Source: Lachnospiraceae bacterium
Lineage (GTDB): Bacteria > Bacillota > Clostridia > Lachnospirales > Lachnospiraceae
Assembly (NCBI GenBank): GCA_017620255.1
Contig: JAFZQU010000006.1
Location: 1 to 64,000, forward strand
Length of the DNA: 64,000 bases
Direction: 5' to 3'
Under the pieces are notes generated by a model that ran no database searches, was not told the DNA's origin, and worked only from the letters and a program-made list of their open reading frames with translations. Numbering within the stretch: position 1 is the stretch's first letter; every line of letters begins with the position of its first letter. Of this stretch, positions 1 through 64,000 are shown piece by piece. The translations under genes and the position numbers were made by a program.

Positions 1-210
1 CTCTTATAATAATTCATATCTGCTCCTATCCGCAGACAGTAATCGATATAAGAAATTTAACAGAGTTCATTGCAACAGTAAACTAGACTTTTATAGGCGA
101 TTTTCAGTTGTCAAAGTACAGGTTTAATTTTTCATTCTAAGTCAACTGCATTTTTACACTTTTTTATTTTATGTCCCGTTTATGGGATTAATAAGCAATG
201 ATTTGGAATA
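1..210. other. AT-rich tail beyond cinA, no gene seen
   Basis: This stretch lies downstream of cinA and is AT-rich. I see no credible reading frame with a ribosome site and no clear hairpin plus T-run terminator, although T-runs occur around 155-175. It may simply be the 3' region of the operon. Confidence 0.5.
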
Positions 211-1467
211 TTATGTAAACTTAGTCTGGCTCAGATACTCAAGAATACCGGTCCGGAGCATATTCAAAGCCTCTGCACACGCGGATTCACGGATCTTCTG
301 CCGGTTGCCCGTGAAGCGGCATTCCCGGACGCTTGTTTTGCCGGCAACGCTGCATCCGATGTAAACCAGTCCCACCGGTTTTTCATCCGTGCCGCCGTCA
401 GGTCCCGCGATCCCTGTCACAGCGATACAGGCGTCGGCCTTGGTGCTGATACAGCCGCCCCTGGCCATTTCCATGGCGGTCTGTTCGCTGACGGCACCGT
501 ATTTCTTGAGCGTGCTTTTTTTGACATCCAGATAGGTACGTTTTGCTTTATTGGAATAGGTTACGAATGCTTCGTTTAAGACAGCGGAGGCGCCGGGCAC
601 ATTGACAAGCCTTGCAGCGATCATGCCGCCGGTACAGGATTCCGCACAGGTAACGCTCATATGGTTTCCGGCAAGCAGCTCCACAATGGACTGCTCGAGC
701 GTGACATCCGGATCGGTCGTATAGATCTTACTCCCGAAACGGCTTTTCAGCTTGTTGACCATCGGCTTGACGAGTTTTGCCGCCGCATCCTCATTTTCCG
801 CAAACGCCGTTACGCGGATATGCACTTCGCCGGTCTTTGCGTAGGTCGCGACCGTCGGATTTTCTGAAGAGGTAAGATCTAAGATCTGTGTTTCCGCATC
901 GCTCTCACCGATCCCGCACATCTTTACCATCTGGGAATAGATGGCAGCCTGCCGTTTCTCAAGCAGATAGGGTTCCACCTGCTCCAAAAACATCGGACGC
1001 AGCTCACCGGGAGGCCCCGGTAAGAGGATCAGCGTTTTACCGTCCTTTTCGATGATGATCCCGGGTGCCGTTCCGTTCGCGTTTAAAAGCGCCCTGCTCC
1101 CTGCAGGGATCATGGCCTGTTTCCAGTTATTATCTGCGATCTCTCTGTTTCTTGTCTTGAAAAACTGCAGGATGTGTTCTTTGGATGCGGGATCTTCCAC
1201 AAGGGAAAGGCCCATAACGGATGCGACCGTTTCCTTGGTCAGATCATCTTCCGTCGGTCCGAGGCCGCCGGATAAAAGGATCAGATCCGCGCGCGAAAGC
1301 GCTGTTTTGATCGTATCGGAGAGTCTTGCACCATTGTCACCCACCACACTCTGGTAGTAGCAGGTCAGGCCGAGATAGGCACATCTTTCCGCAAGAAATG
1401 CCGCATTCGTGTTTACAATGTTTCCAAGCAGCAGTTCGGTGCCAACGCATATGATCTCGACCGTCAT
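211..1467 (-). CDS. cinA: CinA-family protein with nicotinamide-nucleotide amidase domain
   Basis: This is a 418-residue, full-length CinA. The N-terminal half is a MoaB/Mog-like domain opening with the family hallmark VEIICVGTELLLG and carrying LLSGGLGPTEDD (about residues 65-76). The C-terminal half is a PncC-type amidase domain with the family's CAESCTGG and VTGIAGPDGG signatures; it converts NMN to nicotinate mononucleotide in pyridine-nucleotide salvage. The ATG follows a GGAGG site at about 1475. It is the last gene of a minus-strand run behind pgsA, 45 bases away. Its stop codon lies within one copy of a GTTTACATAA motif that recurs in the window. Cytoplasmic. The link of cinA to competence or DNA damage is known from other Firmicutes and is not shown here. 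Confidence 0.95.
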   Translation of the reverse strand: MTVEIICVGTELLLGNIVNTNAAFLAERCAYLGLTCYYQSVVGDNGARLSDTIKTALSRADLILLSGGLGPTEDDLTKETVASVMGLSLVEDPASKEHILQFFKTRNREIADNNWKQAMIPAGSRALLNANGTAPGIIIEKDGKTLILLPGPPGELRPMFLEQVEPYLLEKRQAAIYSQMVKMCGIGESDAETQILDLTSSENPTVATYAKTGEVHIRVTAFAENEDAAAKLVKPMVNKLKSRFGSKIYTTDPDVTLEQSIVELLAGNHMSVTCAESCTGGMIAARLVNVPGASAVLNEAFVTYSNKAKRTYLDVKKSTLKKYGAVSEQTAMEMARGGCISTKADACIAVTGIAGPDGGTDEKPVGLVYIGCSVAGKTSVRECRFTGNRQKIRESACAEALNMLRTGILEYLSQTKFT

Positions 1468-1512
1468 GATCCATCCTCCGGATAATATGTTATGTAAACT
1501 GATTCAGTCTCT

Positions 1513-2088
1513 TTAATGTTCCCCGGCGTTCTGTAAAACCTGCCGGTTCTTGATCATGTAATCGATCAGCGAAATGATCGTAAGGGCCAGGGCCGTCCAT
1601 TTCAGGATCTCCGACACAATGACAAAAGGTTTGATCTCCATGCCGCCAACCGGTATCGCCCATTGCACGTTGCCGATCAGGAATCCGATCATGATCATCT
1701 GGATCACGGTCTTGACCTTGCCCCACATGCTGGCTGCGATCACGATCCCCTGATCGCTTGCGATCAGACGGAATCCGCTGATGATGAACTCTCTCGCGAT
1801 AATGATGATGGCGATCCATGGCTCCAGCCTGTCCAGATAAACCAGGCAGATCAGCGCCGAACAGACAAGCAGTTTGTCTGCCAAAGGATCCATGAACTTT
1901 CCGAAATTCGTTACAAGATTGTATTTCCTTGCGAGTTTCCCGTCAAAGAGATCGGTAAACGCCGCCACGATAAAGATAGCAAGCGCGATCCAGTCTCCCG
2001 CTGCGCCGCACAGACCGGTCAGCAGGAAAAACACAAAGAACGGCACTACAGCCGCACGGAATACCGTCAGTTTATTCGCCAGATTCAT
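1513..2088 (-). CDS. pgsA: CDP-diacylglycerol--glycerol-3-phosphate 3-phosphatidyltransferase
   Basis: This 191-residue polytopic membrane protein of the CDP-alcohol phosphatidyltransferase family makes phosphatidylglycerol phosphate from CDP-diacylglycerol and glycerol-3-phosphate, the committed step to phosphatidylglycerol. The family motif D-G-x2-A-R-x8-G-x3-D-x3-D is readable as DLFDGKLAR followed by FGKFMDPLADK (about residues 45-72). The N-terminus MNLANKLTVFRA matches the usual start of PgsA. Four to five hydrophobic segments fit the family. The start lies 17 bases inside the 3' end of rimO, which suggests translational coupling. The order rimO-pgsA-cinA is common in Firmicutes. Confidence 0.95.
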   Translation of the reverse strand: MNLANKLTVFRAAVVPFFVFFLLTGLCGAAGDWIALAIFIVAAFTDLFDGKLARKYNLVTNFGKFMDPLADKLLVCSALICLVYLDRLEPWIAIIIIAREFIISGFRLIASDQGIVIAASMWGKVKTVIQMIMIGFLIGNVQWAIPVGGMEIKPFVIVSEILKWTALALTIISLIDYMIKNRQVLQNAGEH

Positions 2089-3409
2089 CTGTACATTCTC
2101 CCGTCAGATCATATTCGTTAGAGCCGGTGATCCGGATCTTTACAAAATCACCGCTCATCATTTGTCTGTCCGTATCAACGAACACATATCCGTCCACATC
2201 CGGCGCATCCCGGTAGGTCCTGCAGACGTATACGTTCTCATCGGTCAGATAGCCCTCAACAAACGCATCGAGCGTTTTTCCGACCATTTCCCTGCCAAGG
2301 GATGCACTGATCTCCTGCTGCAGTTCCATGATCTCATCGCGCCGTCTTTCTGCTGTTTCCGCATCGATCTGGTCTGCAAAATCATACGCCGGGGTGCCTT
2401 CCTCTCTCGAGTACGGAAATACGCCGAGACGGTCAAAACGCAGATCGGAAACGAAATCCAGAAGTTCCTGATGATCCGCTTCCGTTTCACCCGGAAAACC
2501 GGAGATCAGCGTGGTGCGGATACAGATATCCGGAATCTCCGTTCTGAGCGTCCGGATCAGTGATTTTAGCGAAGCCTGATCCGTCCTTCTGCCCATACGC
2601 CGCAGCACCGCATCCGATGCGTGCTGGATCGGGATATCCAGATAATGACAGATCTTCTCATGGGACCGGATCGTATCGATCAGTTCCGCATCGATCTCCT
2701 CCGGATAGCAGTAGAGCAGACGGATCCATTTCAGACCCTCTATTTCGCAAAGCTTCTCAAGCAGCTTCGGAAGTGCTTTGTAACCGTACAGATCCCGTCC
2801 GTATAACGTGGTCTCCTGCGCGACCAGAATGAGTTCGGAAGCTCCCTGCGACACAAGGTATTCCGCTTCGCGGACAAGCCTGTCCATGGGATAGGAGCGG
2901 TATTTGCCACGCATGGCGGGGATCGCACAATAGGTACAGCATTTGTCGCACCCTTCCGCGATCTTCAGATAGGCAAAGTGTCCGCCCGTTGTGATCACGC
3001 GCTCCGCGTCCGGAAGCGGCAGGTCGTTGATATCGGACAGATAATCTTCCGCCTTGCCGGACAGGACGCTTTCGACCGCGTCTGCGATCTTATCGTATGC
3101 GGTCGCGGAAACAATGGCGTCCGCCTCCGGGATCTCGGAATGCATCTCTTTTGCATACCGTGTTGCAAGACAGCCTGTCACGATCAGCGCCCTGCATCTG
3201 CCTTCGGTCTTATAGGCCGCAAGATCCAGAATGGTCTGGATGCTTTCCTCACATGCATCATGAATAAAGCAGCACGTGTTTACTACGATCACGTCTGCTT
3301 CCGATTCATCATCCGTAAAGGAATAGCCACGCTCACGCAGGATCCCAAGCATGACCTCTGTATCTACCAGATTTTTGTCACAGCCTAGAGATGCAAAAAA
3401 AACGTTCAT
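2072..3409 (-). CDS. rimO: Ribosomal protein S12 methylthiotransferase RimO
   Basis: This 445-residue radical-SAM enzyme adds a methylthio group to the conserved aspartate of ribosomal protein S12. It opens with an MTTase N-terminal domain whose first residues, FASLGCDKNLVDTEVM, are diagnostic for RimO as opposed to MiaB. Cys10 and further cysteines at the VNTCCF motif and GCLATRY can bind the auxiliary 4Fe-4S cluster. The radical-SAM motif CxxxCxxC is seen as CDKCCTYC near residue 150. A C-terminal TRAM region follows. The gene sits 2 bases after rpoZ and overlaps pgsA, so it belongs to the same transcript. No irregularity is seen. Confidence 0.96.
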   Translation of the reverse strand: MNVFFASLGCDKNLVDTEVMLGILRERGYSFTDDESEADVIVVNTCCFIHDACEESIQTILDLAAYKTEGRCRALIVTGCLATRYAKEMHSEIPEADAIVSATAYDKIADAVESVLSGKAEDYLSDINDLPLPDAERVITTGGHFAYLKIAEGCDKCCTYCAIPAMRGKYRSYPMDRLVREAEYLVSQGASELILVAQETTLYGRDLYGYKALPKLLEKLCEIEGLKWIRLLYCYPEEIDAELIDTIRSHEKICHYLDIPIQHASDAVLRRMGRRTDQASLKSLIRTLRTEIPDICIRTTLISGFPGETEADHQELLDFVSDLRFDRLGVFPYSREEGTPAYDFADQIDAETAERRRDEIMELQQEISASLGREMVGKTLDAFVEGYLTDENVYVCRTYRDAPDVDGYVFVDTDRQMMSGDFVKIRITGSNEYDLTGECTDESGE

Positions 3410-3411
3410 TC

Positions 3412-3648
3412 TTATTCGTCATCGCCAACGATCTTGACAATGCCCTTGTTGACTTCTTCGACAGCCACGGAAAGCGGCTTTTTGTCAACAGCGTTCTCCA
3501 CGGGCGTTGCCGCACCGTCGATGAGCTGTCTGGCACGCTTGCTGGTTGCCATTACGATCGAATAACGGCTGTTGACAACGGGTGCCTCGCCCTCTTCGAC
3601 TTCGCTGTTTACGACTTTCATTAAATCTGTGTAACTGGGATGTAACAT
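3412..3648 (-). CDS. rpoZ: DNA-directed RNA polymerase omega subunit
   Basis: This 78-residue omega subunit helps assemble and stabilise RNA polymerase. The family core is seen in NSRYSIVMATSKRARQL, followed by the short KPLSVAVEEV helix. I place the start at 3648 (MLHPSY) because the AGGAG site then lies 7 bases away. An in-frame ATG 6 bases upstream would leave only one base of spacing. It lies between gmk and rimO, the normal Firmicutes neighbourhood (yicC-gmk-rpoZ). Cytoplasmic. Confidence 0.94.
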   Translation of the reverse strand: MLHPSYTDLMKVVNSEVEEGEAPVVNSRYSIVMATSKRARQLIDGAATPVENAVDKKPLSVAVEEVNKGIVKIVGDDE

Positions 3649-3701
3649 GATCATTCTCCTGTTTCTTTTATTTAACCGGCCGGCCGTTTATACGGTCTGC
3701 C

Positions 3702-4337
3702 TTAAACATGCTCTTTCAAAAACTCCACGAATCCGGTCTTGATGGATTCCACAAACTCACGGTTGCGTTCCGTTGCATAGCGCGCGGAGTTCACGGTCTC
3801 ATGCAGAAACCTTACCGTTTCATCCAGGTCGTCGTTCACCAAAAGATAATCATATCTGCCGATCACTTCCGCCTCTTCCTGGCCGCGCTTCATGCGCTTT
3901 AAGATCACTTCCTCACTCTCGGTGCCTCTGCCCTTGAGCCGGTTGTAGATCTCCTGCACCGTCGGCGGCATCACGAAAAACAGGACCGCTTCCGGAAACA
4001 TTTCCTTGACCTGCAGGGCACCCTGACATTCGATCTCTAAGATCACATCCTTGCCTTCCTGCAGTTTCTGTTCGACATAGGTACGCGGCGTGCCGTAGTA
4101 GTTGGAAACATACTGTGCATATTCCAGCAGTTCGCCGGCATCGATCATCTCAAGGAATCTCTCCTTCGTGATGAAGAAATAGTCAACGCCGTCCACTTCC
4201 CCGGGTCTCGGATCCCTGGTCGTTGCGGAGACCGAAAACGCATAATTATCATGCTGCCGCATCAGTTCCTTGCAGATCGTTCCCTTGCCGGAACCCGCAA
4301 ATCCCGAGATCACCACTAACAGTCCGCGCTTTTTCAT
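3702..4337 (-). CDS. gmk: Guanylate kinase
   Basis: This 211-residue enzyme transfers phosphate from ATP to GMP to give GDP. The P-loop GFAGSGKGT lies near the N-terminus, followed by the guanylate-kinase signature STTRDPRPGEVDGVDYFFI, then the LLEYAQYVSNYYGTP GMP-binding stretch and DVILEIECQGALQVK. I chose the ATG at 4337 because GAGG lies 6 bases upstream. A GTG 12 bases further upstream has no ribosome site. It is the second gene of the operon from the 5285-5313 promoter. Confidence 0.95.
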   Translation of the reverse strand: MKKRGLLVVISGFAGSGKGTICKELMRQHDNYAFSVSATTRDPRPGEVDGVDYFFITKERFLEMIDAGELLEYAQYVSNYYGTPRTYVEQKLQEGKDVILEIECQGALQVKEMFPEAVLFFVMPPTVQEIYNRLKGRGTESEEVILKRMKRGQEEAEVIGRYDYLLVNDDLDETVRFLHETVNSARYATERNREFVESIKTGFVEFLKEHV

Positions 4338-4370
4338 GTCCTTCCTCACTGTGTAAAAATCAATCCGCTG

Positions 4371-5249
4371 CTACTCTATGTTCTGGATCTGTTCCCTGAC
4401 TTTTTCAATATCGGTCTTCAGATCGATCGCATGATCGCTGGTCATAAGGTCATTCGACTTGGAAAGGATCGTATTGGCTTCGCGGTTCATCTCCTGTGCG
4501 ATGAAATCCAGCTTGCGTCCGACGCTGCCGCCCTCTGCCAGTGTCTCTTTCGTATGCTCCACATGGGCCCTGAGTCTTACGATCTCTTCATCCACGCAGA
4601 TCTTGTCTGCAAAGAGTGTGACTTCCGTCAGGATCCTGGCCTCGTCGATCTTGGCGTCGGAAAGCATTTCCGATACCCTGTCGCGGATCTTTGCGCGGTA
4701 TTCCGCAATGATCTCCGGTGCACGCGCGGAAATATGATCCACATGCGCAAGCATCCCGTCCAGCTTCTCGTTCAGATCCGCGGCCAGTTTCTCACCTTCC
4801 GTGATCCTCGCCTGTACGAACTGCTCTGCCGCACCGCGAAGTGCCTTTTCCAGATCCGTCCAGAGTTCCTGCTCGTCGATCTCCATCTCTTCCAGGGAGA
4901 GAACTTCCGGATATCTGGAGAGCACGGAGATGCGCACATCGTTTTCCAGTCCGAAATCATCTGACATTTCCTGCAGGTATTTCATATAGGAAGCTGCCAT
5001 TTCTTTGTTGTAATGCAGAGCATAATGATCTTCCGTGAAGTCTTCATAGGTGATGAACACATCCACTTTACCACGCTGAATGTACTCTTTCAGCACGTTC
5101 CGGATCGATGCCTCGAAGAAATTCAGTTTCTTTGGCATCTTCAGATTCATGTCCAGATATCTGTGATTTACGGACTTCATTTCGACCGTGATCTTCTTGC
5201 TCTCATCGGATAATTCGAAATGTCCGAACCCCGTCATACTTTTAACCAT
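4371..5249 (-). CDS. yicC: YicC/YloC-family endoribonuclease
   Basis: This 292-residue protein starts with MVKSMTGFGH, the hallmark of the YicC/YloC family, and ends with the conserved DUF1732 region (KLDFIAQEMNREANTI, then DIEKVREQIQNIE). Members act as endoribonucleases, as shown for E. coli YicC and its B. subtilis relative. I choose the ATG at 5249, which has AAGGAG 6 bases upstream. It lies about 30 bases inside the transcript predicted from the 5285-5313 promoter. It is the first gene of the yicC-gmk-rpoZ-rimO-pgsA-cinA series. Cytoplasmic. Confidence 0.92.
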   Translation of the reverse strand: MVKSMTGFGHFELSDESKKITVEMKSVNHRYLDMNLKMPKKLNFFEASIRNVLKEYIQRGKVDVFITYEDFTEDHYALHYNKEMAASYMKYLQEMSDDFGLENDVRISVLSRYPEVLSLEEMEIDEQELWTDLEKALRGAAEQFVQARITEGEKLAADLNEKLDGMLAHVDHISARAPEIIAEYRAKIRDRVSEMLSDAKIDEARILTEVTLFADKICVDEEIVRLRAHVEHTKETLAEGGSVGRKLDFIAQEMNREANTILSKSNDLMTSDHAIDLKTDIEKVREQIQNIE

Positions 5250-5284
5250 GCAGGTCTCCTTCCCCACAAGCCACACGCTATTTT

Positions 5285-5313
5285 ATTATAGTCTATCGGT
5301 ATTTAAGCGTCAA
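5285..5313 (-). promoter_or_regulatory. Sigma-A promoter of the yicC-cinA operon
   Basis: On the minus strand a TTGACG box (5308-5313) is followed by 17 bases and a perfect TATAAT (5285-5290), about 35 bases before the yicC start codon. It is one of the best promoter matches in the window and can drive all six downstream genes. Confidence 0.85.
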
Positions 5314-5324
5314 GCAAAGCCCTG

Positions 5325-5353
5325 TTGCAAATCGGTCCCGATTTCGTTACACT
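5325..5353 (+). promoter_or_regulatory. Possible promoter of rqcH
   Basis: TTGCAA (5325-5330), a 17-base gap, and TACACT (5348-5353) lie 50 bases before the rqcH start. Each box matches the consensus at 4 of 6 positions, so this is only a candidate. Confidence 0.35.
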
Positions 5354-5402
5354 TATAGCATTGATGCGGAAAAAATGAAAATCATCTGATGGGGAGCGGC
5401 CG

Positions 5403-7139
5403 ATGGCACTCGACGGATTTACGATCAGCGCGCTTAGGGCGGAGCTTAACAATACCATACTGCAGGCGAGGATCTACAAGATCTCACAGCCCGAGGCGGA
5501 CGAGATCCTGCTGACGCTGAAAACGGAGCAGGGACAGAACCGCCTGCTTCTTTGTGCCGATGCGACGCTTCCTTTTCTCTATCTGACGGAACAGAACAAA
5601 CCCTCTCCCATGAGTGCGCCGAATTTCTGCATGCTGCTGAGAAAACATCTGCAGAACGGCCGGATCGTGGCGATCAGACAGCCGTCTTTAGAGCGGATCC
5701 TGATGTTTGATATCGAGCATCTGGACGAAATGGGCGATCTGAAAAAGAAAACGCTGATCGTCGAGATCATGGGAAAGCACAGTAATATCATCTTCACGGA
5801 TGAAGACGGCACGATCATCGACAGCATCAAACACATCTCCGCGGCCGTCAGTTCCGTACGGGAAGTGCTGCCGGGACGCCCGTATTTTATCCCGCAGACC
5901 ACGGACAAATTCGATCCGTTCACCGTGACAAAAGAAGAATTCATTCCGGCTTTTCTCTCACAGCCCCTGCCCGCAGGCAAAGCGGTCTATACACTCCTTA
6001 CCGGCTTTTCGCCTCTTATGAGCGAGGAGCTTTTGTACCGCAGTTCCCTGGATTCAGACAGAAGTGCAAACACCCTGGAAGAAGACCATGTACTGCACCT
6101 GTACGGTCGGCTGCGCGAAATGATGGAGGATGTCACGGCGGGTGATTTTGACGCAAATATCATCTACAGGGACGAGGAGCCTGTCGCCTTTGCGGCCCTG
6201 CCGCTCACGATGTATGCGGGAGAGACCTGCGTGCACAGCCCTTCGGTCTCCTCCGTCCTGCAGGAATTCTATCAGAAGAAAAACGCTTTCACCAGGATCC
6301 GGCAGAAATCCGCCGACTTAAGAAGGATCGTTCAGACGGCGCTCGAGCGTAACGTGCGCAAGTACGACCTGCAGTTAAAACAGCTGAAGGATACCGCCAA
6401 GAAAGACAAATACAAACTGTACGGCGAGCTGCTGAACACCTACGGATACAGCTGCGAACCCGGTGCCAAGACATTTACCTGCGAGAACTACTACAACGGC
6501 GAACAGGTGACGATCCCGCTTGACGATACGCTGTCGGCGCTTGAGAACGCGCAGAAATTCTTTGACCGCTATCAGAAACTCAAACGTACGGAAGAAGCCC
6601 TGCTCACGCAGAGTGCCCAGACGAAGGGCGAGATCGACCATCTCTCTTCCGTGATGGCCTCGCTAGACATCGCGCAGAAGGAAGAAGATCTTCTCCAGAT
6701 CACGGACGAGCTGGCCGATACCGGTTATATCCGCAGAAAGAGTACGGCCAAACGTGCAAAGATCACGAGTAAGCCTTTCCATTACATCAGTTCCGACGGG
6801 TTTGACATGTATGTCGGCAAGAATAATTACCAGAACGATGAACTCACATTCCGTCTTGCGACCGGAAACGACTGGTGGTTCCACGCCAAGGGGATCCCGG
6901 GCTCGCATGTGATCGTGAAGAGCGAAAACAAAGAACTGCCGGACCGCACGTTTGAAGAAGCGGCAGCGCTTGCCGCCTACTATTCAACGGGCCGCGAATC
7001 CGGCAAGGTGGAAGTGGATTATGTCCGCAAAAAAGAAGTAAAGAAACCGGGCGGCGCTGCACCCGGCTTCGTGGTCTACTATACAAATTTCTCCATGGTC
7101 GCCGTGCCGAAGATCGGCCATCTGCAGCAGGCCGACTGA
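5403..7139 (+). CDS. rqcH: RqcH / NFACT-family ribosome quality control protein
   Basis: This 578-residue NFACT protein is the bacterial Rqc2 homologue. It binds stalled 50S subunits carrying nascent chains and recruits alanyl-tRNA to add C-terminal alanine tails. The NFACT-N domain opens with MALDGFTISALRAEL. A long coiled-coil middle (about 280-430) is followed by the NFACT-R region, with the family's DWWFHAKGIPGSHVI (about 495) and a Lys-rich VDYVRKKEVKKPGG end. Older annotations call this family fibronectin-binding protein. It is divergent from yicC and ends only 4 bases from the convergent symporter gene. GGGGAG lies before the ATG. Cytoplasmic. Confidence 0.93.
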   Translation: MALDGFTISALRAELNNTILQARIYKISQPEADEILLTLKTEQGQNRLLLCADATLPFLYLTEQNKPSPMSAPNFCMLLRKHLQNGRIVAIRQPSLERILMFDIEHLDEMGDLKKKTLIVEIMGKHSNIIFTDEDGTIIDSIKHISAAVSSVREVLPGRPYFIPQTTDKFDPFTVTKEEFIPAFLSQPLPAGKAVYTLLTGFSPLMSEELLYRSSLDSDRSANTLEEDHVLHLYGRLREMMEDVTAGDFDANIIYRDEEPVAFAALPLTMYAGETCVHSPSVSSVLQEFYQKKNAFTRIRQKSADLRRIVQTALERNVRKYDLQLKQLKDTAKKDKYKLYGELLNTYGYSCEPGAKTFTCENYYNGEQVTIPLDDTLSALENAQKFFDRYQKLKRTEEALLTQSAQTKGEIDHLSSVMASLDIAQKEEDLLQITDELADTGYIRRKSTAKRAKITSKPFHYISSDGFDMYVGKNNYQNDELTFRLATGNDWWFHAKGIPGSHVIVKSENKELPDRTFEEAAALAAYYSTGRESGKVEVDYVRKKEVKKPGGAAPGFVVYYTNFSMVAVPKIGHLQQAD

Positions 7140-7143
7140 ATCA

Positions 7144-8601
7144 TCAGGCGTTGCGGGATTCGATCTCTGCGACCATGTCCGCATACATCTTCTCATCGAT
7201 CTTATATTTTCCACGGACGATGAAGTAACACGAAAGCATCGCCGCCATCGGGATCAGGACCATGCCAAGGCGCAGGATGAAGGTCTGCGTGTCGGTTACG
7301 GATGCGATATATCCGTTGGCCTGACTCAGCGCTTCCTCACTGCTCATCGTCGCCTTGCCGACCTCGATCTCAAGCGCGCTGATCTGCTGGCTGATCCCGT
7401 AGATACCGCTGACGATCAGCACCAGGGCGCTGATACCCTGATTCAGTGCGGATGCGAACTTCACGGCAAACGAGCGCACCGTGGAAATGACGCTGTCATG
7501 TCTTTCATGGAATTTATACTCATCATATTCGATCGTGTTGTTGATCATCACGATCATCGTCATGTTAAAGATACCCTGACAGAAAAAGATCAGAAAACCG
7601 ATGACGTTCAGCAGGATCACATTCTTCGGAAGAACGTAGCCGTAACTTAAGAGCAGCACATAACCGATGCAGATCAGGATGATGCTGTAGGTCAGGATCT
7701 GTTTGCGTGACAGTTTCTTGGAGACCGCCGCAAAGATCGCCTGTGAGAACAGCGTGCCCAGTCCGAACATGACCGTAAAGATAAAGATCAGATTTCCCGC
7801 TTCCGAATAACCGAATTCGAAATTGAAGAAATTATAGCCGAAGATGATCAGCAGGTTGGAGCCGATATTGAACAGGAAAAACGCGATACCCGCGGGGATC
7901 AGCTGATCGTTGCGAAGGAAGATCTTCAGCATGTCTTTTAAGGACAGTTTCACGTCCGAGCTCTTCCTCTCCCGTTCCGTAACACCGAAATATACCAGCA
8001 CCTGGAAACCGAGAAAGGCAAGCGCCACAACGGCTGCCACCGCGCGGTATGCGTTGACGGCGTTACCGGCGATCACGGTCGGTACGATACCTGCGACCGA
8101 AAACTGGCCGATGCAGACAAAGATGCTCATCAGCGTGACCAGCGTATTCCTGGTCGATGCATCGCTCGAGAGACTCGGCAGCATGCCCCAGTAGGAAATA
8201 TCGTTCATGGTAAAAGTCATTCCCCACAGCAGATAACTGATGCCAAAGAACAGTACAAAGGACCAGCCCTGCGGCCTGACCGTAAAGAGGATCACGATCA
8301 GTGATGCATTTAAGATCGCACCGAGCAGGATCCACGGCCTGTATTTTCCGTGTTTCAGATGCGCGTTTTCAATGATGATCCCCATCAGCGGATCGTTGAT
8401 CGCATCCCACACGAGACAGCCTGCCATGATCGCGGAGATCGTCGCAAACTGTGCCGCGGTAAGCTTCATCGTATACTGGATGTAAGTGATCAGATACATC
8501 GAGATCAGCGCATAAGCCGCATCCCTTCCGGTCGCTCCGATACAGTAGGACCACTTGGTCCTGTTATCCAGTTTTTTTGTACTTGTCTGATCGTTACTCA
8601 T
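7144..8601 (-). CDS. GPH-family sugar:cation symporter
   Basis: This 485-residue membrane protein has about 12 hydrophobic segments and belongs to the glycoside-pentoside-hexuronide symporter branch of the major facilitator superfamily (MelB/XynB-like). The family-typical N-terminal motif NDPLMGIIIENA occurs after the second helix, and a charged GKYRPWI loop follows. The likely role is uptake of an oligosaccharide or glycoside with Na+ or H+. It lies 77 bases after the GH13 gene on the same strand, so it probably imports the glucosidase's substrate (inference). A GTTTACATAA motif copy (8616-8625) lies immediately upstream of the ribosome site GGAGAA. The substrate cannot be read from sequence. 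Confidence 0.88.
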   Translation of the reverse strand: MSNDQTSTKKLDNRTKWSYCIGATGRDAAYALISMYLITYIQYTMKLTAAQFATISAIMAGCLVWDAINDPLMGIIIENAHLKHGKYRPWILLGAILNASLIVILFTVRPQGWSFVLFFGISYLLWGMTFTMNDISYWGMLPSLSSDASTRNTLVTLMSIFVCIGQFSVAGIVPTVIAGNAVNAYRAVAAVVALAFLGFQVLVYFGVTERERKSSDVKLSLKDMLKIFLRNDQLIPAGIAFFLFNIGSNLLIIFGYNFFNFEFGYSEAGNLIFIFTVMFGLGTLFSQAIFAAVSKKLSRKQILTYSIILICIGYVLLLSYGYVLPKNVILLNVIGFLIFFCQGIFNMTMIVMINNTIEYDEYKFHERHDSVISTVRSFAVKFASALNQGISALVLIVSGIYGISQQISALEIEVGKATMSSEEALSQANGYIASVTDTQTFILRLGMVLIPMAAMLSCYFIVRGKYKIDEKMYADMVAEIESRNA

Positions 8602-8678
8602 GTTTGTTCTCCATTTTATGTAAACTATATAGTCGCAGTTTCCCTGCTATACATGTCAATCTTCAGGTTTGTCATGCG

Positions 8679-10517
8679 TTATGTCAACCAATAGATATTG
8701 CATTCATACGGTCTCAACACGCCGCTTCGTGTGTTCTCGTAATTGCCGAGCACCCTGCAGTCCCTGACCATGGATGCGGACAGGTCCGCAGCGGACCGCT
8801 TTATATCATGATCACTTAAGTTATATTCCACGTACCAGGTCTCATCCATATCCGACCGGAAATACGTGAACAGATCTTTCTTATCACGGTTTGTGACCAG
8901 GAATTCGCCGTAGATCAGCGTCTTGTGATCTTTCCGGATCGTTGTCAGCTTCTTCAGATAATTCTGCACATGCAGCCGTTTGCACTTCTCATCCGGGTCA
9001 TCACAGTCCCAGTCGATCATGCGTCTCGCATGGTCGCGCGATCCGGCAAGGACAATGCGGAATGCTTCCTCCTTTGGCATCTTCTTACAGAGTTCCGCGT
9101 ACAGATTCACACTCTCGATATCTTCCATCTCATCGATCGAGTGAAAATCGTGATTTGCCATGCCCATCTCCTGCCCCTGATAGATAAAGGGCGTTCCCTT
9201 TAACGTCAGCTGCATGGTCAGAAGGTTCATGGCCAGTTTCTCGTGAAAGGCAGCTTTGGGTTCCACCTTGGATACCATGCGCGGATTATCATGATTTTCC
9301 AGGAAAAGTGCCTGCCAGCAGTGGTTTCCGAAACGCTCCTGCCAGCGGATATAGAACTTCTTTAAGTAGTTCAGGTCATACACATAGTCTTCGAATTTGG
9401 AATGCCCGGGCGTCTCGAGATGGTCAAAGCAGAAGAACATGTCCAGTTCGTCCCTGTCATCGCCCGTCAGCAGTTTGCCCGTCTCCATACCGATCCCGGG
9501 CATCTCGCCGACAGAGAACGCCTGATAGGGTTCAAACGCTTCCCTGCGGATCTGTTTCAGATAAGTGTGCAGTTTCGGGCCGTAGAAGTAATGCTCGATG
9601 CCACAGAACCCCATCATCCTGCCAATGGTCTCATCCCCGTCCGGCAGGCCGTCCGCCTTGGAGATCAGGTTGATCACATCCATGCGGAACCCGTCCACGC
9701 CCTTTTCAAGCCAGAAGCGGATCATATCGATCAGTTCCGCGCGCATGTCGGGATTTTCCCAGTTCAGATCCATCTGCTTGGTCGAGAACAGATGCAGGCC
9801 CCATTCCTGCAGCTCCGGATAGTAATTCCAGGCACTGCCGCTGAAGAAGGATTTCCAGTTATTCGGCGGGCTCTCCTTCTTCCCTTTTCTGAAAATATAG
9901 TAATCGTGATATTTCGACTCGGGGTCGGTCAGCGCTTTCCGGAACCATTCATGTTCATCCGAGGTATGGTTGATCACAAGATCCATGATCAGGCGCATCC
10001 CCTTCTTATGGACATTTTCAAGCAGAACGTCGAACTGTTCCATGGTGCCGAAGGATTCCCAGATCTTGCGATAATCCCGGATATCGTATCCGTTGTCATC
10101 CTGCGGAGAATCATAGATGGGCGAAAGCCAGATCGCATCCACGCCGACGGACTGCAGATAATCAAGTTTACATAATATTCCTTCGAGATCACCCATCCCG
10201 TCTCCGTTCGCATCACAGAACGAACGGGGATAGATCTGGTAAAAGACCGCTTCCTTCCACCACGCTCTCTTCAGCATACAGTCGCCGGAAGCAGGCGTAT
10301 CCTGCTCCGCGTTGACCAGTTTCAGGAAGGTGTCCAAAAACCCTTCGTTCAGTTTGCCGCGTGAGAGTTTCCGGATAGCGGATAACTTCATGTTGGACAC
10401 GGCCGGATTGTTGATCACACGCTCCGGCAGGTTCAGCTGCAGCAGAAGTTTATCCAGAATGTCTTTGCCGATCGGTGACGCATACACATCTTTGAGCTTC
10501 GAATGAATTGTCAGCAT
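8679..10517 (-). CDS. GH13 alpha-glucosidase (oligo-1,6-glucosidase type)
   Basis: This is a 612-residue cytoplasmic enzyme without signal peptide. The catalytic (beta/alpha)8 barrel begins at about residue 85 (AVFYQIYPRSF) and carries the GH13 regions DLVINHTSD, GFRMDVINL (nucleophile Asp), VGEMPG (acid/base Glu) and FLENHDNPR (third Asp). The layout is typical of GH13 subfamily 31, which hydrolyses alpha-1,4 or alpha-1,6 links of small glucosides. About 85 residues of helical sequence precede the barrel, which is longer than usual for the family; I do not recognise this extension. A GGAGG site lies 5 bases before the ATG. It is followed by the GPH symporter, which suggests an uptake-and-cleavage pair. 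Confidence 0.9.
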   Translation of the reverse strand: MLTIHSKLKDVYASPIGKDILDKLLLQLNLPERVINNPAVSNMKLSAIRKLSRGKLNEGFLDTFLKLVNAEQDTPASGDCMLKRAWWKEAVFYQIYPRSFCDANGDGMGDLEGILCKLDYLQSVGVDAIWLSPIYDSPQDDNGYDIRDYRKIWESFGTMEQFDVLLENVHKKGMRLIMDLVINHTSDEHEWFRKALTDPESKYHDYYIFRKGKKESPPNNWKSFFSGSAWNYYPELQEWGLHLFSTKQMDLNWENPDMRAELIDMIRFWLEKGVDGFRMDVINLISKADGLPDGDETIGRMMGFCGIEHYFYGPKLHTYLKQIRREAFEPYQAFSVGEMPGIGMETGKLLTGDDRDELDMFFCFDHLETPGHSKFEDYVYDLNYLKKFYIRWQERFGNHCWQALFLENHDNPRMVSKVEPKAAFHEKLAMNLLTMQLTLKGTPFIYQGQEMGMANHDFHSIDEMEDIESVNLYAELCKKMPKEEAFRIVLAGSRDHARRMIDWDCDDPDEKCKRLHVQNYLKKLTTIRKDHKTLIYGEFLVTNRDKKDLFTYFRSDMDETWYVEYNLSDHDIKRSAADLSASMVRDCRVLGNYENTRSGVLRPYECNIYWLT

Positions 10518-10554
10518 ACATTCCTCCGAATACAGAATTGAAAATGACGGGGAT

Positions 10555-12618
10555 CTACAGGGATTTTAGATACTTTAAGGAAAGCATCGTGATATCGTCG
10601 AACTGCTCCACGCCTTCTCCCGCATACTCATCCACGCTCCTGTAGACGCTCTCGCAGAGCTCCTCGGCGGAAATATCATGATCCGTTTCCTGCAGATGGA
10701 CGAGCAGGCGGTCTTCACCGTACAGCTCTTCGTTGATATTGATCGCTTCCGTCACGCCGTCCGTGTACAGGAAGATCTCATCCCCCGGCTGCAGCGAAAA
10801 CGATTCGCTCTTATATGCATAACCGTCCATCGCGGCAAGCACGAGATTCCGCTTGGTCTGCAGATAGGAAAATGTACCGTTACGCTTGATGATGGGCGGA
10901 TTGTGTCCCGCATTGACGAAGCTCACGCCGCCTGTTTTCAGGTCCAGCACGCACATCCAGGCCGTAACGAACATCTCGTTCGTGTTGTTGCGGCACAGTC
11001 TCTCATTCGCCTGCGTGAACGCTTCCTCGATCGGGATACCCGTCTGTACGAGCGCCTTGATACTGGTACGGGCGCGCATCATGAACATGGCTGCCGGGAT
11101 CCCTTTGCCGGATACATCGGCGATCAGCGCGACCAGGTGCGTGTCGTCCAGTTTATAGGCATCGTAAAAATCACCGCCCACTTCCTTGGCGGGACGCGTC
11201 TTTGCGAACACGTCCACGGCGGGACTTACGTCAAAATCATTCGTCAGCGAAGATAACTGAATGCCCCTTGCAATCTCCAGTTCCTTGGCAACGCGGTTCT
11301 TCGCCTCTTCGATCAGTTCCTTCAGGCGGTTGACCATCGCGTTGATGGAATCGGACAGGATGTCAAATTCGGAAGAAGCCCTGACATTGACCACGCGGTC
11401 CAGTTCCCCTGCCGTGATCGCTTCCAGGTTATCGTTGACTTCATCCATCCTCTTGGTGACGAGTTCCTTCATCTCGATCGTGATGAACAGGAACAATGTC
11501 GCAAAGACAAGGATCTCCAAAAGAATGGTGATGTAAATGGATACGTTCGTCAGATACAGTGCATCCTGCGCAGGCATGCTCGCCATCAGCATGTATCCGT
11601 TCCCGTGAATGTATTCGAGGTAATAGCGGTCTCCCTCAAAGGAAGTCTCTATGAGTTCAAACTCCGGCTCGCTGCCGATGAGATAAGTCAGATCCACTCC
11701 GTCAAAATCACTGCCGACAACGATACGGTCCATACCCATGGCCCACAACTCGCCCTTCTCTCCCACCGCATAGCCCTGTGCCACGGTGGAGGCCGTGTAT
11801 TTCGGATCCGTGGAATTGTCCGTTTCGTACATCTTATCGATCACGTTCACGGCCGCCTTCAGGTTTGCTTCGAAAATGCGCGCGGTTGATTTTTCCGCAA
11901 TGCGCGTCTGCACAATGAAGGTGATGTAGATCGTCAGGAACATGGACACAAGGACAAGCCCCAGCAGTCCCAGCTGGAAATGCGAGAGGATCGGCCGGTT
12001 ATGCCTTTTAAACAGGGCAAATCCGCGGTCTATGATCTCAATGGTGAAGAACGCAAGGAACAGCGCCAGAATGTTTACCAGGATCATGGGCGGTGCACAG
12101 CGTCTGACGAATTCAAACGCCTGATCCAGCTCTTTCTCATTGGTGGCAAAGATCAGGAACATATGCACGGTCTCGGACATCAGGGCGATGATCACACAGT
12201 AGTACGGGTTCGGCCGCTTATTGTCAAAGACCACTTTGCGCAGGATGGCCGAAAAGAGACCGGCCAGGACGCAGGCGACCGAGCAGGCGATCTGCGTAAA
12301 TGCCGCACCGCCCCAGTAAACACATAAGAAACGCTCCACGCCGCCGATCACACCCGCGACGATGCCGGCAAAGCCGCCGAAGAACAGACCCGCGCAAAGA
12401 GGCGCCGCGTCTCTTGCATTCAGAGCCGCGCCGCCGATTTGTACACTTCCGAATTCGGTGGCATAGATCGCCGCCAAACCGAACAGGATACCGATCAGTA
12501 ATTCCCTGATCCATTTATTGCCGATCTTTTCCAATCCGCCTTTGCGATCGATAAGGTGCATCACGATCGTGAGACCTGCCGTCACAAAAGCGGATAGAAC
12601 CAGTTTCATAATACCCAT
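10555..12618 (-). CDS. Membrane SpoIIE-type PP2C serine phosphatase with LytS-like sensor
   Basis: This 687-residue protein has an N-terminal 5TM receptor-like region (about 1-210) of the LytS type, a further transmembrane helix and an extracytoplasmic stretch (about 240-370), a second helix, a HAMP-like linker and a C-terminal SpoIIE/PP2C domain (about 460-685). Metal-binding aspartates are seen in IADVSGKGIP and LYTDGVTEAIN. Such phosphatases remove phosphate from STAS-domain proteins in partner-switching pathways. No anti-sigma kinase is adjacent. It lies 10 bases after a chemoreceptor gene, so the two are likely co-transcribed. The STAS-NRPS fusion at 25256-28648 is a possible but unproven substrate. 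Confidence 0.88.
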   Translation of the reverse strand: MGIMKLVLSAFVTAGLTIVMHLIDRKGGLEKIGNKWIRELLIGILFGLAAIYATEFGSVQIGGAALNARDAAPLCAGLFFGGFAGIVAGVIGGVERFLCVYWGGAAFTQIACSVACVLAGLFSAILRKVVFDNKRPNPYYCVIIALMSETVHMFLIFATNEKELDQAFEFVRRCAPPMILVNILALFLAFFTIEIIDRGFALFKRHNRPILSHFQLGLLGLVLVSMFLTIYITFIVQTRIAEKSTARIFEANLKAAVNVIDKMYETDNSTDPKYTASTVAQGYAVGEKGELWAMGMDRIVVGSDFDGVDLTYLIGSEPEFELIETSFEGDRYYLEYIHGNGYMLMASMPAQDALYLTNVSIYITILLEILVFATLFLFITIEMKELVTKRMDEVNDNLEAITAGELDRVVNVRASSEFDILSDSINAMVNRLKELIEEAKNRVAKELEIARGIQLSSLTNDFDVSPAVDVFAKTRPAKEVGGDFYDAYKLDDTHLVALIADVSGKGIPAAMFMMRARTSIKALVQTGIPIEEAFTQANERLCRNNTNEMFVTAWMCVLDLKTGGVSFVNAGHNPPIIKRNGTFSYLQTKRNLVLAAMDGYAYKSESFSLQPGDEIFLYTDGVTEAININEELYGEDRLLVHLQETDHDISAEELCESVYRSVDEYAGEGVEQFDDITMLSLKYLKSL

Positions 12619-12628
12619 CTGTAACTCT

Positions 12629-14320
12629 TTACTCCATCGTGAATCTGTTTACTACGTCTTTGAGCTGGTCAACACACTGCAGGCTCTCATCCACCAGATC
12701 TGCAGAATGACTGGTGTTGGTAACCATATCCGTTGTCTTTTCAGCAATGTCTGTCACACCGACTGTCGACTCACCGACTGTCGAGTTGATGCCGGAGATC
12801 GCATCGGAGATCTTATCAATGGAGTCTGTCAGATTCTGGATGGAAACATGCACATCGTTCATGCTCTCTTTGAACATCAGCGCATCTTTGTTATACTGTT
12901 CGGAAACATCGGAAAACTCCTGATAATCCGTGAGAACGGTCTTCTCAAGGAAATCGCCGGTCTCTTCCAGGCAGCCTGCCATATTGGCTACCGCGGAATT
13001 CACCTCACCGACAATACCGTTGATGTCCGTAACCGCTTTGGAAGTCTGCTGTGCAAGAGATCCTATCTCCGTCGCAACGACTGCAAAACCTCTGCCGGCT
13101 TCCCCGGCTCTTGCCGCCTCAATGGATGCGTTCAGCGCGAGCAGACTGGTCTGTGAAGAGATCGCCATGATGGATTCCGTCAATTCGTTGATCTTGGAAA
13201 CGGCTTTGGATTCCTCGATCGCATTATCCGAACGCACCTTGACGGAATCGAAGGTTTCTCTGGTACGTTTTGTAGCCTCTTCCGTCTTGGCACGGAGTGA
13301 TTTTGCCCTGTCCATGATCTCAACCGAAAGCGTTTCGCCGTTCTCGGAAAGAGCCGTGATATCTTTCGCACCTGTCTGCATGTAACCGATGTTCGCATAG
13401 ATGCTTTCCGTGGTCGCCGCGGTCTGCTCCATGCCTGCCGCCAGTTCCTCTGTGGTTGCGGAATTATCCGTACACATGCTGTTTACGGCATTCGTTACAT
13501 TCTGCAGTTCGTTGATGTTTCCCTCGATCCTGGTGGAAGCACTTTCGATATCGGCAACCATGCCTCTTAAGTTATCACGCATGGATCTTGCTGCCTTGAA
13601 CATTACGCCGACTTCGTCTTTTCTGGCCGCCAGATCACTGGTGCCCGTGCTTCTGAAATCAAGCGCTGCGGTCTGCTCGATGACGCCTGTCAGCCTCATG
13701 AGCGGCTTCACGATCATCTGGGCCACGAAATAAGCAGCAACAGAGCATACGATCACAAGCAGGATGCCGATGATGATCGCCATATTCCGCGCCCTGTTCA
13801 CCGGTGCCATGATATCATCATAATCCGCTGTCACAACAAGAATGCAACGGTTATATGTCAGGCAGTAGCTGGCGAATTTCAGCGCGCCCTTGAACTCGTA
13901 GGTCACGCAGTCGGGATCCGGTACATCCCCGGCCTGCATGCGCTGCACAAGGCCTGAAACAACAACGTTTTCAACAGGCTGTCCGATCTTGGATTCCGTC
14001 GGATGATATTTCATGATCCCTTCGGGATTTACAACATAGATGTAGGAAGACTCAACGCCGCCGACCTTGACATCCGTCAGATATGCCTTGTACTGGTCTG
14101 TCGTTGCGGCGATCCCGCCGGTCTCCAGATCCAGCTTGGCCGCTTCGCTCTTCGCCATGTAGAGCATATAGGCAGAGATCTGATCCTGCATTATTTTTTT
14201 CTCGTTTTTGACCACGATCAGTAACGATACGAGCACGCTGATCACCATGGCCACAACGACCAGGGCGATGATCTTCGCCTTAATGGAATTTAAGAAAGAT
14301 ACCTTTGTTTTTTTCCCCAT
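12629..14320 (-). CDS. Methyl-accepting chemotaxis protein
   Basis: This protein of about 563 residues has an N-terminal transmembrane helix, a Cache-like sensor domain (about 40-185), a second helix (about 190-210), a HAMP domain and a cytoplasmic signalling domain. The conserved receptor tip is [19 protein letters not shown]. It relays a chemical signal to CheA/CheW or to another partner. I prefer the ATG at 14320, which has a GGGA site about 10 bases upstream; an ATG 9 bases earlier has almost no spacing. No che genes are adjacent. The SpoIIE-type phosphatase follows 10 bases downstream, which suggests a shared signalling unit. Confidence 0.93.
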
Positions 14321-14413
14321 AATACACATGTCCCTTTCCGGATTTTTGCTCCGGTCTCCCGGCGCATCCTATGTCAATTTTACATGATTTAACAGTAATT
14401 TACAATGGAAAAT

Positions 14414-14442
14414 TTGACGGGAAAAGTCATATCGTTTATGAT
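14414..14442 (+). promoter_or_regulatory. Sigma-A promoter of the GH9 gene
   Basis: TTGACG (14414-14419), a 17-base spacer and TATGAT (14437-14442) lie 37 bases before the start codon, followed by the GGAGAAGGG ribosome site. Box quality and spacing are very good. Confidence 0.8.
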
Positions 14443-14479
14443 ATGTACTGGGGAAAAAACGAACGGAGAAGGGTAAAAC

Positions 14480-16108
14480 ATGCCGGTTTTTGTTGATCAG
14501 GTCGGGTACCTGACGGATGCGGTCAAGATCGCGATGACAGAGCATCCCTGCAATTATCAGATCATACGTGAACATGACCAGCACAGCGTGCTGGACGGTG
14601 CCGTATCGGAATCCGTTTATGACGCCGATTCCGATTCACATGTATACCCCATCGATTTTTCAGAACTGAAAGAACCGGGGACCTATTATATCCTTTGCGG
14701 GAATCATGAAAGGTCCGCGTCTTTTGCCATTTCGGATCACCTCTACGATGATCTTCTTTTTGATGTCTTAAAGTGCCTGTATTACCAGCGCTGCGGGACA
14801 GAGTTGAAGCCGGAGCACGCAGGTGTATATGTTCATCCTGCCTGTCATCTTTCTCCTGCTGTCCTTTTGGCTGACTATCAGGCAAAATCACCCAACCCGC
14901 AGACTTTTGAGCTTAACGGTGGCTGGCATGACGCCGGCGACTACGGCAGGTACGTGTCTGCAGGAAGCGTTGCAGCCGGTCATCTTCTCTATGCCTACGA
15001 ACGTTTTCCGGACGCCTTTTCCTTCTCTCTTAAGATCCCGGAGAGCGGAAACGGGATGCCGGATATCCTGAACGAGTGCTTATGGGAACTGAAGTGGCTT
15101 TTGAAAATGCAGCTGGAAGACGGCAGCACCTGGCATAAAGTGACCACTTACGTTCATGCGGAATTCATCATGCCGGAAGAGGATACGGACAGACTGGTTC
15201 TCTTCCCGCCCTCCAGCATGGCGACCGCTGATTTTGCAGCAGTGATGGCACTGGCTGCAAGGATCTATAAGCCTTTCCTTCCGGAATTTGCGGATACAGC
15301 CCTGCAGGCTGCCAAACGCGCCTATGCATGGCTGATGACACATGATTACATCGGTTTTCACAATCCGGAAGGCTGCAACACCGGGGAATATGATGATGCA
15401 TGCGATCTTGACGAACGGCTGTGGGCAGCCGCGGAACTGCTTCGCGCCGACAGCGAACATGCCGCGCAGTACCTGAAGGATCTGACGGATCTTGACAAAA
15501 AATGCAAAAGCAAAACGGGATTCGGATGGAGAGATATCTCGGGGCTTGCCTCCATGAGCATCTTAACGGACCCTTTGCACAGTGCCCGTGTACTTGAAGA
15601 AACATTCCGGAGTGAAGTGCTTGCAGATGCAAAAAAAGTGACGGATATGATCCAAAACAAGGGCTGGCATCTTGCGATGGAAACGGATGATTTTGAATGG
15701 GGTTCCAATATGGTCGTCCTAAACCGAGCCATGCTGCTTTCACTCGCATCGATGGTTGCCCCTGACAACGCTGACCTTTATAAAACAGGGATCTTATCCC
15801 ACCTGCACTATCTCTTCGGGCGCAACCCGATGAACACTTCCTATGTGACCGGTTACGGGGATTTTGCATGCAAAAACCTGCATGCGCGTGTCCTGGAAAC
15901 GGACAAAATAAAAGAGCCGATCCCCGGATTTGTATCCGGCGGCCCCTTCAAGGATTTCTGTGACGAGATCGCGCTTAAGATGCTGCCTGCCGGCACACCT
16001 CCGATGCGCTGTTTTGTCGACCACTGCGACAGCTATTCCACGAACGAGATCACGATCTACTGGAATACGCCGCTCGTGTTCCTGCTTGCCTTTCTGCGCA
16101 GTTGCTGA
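14480..16108 (+). CDS. Intracellular GH9 cellodextrinase-like enzyme
   Basis: This 542-residue glycoside hydrolase of family 9 hydrolyses beta-1,4-glucan chains by inversion. A CelD-type Ig-like N-terminal domain (about 1-85) precedes the (alpha/alpha)6 catalytic domain. The aspartate motif is NGGWHDAGDYGRY (about 155), and the C-terminal catalytic Glu lies in STNEITIYWNTP. The family-typical HYLFGRNPMNTSYVTGYG is present. There is no signal peptide, so the protein should act in the cytoplasm on imported cellodextrins. Size and layout resemble the GH9 cellodextrinase of Butyrivibrio fibrisolvens as I remember it. It is convergent with oppF, 21 bases away. A strong promoter precedes it. Confidence 0.92.
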   Translation: MPVFVDQVGYLTDAVKIAMTEHPCNYQIIREHDQHSVLDGAVSESVYDADSDSHVYPIDFSELKEPGTYYILCGNHERSASFAISDHLYDDLLFDVLKCLYYQRCGTELKPEHAGVYVHPACHLSPAVLLADYQAKSPNPQTFELNGGWHDAGDYGRYVSAGSVAAGHLLYAYERFPDAFSFSLKIPESGNGMPDILNECLWELKWLLKMQLEDGSTWHKVTTYVHAEFIMPEEDTDRLVLFPPSSMATADFAAVMALAARIYKPFLPEFADTALQAAKRAYAWLMTHDYIGFHNPEGCNTGEYDDACDLDERLWAAAELLRADSEHAAQYLKDLTDLDKKCKSKTGFGWRDISGLASMSILTDPLHSARVLEETFRSEVLADAKKVTDMIQNKGWHLAMETDDFEWGSNMVVLNRAMLLSLASMVAPDNADLYKTGILSHLHYLFGRNPMNTSYVTGYGDFACKNLHARVLETDKIKEPIPGFVSGGPFKDFCDEIALKMLPAGTPPMRCFVDHCDSYSTNEITIYWNTPLVFLLAFLRSC

Positions 16109-16129
16109 TCCATCCCAAACAGATTCAGT

Positions 16130-17065
16130 TCATTTGGTCCAACTTTCCACCTCTTCATCCGTACCGAGGACATAATGCCTGCCTTCGATGTGATGCAGCT
16201 TTCCTTTGTCGTAGTCAAGACCGCTTGTCGCGTAGTCATAGGAAACGGACGTGCGGGCTCTCTCCGATGCCGGATTCGGGCTCGGAATGGCTGACAGGAG
16301 GCTGACCGTATACGGATGCAGGGGACGCGAGAAGATCTCTTCCGTCGTACCTGTTTCCAGCAGGCGTCCCAAATGCAGTACGCCGATCCGGTCGGAAATA
16401 TATTTGACCATGGAAAGATCATGGGCGATGAACAGATAAGCACATCCCGTCTCTTCCTGAATATCCTTCATCAGATTCACAACCTGCGCCTGGATCGAAA
16501 CATCCAGTGCGGAAATACACTCGTCCGCGATGATCAGGTCCGGATTCATGATCAGCGCTCTGGCAATGCCGACTCTCTGACGCTGTCCGCCGGAGAACTG
16601 GTAGGGATATCTGTCGTAATGCTCTTTGGCAAGACCGACTTTTGCAAGGATCGCGTCGATCTTTTCCCGTCTCTCCTCTTTCGTGGCGTAACTGTGATGG
16701 ATATCCAGACCCTCGCCGATGATGTCACCGATCTTTTTGCGCGGATTTAAGGATGCCATCGGATCCTGGAAGATCATCTGCATCTTGGTGCGCAATTCCA
16801 TGTTGGTGTACCGGTCCAGCTTTTTCGTGGAAATATCCATATCGCGGAACAGGATCCTTCCTCCTGTCGGATTGTACAGGCGGATGATCCCGCGTCCGAT
16901 CGTTGTCTTACCGGACCCGGATTCGCCGACAAGCCCGTATGTCTCGCCGGGATAGATCTCAAAACTCACATCGTCCACGGCTTTGACCGTAAACGATCCG
17001 TTCTTGAAATACTGTTTTAATTTTTCCACTCTCAGCAGGGGTTCTGCGTTATAATCTACTGCCAT
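16130..17065 (-). CDS. oppF: Oligopeptide ABC transporter ATP-binding protein (OppF type)
   Basis: This 311-residue ATPase of the peptide/nickel ABC family is one of two energising subunits of the Opp importer. Walker A is GESGSGKTT (about 43-51), the signature is FSGGQRQRVGIARAL, and Walker B reads LIIADECISALDVS; DEC in place of the usual DEP is a small deviation. The C-terminal oligopeptide/dipeptide region ends in HPYTVSLLSAIPSPNP. It lies 32 bases after oppD and is the last gene of the oppABC-DF series. Confidence 0.93.
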   Translation of the reverse strand: MAVDYNAEPLLRVEKLKQYFKNGSFTVKAVDDVSFEIYPGETYGLVGESGSGKTTIGRGIIRLYNPTGGRILFRDMDISTKKLDRYTNMELRTKMQMIFQDPMASLNPRKKIGDIIGEGLDIHHSYATKEERREKIDAILAKVGLAKEHYDRYPYQFSGGQRQRVGIARALIMNPDLIIADECISALDVSIQAQVVNLMKDIQEETGCAYLFIAHDLSMVKYISDRIGVLHLGRLLETGTTEEIFSRPLHPYTVSLLSAIPSPNPASERARTSVSYDYATSGLDYDKGKLHHIEGRHYVLGTDEEVESWTK

Positions 17066-17097
17066 TTGTTTCCTCTTTTATCTGACGGGATCCCGGC

Positions 17098-18171
17098 TTA
17101 TTTCCGGCCGGCATCCGCCTTCATGCGTTCGATCCTTCTCTTCAGTTCTTCGGGCATTTCGATCTTCGGCGCACGCTCATCCAAAAGCCAGGTCGCCGCA
17201 TAATGCGTTTCCGTCACCTTGAACATCGGCGGCTGCTCTTTCCAGTCCGCCTTCAGGGCATAGCGGTTACGCGGTGCAAACGCATCACCTGTCACTTCAT
17301 GTAAGAGGTTCGGAGGCGAACCCGGGATCGTATACAGTCTCGAATCGTCTGTTTCCAGATCGGGCATGGCCGAAAGAAGGCCCCAGGTATACGGGTGTTT
17401 GGGCTCATAGAAGATCTCTTCCACGTTACCGACTTCCACGATCCTGCCGGCGTACATCACATTTACATAGTCAGCGACTTTTGCGACGACACCGAGATCG
17501 TGCGTGATATAGATAACGGAAATACCGTGTTCTTTCTGGATCGTTTTGATCAGTTCGAGGATCTTTGCCTGGATCGTTACGTCGAGCGCCGTTGTGGGCT
17601 CATCGCAGATCAGAAGGTCCGGATAACAGGAGATCGCCATGGCAATGACAACACGCTGGCGCATGCCGCCCGAGAGCTGGTGCGGATACTGTTTGTAGCG
17701 CTTCTCCGGATTGGTGATCCCGACTTCTTCCAGCAGTTCGATCGCACGTTTCTTTGCATCTTCCTTACTCAGATGCAGGTGCATGATCATGCCCTCGATC
17801 AGCTGGTTTCCGATGGTCATCGTCGGGTCCAGGCTGGTCATGGGATCCTGAAAGATCATGGCGATCTTGCGTCCGTTGATGTTCTGGCGGATCCATCTCT
17901 TTTCTTTTTTCAGAATGTCCACTTCCTGCAGACTGCCGTCGTCTTCCTTGTAGCGGAAAATGATCTCGCCGTCATGGATCGTCGCGTTACCGGCTAAGAT
18001 ACCCATTGCCGTCTTCATGACAACGGATTTGCCAGATCCCGATTCACCGACGATCGCAACGGTCTCGCCGCGCTCTAAGTCCACGTTCACGCCGCGGATG
18101 GCGTGCACGTTGCCGGCGGTAGTCTTAAATGAAATATCCAGGTTGCGGATCTCTAGGATTTTGTCTGCCAT
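17098..18171 (-). CDS. oppD: Oligopeptide ABC transporter ATP-binding protein (OppD type)
   Basis: This 357-residue ATPase is the partner of OppF. Walker A is GESGSGKS, the signature is LSGGMRQRVVIAMAIS, and Walker B is LLICDEPTTALD. The C-terminal oligopeptide-transporter extension (HPYTWGLLSAMPDLE, then PGSPPNLL) is present. It may add a 4Fe-4S or structural element in some relatives, but no cysteine cluster is visible here. It is separated from oppC by about 500 bases holding repeats and palindromes, an unusual break in an opp operon. Confidence 0.93.
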   Translation of the reverse strand: MADKILEIRNLDISFKTTAGNVHAIRGVNVDLERGETVAIVGESGSGKSVVMKTAMGILAGNATIHDGEIIFRYKEDDGSLQEVDILKKEKRWIRQNINGRKIAMIFQDPMTSLDPTMTIGNQLIEGMIMHLHLSKEDAKKRAIELLEEVGITNPEKRYKQYPHQLSGGMRQRVVIAMAISCYPDLLICDEPTTALDVTIQAKILELIKTIQKEHGISVIYITHDLGVVAKVADYVNVMYAGRIVEVGNVEEIFYEPKHPYTWGLLSAMPDLETDDSRLYTIPGSPPNLLHEVTGDAFAPRNRYALKADWKEQPPMFKVTETHYAATWLLDERAPKIEMPEELKRRIERMKADAGRK

Positions 18172-18210
18172 ATTGATTCCTTGTGTATTCTGTATCTGTT
18201 CTGTTTTGTG

Positions 18211-18265
18211 CTATTCTGTTTGGTTCTATTCCGTTTGGTTCTATTCCGTTTGGTTCTATTCTGTG
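18211..18265. repeat. 15-base tandem repeat
   Basis: The unit CTATTCCGTTTGGTT occurs about 3.5 times with single C/T differences between copies. It begins about 40 bases upstream of the oppD start on the transcribed strand. Such short tandem repeats change length by replication slippage. Confidence 0.85.
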
Positions 18266-18281
18266 CTGCTATCTTTACCGC

Positions 18282-18576
18282 CTACGTGTGTAATCCGGTT
18301 TTTTTCATTTTTACACGTAGTATTCTGCCCATTTTTCGGACCGGCTACGTGTGAATTGCTCGTTATCGTTGTTTTTACACGTAGTTTTTCCCTGCTTTCG
18401 GCTTGATACTACGTGTGAAATGCATCATTCCCAGCTTTTTACACGTAGTCGCACCGTCATTTCTCCCTAAAACTACGTGTGAAATGCATCATTCCCAGCT
18501 TTTTACACGTAGTCGCACCGTCATTTCTCCCTAAAACTACGTGTGAAATGGACCATCCTCATCAATATACACGTAG
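18282..18576. repeat. Array of five palindromes with 64-base period
   Basis: Five inverted repeats lie at 18282-18320, 18345-18384, 18408-18449, 18472-18513 and 18536-18576. The left arm is ACTACGTGTGAAA and the right arm TTTTTACACGTAGT, with at least 8 perfectly paired bases (CTACGTGT) in each. Starts are 63-64 bases apart. Copies 3 and 4, with the following spacer, are identical; the loops of 1, 2 and 5 differ. The period is close to six helical turns. Candidates are an mRNA-structure array, a protein-binding array, or a noncoding RNA locus. I do not recognise a known family. Confidence 0.85.
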
Positions 18577-18659
18577 CATACATCTCAGCAACTCCCGATC
18601 AGTATTATTGTGTCCTTCTGCCGCGGGCAGCATAAATAACCGCAAATAGGAAGTGTATG

Positions 18660-18689
18660 TATTTACATGTCCTCTATTTACATATCCTC
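18660..18689. repeat. 15-base direct duplication spanning the oppC stop
   Basis: TATTTACATGTCCTC (18660-18674) is followed directly by TATTTACATATCCTC (18675-18689), one base different. On the coding strand this duplicates the last codons (Glu-Asp-Met), the stop and three further bases of oppC. Confidence 0.8.
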
Positions 18690-19712
18690 GATCCTGGGTG
18701 CCAGCGCTTCGCGCAGGCCGTCGCCGACAAAGTTAAAGGCCAGCATCAGCAGGGCCAGCACGATGATCGGCGGCAGGATCTGATAGGGAAGCGTTGTGAT
18801 ATTGTTGAAGCCGTCCTCGATCAGGGAACCGATCGAACATTGCGGCAGCACGATACCGACGCCCACAAAACTTAAGAATGCTTCCGTAAAGATCGCGACC
18901 GGAATGGAGAACATCACCTGTGTGATGACCGGTCCGATCGTATTGGGCAATACGTCCGAGAAAATGATGCGCAGGTTTTTCGCGCCCAGCGTCCGGCTGG
19001 CCATAATATACTCAAGGCCTTTGATCTTGAGCATCTCTGCCCTTGCGATCTTACTCATGCCGATCCACTCCGTTAAGAGCAGCGCCACGATCACGAGCCA
19101 TACGCCTTTGGGCATGAACGTTGCGAGCACGCCCACGATCACGAGCCGCGGGATACTGTTACTGATCTCCACAAACCGCTGCATGATCGCATCACAGGTC
19201 TGTCCGAAATATCCCGAGATCAGACCGTAACTCATACCGATCACCATGTCGGTAAAGATCGTGACGAACGCGATCATGACGGAGATCCTGGCACCGTACC
19301 ATACTCTGGTCCACAGATCCCTGCCAAGCGTGTCCGTTCCGAACAGGAATGTCTTGTCCGCAAACGCATCTTCTGCCGGGTCGCCCGTAGTTTTATGTAA
19401 ACCAGCAATCCGCGGGGACAGACTCTTTGCAACAACGTCCGTTCCGTCGATCCTGACGGAAACGATCTCCCTGTATCCGTATCCCGAAAGCATCGGTCCG
19501 AATATGGAGAACAGCATGATCAGCACGATGATGATCAGTCCGATCATAGCCCGTGTGTTGTTGCGGAAACGGGTGAGCACACCCTTCCAGAATCCCTGGG
19601 ATGCAAAGTTTTTATCTGTTTGAATGTCTTCACTGACGTCCAGAACGAAGTCTTCGTCCGTGACCACAGTTCTTTCGGATCCTGTCTGATCCATCATTGC
19701 AGATGTGTCCAT
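18678..19712 (-). CDS. oppC: Oligopeptide ABC transporter permease (OppC type)
   Basis: This 344-residue permease has a cytoplasmic N-terminal stretch, one helix (about 48-70), a large extracytoplasmic loop and then five membrane helices with the binding-protein-dependent transport signature near EWIGMSKIARAEML. It forms the channel with OppB. The OppC_N region (GFWKGVLTRFRNNTRAMIG) is typical. The ATG has a GGAG site about 9 bases upstream and begins next to the oppB stop. One copy of the recurring GTTTACATAA motif (19393-19402) lies within the gene. Confidence 0.93.
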   Translation of the reverse strand: MDTSAMMDQTGSERTVVTDEDFVLDVSEDIQTDKNFASQGFWKGVLTRFRNNTRAMIGLIIIVLIMLFSIFGPMLSGYGYREIVSVRIDGTDVVAKSLSPRIAGLHKTTGDPAEDAFADKTFLFGTDTLGRDLWTRVWYGARISVMIAFVTIFTDMVIGMSYGLISGYFGQTCDAIMQRFVEISNSIPRLVIVGVLATFMPKGVWLVIVALLLTEWIGMSKIARAEMLKIKGLEYIMASRTLGAKNLRIIFSDVLPNTIGPVITQVMFSIPVAIFTEAFLSFVGVGIVLPQCSIGSLIEDGFNNITTLPYQILPPIIVLALLMLAFNFVGDGLREALAPRIEDM

Positions 19713-19715
19713 CTC

Positions 19716-20663
19716 TTAAGACTCCTTTCCGGCCTGGATCCTGATGCGCGGATCCAGCAGCCCGTAGGCGATATCCAGGATCAGCATGATCAGGATGTAG
19801 AGCGCCGAATAAATGATACCCAGCGCCAGCACGTAGTTATAGTCGATCCCCTCACCGGAGATCGCATCCACCATCAGTTTTCCGAGTCCGTTGATCCCGT
19901 AGATCTTCTCGACGACCAGCGCGCCTGTCAGCAGGTCAACGACCAGGGGCGCGATCACGGTCACGATGGGGATCAGTGCGTTTCTCAGAATATGCCTTGT
20001 CACAAGCTTTGTCCCGTACATGCCTTTGCTTTCCGCAAGCAACACATAGTCCGAATCCATGACTTCCACCATTTCATTCCGCGTGAATCTCGCCACTGTC
20101 GACATGGAAAACAGCGACAGGGACAGAGCCGGAATGACGGAGGAAGATAAGAATCTCGAGGCGTCAAAATAGAACGGGAAGATCGTGACCTTATAGGCAA
20201 AGAAATACTGGAGGAAGATCATGAACACATAGGAAGGCACACAGACGCCGACAATGGACAGTACTGTGCAGAACGTGTCCCAGAATCTCCCTCTGTTCAG
20301 GGCGGCAGCGATCCCGAGGATCAGTCCGATGAGCGTTCCGATCAGAATGGAGATCCCGCCGATCTTGAATGAATTCGCCATACATTGGGGAAGCACGGTA
20401 GAGATGGGCGCACCGTTGTATAAGGAACTGCCCTTTCCGAAGCTCCCCTTGGCGATCACGTTTTTCAGATAATTACCAAACTGAACTAAGATGGGGTCGT
20501 CAAGCCCCATCTCAGCTCTTTTTTTGGCTATTGCGTCGGCGCTCATACGCTCACTCGGGAAAGGATTTCCCGGCATGATCCTGACCATCAGAAACAGCAG
20601 GAACATGATGATGAACAGTGTTAAAAGCGCCATTAGTACTCGTTTGATGATATATTTCGTCAT
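19716..20663 (-). CDS. oppB: Oligopeptide ABC transporter permease (OppB type)
   Basis: This 315-residue permease has six predicted helices. The N-terminus MTKYIIKRVLMALLTLFII is the usual OppB/DppB start, and the MRIMPGNPF loop is typical. The EAA-like loop lies near SKGMYGTKLVTRHILRNALIP (about 215-235). It pairs with OppC. The site before its ATG is weak (GGATC about 10 bases away), so its translation may depend on the upstream gene. It lies 22 bases after oppA. Confidence 0.93.
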   Translation of the reverse strand: MTKYIIKRVLMALLTLFIIMFLLFLMVRIMPGNPFPSERMSADAIAKKRAEMGLDDPILVQFGNYLKNVIAKGSFGKGSSLYNGAPISTVLPQCMANSFKIGGISILIGTLIGLILGIAAALNRGRFWDTFCTVLSIVGVCVPSYVFMIFLQYFFAYKVTIFPFYFDASRFLSSSVIPALSLSLFSMSTVARFTRNEMVEVMDSDYVLLAESKGMYGTKLVTRHILRNALIPIVTVIAPLVVDLLTGALVVEKIYGINGLGKLMVDAISGEGIDYNYVLALGIIYSALYILIMLILDIAYGLLDPRIRIQAGKES

Positions 20664-20685
20664 TTGAGTCTATCGATCCGTAATA

Positions 20686-22350
20686 TTATTTTGCGATCTG
20701 TGCGTTCTTGTAAGCCCTGTTGATCGCTACAGGGTGGAATTCAACATTGGTCACGCCGGCCTTGATCAGGTTTGCGTTTGCCTTGGTGTAAAGCGGTGCG
20801 ATGACTGCTTCGTCCATAACGATCTTCTCTGCGTCAAGCAGTGCGCTCCAGCGTGCGTCGTAATCCGATACATACTGTCCGGTCGTGCAGTCCGTGATCA
20901 GCTGATCGTAGTCCGCATTGCTCCAGAAACCGTAGTTGTTTGCATTGTTGGTAACCCACATGCCAAGGTAAGTCATCGGATCTGCGTAGTCGGGACCCCA
21001 TCTGGTCAGAGCGATCTCATAATCGTCGTTCTGCATCTTGTCCAGACGTTCTGCCTTGGTCATCGGAGCCAGTGTGATCGTAACGCCTGTCAGCGTTGCT
21101 TCGATCTGTTCCTTCAGCGCCTGTGCAACCTTTGTTACTTCGTCGCCTTCGTTGTTACCGAATACCATTGTGAATTCGAAGGTATCAACCCCGAGTTCTG
21201 ATTTTGCAGCATCCAGATACTTCACGGCTGCTTCCGTGTTGTAATCGCATACATCTTTGAAGCGGTCCTGATTAGCGGAGAAGTCTTCACCCGTGGTGGA
21301 GCTTGCAGCGAACTGAGGAGGAACGCAGGTGTATGTTGCAAGAGAACCGTCCATGACATAGTTGTCAACCAGAGACTGTCTGTCGATCGCGTTTGTGAAA
21401 GCCAGTCTTAAGTTCTGGTTTGCCAGATATCCGTTCGCATTGTTCTCGGTCTGGCTGAACGATAAGTACCACATGTAACCGGCACCGGTCACCTGCAGGT
21501 TCTTGGAAAGTTCTGCGTCGTTCTTCACACTTGTAACCTGGTCGCCGCCGACAACTGCGATATCCAGTGTGCCGTTCTTGAAACCGGTCAGGGCGTTATC
21601 GGAAGAACCTACTACCTGGTAGTTTAAGCCGTCCAGTTTCACTCTTGCCGCATCCCAGTAATCCGGATTCTTTGTCAGGGACAGGCTTGCTGTACCCGGC
21701 GTGTAATCGGACAGGATGAAGGCACCGTTTGATAAGAATGTCTTCGGGCTTGTGCCGTATGTACCGTCTTCCAGACTCTCATAGAATGCCTGGTTGATCG
21801 GATAGAATGTCGGGAAATACATTAAGGACGGGAAGTAAGAAACCGGTACTTCCAGTTCTACCTGCAGTGTCTTGTCATCCAGTGCCGTAACACCGAGTGT
21901 GGAGGGATCAGCGCCCTCATACAGGATCGCATCCGCATTCTTGACTGCGCCTACAGAGGAATCAAACATGTAGTTGTATTCCACGTTAGCCGTCATAGCC
22001 AGTTTCCATGCGTATTCAAAATCAGCCGCCGTCACGGGTGTGCCGTTCGACCACTTTGTATCACGCAGGTGGAATGTGTATGTGCATCCGTCATCAGATA
22101 CATCCCAGCTCTCAGCCAGTGCCGGGATCGCGGAACCTTCCGCATCCATCTGTGTCAGACCGTCGATACAGTCAGCGATCACCTCGAAGGAGTCACCGTC
22201 TGTAGCAAGGTTTGTGTCCAGAGACATGACATTCGTGGAGAGCATGACATTCAGCGTATTGCCGGCAGACGAACCGCCGCCGCAGGCTGTCAGTCCCAGA
22301 GCCATGGCTGCTACGAGCAGCAGGGCCACAATTTTGTTGTACTTTTTCAT
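20686..22350 (-). CDS. oppA: Oligopeptide-binding lipoprotein (OppA type)
   Basis: This 554-residue solute-binding protein of family 5 (SBP_bac_5) is anchored outside the membrane and delivers peptides to OppB/OppC. It has a lipoprotein signal peptide with lipobox LTAC (Cys23) followed by GGGSS. The conserved pattern of the family appears in YTFHLRDTKWSNGTPVTAAD (about 90-110) and ALTRWGPDYADPMTYL near the C-terminus. It is the first gene of the opp operon, behind a strong promoter at 22410-22438. Confidence 0.95.
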   Translation of the reverse strand: MKKYNKIVALLLVAAMALGLTACGGGSSAGNTLNVMLSTNVMSLDTNLATDGDSFEVIADCIDGLTQMDAEGSAIPALAESWDVSDDGCTYTFHLRDTKWSNGTPVTAADFEYAWKLAMTANVEYNYMFDSSVGAVKNADAILYEGADPSTLGVTALDDKTLQVELEVPVSYFPSLMYFPTFYPINQAFYESLEDGTYGTSPKTFLSNGAFILSDYTPGTASLSLTKNPDYWDAARVKLDGLNYQVVGSSDNALTGFKNGTLDIAVVGGDQVTSVKNDAELSKNLQVTGAGYMWYLSFSQTENNANGYLANQNLRLAFTNAIDRQSLVDNYVMDGSLATYTCVPPQFAASSTTGEDFSANQDRFKDVCDYNTEAAVKYLDAAKSELGVDTFEFTMVFGNNEGDEVTKVAQALKEQIEATLTGVTITLAPMTKAERLDKMQNDDYEIALTRWGPDYADPMTYLGMWVTNNANNYGFWSNADYDQLITDCTTGQYVSDYDARWSALLDAEKIVMDEAVIAPLYTKANANLIKAGVTNVEFHPVAINRAYKNAQIAK

Positions 22351-22409
22351 AAAACAACCCTCTTTCCTTTAATATGCTATTGCGTCAAAGCGCAAACTCA
22401 AACATTAAA

Positions 22410-22438
22410 ATTATAGTCAATCAGCCGCACTTTTTCAA
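22410..22438 (-). promoter_or_regulatory. Sigma-A promoter of the opp operon
   Basis: On the minus strand TTGAAA (22433-22438), 17 bases and TATAAT (22410-22415) lie 60 bases before the oppA start codon. It is back to back with the mscL promoter. Confidence 0.82.
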
Positions 22439-22445
22439 GTGGCAA

Positions 22446-22475
22446 TTGACAGTGTAACGGCAATCGTGCCAAAAT
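22446..22475 (+). promoter_or_regulatory. Possible promoter of mscL
   Basis: A perfect TTGACA (22446-22451) is followed after 18 bases by CAAAAT (22470-22475), a 4-of-6 match. The AAGGAGG ribosome site and mscL start follow at about 22500-22515. Confidence 0.5.
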
Positions 22476-22512
22476 AGAAATATCAATTTTCAAGTCATAA
22501 GGAGGCGGTTTT

Positions 22513-22941
22513 ATGAAGAAGGGATTATTGGGAGAATTTAAGGAATTCATCATGCGCGGCAACGTCATGGACATGGCTGTCGGCGTGATCGTGGGCGGTG
22601 CTTTCACGGCGATCGTCACTTCTCTGAACGAAGACATCCTGACACCTGTCCTCGGCATCTTCGGCGGGACTGATTTTTCCAACCTGAGCGTGAAGCTTGG
22701 CAGTTCCGATGCGGCGCCCGTTCTGATGTACGGAAATTTCATCACGGCCATCATCAACTTCCTGATCACGGCGCTCGTGATCTTCCTGCTGATCAAAGGT
22801 CTCAACGCAGTCAGCAACAAGTTCAAAAAAGCCGAGGAAGAAGCTGCACCTACCACCAAGACCTGTCCGTTCTGCAAATCGGAGATCGCCATTGATGCGA
22901 CCAAATGTCCGCACTGCACTTCCGATCAGCCGGAAGCTTAA
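22513..22941 (+). CDS. mscL: Large-conductance mechanosensitive channel with C-terminal zinc ribbon
   Basis: This 142-residue MscL forms a homopentameric pore that opens under membrane tension and releases solutes on osmotic downshock. The N-terminal FKEFIMRGNVMDMAVGVIVG motif and two membrane helices (about 15-45 and 70-100) are typical. After the cytoplasmic helix it carries a CPFC...CPHC zinc ribbon (about 118-136) that E. coli MscL lacks but that, to my memory, occurs in clostridial relatives. AAGGAGG lies 7 bases before the ATG. A bidirectional terminator follows. Confidence 0.95.
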   Translation: MKKGLLGEFKEFIMRGNVMDMAVGVIVGGAFTAIVTSLNEDILTPVLGIFGGTDFSNLSVKLGSSDAAPVLMYGNFITAIINFLITALVIFLLIKGLNAVSNKFKKAEEEAAPTTKTCPFCKSEIAIDATKCPHCTSDQPEA

Positions 22942-22965
22942 ACAGCTCTAATACGATGTACACAA

Positions 22966-23000
22966 ACGGCCCCGGTCGCATTGAAATGCTCCGGGGCCGT
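22966..23000. terminator. Bidirectional terminator between mscL and the chemoreceptor gene
   Basis: ACGGCCCCGG (22966-22975) pairs perfectly with CCGGGGCCGT (22991-23000), and the loop adds GCATT/AATGC. Short T-rich runs follow on each strand. The position between two convergent genes supports termination from both sides. Confidence 0.8.
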
Positions 23001-23029
23001 CTTCCTGTCTATGGGATCTTGTCTTCCGA

Positions 23030-25174
23030 TCAATCGAATTTATCGATGATGTTGTTGATCTCTTTTGCGTTGGCGCTGTTCTCATCGGACACGCGCATGA
23101 TCCGCTCGGCAATGTCTGCCGTCATCTCATTCTTCCGGATGATATCGTCCACGCCCTTTTCGTTATCGGAGGAAGCGTTCATCACATAATCCACCTGCTC
23201 TTTGATCTTTTCCATCGATCTGGAGAATTCACGGGTGGAATCGGCAATGGAAAGGATCGCTTCCTGAATGTTCTTACCGTCTACGGCATATTCGGACGCC
23301 ATATCCGTGAACTCCTTAAACTGTTCCGTAACATCCTGTTCCATGAATGCAACGATATCCCTGAAGCATTCCTTGACGCTCTCGATGCTTCTGCCGGACT
23401 CGACACAGATGCTCTGGATCTGGGAAGCCGTTTCGGAGGAATCCGCGGCCAGCTTGCCGATCTCATCCGCTACGACTGCAAAGCCTTTGCCCATCTCGCC
23501 GGCTCTGGCTGCCTCGATGGAAGCATTGAGCGAAAGCAGGTTGGTCTGGCTTGCGATCGCAAGGATCGTGGATGCCATCTCGTCGATCTTGGAAAGCGTC
23601 TGCAGGGCTTCCATGGCATCGTCGATGTTCTTCTTGGTCGACTCGATCTTGGCCGTATTGTTTTCCAGCTTGGTCTTTGATTTTGCAGACATCGCATCGG
23701 AATTGGCGATCATGGTCTCACTCTCTTTGGAGCCTTCCTTCACCTGTCCGGAAATGTTGTCTACCATTTCCGCCATGTGATCCATCTCCGTACGTACGGC
23801 ATCGATCGCCTGGTTGGTGTTCGCGATGCTCGCGGAAAGCTGCTCGGTGGTCGCAACGTTGTTCTCAATGTTGTCCTGCAGTTCGTGCGCCGTCGCACCC
23901 ATGTCCACCGTATTTTTCGAAAGTGATTCCGAACAGTTGCTGAGTGTTCCGATGATGTCGCGGAAAGTGCCGGAAAGCGAATCCACTTCGGTCGCCATGG
24001 TGCCGACCTCACTCTTGCCGCCCACATACTGTCTGATCGACTTGTCTTCGGACAGATGCAGACCACCCAGTTTCTTGATGGATTGTGTCATCGTGGCAAG
24101 CGGTTTTGTGGAAACCAGAACGGCTACGCTTGCAAGGATGATGATCAGGGCAAACGCGATCAGACCGATCAGCACCAGAGTCGTGATATTGCTTCTGGAA
24201 GCGGCATACAGTTCATCCTTGTCAGCTGCGATCACGACCGCCCAGTCTCTGGCAGGGATCTTTTCGAAACTTACGATCTTCATTTTGCCGGTGGACGGAT
24301 CCTTGAATTCGAACTGTCCCTGGCTTAAGTTTCCGCCGTTCATCCGGTCTAACGCCTCTAAAAGAAGCGGGTTCGTCGTTTCCTGTGCGATCACGGATTC
24401 CTGGGTCTCAGGCGTTACTTCCGTATCGGTAAATACAACGGAGGTTTCCGTGTTCAGCATATAGAAATTACTGCTGGTCACGCCTTCCATCTTAAAGCCT
24501 GTCAGGATCTGCTCCAGTTCCGTATGGAACACACCGCCGCCGACATAACCGATCATGGTTCCGTCTTCATAAACCGGCGCATACATGGAAAGACACAGCT
24601 GGCCGGTGCCGGGCGATACGATGATACCTGCATTGTATACACCGTCCGGGTTGGCACTCATGGAATCCATCAGAGCCTGACGTCTGTCCGGATCTTCACG
24701 GAGTACTTTACCGATGACAGGCGGTACGCTGTAGGATAAGATCCTTGTTTCCTGGTTGCCGATGTATAAACCTTCCCAGTTATTCAGCTTCCCGTAAAAA
24801 TCCAGGGTATACTGCTGCGCTGCGGGATAGCTCGGATAGTTGTCCATATAGAATGCCGCCGTGTTGTAACTCTCATCCGTAAATGCCGGCAGTTCCCGGT
24901 CCGGATGCGCAGTCAGGTCAGCCAGATCTTCCTTGATCAGGTCTTTGACGATCTGGTTCTGCGAATACAATACCAGTTTGTTCTCGGCCTGCTGTACAAA
25001 CTCTTCCACCGAGTTCACCTGTGCCTGCAGATAGGTCGACATATTCTCATTGATCTTGTCTCTTAAGATCTTGTTGGAATTCGCCATGGCCAGCCCGCAC
25101 AGAAGCAGGATGCCAATCGCGCTGGAGATTGCGACAATGGAAATGATCACAGTCCGCATTTTCAGGTTTTTCAT
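23030..25174 (-). CDS. Methyl-accepting chemotaxis protein with dCache-type sensor
   Basis: This receptor of about 714 residues has an N-terminal helix (about 8-30), a large extracytoplasmic double-Cache-like sensor (about 35-320), a second helix (about 330-350), a HAMP linker and a signalling domain whose conserved tip is [24 protein letters not shown] start it at 25174 (MKNLKMR), where GGGGGTGAT precedes the ATG by a few bases. A start 21 bases upstream has no such site. It is monocistronic, with its own promoter (25219-25247) and a terminator downstream. The ligand is unknown. Confidence 0.93.
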
Positions 25175-25218
25175 TCTTAAATCACCCCCAAGCAAAAGAT
25201 ATGGTATTTATGGCAAAT

Positions 25219-25247
25219 ATTATATCACGAATGTGTTCGGATGTCAT
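25219..25247 (-). promoter_or_regulatory. Sigma-A promoter of the second chemoreceptor
   Basis: ATGACA (25242-25247 on the complement), 17 bases and a perfect TATAAT (25219-25224) lie 45 bases before the chemoreceptor start and just beyond the stop of the NRPS-like gene. Confidence 0.78.
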
Positions 25248-25255
25248 TATCCGTA

Positions 25256-28200
25256 TCACATCTGCGCAAGTACTCCGGACATATCATCCGCATGTATCAT
25301 CTGTGTGACAACACGGTCGTATTTCTGTGCCAGGTCACGCACCAGCGCATCCGAATACAGGTTTCCGTGAAAATCATAATGTGCGGTCATGCTGCCGTCC
25401 TTTTGTTCATAAGGCTGCACGATGAACGGCATCTTTTCGTAGGCAAGGTTTTCCTGCAGATCGTATGCCTTCACGGTCTTCCCGTCCATCGTATACTCTT
25501 CCGGCGCGTAGGGCTGGTAAATGAACGCAAGATTCAGCGCCTCGGGATACTTTGTCATGATCACCGGTAACGGCATCACGGGATAGGTCATCAGGTTCAG
25601 CATCTGCCTGTCATAGGCTCTCAGATACTCTGCCACCGTCGCATACTTTTTAGGATGACAGAAAGCCATGAGCAGCGTTGCCACATATCCCACGGTCGCA
25701 GAAAGCCTGGAGTCCATCCGGCCGCTGAAACCGATGCAGAACGCACTGCTGTCACGCTTTTGCGCATTGGCAAGCACGATACCGAAAGCTGCGGTATACA
25801 GCGTGCTCTTCGAAAAATGATTTTTCCTGCAAAAATCATCCACCTCACGCGCACCGGCAGACATCGGGATCTCGATATGCCTTGCGATAAAGCCGTCCCC
25901 ATCCTTTGTTTTGTCCGAGTCTCCCGGCATCTCATTCACGCCGCCCGCATCCAGCAGGTAAGCCATGTAGAGTTCCACACTGCGTTTGCCCGCTTTTGTT
26001 CCCGGGAAATCATGCAGAAATTCCGCATATTCGGTCATGGGCAGTGTTTCCTTTTCGATCTCCCTGCCCTCATAGGCCGCTATGATATCTTCAAACACGA
26101 TATCGATCGACTCGCCGTCCGATACCAGATGGTTGTAATTTGTCAGCAGGAATTTCCGGCTCTGTGTTTCTATGATCTCAAATGAGAACAGCCACTTCGC
26201 ATCCGACGGGATCGGCGTGAAGAGTTTGTTCCGTTCCGCGTCAAATGCGGCATCTTCCATCTGTCTTACGGGGATCTGCACCGTTTCCGTATCCGTCTGC
26301 GGGATCTGCCAGAGCACGCCCTCTTCATCCTGCATAAAGCGCACCGTCAGTCCGGGATGCGCATCAAGCACCGTTTTGATCGCACGGATCAGACGGTCAT
26401 TATCAACAGAAGGATCCAGTTCATAGAGCATCGGCAGATCCAGACTGTTGCCGCCGGCCATGCTTTCCATGTAGTCAGCCAGCTGGATGTCCGTGGTATG
26501 GTAGCGGTCCAGATTTTCAAACGAGCGGATCTTCGGCGCGTTTTCAATGAATCTTTCCAGTTCCATGACCGTCGGATTCTCCATGAAATCATGGACGTTG
26601 ATACCGATCTTATATTCCTCACCGATCAGTGAGATAAACAGCATGACATCCAGAGAGGACATCCCGCTCTCCGGCAGATTGGTGTCGATCCCGAATTCGC
26701 CCTCTTCCATCACCTGCGAAAGCAGTTCTAAAAGCTTCTTCTGCATATCCGTTTCAGGCGGTCTGACTGCAGCCGCTTTGATCTCCGGTTTCGGAAGCGC
26801 TTTGCGGTCGGCTTTCCTGTTCTGCGTCATCGGCATCTGATCCAGTTTCATGTAAATGTCCGGAAGCATATAGTGTGCCAGATGCGCTTTGGCAAAATCA
26901 CGCATGCCCTGTTCCGTTACGCTGTCATCGGAAACATAGTACAGGCAGAGATATTTGCCGTCGATCGAAGCCGCAACGCAGATCTCCACGCCCGGCATCT
27001 GACTGAAGACGGATTCCACTTCCTCAAGTTCGATCCTAAGGCCCCTGATCTTCACCTGATGGTCCTTGCGGCCTAAGTATTCCACTTCGTTGTTCTCATT
27101 GATCCTTGCAAGATCGCCGCTCTTATAAGCGCGTTCTCCCTTGTATTCGATGAACGCTTCTTTCGTCTTCTCTTCCAGATTGATATAACCCCTGCCGACG
27201 CCTTTTCCGCCGATCAGCAATTCACCGGTCTCGCCCTTCGGAAGTTCCCGGTTGTCGTCATCGATGATCTCCACCGAAACATTGGCGTTCGGAATACCGA
27301 TGGTGATATTCTCCGCACTTTCGATCACCTTCATGGTACAGCTGATCGTCGCTTCCGTGGGGCCGTATCCGTTCATGATATACACATCCGGATTGACGGC
27401 CCGGATCCTGGTATAAAGGCTTCCGGGAAAGGCTTCCGCGCCAAAATCAATGACCTTCAGTCTGGCGATCGCCTCTTTGGAAACAGGCAGTTTCAAAAGT
27501 CCGGAGAAATAGCTTGGCGTGAAATCGCCGCCGTCCACCTGATAGGTGTTCATCAGTTCGATCATCTTTGTGGGGTTTGCGATCTCGTCATACAGCGCAT
27601 AGACGACGGTATGTCCGCATACGAGCGGAATGTATTCTTCCATGATGGAAACATCAAACGTCATCTGTGCCATGGCAAGCGTTCTCTCACTGCGGTCCGC
27701 AAGGCCGCGGAATTCATGGTTGTCGGGAACATCCAGCAGGAAATTCGCAAGGTTGCCGTGCGTGATCATCACGCCCTTCGGCTTTCCGGTGGAACCGGAA
27801 GTATAGATGACGTAGCAAAGGTCCTCCGGAAAGATCACGGTATCGGGATTCTGCTTTTCCGGATAACTCAGCATGTCCTCATAGAACAGCGGCCGCTTCT
27901 GCAATTCATCCACAAACAGTTCCAGCCGTTCATAGACCATGTCGCGGGAAGAGATGATAAAGGCTGATCCCGAGTCCCTGTAAATAAAAGCGATGCGGTC
28001 ATCCGGATACAGCGGGTTTACGATCGTATAAGCGCAGCCCGCTTTCAGAACGCCGATGGTCGCCACATACATATCCACACTGCGCGGCAGCATGATGCAG
28101 ACGATGTCCTCATGGCCTGCGCCCATTTCGATCAGGGAATGAGCCACCCGGTTTGCCGCTTCGTTGAGTTTTTCATAGGTGAAGGAGCCCTGCGTGGAAA

Positions 28201-28648
28201 CAACGGCCGGATGCTTCGGATGCAGGGCGGCCTGTTTTTCAAACTGTCGTGTCACTGCAAAGAAATCAGCCGGCACATCTGCAGCATTTCTTGTATCCTG
28301 AACTGCCTCCTCTGCACTCTCTTCTGCCACAGGTTCCGCACCGTCTTTTTCCATCCCGAAGATCTCCTCCAAACCTGTGATGGAGATCGCATCATAGACA
28401 GCTTCCGAAACGTGGAGCATATGAAAATCACTGCAGCGCTTACGAAGTTTGAGCAGCAGCCTGATCCCGGCTGAAGAAGTGTAGGGAAGGTTTGTTGCAT
28501 CGATCATGATCTTCTCTACGCTGCTGCCTGCCCCCTGCATTTCTTCCATGTATTTTTCAATTTCCTGATCCGCTTTGAGAGAGTTCTCATAATCCAGTTT
28601 TTCTTCAAAGCCGATCTGCAATGTCTGATCCTGATGGGATAGTTTCAT
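25256..28648 (-). CDS. STAS-A-T-C single-module NRPS-like enzyme
   Basis: This protein has about 1,130 residues. Residues 1-100 form a STAS domain (anti-sigma-antagonist type) with phosphorylatable serines in YTSSAGIRLLL (Ser58/Ser59). Residues 130-620 are an adenylation domain: A3 YTSGSTGKPKG (282-292), A5 NGYGPTE (426-432), A7 YKSGDL, A8 GRKDHQVKIRGLRIE, and A10 Lys616 in NRKADRKALP. A carrier domain (632-705) has the phosphopantetheine Ser665 in GMSSLD. A condensation domain (720-1130) reads NHLVSDG at 839-845, keeping the catalytic second His. It should activate one amino or aryl acid and join it to a second substrate. AGGAGG precedes the ATG at 28648. No thioesterase or further module is nearby. 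The product is unknown. I know of no described NRPS with a fused STAS domain. Confidence 0.9.
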   Translation of the reverse strand: MKLSHQDQTLQIGFEEKLDYENSLKADQEIEKYMEEMQGAGSSVEKIMIDATNLPYTSSAGIRLLLKLRKRCSDFHMLHVSEAVYDAISITGLEEIFGMEKDGAEPVAEESAEEAVQDTRNAADVPADFFAVTRQFEKQAALHPKHPAVVSTQGSFTYEKLNEAANRVAHSLIEMGAGHEDIVCIMLPRSVDMYVATIGVLKAGCAYTIVNPLYPDDRIAFIYRDSGSAFIISSRDMVYERLELFVDELQKRPLFYEDMLSYPEKQNPDTVIFPEDLCYVIYTSGSTGKPKGVMITHGNLANFLLDVPDNHEFRGLADRSERTLAMAQMTFDVSIMEEYIPLVCGHTVVYALYDEIANPTKMIELMNTYQVDGGDFTPSYFSGLLKLPVSKEAIARLKVIDFGAEAFPGSLYTRIRAVNPDVYIMNGYGPTEATISCTMKVIESAENITIGIPNANVSVEIIDDDNRELPKGETGELLIGGKGVGRGYINLEEKTKEAFIEYKGERAYKSGDLARINENNEVEYLGRKDHQVKIRGLRIELEEVESVFSQMPGVEICVAASIDGKYLCLYYVSDDSVTEQGMRDFAKAHLAHYMLPDIYMKLDQMPMTQNRKADRKALPKPEIKAAAVRPPETDMQKKLLELLSQVMEEGEFGIDTNLPESGMSSLDVMLFISLIGEEYKIGINVHDFMENPTVMELERFIENAPKIRSFENLDRYHTTDIQLADYMESMAGGNSLDLPMLYELDPSVDNDRLIRAIKTVLDAHPGLTVRFMQDEEGVLWQIPQTDTETVQIPVRQMEDAAFDAERNKLFTPIPSDAKWLFSFEIIETQSRKFLLTNYNHLVSDGESIDIVFEDIIAAYEGREIEKETLPMTEYAEFLHDFPGTKAGKRSVELYMAYLLDAGGVNEMPGDSDKTKDGDGFIARHIEIPMSAGAREVDDFCRKNHFSKSTLYTAAFGIVLANAQKRDSSAFCIGFSGRMDSRLSATVGYVATLLMAFCHPKKYATVAEYLRAYDRQMLNLMTYPVMPLPVIMTKYPEALNLAFIYQPYAPEEYTMDGKTVKAYDLQENLAYEKMPFIVQPYEQKDGSMTAHYDFHGNLYSDALVRDLAQKYDRVVTQMIHADDMSGVLAQM

Positions 28649-28682
28649 GCCTGCCTCCTTCTCAATGAGTCCGATTGCTATC

Positions 28683-28711
28683 ATTGTACCACTTTACGGG
28701 CGTATTTTCCA
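28683..28711 (-). promoter_or_regulatory. Promoter of the STAS-NRPS gene
   Basis: TGGAAA (28706-28711 on the complement), 17 bases and TACAAT (28683-28688) lie 35 bases before the ATG. Box matches are 4 of 6 and 5 of 6. Confidence 0.6.
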
Positions 28712-28738
28712 CGACACATTCCCTTTTCCGGTGTGTTC

Positions 28739-28747
28739 TGTTATAAT
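28739..28747 (+). promoter_or_regulatory. Extended -10 promoter of the small peptide gene
   Basis: TGTTATAAT is a perfect extended -10 box (TG, one base, TATAAT) about 90 bases before the peptide start codon. No good -35 box is visible, which is usual for extended -10 promoters. It is divergent from the NRPS promoter. Confidence 0.6.
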
Positions 28748-28834
28748 CTTTTTGAGATATATTAGCCCGCTGCTCTTTTGCATCGTATAAAAAGATGGAA
28801 AGAGAAAAGAGAACGAGAAAAAGGAGGTAGCATC

Positions 28835-29089
28835 ATGAAAGATATGGAACAGATGAGGATCAAAGATGAAGATATCGAAAAGGTAACCGGCGGCCTGATC
28901 TTCTACGCAGGAAACATCAACGGTGCCGACCCCAACCGTCCGTTTGAGGTACTCGACGAAAAGGGTAATGTCCGCTACAGGGCAGCCGACTACAACGAGG
29001 CGTACCGCGTAGCCGGTGAGATGGGTTACGGTCAGGATTACACCGACAACTGGGATCTGATCCAGATCATCCGGCAGCAGAACAACTAA
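28835..29089 (+). CDS. Small peptide with double-glycine leader motif
   Basis: This is an 84-residue protein. Its first 20 residues end in IKDEDIEKVTGG, an amphipathic acidic stretch plus Gly-Gly that matches the leader of peptides cut and exported by peptidase-containing ABC transporters. The remaining 64 residues are polar and rich in Asp, Asn, Tyr and Gly, with no Cys, so lanthionine or sactipeptide chemistry is not suggested. I start it at 28835 after AAAAGGAGGTAG; an ATG 57 bases upstream lacks a ribosome site. It is divergent from the STAS-NRPS gene and overlaps the YwaF-like stop by a few bases. It could be a bacteriocin, a signal peptide, or a ribosomal substrate for the neighbouring enzyme. 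No C39 peptidase transporter is seen here. Confidence 0.72.
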   Translation: MKDMEQMRIKDEDIEKVTGGLIFYAGNINGADPNRPFEVLDEKGNVRYRAADYNEAYRVAGEMGYGQDYTDNWDLIQIIRQQNN

Positions 29090-29859
29090 GCCTTCTTTCG
29101 TGCCGAAAGATAAAACGGAAGAAAGATAACAACGCCTCCAAGCAGGATCAAAACAAGATAGGCCGCCGTGGCTGTATACCAGCCGGCGGCCTTTGCTATG
29201 TCATGAAAAACGATCAGCGGCGTAATGGCAGGACCCACAAAGAACATGTTGAGTTTGCCGCCTGATGCGTCCCAAAAAAGCAGGTTGATGCAAAACGCCA
29301 TCAGGCAGAGAACAAGCAGCGTGACGGTCGCATAGAAAAAATCACGCATCCGCTTTGCACATAGATTGGAAAAGCCGAGATAAAACGCGACAAAGATCAG
29401 CATCAGATGCCAGAGGAACGAGTATACGGTCATGATGAATTCAGGCTGGATCATACCGGAAGGTTCCAGATAAGCACTGCACCCGCCAAGCAGGTTGTAG
29501 ATCATCATAAAATGACACATCCCGCTCTTGATCGGTCCGTCTTTTAAGAAGGGGACGATCACGAGAAAATACATCGGCACGCTGCACATGTGAAAAGGAA
29601 ACATCTTCCAGATATAGACGCCGCCCCCGACGTAGAAATAATAAAAGCACTGCTTGAACGCTTCCCCAAACAGCATGATGAGGCCACAGCAAAAAAGGAG
29701 CCTCCTGCTTCCCGTCTCACCCAGGTTACGAACCTTCCATGCAAGGATGATCACGACCGGAAACCCTATGCACATGAAGAGCAGATGGAAAGCCCCGTAA
29801 GCTTCAGGGACAGGCGCCTGTATATCACAGGCTGCCATCAGTTCACCGATCCATTCCAA
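29086..29859 (-). CDS. YwaF-like integral membrane protein
   Basis: This protein of about 257 residues has seven predicted membrane helices and resembles the YwaF/TIGR02206 family, known from B. subtilis and without a defined reaction. Family-like features are the LFMCIGFPVVIIL first helix and the HMCSVPMYFLVIVPF segment. The first codon appears to be TTG, with AGGAG 9 bases upstream; the next ATG is 7 codons inside. It is the last gene of the minus-strand operon behind the two ABC-2 permeases, with a 20-base gap. Its role is unknown. Confidence 0.8.
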   Translation of the reverse strand: MEWIGELMAACDIQAPVPEAYGAFHLLFMCIGFPVVIILAWKVRNLGETGSRRLLFCCGLIMLFGEAFKQCFYYFYVGGGVYIWKMFPFHMCSVPMYFLVIVPFLKDGPIKSGMCHFMMIYNLLGGCSAYLEPSGMIQPEFIMTVYSFLWHLMLIFVAFYLGFSNLCAKRMRDFFYATVTLLVLCLMAFCINLLFWDASGGKLNMFFVGPAITPLIVFHDIAKAAGWYTATAAYLVLILLGGVVIFLPFYLSARKKA

Positions 29860-29880
29860 GAGAATCTTCTCCTATCCCGT

Positions 29881-31002
29881 TCATTTCTTTCTGTTGCCAA
29901 GCAGAAGCGATCCGGACATGCCGGCCAGAAACCAGAATACCGTGGCCACGAGCGCTCCCGCTACATGATCTTCCTGCAGGATCGCCGCATAAAACCAATG
30001 TCCCGGGAAGATCACAGACACATAATCCCAGACTCTCGCCCAGTCAGGTAGTTTACATAACATTCCCGAAACCAGGGAAGCTGCCATCGTCACGACAGGC
30101 GCGAGGAAGACCAGATTGGAAAAACTGCCGGCAAGTGCGCAGACAAGCAGCGACATGGCAGAGGACGCGGCAATGTACAAAAGGAAGGCTGCCAAAACCT
30201 GCACCGGCTTCGGATGTCCCGAGACAAGCAGGACGGGAAGAAGTCCCATGTAGGTGATGAGCATTCCCGGCAGTGACTGGAACACAAACAGCTTTACGAC
30301 GTTCCCGCCTTTCGATCTTACCCTTTTCAGCAGACCGCCGCTCCCGTACGCACACATCCACGTACCGCTGATCATCAGATAGAACAGGGCAAAGGCCGCA
30401 TACCAGCGCAGGCCGGAAAATGTCTGTTCCTCATCCGTATCGCTCCTGTCCGCCACAAGATTTGCATTGACATCCAGAAGCGATCCACCGTGCAGTACTT
30501 CCACGGCATTTTCCCGAAAGGCCTGCAGATCCGCTTCGTCAATACCCGAAACAGCGCCAAGTTTTCTCCCGATCAGTTCTTCCATCCAGATCTTGACCGT
30601 GTCGTTGATGACCAGTTCACCGAGCGTGTTCATGTCATAGGAATCCGCCATGATGGTGGTCTCGACCAGTTTCTCGTACGCACCGGCACGCACTTTTTCC
30701 GTAAAATCGGGCCGGATCACGATCATACCGTGTGCCTTGTTGGAGGCGATCATTTTTACCGCCTCGTCCCGGTCCGTCAGCCGCAGGTCAAACCCGTTTT
30801 CTGAAAGCAGTACGTCCGCAAGATGCTCTCCGAGTTCCCCGGTATCCTCGTTGACCACGGCAACAAACATCGCCGTTTCATCCGGCATGGAACCCTTTTC
30901 GATCCATACGGATACGATGACCGCGAGCAGGATGATAAACAGGGATGTGATGTCTCTAAAGAGTGCGAGCCATCTGCCTTTGAAGATGGAAGCATAATTC
31001 AT
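29881..31002 (-). CDS. ABC-2 type permease
   Basis: This 373-residue permease is of the ABC-2/YhgE-like type. It has one N-terminal helix (about 15-33), a large extracytoplasmic domain (about 35-195) and five helices in the C-terminal half. It overlaps the next permease gene upstream by 4 bases, so the two are translationally coupled and probably form a heterodimeric exporter with the ATPase at 32207. The substrate is not shown; lipids, peptides or polymers are possible. A GTTTACATAA motif copy (30051-30060) falls inside the gene. Confidence 0.85.
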   Translation of the reverse strand: MNYASIFKGRWLALFRDITSLFIILLAVIVSVWIEKGSMPDETAMFVAVVNEDTGELGEHLADVLLSENGFDLRLTDRDEAVKMIASNKAHGMIVIRPDFTEKVRAGAYEKLVETTIMADSYDMNTLGELVINDTVKIWMEELIGRKLGAVSGIDEADLQAFRENAVEVLHGGSLLDVNANLVADRSDTDEEQTFSGLRWYAAFALFYLMISGTWMCAYGSGGLLKRVRSKGGNVVKLFVFQSLPGMLITYMGLLPVLLVSGHPKPVQVLAAFLLYIAASSAMSLLVCALAGSFSNLVFLAPVVTMAASLVSGMLCKLPDWARVWDYVSVIFPGHWFYAAILQEDHVAGALVATVFWFLAGMSGSLLLGNRKK

Positions 31003-32210
31003 AGCGCACGCCCCCTCTTCATATAAGCAGCCAGTCCTGCTGCCAGAAATACGACAAACGCTGTGGCAAGGATCAGCAGATCCTGTTCGTAACGTTCAGG
31101 TATCATTTTAAACATGGCGTTGGAGAAAATACTGACGCAGGCTCTGACAGGTGAAAAGTGCAAAACGGAAGAAACTGCCTTTGGCAATCCTTCGATCCGC
31201 TCCGGTAAGATCACGCAGGCGAAGAATACGATCCCCGCATAGAGTCCTGCCCAGAGAGCACCTTCCCCTCTTTGAAAAAGGGAACCTAAAAAAAGTGCAA
31301 AGGCGGAAAAAGTAAGAGCGATCAAAAAGACCGCAGGCAGTACCGAAAGCGCGAAGGCAAACGGCACTTCACGGATCGCACGCGCAGCCGGATACAGGAT
31401 CAGAAACGTGCACAGGATGAGCAGTGCGCCGGATAAGACTCTTGCAAAAAATCCGCCAAGAAGCCGTCCTGTCCCCATACTCCTCTTACCAAGGATCTCT
31501 GTCAGATCCACGCTTGTCAGATACATGACGGGAAACGCTGCAAAATACGCACAGACCGTAAACAGCAGGGCAATCGCGAAGCGCAGATGGTAATCGGCCC
31601 CTGGCAGAAAGACGCCGCCGCTGCCTATGATCTTGCCTCTGTGCATATGAATGCGGATGATGTCATCTGTCCCTTCTCTCCAGAGCGTCAGCACATCTTC
31701 CTGCGTCAGGCCGTGTTCCATCGCAAGACCGCCTGCGACATAGACCAGGCGGATACCCTGTCCGAACACGGATAAACTGCTTTTGACCGCGGTATAAAAC
31801 GTCAGGGCTTCAAACGCGTGTGCCGGCGAATAGTAATAGTCAAGCACCACCTGCCTGCCGTTCATCGAATCCTGATAAGTGTTTTCGGGAATATGCAAAA
31901 AGGCGGCCACCCTGCCCTCTTCCACCAGACGCTTTCCGCTCTCTACATCCTTCACCGGGTAGACGATCGCGGTTCCCTGTTCGACCTCCGAATTGATGAC
32001 CAGGTCCAGCAGTTTCGTGAGTGTCTCGTTCGTATCTTCGTTGCAGAGTGCACAGGAAACGACCACGCCCTTTCCCGCCGACAGCATCGGCAAAAGGAAC
32101 ACGGCAAACAGAAATACAACGGGAAGCGGCAGTAATATGGCTATGAGCGCCGTCTTCCCGTGGCCGAGCAGTCTTTTGATATCATAAAAAAGCAGTGAAA
32201 AGAAACTCAT
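30999..32210 (-). CDS. ABC-2 type permease
   Basis: This 403-residue partner permease has the same plan as its neighbour: an N-terminal helix (about 20-45), an outside domain (about 48-220) and six C-terminal helices. It overlaps both the ATPase gene upstream and the second permease downstream by 4 bases, the classic stop-start overlap of a tightly coupled transporter operon. The two permeases are diverged paralogues. Confidence 0.85.
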   Translation of the reverse strand: MSFFSLLFYDIKRLLGHGKTALIAILLPLPVVFLFAVFLLPMLSAGKGVVVSCALCNEDTNETLTKLLDLVINSEVEQGTAIVYPVKDVESGKRLVEEGRVAAFLHIPENTYQDSMNGRQVVLDYYYSPAHAFEALTFYTAVKSSLSVFGQGIRLVYVAGGLAMEHGLTQEDVLTLWREGTDDIIRIHMHRGKIIGSGGVFLPGADYHLRFAIALLFTVCAYFAAFPVMYLTSVDLTEILGKRSMGTGRLLGGFFARVLSGALLILCTFLILYPAARAIREVPFAFALSVLPAVFLIALTFSAFALFLGSLFQRGEGALWAGLYAGIVFFACVILPERIEGLPKAVSSVLHFSPVRACVSIFSNAMFKMIPERYEQDLLILATAFVVFLAAGLAAYMKRGRAL

Positions 32211-32824
32211 CCGATGAAATGACCTCTGTCAAGTTTTAACGTTCTGTCCGTAAGCGGAAGCAGGATCGTGGGATTGTGTTCGGTAACGATCAGGCCGCAA
32301 CCCGCCTCCCTTTCTTTCCGTAAAAGCGCCTCGATACAGGCAGCGCCCGCCTCATCGATCCCGGCAAGCGGTTCATCCAGCAAAAGATAGGTATACTCTC
32401 CCATCAGCGCTGCCGCCAGATTGACGCGTCTTCTCTGCCCCCCTGAGAGGCGGTCGACGCGCTTTTTGCAAAAATCCCCCATATCAAGTGCTTCTGTCAG
32501 ATACTGCGCACGCTCTTTGTTCTTCACGCCTTTCAGCGAGGACCAGGCAAGCAGATTCTCTGTCACTGTCAGTTCCTCAAACAGAACGATCTCCTGCGGT
32601 GCATAGGCGATCTTTTTCTTCGCCTGTGTGCCCTGCAGGCCGTCGATCTTCACTTCTCCCGCATCCGGCTTTAATATAAGCGCAAGCATCTTAAGCAGCG
32701 TGCTTTTTCCGCTGCCGTTCGCGCCAAGGAGTGCGACGCCCTCCCCCGGTGCAAGCGTCAGGGAAATATTATCTGCCGCAAGGAATTTTCCGTATGATTT
32801 TTTCAGTCCGCATGCTTTGATCAT
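32207..32824 (-). CDS. ABC transporter ATP-binding protein
   Basis: This 205-residue ATPase has Walker A GANGSGKST (about 34-42), a Q-loop in APQEIVLFEEL, signature LSGGQRRRVNLAAAL, Walker B YLLLDEPLAGID and H-loop EHNP. It energises the two ABC-2 permeases downstream. It lies 9 bases after the zinc-ribbon protein gene, so the exporter appears to belong to the zinc-ribbon operon. Confidence 0.92.
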   Translation of the reverse strand: MIKACGLKKSYGKFLAADNISLTLAPGEGVALLGANGSGKSTLLKMLALILKPDAGEVKIDGLQGTQAKKKIAYAPQEIVLFEELTVTENLLAWSSLKGVKNKERAQYLTEALDMGDFCKKRVDRLSGGQRRRVNLAAALMGEYTYLLLDEPLAGIDEAGAACIEALLRKEREAGCGLIVTEHNPTILLPLTDRTLKLDRGHFIG

Positions 32825-32833
32825 AACGCTCTC

Positions 32834-34783
32834 CTAAAACAGCGATGCGCCCTGCCCCATCAGCGCAAACGCATTTGCGAGACGCAAGATGGAATTGTCG
32901 ATCTTAAGGTAATCCAGGTTGCCCTTCATATGTACGGTATCCCTGAGGTCATCGATATCTACGCAGTCCACACCGGATTCCTCGATGAATTCCGGCGGTG
33001 TGATCTTTTCCTTCTGCAGTTTTTCTCTCTCGATCGCTGTGTGCAGCGTGAACGAGCCCTGCTCGCTTTTGATCGTGGTCTCGATCTCCCCGCTGCCGTT
33101 TTTCATATGTTCACTCATCGTGCCGCTGACGCTGTCGCCCAGGGAAATGCCTGTCCTGTCACCCGGTGTTACTTCAAAACTGCCCGAAAGATCACGGTCG
33201 TCGCCCTTGATCTTACCTTCCTGTTTGAGCAGGATCGCCAGATCGCCGTAATCCGCCTGCGTAGTCAGTACATAAGAGCCGCCGGACTGCGCAATGACAG
33301 TATCTTCCAGTGTGAAATCCCCGTCTTCGAAATCAGACGAGATCCTGACTGTCATCTGCCGTTCCACGTCTTTCTCATAGAAGCTGAGCTCGTAGCGGTA
33401 ATTGTCTTCCGGTGTGGCCGCGAGGATCCGCAGGGCCGCCGGTGTTCCCTTGTATGCAAAGGTGGTCACGATGATCGTCAGTTCGTCCGGATCCTCTTCC
33501 GTTTCTTTGTAGAGTTTCCTGAAGAGGTTCATATACTCTTTTTTGTCTTCATACTCATCCGGATCCACATATTCGCCAATGATGAGTTCATTGATGCCTT
33601 CCAGGAGCTGCAGGGCTTTATCCCCCGTCGCTTTCACGCTGACGGTCTTACACTGTTCCTCTTTTCCGAGGATCGTAAACGCCTCTTTATCCTTCTTAAA
33701 CTCGCTCTTGTCAAACCCTGCAAGTGTTTCTGTCAGGAACGTTTCTTTCGCTGCGTCCCAGTCGGTCTGCCCGCCGTTTTCCGCTGCAAGAAGCATCAGC
33801 GCATAACGGTCGACCGCACCGTAATCCTTCAGGGCTTTTGCACTGCCCTTATCCATTTCATAACGGATCATGCCTGCCGAAGCACTCATCGGTGCAAAGA
33901 GGAATTCGTCGCCGTGGAAATAGATGCTTCCTGTCCCAAGAGCCGTACTTCCCGCATTCACGGTCAGATCATATGCGGTATCACCGCTTGAAGCATCATA
34001 ACTGTAACTCTGGATCAGTTCATAGGTTTCGTCCCCCGTCATATCGGAGTAGATCTCTGTGGTCCTTGTTGTCGTATGCGAATCCTTTGTATCGTCTTTG
34101 TCCAGATGGAGAAGCGCACGGATCGGTCCCAGACCTGCTTCCGGCACCTCTCTGGTGATATTTTCCGACATCCCGACAATCTGCTCCGCAAATCTCGTCC
34201 TGTTGTCTTTGAATACACCTGTAAAGATCAGCACTGCAACCAGCGCGGCGATCGCTATAACGCCACCGACAAGCCCGAGCACCAGCCCCAGGGCACTCTT
34301 CTTTTGCGGCTGTGGCACCGGTCCGTATCCCTGCTGCATCTGCGGCTGCATCTGTGGTTGCGGCCCATATGTCTGCTGCGGGCCGTAGGCCTGTTGTTGC
34401 GGGCCGTACGTCTGCTGCGGACCGTAAGCCTGTTGTTGCGGGCCGTACGTCTGCTGCGGTCCGTAAGCCTGCTGTTGCGGGCCGTACGTCTGCTGCGGTC
34501 CGTAAGCCTGCTGTTGCGGGCCATATGATTGCTGCGGTGGCGGCATCTGTGGCTGCACATAGGTCTGCTGTGGTTGCACCGGTTGCTGTACCGGCGGAAC
34601 CTGCGGCTGTACCGGCTGCGGTGGCGGTGGAACCTGCGGCTGCGCCGGCTGCATCTGCGGTGGTGGCACCGGCGCACTCTCCTGCGGTCCCGGCTGTGCC
34701 GCGATCACGGGCGTACCGCATTTATTGCAGAATGTAAACTGATCATCCAATTGTGCGCCGCAGCGCCTGCAAAATTTACTCAT
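32834..34783 (-). CDS. Zinc-ribbon, Pro/Gln-linker, one-TM protein with ectodomain (1)
   Basis: This 649-residue protein begins with a zinc ribbon (CRRCGAQL...CNKCG, residues 5-22), continues with about 130 residues rich in Pro, Gln, Tyr and Gly that include four 13-residue repeats, then one membrane helix (about 163-188, ALGLVLGLVGGVIAIAALVAVLIF), and ends in a 460-residue domain outside. Lys residues before the helix support an N-in orientation. The ectodomain alternates beta-like stretches and may resemble lipoprotein half-barrels; I do not recognise it. It shares its plan with the next two genes. It lies directly upstream of the ABC ATPase gene. Confidence 0.82.
   Translation of the reverse strand: MSKFCRRCGAQLDDQFTFCNKCGTPVIAAQPGPQESAPVPPPQMQPAQPQVPPPPQPVQPQVPPVQQPVQPQQTYVQPQMPPPQQSYGPQQQAYGPQQTYGPQQQAYGPQQTYGPQQQAYGPQQTYGPQQQAYGPQQTYGPQPQMQPQMQQGYGPVPQPQKKSALGLVLGLVGGVIAIAALVAVLIFTGVFKDNRTRFAEQIVGMSENITREVPEAGLGPIRALLHLDKDDTKDSHTTTRTTEIYSDMTGDETYELIQSYSYDASSGDTAYDLTVNAGSTALGTGSIYFHGDEFLFAPMSASAGMIRYEMDKGSAKALKDYGAVDRYALMLLAAENGGQTDWDAAKETFLTETLAGFDKSEFKKDKEAFTILGKEEQCKTVSVKATGDKALQLLEGINELIIGEYVDPDEYEDKKEYMNLFRKLYKETEEDPDELTIIVTTFAYKGTPAALRILAATPEDNYRYELSFYEKDVERQMTVRISSDFEDGDFTLEDTVIAQSGGSYVLTTQADYGDLAILLKQEGKIKGDDRDLSGSFEVTPGDRTGISLGDSVSGTMSEHMKNGSGEIETTIKSEQGSFTLHTAIEREKLQKEKITPPEFIEESGVDCVDIDDLRDTVHMKGNLDYLKIDNSILRLANAFALMGQGASLF
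34370..34530. repeat. 39-base tandem repeat coding a Pro/Gln/Tyr linker
   Basis: A 39-base unit repeats about four times with few changes and encodes a 13-residue unit (YGPQQQAYGPQQT) in the cytoplasmic linker of the zinc-ribbon protein. Its copy number is likely to vary between strains. Confidence 0.85.
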
Positions 34784-34823
34784 ATCCCATCCCTCTCTCT
34801 CATTTCACGGGTAACAGTACGGG

Positions 34824-36866
34824 TCAGATCCCGTCAAGATTAAAGAAGTAGTACGGTTTTCTGCTCTTATAAAACGGCATCGAATCGATCGTCATCTGTC
34901 TCGCCGCCATGCCTTCAAAATCAAGTTCCGAAGCCAAAGCCCTGCTGGAATAGCCCACCATAAAGACCGTACCGTCGTAATCCACCGGACAGGTGACCGT
35001 GATGGTGCGCGTCATCAGCTTGTTCTTTTTATCCATCTTGCTCGAGGTTTCCATGAAGATCTCCACGGGACCGGATGGCGTGCTGATCGTGATCGGCTCT
35101 TCCAGTTCCGTCGTCTTATTCTTCGAGTTGATCGTCAGCGGGCTTCCGCTCATGAACGACGTCCCGGTGTAACGGTCAAACGCATCCACCCACGCTTCAA
35201 ATGCGGCCCCCGATCCCTGCTCCGAATAATCAAGCGTGTAGTAGCCGGTCACTTTTTTCATGCCCGGTTCACAGTCCTCGATGGACTCGCTCACATAACA
35301 GTTGGTCGGCATATAATACGATTCATCCGTATCCTTTTCGCTCTTGATCTTCATGACTTCCGCCGTGACTTCCGTCCCGGTCGGCATGATCAGCATGTTA
35401 TGCTGTACAACGAAATCAGCCGGTGCCGTTTGCGTTATATGGTCATCGACTTTGATCATGACCAGATCATCCTTCATATAGGTCCGGTTATAGATATCCG
35501 GTCCGAGAACCGTTCTGCCCTTTCCGTCATCCAGCGGATCCATATGTGTGATCTCTTCGGTATCTCCTTCTTTGTATCCCACAAGCATCAGGCCGTCATA
35601 GTCAGCCGGCACCGTAACACAGTAGTACATGGTCCAGTCTGCTTCTGCCTGAAAGATCGGGAAGCCTTCGCCGGTCTTTCCTGTCTGCTCATAATTACCG
35701 CCGTTCCACTCTTCATACGATGCCATGCCGATCCGGATCGTCTCGCCCATCCATTCGATCTCCGTATACACCGGATCCATCTCGTAGGTCCGGTCATAAT
35801 TCCCCGAGAATACGATCTGCTGTCCCGTATAGTAGTCATACAGCCGGAACATTCTCCAGTTGAGCATGGGTCTGTAGTTCTTCTCCACGCCCTTGTCCAC
35901 GCATGTCTGCATACAGTTGACATCATACGGTATGATGATCCGCACATTCCCGTTTTCATCCGCCGCGGTCTTCGTGAACGGACGAAAACGATACTCACAA
36001 TCCGTAGCGGAACACTCCGTCAGTTCCGGTTCAACCGGTTCGGATAACACTCCTTCATCGTTATAGTACATTGCCTCCAAAAAGCACGGAAAGTAAAAAT
36101 CACTCGTATACGGATCGACGAAATCAAATCCCTGCTCTTCCGCATAAGGTACCGGAGGCAGTTCCTCCACTACCTCTTCGATCTCCTCTTCCACCTCTTC
36201 TACTTCCGCCTCTTCTTCCTGACGTTTCTTTTTCGGTTTCTGCTCCGTGCTCTCTTCCGTCTGTGCCTTGTTCACCAGAGAGTCGTCCGCACGGAATCTG
36301 CTGCGCAGCACAAGAAAGGCCGTAACGGCAAGCCCGATCACTACAACCGCAACGATCGGCAGAACGATCAGGAGGATCTTCGTACCCGACTGCTTTGGTT
36401 TAGGCGGCATCTGTTGCGGCGGTATATTCTGCGGCGGCCGGTAGTTTGGCTGCACCTGCTGTGTATACTGCTGCTGCGGTATCTGTTGCTGCATGTTCTG
36501 TTGCGGTTGCTGTACCGGCGTCGGCTGTGGCGCAGGTTCTGCCACCGCCTGCTGCACCGGCCCCGGCTGTGGTGCGGGTTCTGCCACCGCCTGTTGCACA
36601 GGTTCCGGCTGTGGCGCAGGTTCTGCCACCGCCTGCTGCATGGGTTCCGGCTGTGGCGCAGGTTGTACCGGCGTTGGCTCAGGCACGGGCTCTACAGGCG
36701 TCGGCTGTACCGGCTCTACAGGCGTTTGCTGAACAGGTGGCTGCTGTGGTGTCTGCTGTGGTGTCTGCTGTGGTGTCTGCTGTGGTGCCTGTGCGACAGG
36801 CGTACCACACGCACCGCAAAACAGAGAATCATCTGGTAATTGTGCTCCGCATTTTGTACAAAACAT
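34824..36866 (-). CDS. Zinc-ribbon, Pro/Gln-linker, one-TM protein with ectodomain (2)
   Basis: This 680-residue protein has an N-terminal zinc ribbon (CTKCGAQL...CGACG, residues 3-20), then TPQQ repeats and three copies of a 14-residue Glu-Pro-Gln-Ala repeat, then a membrane helix (about 168-190, ILLIVLPIVAVVVIGLAVTAFLV). Outside, a Lys-then-Glu-rich spacer (about 205-240) leads to a 440-residue domain with many Tyr, Asp and Thr and repeated beta-strand patterns. The function is unknown. It is transcribed between two proteins of the same plan, with 40-45 base gaps. Confidence 0.82.
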   Translation of the reverse strand: MFCTKCGAQLPDDSLFCGACGTPVAQAPQQTPQQTPQQTPQQPPVQQTPVEPVQPTPVEPVPEPTPVQPAPQPEPMQQAVAEPAPQPEPVQQAVAEPAPQPGPVQQAVAEPAPQPTPVQQPQQNMQQQIPQQQYTQQVQPNYRPPQNIPPQQMPPKPKQSGTKILLIVLPIVAVVVIGLAVTAFLVLRSRFRADDSLVNKAQTEESTEQKPKKKRQEEEAEVEEVEEEIEEVVEELPPVPYAEEQGFDFVDPYTSDFYFPCFLEAMYYNDEGVLSEPVEPELTECSATDCEYRFRPFTKTAADENGNVRIIIPYDVNCMQTCVDKGVEKNYRPMLNWRMFRLYDYYTGQQIVFSGNYDRTYEMDPVYTEIEWMGETIRIGMASYEEWNGGNYEQTGKTGEGFPIFQAEADWTMYYCVTVPADYDGLMLVGYKEGDTEEITHMDPLDDGKGRTVLGPDIYNRTYMKDDLVMIKVDDHITQTAPADFVVQHNMLIMPTGTEVTAEVMKIKSEKDTDESYYMPTNCYVSESIEDCEPGMKKVTGYYTLDYSEQGSGAAFEAWVDAFDRYTGTSFMSGSPLTINSKNKTTELEEPITISTPSGPVEIFMETSSKMDKKNKLMTRTITVTCPVDYDGTVFMVGYSSRALASELDFEGMAARQMTIDSMPFYKSRKPYYFFNLDGI
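36530..36670. repeat. 42-base tandem repeat coding a Pro/Gln/Glu linker
   Basis: Units at 36530-36571, 36572-36613 and 36614-36655, plus a partial copy, encode a 14-residue repeat (EPAPQPEPVQQAVA) in the linker of the second zinc-ribbon protein. The adjacent TPQQ stretch near 36750-36780 is a second, 12-base repeat. Confidence 0.85.
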
Positions 36867-36910
36867 TCTTCATCCTCCCATAGTTCAAAACTGTGTCCTG
36901 CAAACAGACC

Positions 36911-38281
36911 TTAACGGTCATCGTTTAAGTTGAATTCAAACCCGAACTCCGTTGTGGCCGCCAAAGTTTCCGTATTAACGGTATACCAGTCATATGTGGT
37001 CGTATGGCCGTCCACCTCGTCATAAACCTGTACAACGATCGTACCGTCGCTGTTGACACTGTCGATCCTTGCAAATTGTGCACCGCAGTGTTTCGCACAA
37101 AGGGCGGCGATCTCTTCGTTGGAAAGTTTCTTGGAAGACGGTGCCTTGGTCCCTCCGCGTCTCGATTCTCCTGCGGGGACCATGCTCGTATCCAGTGCGC
37201 TTCCCGGACGTTCCAGAATGAGGTATTCTTCTTCCCCGGACGGATACATGAATTCACCGTATGCATACTGATGTCCGTCCACATCTATGAACTTTTTCAT
37301 TTCGATCCGGTCACCCGCATCGTCATTCTGAAATCCCGTATACTCACTGTTCCACTTGCAGTGACTGGTACCCTTGTCATATTCCTGCTCATATCCATCA
37401 TCCGGGTCAGAGAAAGAATAGTACCACCAGTCAAAGGTCATCGTGACTTTATCATCCATGGAATGGATATTCACGTTAAACATGCGATACGCATCATTAT
37501 CCTCCGCAGACATCCCCTTCTTGGTCCTGAAGCATGCTTTCCAGTCACCCTCCACAAGCTCTGGATTCGTGATCACCGTCGCACCGTCCTGGTCAAAGAT
37601 CGCTTCCAGATCTTTTCCGTCATAATATGCTTCTTCTAGCCATTCAAAATCATCCACGCCCGGGCGGTCCGTTGTGGAAAGAAACGCCGCATACTCTTTT
37701 GCTTCCTCAGAAGTCATCGCGTTGACATCTTTTGATTTTTTGCTCTCTTTTGTATCTTTTTCTTCTTCCTCTTCTGCCTCTTCCTCTTCGGTTTCTTCTT
37801 CCGTTTCCTCTTTCTTCTTCGAATTCTTCTTTCCTTCTTTGGAACCGGAGCTCATGCTCGCAAGTTCCTCTTCCATCTGCGCATGATCAGCATCCCTTGC
37901 CCGCTTATCGAGCACAAGGAATATGACTGTTCCGATCGCAAGCACACCGACAATCGCCAGAATGATGATCAGCGCGACGGGCGTTTTTTTGCGCGGGGGC
38001 TGTTGCCCGTACGGCTGTTGTCCGTAAGGCGGCTGTCCGTAAGGCTGTTGTCCATACGGCTGATTCATCTGCGGCGGGACCTGTTGCTGATACGGCGCCT
38101 GCTGTGCCTGCACCGGCTGCTGATACGGTGCCTGCATGGGCTGCATATTCGGCTGTTGCATTCCCTGCGCCGGCTGCATATTCGGCTGCTGCACCCCTTG
38201 TACCGGTGTGACCCGGTTTCCGCATTTCTCACAGAACAGGGAATCGTCCGGAAGACTTGCTCCGCATTTAGAACAGATCAT
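36911..38281 (-). CDS. Zinc-ribbon, Pro/Gln-linker, one-TM protein with ectodomain (3)
   Basis: This 456-residue protein repeats the plan of the two before it: zinc ribbon (CSKCGASL...CEKCG, residues 3-20), Met/Gln/Pro-rich linker with NMQPAQGMQQP and YGQQP units, membrane helix (about 103-125), a very acidic Glu/Lys spacer (about 155-195) and a 250-residue outside domain rich in Asp and Trp. The helix is preceded by PRKKT, which supports cytoplasmic placement of the zinc ribbon. The ectodomain is unrelated by eye to the other two. The function is unknown. Confidence 0.82.
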   Translation of the reverse strand: MICSKCGASLPDDSLFCEKCGNRVTPVQGVQQPNMQPAQGMQQPNMQPMQAPYQQPVQAQQAPYQQQVPPQMNQPYGQQPYGQPPYGQQPYGQQPPRKKTPVALIIILAIVGVLAIGTVIFLVLDKRARDADHAQMEEELASMSSGSKEGKKNSKKKEETEEETEEEEAEEEEEKDTKESKKSKDVNAMTSEEAKEYAAFLSTTDRPGVDDFEWLEEAYYDGKDLEAIFDQDGATVITNPELVEGDWKACFRTKKGMSAEDNDAYRMFNVNIHSMDDKVTMTFDWWYYSFSDPDDGYEQEYDKGTSHCKWNSEYTGFQNDDAGDRIEMKKFIDVDGHQYAYGEFMYPSGEEEYLILERPGSALDTSMVPAGESRRGGTKAPSSKKLSNEEIAALCAKHCGAQFARIDSVNSDGTIVVQVYDEVDGHTTTYDWYTVNTETLAATTEFGFEFNLNDDR

Positions 38282-38318
38282 ATAGAATTCCTCGCTTTCT
38301 TTGTATGTCCTTTATCGA

Positions 38319-38744
38319 TCATTTCAGTTTCGCACCGCAATACCGGCAGAATACGAGATCCGCTTCGATCTCTTTGCCGCAAAACCTGCAGAAGTGCCTG
38401 GCAGGCTCTGCAGAAACAGGCTGCGCATTCTCCTGCTGTGTGTTCCGGCTCTTTTCGTAATCCGCACGGATACGCGCTTCCAAATCTTCCGGAAGAGCCG
38501 GCAACGGAAGCAGGATCCACTGTGCAAGATACTCTTTATCTTCCGTGATCCCGACGGCCCCCTCTTCCGAACACAGATATGTAAAAGGGTTGACACCGGC
38601 GGCACGATACGTCTCGTCCAGTTCATCCGCACGAAGCAGGGCATCATCCCAGCTGACAACCTGTTTTCCCTGTACGGTCACCCATTCGTCACAGATCTTA
38701 GCCGCTTCAGCTACTGCGTCAGCCATTGTCTGAAATTCTTTCAT
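38319..38744 (-). CDS. Small soluble protein with C-terminal zinc ribbon
   Basis: This 141-residue protein without signal peptide or membrane helix ends in a zinc ribbon (CRFCGKEI...CRYCG, about 118-136). Residues 1-95 are clearly paralogous to the 116-residue protein at 39505-39855: both share MKxFxTMxxAxAEAA, LCSxEGAxG and AQW...PLP. It could be a cytoplasmic partner of the zinc-ribbon membrane proteins in the same operon (inference). Confidence 0.78.
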   Translation of the reverse strand: MKEFQTMADAVAEAAKICDEWVTVQGKQVVSWDDALLRADELDETYRAAGVNPFTYLCSEEGAVGITEDKEYLAQWILLPLPALPEDLEARIRADYEKSRNTQQENAQPVSAEPARHFCRFCGKEIEADLVFCRYCGAKLK

Positions 38745-38758
38745 ACACAGAAACCTTT

Positions 38759-39517
38759 CTATCCTTTCGCATAACTGACGATCAGCCCGATCATATAAAA
38801 CAGGATCGCGGGGATCAGCAGGATCACGCCGGCCGGAAACGCCGTCTGCAGACCGGTAAGAGACAGGATCGATCCTGCAAGATACCCGGCCGCACTACCG
38901 CCCATCAGACTTGTAACAGTCTGCATGGAACGCGGATCCGCAAAGTATTTCCCGAAAAACAGATGCAACAGCAGGCCGTACAGGAAACTGTCCTTCTTTC
39001 CGAGACTCCCGATGACCATTACTGCAAGGTAAGCACCGATCAGGCTGTTCATGCGATTTTGCGTAAAATTACACAGGCAGTAGACAAGCAGTGCGGAGCC
39101 TGCGCCAAACAGCCAGGCCGCAGGATCGTAAAACCGCTTGAATGCAAACGCGCCGAATCCTTTCTTGATCCCGCCTCCGAAACTCGCAAACGGATTTTGG
39201 CGCATGATAAGACTCAGCACAAACGTGTTCAGGAATGTGAGCAGGATCATTTTTCCGATCATGCCGCCTGCCACGCCGAGTACACCGCCATACATCCCGC
39301 CGTTCGCATAGAGCAGCAGGCTGAGAATACCTGAGACATTCCCGCCTTTTCCGGCCGCACTTATCACAGACAGCAGGGTCTGCGCCACCGCGATCAGGAT
39401 CGTCAGCACGATGGAGACCACAATGGGTACCGGATTCTTCAGCATCTCTTTGAAACGCCCTATATATTGTCTTAAATAACCACCGATCGTGTGGTCCGGG
39501 TACATTACCGGTTCCAT
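38759..39517 (-). CDS. Polytopic membrane protein of unknown function
   Basis: This 252-residue protein has six or so hydrophobic segments after a cytoplasmic N-terminus (about 1-30). Gly-rich helices (LLLYANGGMYGGVLGVAGGMIG) could pack closely. I do not recognise the family. It starts 13 bases inside the upstream 116-residue gene and ends 14 bases before the 141-residue gene, so it is flanked by the two paralogues. Confidence 0.75.
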   Translation of the reverse strand: MEPVMYPDHTIGGYLRQYIGRFKEMLKNPVPIVVSIVLTILIAVAQTLLSVISAAGKGGNVSGILSLLLYANGGMYGGVLGVAGGMIGKMILLTFLNTFVLSLIMRQNPFASFGGGIKKGFGAFAFKRFYDPAAWLFGAGSALLVYCLCNFTQNRMNSLIGAYLAVMVIGSLGKKDSFLYGLLLHLFFGKYFADPRSMQTVTSLMGGSAAGYLAGSILSLTGLQTAFPAGVILLIPAILFYMIGLIVSYAKG

Positions 39518-39855
39518 ATATTCTTCAGTTCCTCCGTTGACAGCCCTTCCAAACGGTCCAGTTTCCGTTCAAGATCCGCAAGGATCTCCTCTTCCACATG
39601 CGATTCATCAGGCAGGGGATAAAACAGCCACTGCGCATTAAATTCATAGTCAAATGTCAGCCCCAGTGCCCCTTCCTTTGAACACAGAAAAGCCGCGGGG
39701 TTTTTCTCCATATTTACGCGCTCACGGTCGAATGCCTCCGCAAGCATCAGGAGCCCTTCCTTATCCACCGTGGCATCGTCCGCACGGATCAGCCAGATAT
39801 TGCAAAGCCCTGCCGCTTCCGCAGCCGCTTCTGACATTGTTTCAAATCTTTTCAT
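39505..39855 (-). CDS. Small soluble protein, paralogue of the 141-residue protein
   Basis: This 116-residue protein aligns over almost its whole length with residues 1-95 of the protein at 38319-38744 but lacks the zinc ribbon. Shared positions include AEAAxLC, NPxxxLCSxEGAxGxT and AQW followed by PLP. Hydrophilic, probably cytoplasmic. The function is unknown. It overlaps the downstream membrane-protein gene by 13 bases. Confidence 0.75.
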   Translation of the reverse strand: MKRFETMSEAAAEAAGLCNIWLIRADDATVDKEGLLMLAEAFDRERVNMEKNPAAFLCSKEGALGLTFDYEFNAQWLFYPLPDESHVEEEILADLERKLDRLEGLSTEELKNIWNR

Positions 39856-39873
39856 ACGTTCTACCCCGCCACA

Positions 39874-41796
39874 TTATTCCGGCAGATTGTTCTTGATCGT
39901 GTCACTGACAAGCGCGCCCACCGCATTCTTGACATTGTCGTTTTTGATCACGCCATCCGTAAAGCCGTTCTTTGCAAGGTCGGTCGCCCATCTTGTAGCG
40001 CCTTCGCCTTTTATGCCGCTGTTTTTATACAGGCCGTTATAAACCTGCCTGTCGCCGATCTTCACGCCGCCGGTCAGACCGTCCATGCCCTTGCCGACCG
40101 AATAGTCTACCGCGAAATTGACAAAGCCCTGTTTTGCCGCAGAAGATCCCTCCTTCAGAGCTTCCGCGTGACTCTTGCCCTCGATCCTTGCGTTGAAATA
40201 GCCCTTGATCCCGTCGCCGCTGACATTGGAAAAGAGTTTCGCTTCCGTAGAATCCACATTATCTTTAATGAATTCGACCGTCGAGTTCACGAGCGTCTTG
40301 CCAACCGCCTGCGAAAAGCTCTGGTTGCCGGCCATGACTTCGCCCGTCTGCCCGGCCGCTTCCGCAAGGATCTTATAGGTGTTCTTGATCCCCTTGCCTG
40401 CGCCCGTCGGTTCCAACTCCGCCATCACATCGATCGCGATATCCGCTCCGGCTTTGATATTCTCGGCAGTCTTTAAGCCCGCGTCCGCATAGGCTTCCCG
40501 CTGTTCCGCCCAGGAGCGCATCTCGGCCTCTTGCATCTCGTTCCGGATCCACTGTTTCTTGAATTCCTTATAATCGCAATCGTAAATGCCCTTCTTGTAG
40601 AACAGCTTATTCTTCTTGTCCTGTTCGGCAAAATCACGCTCCATGGCTTTCTTCTCAGCTGACCACTCGATCGCCTCACGGGAGGGTCCCATGTTCTTCT
40701 GCCGTTCCCGTTCGATCCATGCCTGATTTTCCCGCTCCGCCATCATGTCCTGATAGCGCTGTTTATCGTAAACACCGACACCGGCTTCCTCCCACTGCCG
40801 CTCCAGTTCCCGCTGGTAGTCGTCCATGGATTGATTGATCTGCGCAACCTGCCGGTTGATCTCGTTCTGGTAATCCTGCCAATATTGGTCGGGAATCGTT
40901 ACCCCGCCGGAACCGCCCATGCCACCTGCTCCTGCCGCACCCAGCCCTCCCGGTCCGCCGGCCGCGCCCGATGAAAGCAGTCCGATCACAATGGCTCCAA
41001 GCGTGGTCCCCATCGATACCGCTACCGATTTCATTTCATTCAGATGCTCGTCGTCCGTGTTCAGCAGCCACTTTAAGATCGTGTCTTCATCCGCGTTATC
41101 AAGGTCGATCTCCTCCGGCTCTTCCGGTTCTTCTTCGACCTCTTCTTCCTCCTCAAGGTCCTCTTCGGCTTCTTCCGCTTCTTCCGTTTCCTCTTCTTCC
41201 TCTTCCGGCTCTTCTTCGGACTCTTCTACATCCTCCGTCTCCGCCTCTTCGGTTTCTTCCGGTTCTGTCTCTTCCGGTTCTTCCTCTTCCTCTTCTTCCG
41301 GTAAAACCGGCGGCTCGCTGATCCGCTTGTAGTAAATATCCTTACCGCTGGCATCATGAGACACGAACCGGTTCAGATCGATGAGCTGTTCATGGATCGA
41401 AGACTCCCGCGTCTGCTGCGCACCCTTGGATCCTATCTGAAATACGTTGGAAAGGGTTGCCTTCAGCGTACCTGTGGCCGGGTCGTATGTATACGGACCG
41501 GTCCACGTATTCGTGCCGGTACCGCCCATGAATTCCTCATAGAAATCCATGGTCATCGTGTCGTCCGAAAACGAGAAAGTCATGTTGAAATAATAGTCTC
41601 CGGTAAAACCGGCTTCCGGTTCCCAGGTGCCTTCAAAGACCTCCACGGGATACGTCGCGGCATGTGCCGGTATGCAAAGAAATGTGGCCGCAAGAAGAAG
41701 AAAAGACACAGCAACAGCCGCAGCAATAACCTCTTTCCTGCGGTTGCATCTGTGTCCCGAACGATTTTTAAATCTGCGGCACAACGGTCTGAACAT
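39874..41796 (-). CDS. Two-sided membrane protein with acidic linker
   Basis: This protein has about 640 residues. A signal-like helix ends in AHA (about 47), a short beta-rich domain follows (about 50-160), then about 80 residues of almost pure Glu/Pro/Thr (165-245), a membrane helix (about 270-295) with a Gly-rich GGPGGLGAAGAGG tail, a charged coiled-coil region (about 310-440) and an Ala/Gly/Lys-rich C-terminus. The C-terminal half lacks any motif I know; its AEAAGQTGEVMAGN-like sequence recalls helical pre-toxin regions only loosely. I start it at 41796, with GGGAG 8 bases upstream. It heads the minus-strand operon that runs to 29086. Confidence 0.78.
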   Translation of the reverse strand: MFRPLCRRFKNRSGHRCNRRKEVIAAAVAVSFLLLAATFLCIPAHAATYPVEVFEGTWEPEAGFTGDYYFNMTFSFSDDTMTMDFYEEFMGGTGTNTWTGPYTYDPATGTLKATLSNVFQIGSKGAQQTRESSIHEQLIDLNRFVSHDASGKDIYYKRISEPPVLPEEEEEEEPEETEPEETEEAETEDVEESEEEPEEEEEETEEAEEAEEDLEEEEEVEEEPEEPEEIDLDNADEDTILKWLLNTDDEHLNEMKSVAVSMGTTLGAIVIGLLSSGAAGGPGGLGAAGAGGMGGSGGVTIPDQYWQDYQNEINRQVAQINQSMDDYQRELERQWEEAGVGVYDKQRYQDMMAERENQAWIERERQKNMGPSREAIEWSAEKKAMERDFAEQDKKNKLFYKKGIYDCDYKEFKKQWIRNEMQEAEMRSWAEQREAYADAGLKTAENIKAGADIAIDVMAELEPTGAGKGIKNTYKILAEAAGQTGEVMAGNQSFSQAVGKTLVNSTVEFIKDNVDSTEAKLFSNVSGDGIKGYFNARIEGKSHAEALKEGSSAAKQGFVNFAVDYSVGKGMDGLTGGVKIGDRQVYNGLYKNSGIKGEGATRWATDLAKNGFTDGVIKNDNVKNAVGALVSDTIKNNLPE

Positions 41797-41837
41797 TCTG
41801 AGATCTCCCACTTATATCTCTTATTGTACCGCCCGCG

Positions 41838-41893
41838 CAGATAAAATAAAAGGGTGTGACAAAATATTGTCATTGACATTTTTGTCACGCCCT
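41838..41893 (-). terminator. Intrinsic terminator of the patatin gene
   Basis: The arms 41851-41864 (AGGGTGTGACAAAA) and 41880-41893 pair over 14 bases with one G-T. Read on the minus strand, the hairpin is followed by TTTTATTTTAT. It separates the patatin gene from the operon starting at 41796. A TACAAT box on the minus strand near 41823-41828 could be the -10 of that operon, but I see no good -35. Confidence 0.85.
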
Positions 41894-41910
41894 GATCACT
41901 TCCCGGCAAT

Positions 41911-42810
41911 CTATGATCTTGCCTTAAGATATTCCCGCAATTCCTGCATTCTGTCATGCATGTCATGATAGCCGAGCCAGTACAGATCGCCCAGCTTATC
42001 CATGTCGCCCTCAAACCGCGACACCGTCACTTCTTCAGACGGCGCCATCAGAAAGATCTTCCCCGCCGCCTCGTCGGCCAGCAGTTCTTCCGTCACGGTG
42101 TTAAAATCAGCCTCCGCCTTCTCCATGCTCTCCACGAAGTTCGGATAGTTTCTATAGAGCCGTCTCGCTGTCCTGAGTTTTCCGGATTCCCTCCTGTATT
42201 CGCGCTCTCTCGTCTTTACGACCATGATGGCTGCATCGCCCTGCTGCTTTGCCCAGTCATACGGGATATGCACGGAACAGCCGCCATCCAGATACGGTAC
42301 ACCGCCGATCACAACCGGTCGTGAGATGTAAGGTACGGTCGCGGATGCACGCACCGCACGAAAGAAGTTACAGTTGACTTTTTCGAAGTATTCCGTTTCC
42401 CCGGTCAGCATGTTGGTCGCACCGACCGCCAACCGCCGCTCCGTGGTCTTCAATCTCTTCTTATCCAGCGGATACTCCTTCAAGATCTCATGAAACAGGT
42501 AGGAAAAGCCCGTGATCCCGTGGTCGCGCCCGAAGGCCTTGTATCCGCAGTATTCCGGATCATGCCGGTATGTCAGATCGATCCTTGCGCTCCAGCCGAT
42601 CTGCCCTGATACATAGCCGATCCCCGAAAGCGCTCCGGCCGAGATCCCGACCGTTTTGCGGAAATTGATGTTCTCCTCCATCAGCGCGTCCAGCACGCCC
42701 AGCGTATACAGTCCTTTCCATGCGCCGCCCTCCAATACCAGGCAGCCTTCCGTAATGCTCTCATCCGCTCTGCCATCCGGCAGTTTATCGATGTCTTTGT
42801 ATGTCTTCAT
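41911..42810 (-). CDS. Patatin-family phospholipase, YjjU-like
   Basis: This 299-residue serine lipid hydrolase has the patatin motifs: oxyanion loop GGAWKG (about 28-33), nucleophile elbow GISAGA (Ser about 57) and catalytic Asp in YLDGGC. Length and the C-terminal KTREREYRRES stretch fit the YjjU-type family with a DUF6363-like tail. It probably acts on membrane lipids or acyl esters in the cytoplasm. It is followed by a strong terminator and lies 156 bases after the first TIR gene. No CD-NTase or cap gene is adjacent, so a CBASS effector role is not supported. Confidence 0.88.
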   Translation of the reverse strand: MKTYKDIDKLPDGRADESITEGCLVLEGGAWKGLYTLGVLDALMEENINFRKTVGISAGALSGIGYVSGQIGWSARIDLTYRHDPEYCGYKAFGRDHGITGFSYLFHEILKEYPLDKKRLKTTERRLAVGATNMLTGETEYFEKVNCNFFRAVRASATVPYISRPVVIGGVPYLDGGCSVHIPYDWAKQQGDAAIMVVKTREREYRRESGKLRTARRLYRNYPNFVESMEKAEADFNTVTEELLADEAAGKIFLMAPSEEVTVSRFEGDMDKLGDLYWLGYHDMHDRMQELREYLKARS

Positions 42811-42966
42811 TTCCTTCTTTGCCGTCCAAGTTTATTATTATGTGGATCATTTTTTTATTCAATGATGTCAAAACGATTATCCTCGTAACTGGTATTTTAC
42901 ATGTTTACATGCCAAAAATAGTAGCGGTTACGCCTACTCACGTTAGAAGTTATTATATCATGAAGC

Positions 42967-45279
42967 TTAAAGTTCCAAAGCCATCCACAGCGCTGGGCGT
43001 ACCGCTCGCCTGCCCTGTTTATTATCAGTGCCTATTACGTCAATGGAACCGTTAACACCGATATAGGAATTCTTTGATATACCGTTTCCGGGAGACCGTA
43101 GCCACCACATGCAGGTACCTCTGCCGTCTATAGAATTAACATTACTTGCTACTACCCCCTGCGCTATGGCGTAATCTGTCGGGGCACATTTCCGCTCTTC
43201 ATCCGAAGCGAAATACTCATCAGCCTCTGTGATGCTAAGAAGAAAAACCTTGTCTGTTGTATCATTCCCGGGCAATGTGTAATGATTTTCCCGAATAGTT
43301 TCTGCAACAATATTGGTGCTGAGTATATTCTTTTGCTCTTCAGAACTAAATGCTGCGCTTAAGAACTCTTCGTTGAGCCACCCGCGAAGATCACTTTTTT
43401 CCCATGTTCGTTCCCAAGTTGACCAAGACTCACTCATCTTTAGATCATCAAGAGCATATTTGCTGACAATCAACACTTTGTCTTTATCCTTATCAAGTAC
43501 GATCCACTCAATATCTTCCTTTCCATTAGAGGTATTATTGTCTTGTTCATATGCGCCAAAGAAAAGAGTTTTTCCAACAGGACAGATGCTTCTCCATGCG
43601 TCGGATTCTTCAATCTTTTTTCGCTTGCTTGCGCTATCTTTGTAATCCAGTCCATCAAGTAAAAAATAAGCCCCTTTATAATCCTCAGTTTCGATCAGCG
43701 CATCCGCTTTTTCATATTTGATCGAATCAAGCAATTCGCTGTTGTCAATTCTTTCCAAGAGCGTGTTTGCCAGATCATACTCTCCGGAATCTATCAGCGC
43801 CATTGCTTTTTCGCATTTCAGTGTATCAGTCACTTCACTATCGCCGATTTCTTCCATGAGTGCATATGCTGCTTCATAATCTCCGGAATCCAGCAGTACC
43901 CTCGCCTTGTTCAGATTCTGCCAAGGAACAATAACTGTTTTTAGTACAAACAAAACAACAATACAAGCAATGATGATCGGTAATCCGATTAAGACGATTT
44001 TTTTACGATTCTTTTTCGCTTTTTCTGCCGTGTTGCTTCTTTCCTCTGCCAGACGTTCATTGATATGATCAATATATCCCGTGAGCATATCGGCAGTCGA
44101 TTTATCACCGAAACGTACAGCTTTCTGATAGTTATTACTGTTATCAAACGGCTTTTTACGGTTCTTGAGATCTTCCTGTCGGCGAACACGGAGTTCCGCC
44201 ATCAGTTTTCCGAGATATGCCTGTGCGTTTTCCGGATCCTGATCAAGTATCTTTTCACAATAAGCATCTGCTTCCTTCCAGTTGCTGTCATCAAGAAACA
44301 TAAACGCACGTTTCAGGAGAGGCGCAACACTTGCATTCCCTTCGACAACAGCGGTTTCCTTTGCAACCTGGTTCTGTTCTTCAACTTTTACTATTTTCTT
44401 AATACCGCGGATCAGATCCGGTATAAACCCAAGTTTAGACATATCCAATGCCTGAAGATGTGAAAACTCTTCCGGCAGATCATACGGGTCCATATCACGG
44501 TAAGCGGGAATGAGAACCTTTTTACCACCACTTTGTTTAACCAGGGAAAGGTATCGTCTCCATTCGTTCTTGACCCAGACAGCATTGAAGTACTCCGGTT
44601 TTGTTCCGAGGACAACCATGACTTTTGCACTGTTCAAAGCAGCAAAAATGTATGGTTCGTATGCTGTGCCAAGCTTGTCCTCCAGCGTGATCCGTGAAAA
44701 GAACACTTTGAAACCTTCATTAGTTAATTGGTGATAAAGGTCATTGGCCAAAACAGAATCCTGTGTACGCCTGCCGTCCTGGTCTGTTTCCTTATAGCAG
44801 ATGAAAATGTCAAATGGTTCTTCTTTCTGCGATATGGAAAGGATGCCCTTCTGAATCTCATTAATGGCGTTTGCTTCCGCCTCATATATAGCTCTTTGAT
44901 AATCGTCCGCATAATGCACTGCAGATTTGTAATTATCATCATCAAATATCGATGTAAACTGAGCGCAGTTGACTGTCGGTACGCGCTTGCGTGTCGCCGG
45001 ATCTTCAACATACTCAATACCGTAACGGCAAAGAACAAGCGACCAGTATGCTTCGGCATCTGTAGTATCTTCATTCAGCACTTGCTCGTAGATGTCAGCC
45101 GCCTTATCATACTCATTATTCCGTCGGAAATGGTTCGCACGATCATAAAGATTTGCTCGCCGCTCATCATCGAGACGCGGTAGCGTTTGCTTCGTCCCAC
45201 AACTGTCGCAAACGCCTACAGTATCACCAGGATTGAATTCAATTGTACCTCCGCACATTTTGCATTTGAAAATGAACAT
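42967..45279 (-). CDS. Zinc-ribbon-TIR-TM protein with DUF6273 ectodomain (1)
   Basis: This 770-residue protein begins with a zinc ribbon (CKMCGG...CDSCGTKQ, 6-30), a helical repeat region (about 40-150) and a TIR domain (about 154-300) starting FDIFICYKETD. The TIR domain keeps Glu239 in VWVKNEW, the position expected for the catalytic Glu of NAD-cleaving TIR domains. A TPR-like stretch (about 320-370), KKNRKK and one membrane helix (about 432-452) follow. Outside are TPR-like units (LLDSGDYEAAYALM and relatives) and a C-terminal DUF6273 domain (about 580-770, MWWLRSPG, then AVRPALW). No signal peptide; N-in topology by the positive-inside rule. The layout is receptor-like. Confidence 0.88.
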   Translation of the reverse strand: MFIFKCKMCGGTIEFNPGDTVGVCDSCGTKQTLPRLDDERRANLYDRANHFRRNNEYDKAADIYEQVLNEDTTDAEAYWSLVLCRYGIEYVEDPATRKRVPTVNCAQFTSIFDDDNYKSAVHYADDYQRAIYEAEANAINEIQKGILSISQKEEPFDIFICYKETDQDGRRTQDSVLANDLYHQLTNEGFKVFFSRITLEDKLGTAYEPYIFAALNSAKVMVVLGTKPEYFNAVWVKNEWRRYLSLVKQSGGKKVLIPAYRDMDPYDLPEEFSHLQALDMSKLGFIPDLIRGIKKIVKVEEQNQVAKETAVVEGNASVAPLLKRAFMFLDDSNWKEADAYCEKILDQDPENAQAYLGKLMAELRVRRQEDLKNRKKPFDNSNNYQKAVRFGDKSTADMLTGYIDHINERLAEERSNTAEKAKKNRKKIVLIGLPIIIACIVVLFVLKTVIVPWQNLNKARVLLDSGDYEAAYALMEEIGDSEVTDTLKCEKAMALIDSGEYDLANTLLERIDNSELLDSIKYEKADALIETEDYKGAYFLLDGLDYKDSASKRKKIEESDAWRSICPVGKTLFFGAYEQDNNTSNGKEDIEWIVLDKDKDKVLIVSKYALDDLKMSESWSTWERTWEKSDLRGWLNEEFLSAAFSSEEQKNILSTNIVAETIRENHYTLPGNDTTDKVFLLSITEADEYFASDEERKCAPTDYAIAQGVVASNVNSIDGRGTCMWWLRSPGNGISKNSYIGVNGSIDVIGTDNKQGRRAVRPALWMALEL

Positions 45280-45340
45280 AAACTAAACCCTTTTTCCTTT
45301 TCAACACGTATTGCAAATTGGTTCTATTTTGCTCTCATTC

Positions 45341-47665
45341 TTATTGCTTGTATAACAGATATGAACTCTTATCTTTGTAGCAATAAACTTCCATCTGTCT
45401 TTTGTTTATTATCGTAAACTTAAACACGTCTTTTCGATCAACGGCATTCTCAGTGTGCATAATTCTAGCTCCATCTTTGCCATACAAATAATAAACCCCT
45501 TCGGTGCTAATCGCATAATACGAATTAGGCAGGTCAACATATGGTATATTGTAAGTCGTACTGCCATCTTTTTTATATTCAAAATATTTTTTTCCATCTG
45601 ATGTTTTCCATATGCCCGGCATCCAATCATTAAAGTTACACCAAGCAATAACGCTTGCCATTTTGTTTGTTTTTGCTTTATCCAGAATCACATTGATATC
45701 ATTTCTAGCATTCCATATATCACGATAAACTTGCACATCCTTATAGTTTGATTCACAAAGACTGAAAAAATCATCTGCCTGTCTCAACCTGAAATATTTA
45801 TCCACATCAGTTTTATTCTCCGCATCTAAAACGATGGAATAAGCATCGTTATACCATTTCTCTTGGTTGTCCTCTACAAACTGTTTAGTCAAATCCGCAT
45901 CTAATTCCATTAATTCTTGAAGAATATAGCGGCACCCTCTATTTGCCTTAATATTCTTATTCTTATAGGAGTTTTCAAACTCCTGCAATTTTTCTTTGTA
46001 TTCCAGTTGGCCGGAAATGTCCTCTGTGTCTTCAACTCCCGATGCAATCATTTCTTCTAATGTCTTCTTTACAGTATCGTAGTCTTCAATCTGGTCGAAA
46101 TCATTAGCTAAGATGTGGTACTCACACTGTAAAGCCATTTTGGAGGAATCTTTGTAGCTTTGATTTTTTTTATATATCTCTTCGGCTGTTTTGTAGTCTT
46201 CGCGTTGAAATGCAAGTCCCGCATCAATATAATCCACCAATTGAGGATCTATTTGGACTGTATCTCCAAGACTTGTGATTATATCCATCGCCGCCTGATA
46301 TTCACCGGAATCTATCAGTTCTTCCGCGTGCTTAACTTCTGCCTCGAGCCTTAGTCGCTCAGCACGCTGTTTCAAAAGGATACTGGATATTACCGCAATC
46401 ACGACTGCCACAACAATTGCGCCGGTAATAATTACATACCTTTTCTTTCGTTTGGAAACGCGTTTTTCTATCTCTTCCAAACAGTCCTTCAGCGCCGCCT
46501 TTTGTTCGGGCGATGCGTATTTTAAGATATTTTGATATGAATGACTCTTTTCGAATGATTTGTTTACAAGTTTTAAAGACTCCTGGTCCTTAACCTCCAT
46601 CTCAGCGCACAGCTTTAGTATATGAGTCTCTGCATCCTCCGGAATCTCATCTAAAACTATGTCACTATATATCATAGCGTTTTTATAGTCGCCGATATCC
46701 AAATAATCTCTGATTCTCTTTTTGTATGCGGCAATATTCAGTCCGACAGAATTTTCATTCTGTTTTGATTCCGCCGACATAATGATCTTCTTTATCCCGC
46801 GAACCAAATCCTGCATAAATCCCAGCTTACTCATATCCTGCGCCTGCAGATGGGCAAACTCTTCCGGAAGATCATATGGATCCATGTCTCGATAAGCCGG
46901 GATTAAAACCTTCTTCTCTCCGTTCTTAATAAGCGAAAGGAATCGGCTCCACTCATTTTTCACCCACACAGCCTGAAAGTACTCGGGACGTGTGCCGACA
47001 CAAACCATAACTTTAGCTGAATTAAGTGCAGCAAAGATATACGGCTCATATGCGCTTCCGAGTTTATCTTCAAGCGTAATACGAGAGAAGAATACTTTAT
47101 ATCCTTCTCTTGTGAGTTCCGTGTAGAGTTCCTGCGCGATTACACTGTCCTGTGTCCTTCGCCCGGCATTATCTGCTTCTTTATAGCAGATGAACACATC
47201 ATAAGGTGTTTCTTTGTTTGAGATTTCAAGGATATCACTCTGGATCGCATCGATGGTTTTGGCGGATTCTTCAAACACTTTCCTCTGCTCATCTGATGCA
47301 TACTGAATTGCTGACTGATAATCTTTATCTTCAAAGATAGATTGATACTGCGTTCTGTTTACTGTTGGAATTCTTTCATGCGTTTTTGTATCTTCAACAT
47401 ATTCGATCCCGTAACGGCACAAGACAATATCCCAGTAAATCTCCGCATCAGTGTTATCTTCCGCCAGGATCTGCTCATAGAGTGCCTGGGCTTTATCAAA
47501 CTCATTTATCCCTTGAAAATGAGCCGCACGGTCATAAAGATTTGCTTTTTTCTCACTTACAAGCTTTGGTAGTGCCTGTTTCGTTCCACAGTATAAACAG
47601 GTGCCTACACATTTATCCTGTCCGACTTCAATATCTCCACCACAAATTTTACACTTTAAAACCAT
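45341..47665 (-). CDS. Zinc-ribbon-TIR-TM protein with helical and beta ectodomain (2)
   Basis: This 774-residue protein has the same inside half as its neighbours: zinc ribbon (CKICGG...CLYCGTKQ), helical region, TIR domain with YDVFICYKEAD and the Glu in VWVKNEWSRF (about 238), TPR-like stretch and a membrane helix (about 408-430) after KRVSKRKKR. The outside half differs: helical repeat-like sequence (about 440-650) and a C-terminal domain with W-x-P-G-I-W-K-T-S-D-G that loosely recalls lipocalin-like folds. By eye its DNA is richer in A+T than the flanking genes. It lies 61 bases upstream of TIR gene 1. Confidence 0.86.
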   Translation of the reverse strand: MVLKCKICGGDIEVGQDKCVGTCLYCGTKQALPKLVSEKKANLYDRAAHFQGINEFDKAQALYEQILAEDNTDAEIYWDIVLCRYGIEYVEDTKTHERIPTVNRTQYQSIFEDKDYQSAIQYASDEQRKVFEESAKTIDAIQSDILEISNKETPYDVFICYKEADNAGRRTQDSVIAQELYTELTREGYKVFFSRITLEDKLGSAYEPYIFAALNSAKVMVCVGTRPEYFQAVWVKNEWSRFLSLIKNGEKKVLIPAYRDMDPYDLPEEFAHLQAQDMSKLGFMQDLVRGIKKIIMSAESKQNENSVGLNIAAYKKRIRDYLDIGDYKNAMIYSDIVLDEIPEDAETHILKLCAEMEVKDQESLKLVNKSFEKSHSYQNILKYASPEQKAALKDCLEEIEKRVSKRKKRYVIITGAIVVAVVIAVISSILLKQRAERLRLEAEVKHAEELIDSGEYQAAMDIITSLGDTVQIDPQLVDYIDAGLAFQREDYKTAEEIYKKNQSYKDSSKMALQCEYHILANDFDQIEDYDTVKKTLEEMIASGVEDTEDISGQLEYKEKLQEFENSYKNKNIKANRGCRYILQELMELDADLTKQFVEDNQEKWYNDAYSIVLDAENKTDVDKYFRLRQADDFFSLCESNYKDVQVYRDIWNARNDINVILDKAKTNKMASVIAWCNFNDWMPGIWKTSDGKKYFEYKKDGSTTYNIPYVDLPNSYYAISTEGVYYLYGKDGARIMHTENAVDRKDVFKFTIINKRQMEVYCYKDKSSYLLYKQ

Positions 47666-47770
47666 ATTTCTGTTCTCCGTTTCATGTTAGAACACACTAC
47701 ACCCGATTCAAAAACTTGATGCTCGAAAGCTCTGAGCCCGGTCATAAACACAACATAGGCATAGAAACAA

Positions 47771-49990
47771 TTACTGGCTTACATTTATCCACATTGCAGG
47801 GCGAACAGCACCTTTACCGCTATGAGTATATGCGCCAACTTCAATGCCACCGCCATGCCTACCCTGATCGATGGAACCGTTATCGATGACTCGAGTAGCA
47901 CTTCGCGACCAAATGCTAGGCGACCGCAACCACCACCAACAATTCCCATTTGCGGCTTTATAAGCACCTTGCGCATAACAGTATGCTGTACCTTGACACT
48001 GGCGATCAGTTTCTGTACTGAAATACTTTTCCACTTCCTCAATATTAAGAAGAAATACTTTATCCGTCGTAGTAATTTCAGATGAAGATCCATTTTCTGA
48101 ATAATCATCTACAGAAACCAAAGAACTAAGGATGCGTTCTTGCTCTTCTGGAACGAATGCCTCCTGTAAGAAATCCTCATTTAACCATTTGCGAAGGGAA
48201 CATGTTTCCCATGTGACACCACTAATTGACGTGTTGAATGGCTGGTAATCAAGCGCATATTTGCTAATAAGTAGAACCCTTTCATCGTCTCGGTCCAACA
48301 CCATCCACTCTATGTCTTCTTTCTCATTGCCGGAACTGCTATCCTGCTTATATGAACCCCAAAAAACATTGGATCCAACTTGCGCCTCTGAAAGAAGTAA
48401 CTCCTTTTCATACTGCGGTAATATTTTATCCAAAAGCTCCTTACTGTTTTGATAGTCCATTCCATCAAGAAGAATTTGAGCTCCGATATAATTGCCAGAC
48501 TCAATCAGTACTAACGCCCTATCGTATTTGCTCGATGCAATCAACTCGCTATTGCCAACTTCTTCCATGATCGCATATGCCGCTTCATAATCCCCGGAAT
48601 CCAACAGTTCCATTGCCTTGTTCAATTTTATCCTGGGAATAAGCATCGTTGTCAACACACCAAAAAGAGCAACACATACAATAATGATTGGCACGATTAT
48701 TACAATCATTCTTTTGCGCCTCTTTGCCGCTTTCTCTTTTGCTATACGTCTTTCCTCAGTCTGACGGCCCTTGATATAATCAATAAACCCGGAGAGTATA
48801 TCGGCCAATTCATCGTTACCAAAGCGTACTGCTTTCTTGTAGTTGTTGCTGTTATCAAATGGCTCTTTACAGTTTTTGAGGTCTTCCTGACGGTGAACAT
48901 GGAGTTCCGCCATCAGCTTCCCAAGGTAGGCCTGTGCATTCTCCGGTTCCTGATCGAGGACCTTTTCGCAATAAGCATCCGCTTCAGCCCAATTACCATC
49001 CTCAAGGAAGATGAATGCTCGTTTAAGAAGCGGCGCTGTATTCATGTTGCCATCGACTAAGACCGTTTCTTTTGCGGTCTGCCTCGGTCCATCCGCTTTC
49101 ACGATCTTTTTTATTCCACGGATGAGATCCAGCATAAACCCCAGTTTGGACATGTCCAGTGCTTGCAGGTGAGAGAATTCCTCAGGCAGATCATACGGGT
49201 CCATATCGCGATAAGCGGGAATAAGAACCTTTTTTCCACCACTCTGTTTCACAAGGGAAAGGTAACGGCTCCACTCGTTCCTGACCCAAACAGCATTGAA
49301 ATATTCCGGCTTTGTGCCAAGTACAACCATGACTTTTGCACTGTTTAAAGCGGCAAAAATGTAGGGTTCATAGGCAGTGCCGAGTTTGTCTTCCAGCGTG
49401 ATCCGGGAGAAAAACACCTTGAAACCTTCATTTGTCAATTGGTGATAAAGATCGTTTGCAAGAACGGAATCCTGTGTGCGTCTTCCGTCCTGGTCCGTTT
49501 CCTTATAGCAGATGAAAACATCAAACGGTTCTTCTTTCTGTGATATGGCAAGGATGCCCTTCTGGATCTCGTTTATGGTGCGCGCTTCTGTCTCATAGAC
49601 CGCACGCTGGGCACCGTCCGCATACTGTATGGCAGATTTGTAATTATCATCATCAAAGATTGAGGTGAACTGGGCGCGATTGACCGTTGGGACGTGCTTA
49701 TGTGTCGCAGGATCCACAACATACTCAATACCATAGCGGCAAAGAACGAGTGACCAGTATGCTTCCGCATCCGTAGTATCTTCATTCAGTATCTGCTCAT
49801 AGATACCCGCCGCTTTGTCATACTCATTATTTCTGCGAAAATGGTTCGCGCGATCGTACAGATTTGCACGGTGCTCGCCCTCAAGACGTGGTAATGTTTG
49901 CTTTGTCCCGCAAGAGTCGCAAACACCTACGGTTTCACCGGAGTTGAACTCGATCGTTCCTCCGCACATTTTACATTTGAAAATGGACAT
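47771..49990 (-). CDS. Zinc-ribbon-TIR-TM protein with DUF6273 ectodomain (3)
   Basis: This 739-residue protein is the closest paralogue of TIR protein 1. The zinc ribbon, helical region and TIR domain are nearly identical in sequence, including VWVRNEWSRY with the presumed catalytic Glu. A membrane helix (about 425-450) follows KRRKRM. Outside are TPR-like units and a DUF6273 domain with WWWLRSP and AVRPAMW. The segment between these two motifs is quite different from that of protein 1. I start at the ATG at 49990 (MSIFKCK), with AAGGA 9 bases upstream. Confidence 0.88.
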   Translation of the reverse strand: MSIFKCKMCGGTIEFNSGETVGVCDSCGTKQTLPRLEGEHRANLYDRANHFRRNNEYDKAAGIYEQILNEDTTDAEAYWSLVLCRYGIEYVVDPATHKHVPTVNRAQFTSIFDDDNYKSAIQYADGAQRAVYETEARTINEIQKGILAISQKEEPFDVFICYKETDQDGRRTQDSVLANDLYHQLTNEGFKVFFSRITLEDKLGTAYEPYIFAALNSAKVMVVLGTKPEYFNAVWVRNEWSRYLSLVKQSGGKKVLIPAYRDMDPYDLPEEFSHLQALDMSKLGFMLDLIRGIKKIVKADGPRQTAKETVLVDGNMNTAPLLKRAFIFLEDGNWAEADAYCEKVLDQEPENAQAYLGKLMAELHVHRQEDLKNCKEPFDNSNNYKKAVRFGNDELADILSGFIDYIKGRQTEERRIAKEKAAKRRKRMIVIIVPIIIVCVALFGVLTTMLIPRIKLNKAMELLDSGDYEAAYAIMEEVGNSELIASSKYDRALVLIESGNYIGAQILLDGMDYQNSKELLDKILPQYEKELLLSEAQVGSNVFWGSYKQDSSSGNEKEDIEWMVLDRDDERVLLISKYALDYQPFNTSISGVTWETCSLRKWLNEDFLQEAFVPEEQERILSSLVSVDDYSENGSSSEITTTDKVFLLNIEEVEKYFSTETDRQCQGTAYCYAQGAYKAANGNCWWWLRSPSIWSRSATRVIDNGSIDQGRHGGGIEVGAYTHSGKGAVRPAMWINVSQ

Positions 49991-50102
49991 CAAGCTAAAT
50001 CCTTTTCCCTTTTCGACTCTTTTTTATCACACAGGGCTAGTCGATGTTTTTGCTAAGTGCGTTGTATGCTGAAATACCATGTCGTTTAGCTATAATTGAT
50101 AG

Positions 50103-50693
50103 TCACTGAATCCGGTATTTCCTACGGATATTGTTGTGACGTTTAAATCTGTCAACATATTTGTCCAATTCATTTGCAATGTTCATGCCATCCATTGCAA
50201 CCTCTTCACCAACGGTTTCCACACTGCTTGGAACTTTGTTCGTTAATCCATGGACCATTCTGTTACGCGTTTCTTTCCACTCTTTGTATCTGTTCAGCAA
50301 CTGAATGAAATCTTCAATATCCTTGACCGTATTCTCCATCTGGTTATGAACATCGCTCAAATAGGGATTATTTGTGCGCTTGATTTTCGCCAAAGCCATA
50401 AGGATAGATATCTTTACATCCGCATTTCTTACCTGTATCTGATCCGTGGGTTTTTTCCCTAATAATTCAATGATATGAGGTCGTATCTTTCGAACCACAC
50501 GCAAGTTTTCCTGATCGCGACTAACCACGCCCGCGTAATGCAGCAATGCGATCAGCCGGTCTTCAATAATGTTGTAAACGATCATAAGCGCTTCAAGATA
50601 GAACTGATGCCTTTTGGCCAACTCAAATCTTTTCTTTAAATACGCATATGTTTTCTGCTTTTCTTTTGACGTCTTGTTCTGAACTAATTCCAT
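50103..50693 (-). CDS. HEPN-like protein between TIR genes
   Basis: This 196-residue, all-helical, soluble protein contains RNRMVH (about 141-146), which fits the R-x4-6-H motif of HEPN ribonucleases, and an N-terminal helix with Glu in LEALMIVYNIIEDRL, as seen in many HEPN folds. HEPN proteins cut RNA in toxin-antitoxin and defence settings; activity here is inference. It lies 12 bases after TIR gene 4 and about 110 bases before TIR gene 3, so it is part of the TIR cluster. No antitoxin (nucleotidyltransferase) partner is adjacent. Confidence 0.65.
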   Translation of the reverse strand: MELVQNKTSKEKQKTYAYLKKRFELAKRHQFYLEALMIVYNIIEDRLIALLHYAGVVSRDQENLRVVRKIRPHIIELLGKKPTDQIQVRNADVKISILMALAKIKRTNNPYLSDVHNQMENTVKDIEDFIQLLNRYKEWKETRNRMVHGLTNKVPSSVETVGEEVAMDGMNIANELDKYVDRFKRHNNIRRKYRIQ

Positions 50694-50705
50694 TTCCTTT
50701 GTGCC

Positions 50706-52883
50706 TTATTCATATCTCTTGATCAGCGCCATGTTCTTCTGCTCTATATCACTCAGCCGGACTACCAAACTGAACTCATCCGGATCATATATGCCCCGAT
50801 ACCATGATTTTGAGTCAAAGTATGCCTGCAGTTCGGCATCCTTAAACCTTCTGCCGTGTCTTGCGAAGATTTCGTTACGGGCGATGCGCAGCTCCTCACT
50901 GCTCAGTCCCATCACATCCGCATCCGTAAGATATCTGTCCGAACTGTCGGGAATAATATATTCACTGACCTGAGTGCTTTCCATCCCATAGGTGTTGTTC
51001 CCGGCATTGGCAGACTGGAATGTGAAGGAGTTCTGGGAATAACCTGTGTATTCTACCAGTCCATATAATTCGACTTCATCGTTATACATATAGTGCGGAT
51101 TGCGCAGATCTAATGTCACATTGATCTCAAATAACCGGTTACCGCCTACGGATGAGGCCAACGCTCTGGATTCGTTAACACCTATCAAATCATCCCAGCT
51201 GGCGACTATGCCGCAGGATCGTAACGTTTTCATAAAGTTTCTGTCTTCTTCCAGGTCGGACCCCATCATTTCCGCATTTCCTTTGATCACAAATTCCTGC
51301 CCGTCATACGCGATCCCGGCAAAATTCAATGCGATCCCGTCCGCGGATATGTCGTAAAACTGTACTGAAAACACACCGATCGTCTTCTTGCCGTCCACAT
51401 CATAGGTAAAAGCGATCGTATTGCCACCGTCACCGTCCAATGTCCTCACGCGATACTCGTACTGATCGGCTTGTCCCACTCCATCCTTGTACTCATACAT
51501 TGTAAAATAGATCCATTGCCCCTGCTCAATAGACGGGATCAGTAATTCTTCTTCCCCGTCTCCGTCAAAATCATCCACGAAGCAGTCTATATTTCCAATG
51601 GGTACATTGTTCAGGTTTTTATATCCGTTTGACACATATTGTGAGAACTCGCCCGTGAGTCCGTTCACATAGACCTGTTTTTTCGCATAATCCAGCAGTT
51701 CTTGTTTGTGTGATACCGGCTGCGGTGTTTCGGGCTCCTCCGGCTCCGGGGTGTCCACAACAATATCTTCCACCGGAGCAGGCTCCGGTTCGCTCTCCTC
51801 TACCGCGGCTACGGTTTGTTCGGCATCTGCGTACTGCTTTCTTTGCATCCCGGACTTTATTGCCAAAGCAGCAACAACGACCAGCAGTGCTAGTATCACA
51901 CCTCCGATGGCGATCGCGATCCATTTCAGACGGCTTGTGCTACCATTATTGGATGATGACAGACGAATTCCCTTTTTGTTCTGCCTGGCCCATTCGACCT
52001 GTTTCTTTACGATGTGTTTCAGATCCTGGAATGCACCCAGTTTTGAAATGTCTATCCCCTGGAATTTCTGCAGGTCAGCCGGCAGATCCGACGGCGAGAT
52101 CTCCTTGTATACAGGGATGATGCTCTTTTCCTTGTCATCCTGCATAAAGGACAGAAATCTGGACCACTCGTTTTTCACCCATACGGATTCCGCATACTCT
52201 TTCTTTGTTGTGACCAACAGAAGGATCCTGGCCGATTTCAGCGCCGCATAGATATAGGGCTCGTATTCGGTTCCGAGCTTATCTTCCAGCGTGATCTTTG
52301 AGAAGAAGACCCGCAGTCCCATCTGCTCAAGCGAATCAAACAGTTCGTGCGCGATCGCACTGTCTTCGGTAGGATTTCCGGACTCATCAGAGTACTTATA
52401 ACAGATAAACACATCATACGGCTTCTCTTTGGACGAAATAGACCGGATATGATTTTGAAGACGCTCTATCTCATCTGCTTCCTTGATATACAATTCCTTT
52501 TGTTCTTCAGAAGCATACTTGATCGCAAGGTCATAATTGACCATCTTTTTAGGCGATATGTTTTTTGTTCTGTGACATGTGGGAACGCGCTTCTTTTCTT
52601 TTGGATCCTCTACATACTCGATCCCGTACTCTGACAGCAGCATTCCCCAGTAGGCTTCAGCCTCCTGACCATCTTCTGTCGTGATCGACTCATAAGCGGA
52701 ATATGATCTGTCAAATTCACAATTGTTCAGATACTGAATGGCCCGGTTATATAACCGAGCCTTTTTATCTGAATCTATTTTCGGGATGGTCATTGTGGTC
52801 CCGCAATATTGACATGTCCCTAATGTTTTATCCGGACTGACATCTATGTCGCCGCCGCAGATTTTACACTTTAAGATCGCCAT
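50706..52883 (-). CDS. Zinc-ribbon-TIR-TM protein with calcium-loop and YARHG ectodomain (4)
   Basis: This 725-residue protein has a zinc ribbon (CKICGG...CQYCGTT), a helical region, a TIR domain (YDVFICYKYSD; Glu in VWVKNEWSRF) and a membrane helix (about 322-345), shorter inside than its paralogues. Outside comes a Glu/Pro linker (about 365-400), a domain with DDFDGDGEEEL (FG-GAP/EF-hand-like calcium loop, about 445), beta-rich sequence, and a C-terminal YARHG domain (ELRIARNEIFARHGRRF, then YFDSKSWY). It is the most diverged of the four TIR proteins. It lies 17 bases after the LRR-type membrane protein gene. Confidence 0.87.
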   Translation of the reverse strand: MAILKCKICGGDIDVSPDKTLGTCQYCGTTMTIPKIDSDKKARLYNRAIQYLNNCEFDRSYSAYESITTEDGQEAEAYWGMLLSEYGIEYVEDPKEKKRVPTCHRTKNISPKKMVNYDLAIKYASEEQKELYIKEADEIERLQNHIRSISSKEKPYDVFICYKYSDESGNPTEDSAIAHELFDSLEQMGLRVFFSKITLEDKLGTEYEPYIYAALKSARILLLVTTKKEYAESVWVKNEWSRFLSFMQDDKEKSIIPVYKEISPSDLPADLQKFQGIDISKLGAFQDLKHIVKKQVEWARQNKKGIRLSSSNNGSTSRLKWIAIAIGGVILALLVVVAALAIKSGMQRKQYADAEQTVAAVEESEPEPAPVEDIVVDTPEPEEPETPQPVSHKQELLDYAKKQVYVNGLTGEFSQYVSNGYKNLNNVPIGNIDCFVDDFDGDGEEELLIPSIEQGQWIYFTMYEYKDGVGQADQYEYRVRTLDGDGGNTIAFTYDVDGKKTIGVFSVQFYDISADGIALNFAGIAYDGQEFVIKGNAEMMGSDLEEDRNFMKTLRSCGIVASWDDLIGVNESRALASSVGGNRLFEINVTLDLRNPHYMYNDEVELYGLVEYTGYSQNSFTFQSANAGNNTYGMESTQVSEYIIPDSSDRYLTDADVMGLSSEELRIARNEIFARHGRRFKDAELQAYFDSKSWYRGIYDPDEFSLVVRLSDIEQKNMALIKRYE

Positions 52884-52900
52884 GATACTTCCTCTTGCTG

Positions 52901-54190
52901 TTATCTGTTTTTCATCAGGCTGATGATATCTTCACATTTTGCGATGATCTCATCTTTGTTGCCTTCTGCAATAATACCCTTTAGCAGTGTGATTTTCTCT
53001 GCTACCAGATTTTCCACTTCGGTGTCTTTACTCTTGGCCTGTGTGAACCGTATTTCGTCCATCACTCTGGAAACAGCTTTTTTTGTTTCCGGATCACTGA
53101 TCCCATCCGACAGGTTTTTCACCATCGATTGCAGGTTCCTCACAGATTCCGTCTGTGTTCTGACCTCTTCCATGACCTTATAGGACTGTTTGCGTCCTCT
53201 GTTGAGCAGGGAAATGATCAGAATATATGCGAGTAACAGTGCAAGACTGATCAGGATCGCCCAGAAGGGAGAAATGGGAACCAGGTAGATGTATCTGAAG
53301 CATAAATAGATCTGCGCAGCCAGATACAGGATCGAAAAGATCACCTGCGGGCCGCTGAGCATGTATTCATTCAGGTTTCTTGCATATCTCGGCAGAATAA
53401 CATTTACGGTCGCGATCACGATCACAAATGCCAGCACTGTAAAGATCAGTTCGATCACAAGTACCGGTGAGAAGATCCACGTGCTGACTTTCCCGTTTAT
53501 TTCCGTTACGGTATCCGGGAAGATGACCATGTCATAGTGCCCCAGAAGATTGAAGGATACTGTCGTTACCGGCTTACCGTCAATATAGGACGGGATCGCA
53601 ATGATCTTATCGTCTCCCTTGTACCCTACCAGTTCGATCGACTTTCCGTTGTCGTTATAGTAGAACGGAATGTCCGCGCAAAACGGATTATAGTAGGTCG
53701 AATCATAGGTTGTTTCCAGTTTCCAGTCCTCGGAATCCTGATTTCGTTTGTAAAAAGGTGCATCTTTGTCACAGTAAAGGATAACCTTTTTTGTGGGTTC
53801 TGCCTTGATCTCCACGATGGTTTCCGGAAGATACAGACTCTCGATATCAAGATTGTCAAAGAAGTGTTCCCCGATCGTCGTTACCATGGTTTCTCCAATG
53901 AACGCCGGTATCATCAGGTCTTCGCTTTTGCCCGCATAACTCTCAATGGATATGGTTCCTTTATCCGTCGTGTTGTAGTCAAAGTTCTCGTAGCGGAAAT
54001 CCAGGAATTTCTTTTCCGAATCAGGCACATTGATCTGGTGAAGCATATTCTCTTGGGCAAACCGCTCCGCGTAACTGCCCGGAGCCGTTGCAATCGGGAT
54101 GGATCTGTAGAAAACATTCCCCACGATCAACAATCCTATGTACACAATGGCTAAAATGATCGTTACTACATTAAAGGCCGCTCGTTTCAT
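52901..54190 (-). CDS. Membrane protein with BspA-type LRR ectodomain
   Basis: This 429-residue protein has an N-terminal helix (about 8-28), an outside region with leucine-rich-repeat type 5 signatures (IPAFIGETMVTTIG, SLYLPETIVEI, IPSYIDGKPVTTV, VIFPDTVTEI), then three helices (about 245-345) and a cytoplasmic coiled-coil tail (about 350-429). LRR_5 modules often bind surfaces or proteins. It lies 3 bases after the SPFH gene and 17 bases before TIR gene 4, and so sits at the head of the TIR cluster. The function is unknown. Confidence 0.78.
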   Translation of the reverse strand: MKRAAFNVVTIILAIVYIGLLIVGNVFYRSIPIATAPGSYAERFAQENMLHQINVPDSEKKFLDFRYENFDYNTTDKGTISIESYAGKSEDLMIPAFIGETMVTTIGEHFFDNLDIESLYLPETIVEIKAEPTKKVILYCDKDAPFYKRNQDSEDWKLETTYDSTYYNPFCADIPFYYNDNGKSIELVGYKGDDKIIAIPSYIDGKPVTTVSFNLLGHYDMVIFPDTVTEINGKVSTWIFSPVLVIELIFTVLAFVIVIATVNVILPRYARNLNEYMLSGPQVIFSILYLAAQIYLCFRYIYLVPISPFWAILISLALLLAYILIISLLNRGRKQSYKVMEEVRTQTESVRNLQSMVKNLSDGISDPETKKAVSRVMDEIRFTQAKSKDTEVENLVAEKITLLKGIIAEGNKDEIIAKCEDIISLMKNR

Positions 54191-54193
54191 CCG

Positions 54194-55357
54194 TTATCCC
54201 CTCCTTGTCCCGCATTTCGGGCAGAAGTTTGCGTCTGCAGACAACTCCGCCCCACAGGAAGCACATAACACTTTTGTTTCCACTTTTGTTCCGCATTTTT
54301 CACAGAATAATGCGCCTGCGCTGAGAACGGCGCCGCAGGATGCACATGTTTTTTTGCCGGTCTCTTCCTGTCCGGCTGCGCTCTGCATAGCCGATGTTGC
54401 CATTGTTCCGACCTGCTGCCCCAGGGTGCCGCCGATACCGGTCATCATGCCCATTCCGATGCCGACATTGTTCATCTGTGCTGCGGCATCATTCCCGGCA
54501 ACTTCCGAGGCAACATCAAAGCCTCTCTCCTGTTGATATGTGTAGCCTTCCAACTGACGTTTCTTTGCAATGGCTTCAGCCTCGATCACCGTCTGCTGGG
54601 CCTTTGTCTGTTCATTTATGATCGAAACTTTCTGATTCAGTTCTGCTTCTGCGACATCCGTGACTTTTCTGAAGTGCAGATCCTTGAATTTCTTAAAGTT
54701 GGGATCCTCATCCGGTTTGACAACCGTGGTTATGAGAAATGTCTTCAGATCGATCCCGTAATCCGTAAAATCATCGGCAAGCATGGGCTTGATCGCATCC
54801 GAGATCACGGTCAGGTGCTGATCAATGTTGAAGATGCTGATCTTCTTTTCAATGATGACCGAAGGAATGATCGATTTGATCCTGTTCATCAGAAAGGCCC
54901 GGAAGTAAGACGTCAATTCAGCAAGTGTCAGATTCTTGGTTGTCCCCACAACCTTAACAAGCAGTTTCGTGGAGTTGGAGACTGCCAGACTCATCTGGCC
55001 GCATGCACCGATCTCCAAAGGGAAATTGTATTCCGGATCCAGGTAGGATATCTTGCTGTCAGTACCCCATTTGATCGACATGTGTTCTGTGAGATTCACA
55101 AAGTAGATCTCGCAGTGGAATGCACTCTTCCCGCCTGTCGTAATCTTTTGCAACTGCTTGATGACCGGCAGGTTTTCCGTCTCGAGCACATGCTTACCCG
55201 GCCCGAAAACTTCCAGTACCTCTCCGTTCAGCAGGAAAACCGCCTCCTGTGATTCATGGACGATCAACTGTGAGCCGACATTGAAATCCGTTGTCGGATG
55301 TTTCCAAACAAAAGTGCTGTTATCACCCTCGTACTTTATTACACTTGTTATAGCCAT
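54194..55357 (-). CDS. SPFH/YdjI-like protein with two C-terminal zinc ribbons
   Basis: This 387-residue protein has an SPFH (band 7) domain (about 20-260) of the YdjI type, often labelled virion core protein in databases, a helical stretch and a Met/Gly-rich linker (about 285-325), and two zinc ribbons (CASCGAVL...CEKCG and CASCGAEL...CPKCG, about 340-385). YdjI-like proteins assemble at membrane domains. It is the first gene of the minus-strand TIR cluster. GGGAGG precedes the ATG. Confidence 0.87.
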   Translation of the reverse strand: MAITSVIKYEGDNSTFVWKHPTTDFNVGSQLIVHESQEAVFLLNGEVLEVFGPGKHVLETENLPVIKQLQKITTGGKSAFHCEIYFVNLTEHMSIKWGTDSKISYLDPEYNFPLEIGACGQMSLAVSNSTKLLVKVVGTTKNLTLAELTSYFRAFLMNRIKSIIPSVIIEKKISIFNIDQHLTVISDAIKPMLADDFTDYGIDLKTFLITTVVKPDEDPNFKKFKDLHFRKVTDVAEAELNQKVSIINEQTKAQQTVIEAEAIAKKRQLEGYTYQQERGFDVASEVAGNDAAAQMNNVGIGMGMMTGIGGTLGQQVGTMATSAMQSAAGQEETGKKTCASCGAVLSAGALFCEKCGTKVETKVLCASCGAELSADANFCPKCGTRRG

Positions 55358-55396
55358 ATAAACCCTCCCATGCGCATATGCCCATATTTAATTATT

Positions 55397-55402
55397 ATTA
55401 TA
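55397..55402 (-). promoter_or_regulatory. Possible -10 box of the SPFH-TIR cluster
   Basis: A perfect TATAAT on the minus strand lies about 40 bases before the SPFH start. The -35 region (TTTGTA) is weak, so activity may need an activator. Confidence 0.45.
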
Positions 55403-55447
55403 CTATACAGTTGCAGAAATACAAAGAATTTAATTACTATAAACCGT

Positions 55448-55476
55448 TTGACAAATGCGCCGGTTCGCGGTATTAT
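55448..55476 (+). promoter_or_regulatory. Promoter of tRNA-Leu
   Basis: TTGACA (55448-55453), 17 bases and TATTAT (55471-55476) lie 24 bases before the tRNA. This is a strong consensus match, as expected for a stable RNA gene. Confidence 0.82.
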
Positions 55477-55499
55477 AACACTTGCGTCAGATGACGTAC

Positions 55500-55583
55500 G
55501 CGGAGGTGTCGGAATTGGCAGACGAGCAAGACTAAGGATCTTGTGGGAGCAATCTCGTGTGGGTTCAAGTCCCATTCTCCGCA
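55500..55583 (+). tRNA. tRNA-Leu, anticodon AAG
   Basis: This 84-base type II tRNA has an acceptor stem GCGGAGG paired with TCTCCGC, discriminator A at 55583, anticodon stem CAAGA/TCTTG with loop CTAAGGA giving anticodon AAG (reads CUU/CUC), a long variable arm, and GGTTCAAGTCC in the T arm. CCA is not encoded. A34 is normally edited to inosine by TadA. Confidence 0.95.
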
Positions 55584-55585
55584 TG

Positions 55586-55615
55586 AAAAAAGTGTCGATC
55601 ATATCGGCACTTTTT
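55586..55615 (+). terminator. Terminator of tRNA-Leu
   Basis: The stem GTGTCGA/TCGGCAC is flanked by an A-run and followed by TTTTTCTTTT, directly after the tRNA: a textbook intrinsic terminator. Confidence 0.9.
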
Positions 55616-55664
55616 CTTTTGCTTTAGGAATTCGTGTGAAATAATATGCTCCTGCTATCGAATA

Positions 55665-55889
55665 TTAAACCGTCTTCTCCCCGATAAAGACCGGTTCGTA
55701 TCTTTCGTAAAACTCTGTTTGGCACACTGCCCGTCCTGTGTCTTTTATAATACAACACGGGCCATCGCCGCCGATCGTAAACGCGTCTGCCTTTGCTTTA
55801 AACATATAGCCGACATCGTACTCATCACATGCATCGATATTGTGTTTCAATTCCCTTGCTTTTTTCAAAGCATCCTCATATGTGATCAT
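55665..55889 (-). CDS. Small protein of unknown function
   Basis: This 74-residue soluble protein has no signal peptide. Its middle has GGDGPCCIIKDTGRAV followed by an aromatic, acidic end (FYERYEPVFIGEKTV), a shape seen in small immunity-like or YrhB-like proteins, but I cannot assign a family. AGGAG lies 8 bases before the ATG. It is divergent from the MBL-fold hydrolase gene. Confidence 0.65.
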   Translation of the reverse strand: MITYEDALKKARELKHNIDACDEYDVGYMFKAKADAFTIGGDGPCCIIKDTGRAVCQTEFYERYEPVFIGEKTV

Positions 55890-55921
55890 ATTTCCTCTCC
55901 TGTTCCATTATACTGTGATTT

Positions 55922-55949
55922 TTGCAAAATCCGTGCCGGATATTATAAT
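55922..55949 (+). promoter_or_regulatory. Possible promoter of the MBL-fold hydrolase
   Basis: TTGCAA (55922-55927), 16 bases and a perfect TATAAT (55944-55949) lie 28 bases before the start codon. A second TATAAT occurs at 55955-55960. Confidence 0.5.
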
Positions 55950-55976
55950 TATATTATAATTGCGGAGCATAAACAA

Positions 55977-56561
55977 ATGGTTACGAAGATCAGATACGGA
56001 AACACAAACACATTCTTTATCCGGGGGAGCAAAAAGAATCTCCTGGTCGATACGGACTATGCGGGCACACTGCCCCTGTTCTATAAAGCCATCAAGGAGA
56101 ACGGCATTACAGCGAAAGAGATCGATTACGTGCTTGCCACGCACTATCACCCGGACCATATGGGACTTATCAGCGAACTGATGGCGCAGGGCGTTAATCT
56201 TCTGCTTGCAGAACCGCAGGTGCGTTTTGTACATGGTTCAGACGCGATCTTTGCCAAAGAGCCGCAGCTTGGATATAAACCGATCGACGATACTTCAGCG
56301 GTCATCCTTTCACCGGACAAAAGCAGAGCGTTCTTTGAGTCTCTGGGGATCAAAGGCGAGATCATCTGCACTCCGAGCCACAGTAAAGACAGCATTTCCG
56401 TTGTCCTTGATGGAGGGATATGTCTCGCAGGCGATCTGGAGCCGTATGAATATCTGGGTGCTTATGAAGATAACAAAGCACTAAATGACGACTGGAACAG
56501 GGTTATGTCTTATAGTCCCGGAATCGTTTATTATGCACACGCAAACGAGAAGTATTTTTGA
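55977..56561 (+). CDS. Metallo-beta-lactamase-fold hydrolase
   Basis: This 194-residue MBL-fold protein has the metal motif HYHPDH (about 58-63), a second ligand His in TPSHSKDS, and Asp in AGDLEP. It is compact, without a signal peptide, so it acts in the cytoplasm. The substrate is unknown; small members hydrolyse thioesters, lactones or phosphoesters. I start it at 55977, with GCGGAG 8 bases upstream. The longer frame reaching back to 55719 would need to run through the neighbouring small gene and has no site. It is convergent with the large secreted protein. Confidence 0.85.
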   Translation: MVTKIRYGNTNTFFIRGSKKNLLVDTDYAGTLPLFYKAIKENGITAKEIDYVLATHYHPDHMGLISELMAQGVNLLLAEPQVRFVHGSDAIFAKEPQLGYKPIDDTSAVILSPDKSRAFFESLGIKGEIICTPSHSKDSISVVLDGGICLAGDLEPYEYLGAYEDNKALNDDWNRVMSYSPGIVYYAHANEKYF

Positions 56562-56659
56562 TTGGCATCTGGGATTTGTATAACAATGTAATCCGGTTCT
56601 ATGTAAAACACTTGCCCACAAAGACAGTAATGAAATTGTGGGCAAGGGGTATCAATCAT

Positions 56660-59600
56660 TCAGTTAGAAAGATTTCTCCACCACCAAATGAAGTTCTTGG
56701 GGCCGATGGTAAAGGTGATCGTCTTCCTGCCGCAGTAATCGCCGGTTCCGACCACGTCCACCGTAGCTTTGCCTTTGGCGGTATGGTTCTTATAAGTACT
56801 TACGTCAAATTCAAAGGTCGGTGCGGGCTGGTTCTTAACAGCCTTCCATATGATATCGCCTGCTGACAGGAACACTTCCTTTCCGGTATATTTCTTCGGA
56901 TCAAGGCTTGCCGTCATTTTGCTGATGTCATACTTTCCGATCCGGTATTTACCTGTTATCGGACCGCTGTAATTTCCCGCTCCGGTCACCTCGATGCGGA
57001 TCTCATCGCCCGGGGCCAGTTCAGCTGTATCCGCTAACGGTGTGGTTTCATCACCCTTATAGAATTTAAAGACTTTTTGATAATCGGTTCCGGCTTTCAA
57101 GGTCTTCCCGTCTTTATCCACGAGCGTGACTTTTTTCGTCTTCCACTTGTTTGTTGCCGTCTGGGAGACCACATCAGCGGCTATGACTTTCACACCCGCG
57201 GTTTCCATATCCGTTCCCACGATCTTAAAGGTGGCTGATGCATCCGTTCCCTTAAAGTTTCCTTTTCCGGTCACTTTGACAGTGGGGAGTTTCCCCGTAT
57301 TGTTGCCTTCGTTCAACGCCGTGTTGTTGACATAGGAAAGCGTGTAGTCTGTTTTTTCGACACAGGGGATCCACTTCTCGCCTACTTTGAATTCCACAGT
57401 TACTTCCGGCTTTGTGCCTGCCTTCGCATACGGATATTTATTTTCTGCAGGCGGATTCTTCAGTGTGACCCTGAACTTCTCAGCCGCTTTCGGATCTTTT
57501 GCGATATCAAACGGCGCGATCTTAAAGGTCTTGCTGAATGTGCCGGTGCAGCCGTTGATACCGGTCAGTATCATCGTGGCCGTTCCGGCTTTGATATTGT
57601 TCTTATAATCTACGATGCAGTCGACATTCCTCTTTTCAACAGGATCTGTGATGGCTTCATATTCTTCCTGCGTTTTGACAATGAGCTGCGTGATACCTGC
57701 ACCGGATTTAAAGTAGGGCTTTAGCTCCGCTTCGTCCTGCTCCAGTTTTGATCCGCTGTATGTCATGGTTCCCTGGAACGTGCCGCCCAATGTCACTTTA
57801 TTCATCGGGATGCCCGTGATCTTGAAGGATACGGTGCGGGAACCAACATATCCGCTTGCTTCTACGCCCGTGATCTTTACATAGTATGTGCCTATTTCGG
57901 AGGGTTCATCAACGGCCTGTGTACAAGCGGCATTTTTATAAGTTGCAACCGTAAAGTGTGTATCCTGAGTAAGCGGTCCGCCATCCTTTACGCTCAGCGG
58001 GATCAGCACGGGATTACCGTCGTTATACGGCTGATCCGGGATCTTGTCGATCTTGAGTTTGCTGACAAGTACCTTTTCTTTTGCATAAATCTCAAAAGGC
58101 ACATTTACGCATCCCCGGTAGTTTTCTTTTCCTTCGATTACTGCATAGTATTTCCCGGGTTCTTTGGGTTCAACCAACGGACCGGCTTCATCCGTATTCG
58201 TCCTTTCATGATACTCTATCGTGAAGTCTTTATTTTTAACGAGTTTCTTTTTACCATAAGTGATCGTCGGGACCGGTTTGTAGGGCTTGTTATTATGATT
58301 GGCATCGGCAATTTCAGAAACAGTTATGTCGGCATCACCAATATCCTTCTCTGTGATCTTAAAGGTTTCTGTTTCCATACCGCTATAATTGCCCTTACCC
58401 CGAAGCGTTATAAGAGCCGTCGTACCGACATTAGTATTATTACTGTATGAAATCGTGTAATCTTTGTTTTCTACTAATAGCGTATTATAACAAAAGACCT
58501 TTACAACCGGCTTAATTGCAAACCCTGTATATGTATATCCGTTTTCATCGATGCCTGTAATATAAAAACCGTTGGGAATGTCTTTTTCAGTTCCATCCTC
58601 ATTGATTTCCTTAACTTTATTGTCATTCTCATCTAAAACATATAATTTGACCTCATCGGCTTCAGCATCGCTTCCCACATCACTATTCATCCTTTTTCCG
58701 GTCTGCAGAATGACACTCTCAAAGGTTTTCTCAGCATAATCCGTTACCTGTCCGGAATTATCGTATGAATAATCCAGAATCCCATATGTCATTGTTCCAT
58801 TATCGGTTCCGACAAGATCAAGACAATATTGGCTGTCTGCAGGAAGTACTATACATTTTTCATCTCCTACAGCGAACATCAGAACATTCTCATCTTTCAC
58901 TTCTCCAACAGTATTATTGATTATGCTTCCAATGACGTTCCCCTGCCGATCAACTAGTTTTACATCAACAGGGCACCTGATGATGGCTATGCGTCTTTGT
59001 GTCGCCAATACATATCTGCTTTCAGATAACAGCCACGCCATGTATGTTTCCGTCATATGATGTTCATTAGAGTCTTGATTGACGACGACAGAAAAATTTT
59101 TACCCGTCAGATCTTTGTAGCACTGAGCAAACACGCTGTCAACCGTAGTAAACTCACGATCTATACCATGTCTTAATGTAACCAGGTATTGCGGACAATT
59201 TGGTACCCAATCATCTTCATTTATATAGTTCTTAATAAACCACTTATTTCCACTGGTTTCTCTTATCGAAAACGGACTGGCAAATGTATAGCATGTGATG
59301 TGTTTACCATCAATGCCGTACGAATCATGCAGCGCAGCGGCCAGATTATTTGCATCTGCCCCTCCCAGACTATGTCCGGTCACGAAAAACCTGTTTTTGT
59401 TATCCCGAATATCTATGTCACGGTCAGTAAGAAAGTTAACAACATCATAGTTTAGTATATTTGCAGCATCTGCTTCAAAGGGGATAAATATGTCTGTAAT
59501 CCCGTCCTTTACTAAATCCTGGGTTCCTCTTATGACTATCGTGATAAGATTATAGACCTGTCCTTCTTTTTCGTATTGCCTTAACGCTATGGTATGTGCA

Positions 59601-62485
59601 GTCCCCATCTCATAGTATTTATACTGCCATCTCCACCTGTCGCTGATTTCCTCCAGCAATCCCATTCGCTTAAGCGTGTCATCCACGGCATCACATGAGT
59701 CATACGCACTGCTGCTCAATGCCAGTGCGCCGATTGCCAGATTCTTATCCGTTTTTTCAGAATATACGTTGTTTAGCAGCTTATCAATGTTCCAGTCAAA
59801 TTCAATCTCCTTGCCGCTAAATCCGATCACTGTCTTTGATTCATTTGACTTGACCTTTCCCGCATAGGTCCAAAGACCTGCTGACGATGCAAGGTTGATC
59901 CGGATGGCAGGGCGTACACATACATGATTATAGTCTACGAACTCTCCATACGGATAAACGCCCCCGTTTTGACTGATATATGCTGCATCATTATTACTAC
60001 GGCCGGGCGACCTTAACCACCACATATCGGACACTGTCATTTTATTGGTATGATAACCATCTTTATTCTGCACATAGTTCGTTTTATATGCCACTCGCGT
60101 CTGATCATCATCCGTATATGTCGAGTTGTACTCCATTTCCCGAAAGTCATTGACAATAAACCCATGATCGGGGTTCATTGCCTCCGATATCGACAAACAA
60201 AATACCTTATCATATGTATCATCTCCGGCATCCGTTTCCCAAACCGGATTATCATCATTTACAACTCTTGCAGAGAGTATCGCATTCCTTTCCGCTTCCG
60301 TAAACGCATTCCTGAGAAAACCATCCCCTGAAAAATCTTTTCCGGCTTGGTTGGAAAACACACTGTAATTGTTCAAAAAAGATCTGATCGTTGACGTCTG
60401 CCAGGTAACCCGTCTGTCCTCCGTATTGTATTCAACAATATCGAGTATTTGGTCTGAAAGGAGCAGAGCATTTTCATCCTGATCTATATCAAGTATTCTC
60501 CATTTGACAGGATCTTTTTTATCGGCAACCGTAACCTTTCCGTCCCCGTTCGAATCCGTATACTGCCAGTATTTTCCAAAGTACAGGCAAGCCCATGTTG
60601 TGACTCCGTCAGAGGTTTTCTTTGGTTTTTTCGGTACGTTTTCCGGCTCGGGATCATCCGGATCATCCGGACCAGATGTATTGGAAGGCGCGATTTCCTT
60701 CACAACCCCATCTGCGCATACGGTTCCCGCATAACTCCAAAGCGAAGGATTCTCTTTCAGGTTCATTCGAAGTGCCGGACGCACTCCGTGGATACCTGCC
60801 GCAGTGAAACTTCCCCCTGCATGTGCGGCTCCGTCTATGCCAACATATGTCATCCCTCTTCTGCCGCTACCACCCACATTTCCAGGTGTGCGTAGCCACC
60901 AATCTATCGCTGTCCATGCCAAATTTTTATATACATATTCACCAGTTTTATCGTTAACAAAATTAGTCCTCAGTGCAACACGGGAAGACGTTGACTCAGT
61001 GTATTTATCACTGTTTCGCGTGTAAAGAAAATCATTGCCCTTAAATCCATAATCCGGATCAGTCGCCTCTGCGAGCGAAAGACAGAAGATCTTATCCGTT
61101 GTATCGTTTCCTCCCGCCGTATTAAAGACCGGATTATCATCATTTATAACATTAGATGACAATATCGCATCTTTCTCTGCAGAAGAAAATGCATTATTGT
61201 AAAACCCATCATTTGTGTTGTCTTCTTCGTCGTCGGTTCCGTAACTGTTGAGAAAAGAACGCAATGCACACTCTTCCCATGTGATCATATAGTTTGTGTC
61301 ATGATATTGCATATAGTCAAGTATCATGTCGGAAAGCAGAAGAGCCTCTCCATTTTCATCGATAGTAAGCACCCTCCACTTGATCGGATCCTTTCTGTCT
61401 TCCTGTGTAACGTCACCATCTTTGTTGGAATCCGTATCCTGCCAGTAATTGCCAAACCATATACAATCCCATGTTGGTGCTGCATCTTCTATTTCCGGCC
61501 CTGCTATTTCCTCAATCTCTTTCTCTTCAACCGTTCCCTCACCCGGTCTTCCCTTTTCATGGACCACCCCGTTAGAGCAAACGGTTCCGGCATAATTCCA
61601 ACAGGAAACATGATCATCCAATTTTATTCTGATCGCCGGACGAACTCCCAGAACATGATCATATGCCGAATTATACCCGCTCGGAGCGAATGCATATACT
61701 GCTCCTCCATAAAATACACCTGTTCCACCCGTCGTCCGCAAGTACCATGCCATCCAGCTCTCAACACAATCAGCATAGCGCGGTTCCGAGGTGTATTTTG
61801 TTGCAATTGCCTCACGCGTTATGTCTTCATCTGTGTGATAGTAACCATCCTCGGAAACAAATTCATTTTTCACAAATCCATAAACTGATGTCATTGCCTC
61901 CTCTGTGGAAAGCAAAAAGATCCTGTCATATGTATCATCGCCGCCGCCATTTTCACTTATCGGATTCGGACTGTTTACGATACGGGAAATCTCAATGGCA
62001 GTTCTCTCTTCCTCTGAGAAAGCATTAAGCAAAAATCCGTTCGATGAGAAATCGATATTACTGTCATTTTCAGATGAATCGTAACAATTCAAAAAGGATC
62101 GCAGATCACAGGTTTCCCATTCGCTACCCATGCTCGAAGTATACTTTACAATATCGATGATCTTATCGGAAAGAAGCAACGCAATGCCGTCTTCATCCAC
62201 ATCAAGCACTCGCCATTTAATTGGGTCTTTGTTGTCCTCCTGCGTTACTTTTCCATCATTGTTTGAATCAGAATACTGCCAATAATTTCCAAACCAGATA
62301 CAGTCCCATGTCGTTACGCCTGTATCGGTTGTTGAAGGCTTGCAGATTTGTACGGCACTCTCTCCTAACGCAGAGAGTTCATTCTCAACACCATACTCTG
62401 AAGCAGAGACATCCGGTAGCCGGCCACTCAAAAAAAGGGTCAGGCATATAAACATTGCAACCGTCTGCTTAATCATCTTTTTCAT
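56660..62485 (-). CDS. Secreted protein with three DUF6273 domains, lipase and Ig-like repeats
   Basis: This 1,941-residue protein has a signal peptide ending in VSA (about 29). Three DUF6273 domains follow (about 55-300, 335-590, 635-875), each with WDCIWFGNYWQ-like openings, a calcium-loop motif (DSNNDGKVTQED, DSNKDGDVTQED, DSNGDGKVTVAD), W(W/Y)LR[ST]xG and VRPA. A class 3 lipase-like alpha/beta hydrolase domain (about 900-1180) has the nucleophile elbow GHSLGG (Ser about 1040). The rest (about 1310-1941) holds Ig-like repeats with the recurring NNxxxGTA...GxGNYxG pattern. There is no LPxTG or dockerin end; it stops at WWWRNLSN. GGAG precedes the ATG. Probably cell-surface or released, acting on esters. 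It is the largest gene in the window. Confidence 0.87.
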   Translation of the reverse strand: MKKMIKQTVAMFICLTLFLSGRLPDVSASEYGVENELSALGESAVQICKPSTTDTGVTTWDCIWFGNYWQYSDSNNDGKVTQEDNKDPIKWRVLDVDEDGIALLLSDKIIDIVKYTSSMGSEWETCDLRSFLNCYDSSENDSNIDFSSNGFLLNAFSEEERTAIEISRIVNSPNPISENGGGDDTYDRIFLLSTEEAMTSVYGFVKNEFVSEDGYYHTDEDITREAIATKYTSEPRYADCVESWMAWYLRTTGGTGVFYGGAVYAFAPSGYNSAYDHVLGVRPAIRIKLDDHVSCWNYAGTVCSNGVVHEKGRPGEGTVEEKEIEEIAGPEIEDAAPTWDCIWFGNYWQDTDSNKDGDVTQEDRKDPIKWRVLTIDENGEALLLSDMILDYMQYHDTNYMITWEECALRSFLNSYGTDDEEDNTNDGFYNNAFSSAEKDAILSSNVINDDNPVFNTAGGNDTTDKIFCLSLAEATDPDYGFKGNDFLYTRNSDKYTESTSSRVALRTNFVNDKTGEYVYKNLAWTAIDWWLRTPGNVGGSGRRGMTYVGIDGAAHAGGSFTAAGIHGVRPALRMNLKENPSLWSYAGTVCADGVVKEIAPSNTSGPDDPDDPEPENVPKKPKKTSDGVTTWACLYFGKYWQYTDSNGDGKVTVADKKDPVKWRILDIDQDENALLLSDQILDIVEYNTEDRRVTWQTSTIRSFLNNYSVFSNQAGKDFSGDGFLRNAFTEAERNAILSARVVNDDNPVWETDAGDDTYDKVFCLSISEAMNPDHGFIVNDFREMEYNSTYTDDDQTRVAYKTNYVQNKDGYHTNKMTVSDMWWLRSPGRSNNDAAYISQNGGVYPYGEFVDYNHVCVRPAIRINLASSAGLWTYAGKVKSNESKTVIGFSGKEIEFDWNIDKLLNNVYSEKTDKNLAIGALALSSSAYDSCDAVDDTLKRMGLLEEISDRWRWQYKYYEMGTAHTIALRQYEKEGQVYNLITIVIRGTQDLVKDGITDIFIPFEADAANILNYDVVNFLTDRDIDIRDNKNRFFVTGHSLGGADANNLAAALHDSYGIDGKHITCYTFASPFSIRETSGNKWFIKNYINEDDWVPNCPQYLVTLRHGIDREFTTVDSVFAQCYKDLTGKNFSVVVNQDSNEHHMTETYMAWLLSESRYVLATQRRIAIIRCPVDVKLVDRQGNVIGSIINNTVGEVKDENVLMFAVGDEKCIVLPADSQYCLDLVGTDNGTMTYGILDYSYDNSGQVTDYAEKTFESVILQTGKRMNSDVGSDAEADEVKLYVLDENDNKVKEINEDGTEKDIPNGFYITGIDENGYTYTGFAIKPVVKVFCYNTLLVENKDYTISYSNNTNVGTTALITLRGKGNYSGMETETFKITEKDIGDADITVSEIADANHNNKPYKPVPTITYGKKKLVKNKDFTIEYHERTNTDEAGPLVEPKEPGKYYAVIEGKENYRGCVNVPFEIYAKEKVLVSKLKIDKIPDQPYNDGNPVLIPLSVKDGGPLTQDTHFTVATYKNAACTQAVDEPSEIGTYYVKITGVEASGYVGSRTVSFKITGIPMNKVTLGGTFQGTMTYSGSKLEQDEAELKPYFKSGAGITQLIVKTQEEYEAITDPVEKRNVDCIVDYKNNIKAGTATMILTGINGCTGTFSKTFKIAPFDIAKDPKAAEKFRVTLKNPPAENKYPYAKAGTKPEVTVEFKVGEKWIPCVEKTDYTLSYVNNTALNEGNNTGKLPTVKVTGKGNFKGTDASATFKIVGTDMETAGVKVIAADVVSQTATNKWKTKKVTLVDKDGKTLKAGTDYQKVFKFYKGDETTPLADTAELAPGDEIRIEVTGAGNYSGPITGKYRIGKYDISKMTASLDPKKYTGKEVFLSAGDIIWKAVKNQPAPTFEFDVSTYKNHTAKGKATVDVVGTGDYCGRKTITFTIGPKNFIWWWRNLSN

Positions 62486-62571
62486 ATTATTATCTCCATG
62501 TATGATTCACCGTTCAAAAAACACAGGAGTCAGGCAGCATTAAGAATTGCCGCTCGACTCCCCTACTACTT

Positions 62572-62600
62572 ATTTTAGCAATTAATTAATGGATACTCAA
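62572..62600 (-). promoter_or_regulatory. Promoter of the large secreted protein
   Basis: TTGAGT (62595-62600 on the complement), 17 bases and TAAAAT (62572-62577) lie 87 bases before the start codon. The match is good for spacing and 4 and 5 of 6 for the boxes. Confidence 0.58.
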
Positions 62601-62656
62601 CAACTTCCTTGTTTACATGCAGTTTACCTATAATGATTATTTCTGTCATCTGATAA

Positions 62657-62684
62657 TTGTTTTCTATGGTAATAAGCGTATAAT
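62657..62684 (+). promoter_or_regulatory. Possible promoter and operator of the HAD lipoprotein gene
   Basis: TTGTTT (62657-62662), 16 bases and TATAAT (62679-62684). The -10 is embedded in a perfect odd palindrome CGTATAATATACG, which could be a repressor site. Confidence 0.42.
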
Positions 62685-62843
62685 ATACGTATTAATCCGC
62701 TCAAAACAATGACCGATTGGCATAGAACCTGCACCGGTTGTCATTTCGGAATTGATGGAAGCGTCTATGAAAAGAATAATGACTCATACATGGAGATTCT
62801 GAGCCAACCATGTGCATGAAAAACGCGTCGGAGGAAAATGATC

Positions 62844-64000
62844 ATGAGAATGAAAAAACACACAATACCGGCAGTACTCCTGCTTACAGCCATCCTGCTT
62901 ACATCTCTTTCGGGATGTATGCAGGTTTCCATGAAAATACACAGTGATGCCGATATCACCACCAAGCAGAAAAAGGATCCGGTTAAAGAGCAACCGGGAG
63001 AAACGAAAGAGGAGCCGGAAGAACCGGAAGAAGAACCGGCTAAGGGTGGCGGCGGTCATCATACAAAAGCAGCACTGGAATACTGGAGCGAGGATTCGAA
63101 AGCGGCTGCATCGATCGTGGATTACGTCACAAGGGTTACGGACGAATCTTCGGATGCATTTATTCCGGTTGAAGACAGGCTTGCGGTGTTTGATATGGAC
63201 GGAACCCTTATCTGTGAACTCCATCCGGCCTATTTCGAATATATGATGTTCATACACAGGGCGTTGCACGATGAAACCTACGATGCACCGGCCAACATGA
63301 AAGAGTTTGCTAAAGCCCTCGAGGAAGGCGTATATAACGGAAAGAAACCCGAGAATCATGCCTTGCTTCATGCAAAGTACGCCGGCCAGGCCTATGCAGG
63401 CATGACACCGGATGAACTCAGGGCATACACCAGGGAATACATGAATTCAAAAGCAGACGGATTTACGGATCTGACAAGGGGCGACGCGTTCTATCTGCCC
63501 ATGGTATCGCTCGTGCAGTATCTGGAGGATAATGATTTTACCGTATATATTGTCAGCGGATCAGACAGGACCGTCTGCCGCGAAATGGTCAAAGAAAAGC
63601 TTAACATTCCCGAGAACCGTGTGATCGGCATGACTTATACCATGGTTGCGACAGGGCAGGGTGAAACGGATGGTCTCGATTACGTCTATACGAGTGAGGA
63701 TGATGTGATCTTAAGCGGCGATCTCGTGATAAAAACGATCAAAATGAATAAGACGATCGCGATCGCTGAGGAGATCGGGAAGGTGCCGGTCCTCTCATTC
63801 GGGAATACCTCCGGAGACCAGTCCATGGCACAGTATACGGTCAATAATGACCGGTATGAATCAAAAGCCTACATGCTGCTGTGTGATGATCTTGAAAGAG
63901 AGCACGGCAACATGAAACAGGCTGACGACATGAAGAAAATGTGTGATGAATGCGGATTCGAGCCGATCTCCATGCGGGATGATTTTGCCACGATCTACGG
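62844..64000 (+). CDS. HAD-family phosphatase lipoprotein (truncated by window end)
   Basis: The frame stays open to the window edge, giving at least 385 residues. A lipoprotein signal peptide has lipobox LSGC (Cys about 24), then a Lys/Glu/Pro-rich spacer. The HAD core has motif I FDMDGTL (about 118), motif II VSGSD and a GNTSGDQSM motif IV. It is like phosphoserine-phosphatase-type acid phosphatases, anchored outside the membrane and likely releasing phosphate from small molecules. I prefer the ATG at 62844 because GGAGG at 62830 then has 9-base spacing; an ATG 6 bases earlier is too close. It is divergent from the large secreted protein. The C-terminus is not seen. Confidence 0.85.
   Translation, partial: MRMKKHTIPAVLLLTAILLTSLSGCMQVSMKIHSDADITTKQKKDPVKEQPGETKEEPEEPEEEPAKGGGGHHTKAALEYWSEDSKAAASIVDYVTRVTDESSDAFIPVEDRLAVFDMDGTLICELHPAYFEYMMFIHRALHDETYDAPANMKEFAKALEEGVYNGKKPENHALLHAKYAGQAYAGMTPDELRAYTREYMNSKADGFTDLTRGDAFYLPMVSLVQYLEDNDFTVYIVSGSDRTVCREMVKEKLNIPENRVIGMTYTMVATGQGETDGLDYVYTSEDDVILSGDLVIKTIKMNKTIAIAEEIGKVPVLSFGNTSGDQSMAQYTVNNDRYESKAYMLLCDDLEREHGNMKQADDMKKMCDECGFEPISMRDDFATIY

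What the first reader, a model, noticed from the sequence alone, without database searches (positions are those of the whole stretch)
42967..52883. Four receptor-like zinc-ribbon-TIR-TM proteins in one cluster
Seen: four genes encode the same inside half (zinc ribbon, helical region, TIR with a conserved VW[VM]xNE-type Glu, TPR-like stretch) joined through one membrane helix to outside halves that differ in domain type. Known: bacterial TIR domains often cleave NAD+ in phage defence (Thoeris, TIR-STING, TIR-SAVED), usually as soluble proteins activated by nucleotides or partners. Inference: here outside ligand binding may control an inside NADase, a bacterial counterpart of Toll-like layout. 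I know of no described system with this architecture and copy number.
Basis: partly seen in the sequence, partly recalled or inferred. Interest (0 to 1): 0.78.

Follow-up and report, generated by a model that had tools for sequence, protein, structure and literature searches.

The report
Bacterial Toll-like receptor array on flotillin-like scaffold
Gut bacteria carry a cluster of membrane proteins that share one inner TIR immune domain but wear freely exchanged outer halves, encoded beside a flotillin-like protein and often a candidate effector gene, which looks like a bacterial array of immune receptors.

Summary
Four minus-strand genes (42967-52883) share a zinc ribbon, helical and TIR half, each with one membrane helix and an outer half (DUF6273 in two, one unassigned, one with YARHG). 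The plan recurs: in 79 fetched loci S lies on the TIR gene's strand in 52 of the 52 that show S; M and the TIR family co-occur across 393 genomes of the order (25 share both, p 9e-24). Outer type does not follow the inner-half tree (38 changes, shuffled mean 39.5): a constant TIR half exchanges sensors. 25 of 48 operons hold extra genes, some of defence-type families (HEPN, TIR, FRG, DUF2971, DUF4365, weakly AbiH/SIR2). The TIR Glu is invariant in 90 of 90 aligned. Against a strict receptor reading: 18 of 91 homologues lack the helix, several with the same C-terminal domains, and 4 of 100 end just after it. Most likely an SPFH-scaffolded, membrane-anchored TIR defence system with interchangeable sensors. 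Activity, ligand and defence are untested.

The parts
54194..55357 (-). S: SPFH (Band_7_1) protein, 387 aa, with C-terminal zinc ribbons and no membrane helix; first gene of the probable operon (P0006)
   Evidence: Pfam PF13421 E 1.8e-41, Zn_Ribbon_1 E 4.1e-14, two stretches; no hydrophobic segment; homologue on the same strand as the TIR gene in 52 of 52 loci that show one, before a TIR gene in 48
52901..54190 (-). M: membrane partner, 429 aa, about four hydrophobic segments and a C-terminal soluble tail (P0005); relatives are mostly about 233 aa without the large insert after the first segment
   Evidence: hydrophobicity; phmmer relatives in 26 of 79 fetched loci, family profile in 50 of 78; aligned family A5; 37 of 393 genomes of the order
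50706..52883 (-). TIR protein 4 (P0004, 725 aa): zinc ribbon, helical region, TIR, membrane helix at 322-340, outer half with acidic/Pro linker, unassigned region and YARHG domain
50103..50693 (-). Cargo gene (P0007, 196 aa): HEPN-like by an R-x4-H motif (RNRMVH) read by eye; no profile match over cut-off
   Evidence: ORF; three Pfam matches, all below cut-off and none HEPN; found only in this genome among 295 at E 1e-6
47771..49990 (-). TIR protein 3 (P0003): zinc ribbon, TPR-like, TIR, TPR-like, membrane helix, TPR-like, DUF6273
   Evidence: inside half 90% identical to P0001, rest 53% of 428 aligned
45341..47665 (-). TIR protein 2 (P0002): same inside half, one membrane helix, outer half without Pfam domain
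42967..45279 (-). TIR protein 1 (P0001): zinc ribbon (C6, C9, C24, C27), TPR-like, TIR with E239, TPR-like, helix 428-446, TPR-like, DUF6273
   Evidence: AlphaFold2 model mean pLDDT 87.8
41911..42810 (-). Patatin-like phospholipase (P0009), next gene on the same strand; composition host-like, membership in the system doubtful
   Evidence: Pfam Patatin E 2e-18, DUF6363 E 2.4e-16; GC3 0.69 against 0.40-0.59 in the operon; no phmmer relative in the 79 loci at E 1e-5

Best explanation
An SPFH-scaffolded, membrane-anchored TIR defence system with interchangeable sensors. S (SPFH with zinc ribbons) and M (membrane protein) form a platform at the cytoplasmic membrane. Several zinc-ribbon-TIR proteins sit on it, each with the same cytosolic signalling half and its own C-terminal sensor half, usually outside the cell. 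When a sensor half meets its ligand (most likely a phage particle, a phage product or damaged envelope), the TIR halves cluster and act on NAD+, either depleting it or making a nucleotide signal that arms the cargo effector of the operon (HEPN, AbiH/SIR2-like, FRG, second TIR and others), and the cell stops supporting the phage. Shown here by sequence: the gene set, its linkage, the conserved TIR glutamate, the free exchange of sensor halves, the patchy distribution. Inferred: topology of each protein, complex formation, NAD chemistry, ligand, defence.
For: Linkage: S on the TIR gene's strand in 52 of 52 loci that show it, before it in 48; M and the TIR family co-occur in 25 of 393 genomes against 12 with M only and 8 with TIR only, Fisher p 9e-24 (lists compared by hand, test). 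Modularity: outer-domain type needs 38 changes on the inner-half tree, shuffled mean 39.5; 9 of 36 same-locus pairs are 90-98% identical in residues 1-300 and 27-61% over the rest. TIR: W235 and E239 in 90 of 90 aligned, in line with AbTIR, L6 and SNC1. Constraint: window pair P0001/P0003 dN 0.023 and dS about 1.5 in residues 150-300, dN 0.37 in 400-600 and 0.53 beyond. Outside location: positive-inside 68 of 73; the genome's two other DUF6273 proteins begin with apparent signal peptides. Cargo: HEPN, DUF2971, TIR, FRG, DUF4365 matches and weaker AbiH/SIR2 ones. Patchy: TIR family in 2 of 37 genomes of the genus and 33 of 393 of the order; operon GC 0.44 against 0.519 in the 42.8 kb beside it.
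Against: 18 of 91 relatives have no membrane helix; on the tree set 20 of 100 lack it, among them 7 with DUF6273, 2 LRR and 1 RCC1, and 4 of 100 end within 40 residues of the helix, so an outside sensor is not essential. 14 of 49 loci with more than 4.5 kb upstream of the first TIR gene show no S, some with little DNA downstream, and 8 of 33 TIR genomes have no M hit, though in two of these S stands directly before the TIR gene (L159, L160). Short zinc-ribbon-TIR proteins without S or M beside them exist (L161, L162). The cargo's PADLOC matches (48 families in 36 genes) are only partly above a control of 36 genes upstream of S (14 families), and the cargo group also matched housekeeping families. 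AbiH and two of three SIR2_2 matches are below Pfam's cut-off. P0007 has no profile match. Low GC also continues beyond the operon to about 63 kb. No match in phage or plasmid records. No structural comparison of the TIR pocket could be run. Toll-type TIR domains share a similar motif without NADase activity (recalled), and P0001's best PDB sequence match is a Toll-like receptor chain.
Confidence: 0.5

Rival explanations
1. Envelope-stress module of the YdjGHI/Psp kind. S and M survey membrane integrity, and the zinc-ribbon proteins, with or without TIR, are adaptors. The TIR is a protein-interaction scaffold and the outer halves sense cell-wall state or abiotic stress, not phages.
For: B. [quoted passage not shown] YdjG has a zinc ribbon and is a transmembrane protein (passage of PMC9239133). 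12 of 37 genomes with M lack the TIR family; in 6 of 9 such contexts that I read, S and M stand near other zinc-ribbon genes without TIR (L148, L149, L151, L153, L154, L156; zinc ribbons read by eye).
Against: Invariant TIR glutamate; cargo genes of defence-type families; patchy presence within one genus; low GC.
Confidence: 0.2
2. Cytosolic sensing with a membrane anchor. The helix only parks the protein at the SPFH platform; the C-terminal domains or the TPR parts read intracellular phage proteins, as ThsB or DSR2 do.
For: 18 of 91 without a helix; helix-less DUF6273, LRR and RCC1 forms and 4 tail-anchored forms; P0004's charge bias does not favour N-in.
Against: 73 of 91 have a helix and 68 of these have more K/R on the N-terminal side; apparent signal peptides on the two other DUF6273 proteins of the genome (window 56660-62485; contig C17).
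Confidence: 0.17
3. Receptors for neighbours or host ligands (kin recognition, gut mucus or diet glycans) that regulate behaviour, not immunity.
For: DUF6273 resembles a C-type lectin fold in phage target proteins (passages of PMC10743442); many of the loci come from gut and rumen Clostridia by their record titles.
Against: Linked HEPN, TIR, FRG and AbiH/SIR2-like genes fit killing or growth arrest better than behaviour.
Confidence: 0.08

Closest known systems
Thoeris (ThsB TIR sensors plus ThsA effector)
   Same: One or multiple TIR proteins that detect phage, beside an effector gene; SIR2-type effectors occur there and SIR2-like genes occur in some related operons here (passages of PMC11204291)
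   Different: ThsB and ThcB4 profiles far below family level; membrane helix and large C-terminal halves; SPFH and M platform; no ThsA match among the ten window proteins scanned
B. subtilis pspA-ydjGHI (SPFH-linked phage-shock module)
   Same: SPFH protein with zinc finger, membrane partners, a zinc-ribbon membrane subunit (passages of PMC8581546 and PMC9239133)
   Different: TIR on the zinc-ribbon subunit, multiple copies, variable outer halves, cargo genes; homology of M to YdjH was not tested
Animal Toll-like receptors
   Same: Ligand-binding half outside, one helix, TIR inside; 2 of the 4 LRR members among 100 have the helix, so LRR-TM-TIR exists in this family
   Different: Reverse polarity (TIR before the helix), predicted enzyme rather than scaffold, extra zinc-ribbon and TPR parts, SPFH platform; no LRR in the window's four TIR proteins
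DUF6273 / C-type-lectin target proteins of diversity-generating retroelements
   Same: The outer domain of P0001 and P0003 (passages of PMC10743442 and PMC11792537)
   Different: No reverse transcriptase match in this genome and no template/variable repeat pair found by a simple scan without positive control; variety comes from domain exchange and duplication

Membership tests
Thoeris | ThsB-type TIR at family level | tested here: not met
   NCBIfam ThcB4 25-28 bits against a cut-off of 220; PADLOC ThsB only P0004, E 0.0076; Pfam ThsB_TIR absent at E 0.1 for P0001-P0004
Thoeris | ThsA effector beside the TIR gene | tested here: not met
   No ThsA match among ten window proteins; SIR2-like genes sit in some related operons instead
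TIR NADases | TIR domain with glutamate after a conserved Trp | tested here: met
   W235 and E239 in 90 of 90 aligned, three ORFs dropped before; in line with AbTIR, L6 and SNC1 (that this Glu is catalytic there is recalled)
TIR NADases | NAD+ cleavage | not testable with these tools
   needs enzyme assay
Toll-like receptors | LRR ectodomain, one helix, C-terminal TIR | tested here: not met
   TIR is before the helix; no LRR in the four window TIR proteins; LRR with helix in 2 of 100 relatives
Psp / YdjGHI | SPFH protein with zinc finger beside membrane partners | tested here: met
   Band_7_1 and zinc ribbons; S and M adjacent in the window and in most related operons
Psp / YdjGHI | PspA gene in the operon | not tested
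   no PspA search was made; no Pfam PspA match among the ten window proteins scanned
Psp / YdjGHI | M homologous to YdjH | not tested
   YdjH sequence was not fetched
DGR target proteins | Reverse transcriptase and template repeat | tested here: not met
   No RVT_1 match in the genome at E 0.001; no A-biased repeat pair found by a script without positive control

The most novel reading that the evidence does not exclude
A bacterial counterpart of a pattern-recognition receptor repertoire: tandem TIR receptors with one constant cytosolic half and freely swapped ectodomains (C-type-lectin-like DUF6273, LRR, RCC1, YARHG, InlB-type repeats), gathered on an SPFH platform and coupled to exchangeable effector genes, sensing phage or envelope attack from outside before DNA entry.
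Probability: 0.3. Interest if true: 0.92.

Novelty: new variant of a known kind. Interest (0 to 1): 0.77.

Why it matters
If right, bacteria have an extracellular-sensing TIR receptor family built and diversified like an innate receptor repertoire, which gives a concrete test of whether the Toll layout arose more than once. It also ties SPFH (flotillin-type) platforms to TIR signalling and to defence-type effectors, a link that my ten searches of an open-access library (listed under tried and rejected) did not turn up.

Tried and rejected
Diversity-generating retroelement acting on DUF6273: not supported for this genome (no reverse transcriptase match; no repeat pair in window or loci by a simple script that printed nothing and had no positive control; an RT-like fragment in L068 was noticed by eye only). 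Carriage on phages or plasmids: no match in either collection; 2 matches in viral contigs, one strong (L168). Integration at tRNA-Leu 55500-55583: no second exact copy of its 3' end on the contig. Simple Thoeris membership: rejected on scores. P0007 as a widespread HEPN: not found in 294 other genomes. Promoter and terminator scan: no more than chance. PDB profile search with the full-length alignment: only TPR matches. Literature: ten searches on TIR, SPFH, zinc ribbon, Toll-like, Thoeris III, DUF6273, YdjGHI and SIR2 showed no description of this system in titles, abstracts or listings; one search listed 10 of 42 papers. The one paper with TIR domain, SPFH, zinc ribbon and bacterial together (PMC7159879) was seen in 12 of 19 passages, none of them the SPFH one. 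Passages only were seen of PMC8581546, PMC9239133, PMC10743442, PMC11792537 and PMC11204291. The library is open access only.

Rows dropped: 15 of 108 TIR ORFs were cut by contig ends; of the 93 others, 3 (two L034 ORFs that look like pieces of one broken gene, and L037:3560-4618) were left out of the Pfam and residue counts, leaving 90. One of 79 loci (L061) gave no TIR ORF. Of 14 genes directly after the last TIR gene only two (L006, L068) were scanned singly, and 6 of 13 genes just before TIR genes in loci without S were not scanned. Two genes on the opposite strand between S and TIR (L040, L053) were left out of the cargo count. Of 12 genomes with M but no TIR, 10 stretches were fetched and 9 read; the output cut the tenth and one TIR-only stretch (L157, L158).
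Full report
What is there. The four reported ORFs exist at 42967-45279, 45341-47665, 47771-49993 and 50706-52883, all on the minus strand. Pfam finds TIR_2 in each (E 5e-13, 2.2e-13, 9.1e-14 and 2e-15), TPR repeats over cut-off in P0001 and P0003, DUF6273 at the C-terminus of P0001 and P0003, and YARHG at the C-terminus of P0004. One strong hydrophobic segment lies at 428-446, 411-429, 429-447 and 322-340. The AlphaFold2 model of P0001 (mean pLDDT 87.8, pTM 0.47, 58 aligned sequences) shows short strands in the zinc-ribbon part, helices, an alternating alpha/beta stretch at the TIR, helical repeats, one long helix through the membrane segment (393-464), more helices and a mixed domain with strands at the end. 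Its segments under pLDDT 50 are 198-204, inside the TIR, and 302-315, behind it.

Directly upstream on the same strand lie M (52901-54190, membrane protein) and S (54194-55357, SPFH Band_7_1, E 1.8e-41, with zinc ribbons). A 196-residue gene with an R-x4-H motif (50103-50693) lies between the fourth and third TIR genes; it has no profile match over cut-off, so 'HEPN-like' is my reading by eye. Gaps between successive genes from S to P0001 are 3, 17, 12, 112 (to the ATG at 49990), 105 and 61 bases by the coordinates. The patatin gene further on has a host-like composition (GC3 0.69) and is probably outside the system.

Relatives. In 78 of these the TIR gene was recovered as an ORF (L061 was not). 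S was found in 52, in all 52 on the TIR gene's strand, before a TIR gene in 48 and only after it in 4; M was found in 50, both in 47. Of 49 loci with more than 4.5 kb upstream of the first TIR gene, 35 have S and 14 do not; several of the 14 have little DNA downstream. Across an even draw of 393 genomes of the order the TIR family occurs in 33 and M in 37; comparing the two lists by hand, 25 have both, 12 M only, 8 TIR only (Fisher p 9e-24). In two of the TIR-only genomes S stands directly before the TIR gene without M (L159, L160); L161-L165 showed no S in the stretch read; L158 was cut from the output. Within the genus the TIR family is in 2 of 37 genomes and S in 3 of 37, including those 2. 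In a draw of 398 genomes of the phylum two match at E 1e-50, the window's own and one of its family. The operon is GC 0.44 beside 0.519 in the preceding 42.8 kb; the low GC goes on past the operon to about 63 kb. GC3 falls from 0.59 (S), 0.58 (M) and 0.55 (P0004) to 0.40-0.47 in P0007 and TIR genes 3, 2 and 1: the distal genes look like later acquisitions.

M without TIR. Of the 12 genomes with M but no TIR family I fetched 10 stretches and could read 9 (L157 was cut from the output). In 6 (L148, L149, L151, L153, L154, L156) a zinc-ribbon gene by eye stands near S and M, in some with coiled-coil-like genes; in 3 (L150, L152, L155) I saw none. So S-M looks like a general platform and the TIR proteins like one class of zinc-ribbon subunit. 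B. subtilis has a comparable set: YdjI (SPFH, zinc-finger motif, no membrane anchor) needs the membrane proteins YdjG and YdjH for its place, and YdjH interacts with YdjI and PspA (passages of PMC8581546); YdjG carries a zinc ribbon (passage of PMC9239133). I did not test homology of M to YdjH.

Outer halves. Of 90 distinct complete proteins scanned (4 from the window, 86 from loci), DUF6273 is in 51, RCC1 repeats in 11, BspA-type LRR in 4, InlB-type repeats in 2, and YARHG, MORN and RHS in 1 each; TIR_2 in 89 (P0001 was scanned in both and is counted once; 25 of 29 families were shown). The small tail-anchored class alone is somewhat clustered (3 changes, as low in 19 of 500). The labels came from a local DUF6273 profile and motif counts, and 'other' (30) is a mixed class. 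Copies within one locus can be nearly identical in residues 1-300 and then diverge abruptly: 9 of 36 same-locus pairs are 90-98% identical inside (L053 98, L064 97, L166 93, 93 and 95, L167 95, L015 and L021 92, window P0001/P0003 90) with 27-61% in the rest; the other 27 pairs are 47-88% inside. At the DNA level some pairs (L053, L064, L015 residues 150-300) also have low synonymous divergence inside, which fits recent exchange or conversion; the window pair has dS about 1.4-1.5 inside, so its likeness reflects purifying selection (dN 0.083 in 1-150 and 0.023 in 150-300, against 0.37 in 400-600 and 0.53 beyond). One MAG (CANQGK01) holds both an S-linked copy (L027) and a copy without S in its stretch (L038) with inside halves 96-98% identical in DNA.

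Topology. Of 91 proteins over 450 residues, 73 have a helix by hydrophobicity (threshold 1.9) and 18 do not. Of the 73, 68 have more K/R in the 12 residues before the helix than after, 2 equal and 3 fewer, P0004 among the last. In this genome DUF6273 occurs in two further proteins, a 1941-residue one at 56660-62485 and a 1017-residue one on contig C17; both begin, by eye, with signal peptides. This favours an outside place for DUF6273. Against it, 20 of the 100 tree proteins lack the helix, among them 7 with DUF6273, 2 LRR and 1 RCC1, and four members end within 40 residues of the helix. Both facts together suggest that anchoring at the platform is the basic role and that outside sensing is common but not universal.

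TIR chemistry. W235 and E239 are invariant in 90 of 90 aligned proteins, D157, F159 and Y162 in 89, and each of the four zinc-ribbon cysteines in 89. phmmer of the P0004 TIR against PDB sequences gives plant L6 (E 0.0045), SNC1 (0.0064), a chain named 'Molecular chaperone Tir' (0.017) and AbTIR (0.035), with the glutamate aligned in the printed alignments. That the aligned residue is catalytic in these proteins is recalled. P0001 matched a Toll-like receptor chain best (E 1.4e-4), so sequence alone does not separate enzyme from scaffold. The fold search never got machine time.

Cargo. Of 48 loci with S before TIR, 28 genes of at least 85 aa on the same strand lie between S and the last TIR gene besides M and TIR, in 25 loci by my count; one of them (L047:12712-12990) looks like a fragment of M. 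A group of 36 (P0007, these 28, and 7 of 13 genes just before TIR genes in loci without S) matched HEPN_RiboL-PSP in 3, HEPN pEK499_p136 in 3, DUF2971 in 3, and TIR, FRG and DUF4365 in 1 each; RCC1 in 2 and DUF6273 in 1 (sensor types); and housekeeping families (thiamin pyrophosphokinase, capsule synthesis, YlmH) in 1 each (25 of 45 families shown). Ten single scans gave: L021:8707-9981 AbiH 6.3e-6 and SIR2_2 0.0035, both below cut-off; L006:15853-16785, which follows the TIR genes, SIR2_2 2.5e-7 over cut-off; L068:12432-13775, also after, SIR2_2 0.0036 below cut-off; HEPN (L048), TIR (L059) and FRG (L074) over cut-off; L039 HEPN p136 just below; no match for L014, L058 and L009:2677-3621. PADLOC profiles: 48 families matched in the cargo group against 14 in 36 control genes upstream of S; distinct members were not counted and the control held some defence-like matches too, so this is suggestive only. 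In L166 and L167 TIR genes alternate with other genes, some SIR2-like or DUF2971-like by eye.

Mechanism, in steps. Platform of S and M at the membrane (inferred from linkage and the YdjGHI parallel). TIR proteins docked by zinc ribbon or TPR (inferred). Ligand binding by the outer half (inferred from modular exchange and the lectin-like class of DUF6273, passages of PMC10743442). TIR clustering and NAD+ use (inferred from the glutamate). Effector action through NAD+ loss or through the cargo gene (inferred). The Thoeris comparison (one effector gene, one or multiple TIR sensor genes; passages of PMC11204291) is the nearest working model, but family membership is not met.

Verdict. Rated a new variant of TIR-based bacterial immunity, pending function.

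Noticed in passing
window 32834-38281 (-): Three consecutive genes (649, 680, 456 aa) that read as zinc ribbon, Pro/Gln-rich linker, membrane helix and outer half, without TIR: the same zinc-ribbon-membrane plan close to the TIR cluster (only the 456-aa one was scanned).
   Followed up: partly
window 25256-28684 (-): A 1142-residue protein that reads by eye as an N-terminal STAS-like domain fused to an adenylation, carrier and condensation module; a SpoIIE-type phosphatase-like gene (10555-12618) and chemoreceptor-like genes lie in the same window.
   Followed up: no
window 56660-62485 (-): 1941-residue protein with an apparent signal peptide, three DUF6273 copies and a lipase-like GHSLGG motif, also low in GC, just beyond the tRNA-Leu at 55500-55583.
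   Followed up: partly
L180 1507-3879 (-) (genome contig C27): A fifth TIR protein of this genome (790 aa): TIR, a hydrophobic helix by eye and a large C-terminal half of another type; not in this family at E 1e-20.
   Followed up: no
L181 4393-4974 (-) (genome contig C20): A truncated SPFH gene similar to S (53% over 93 residues) beside integrase-like and transposase-like pieces, perhaps a remnant of a second copy of the system.
   Followed up: no
L059:9515-9967 (+): A 150-residue second TIR protein (TIR_2 E 2e-19) between M and the TIR receptor gene; probably the member of the cargo group that matched PADLOC PDC-S66 and ThsB profiles.
   Followed up: partly
L161 6778-7905, L162 6272-7408: Short zinc-ribbon-TIR proteins of 375-378 residues with no S or M in the stretch and no room for an outer half: possible ancestral or minimal form.
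   Followed up: no
L068 14379-14579: Short reverse-transcriptase-like fragment, seen by eye, near a DUF6273 TIR gene; no repeat pair found by script.
   Followed up: partly
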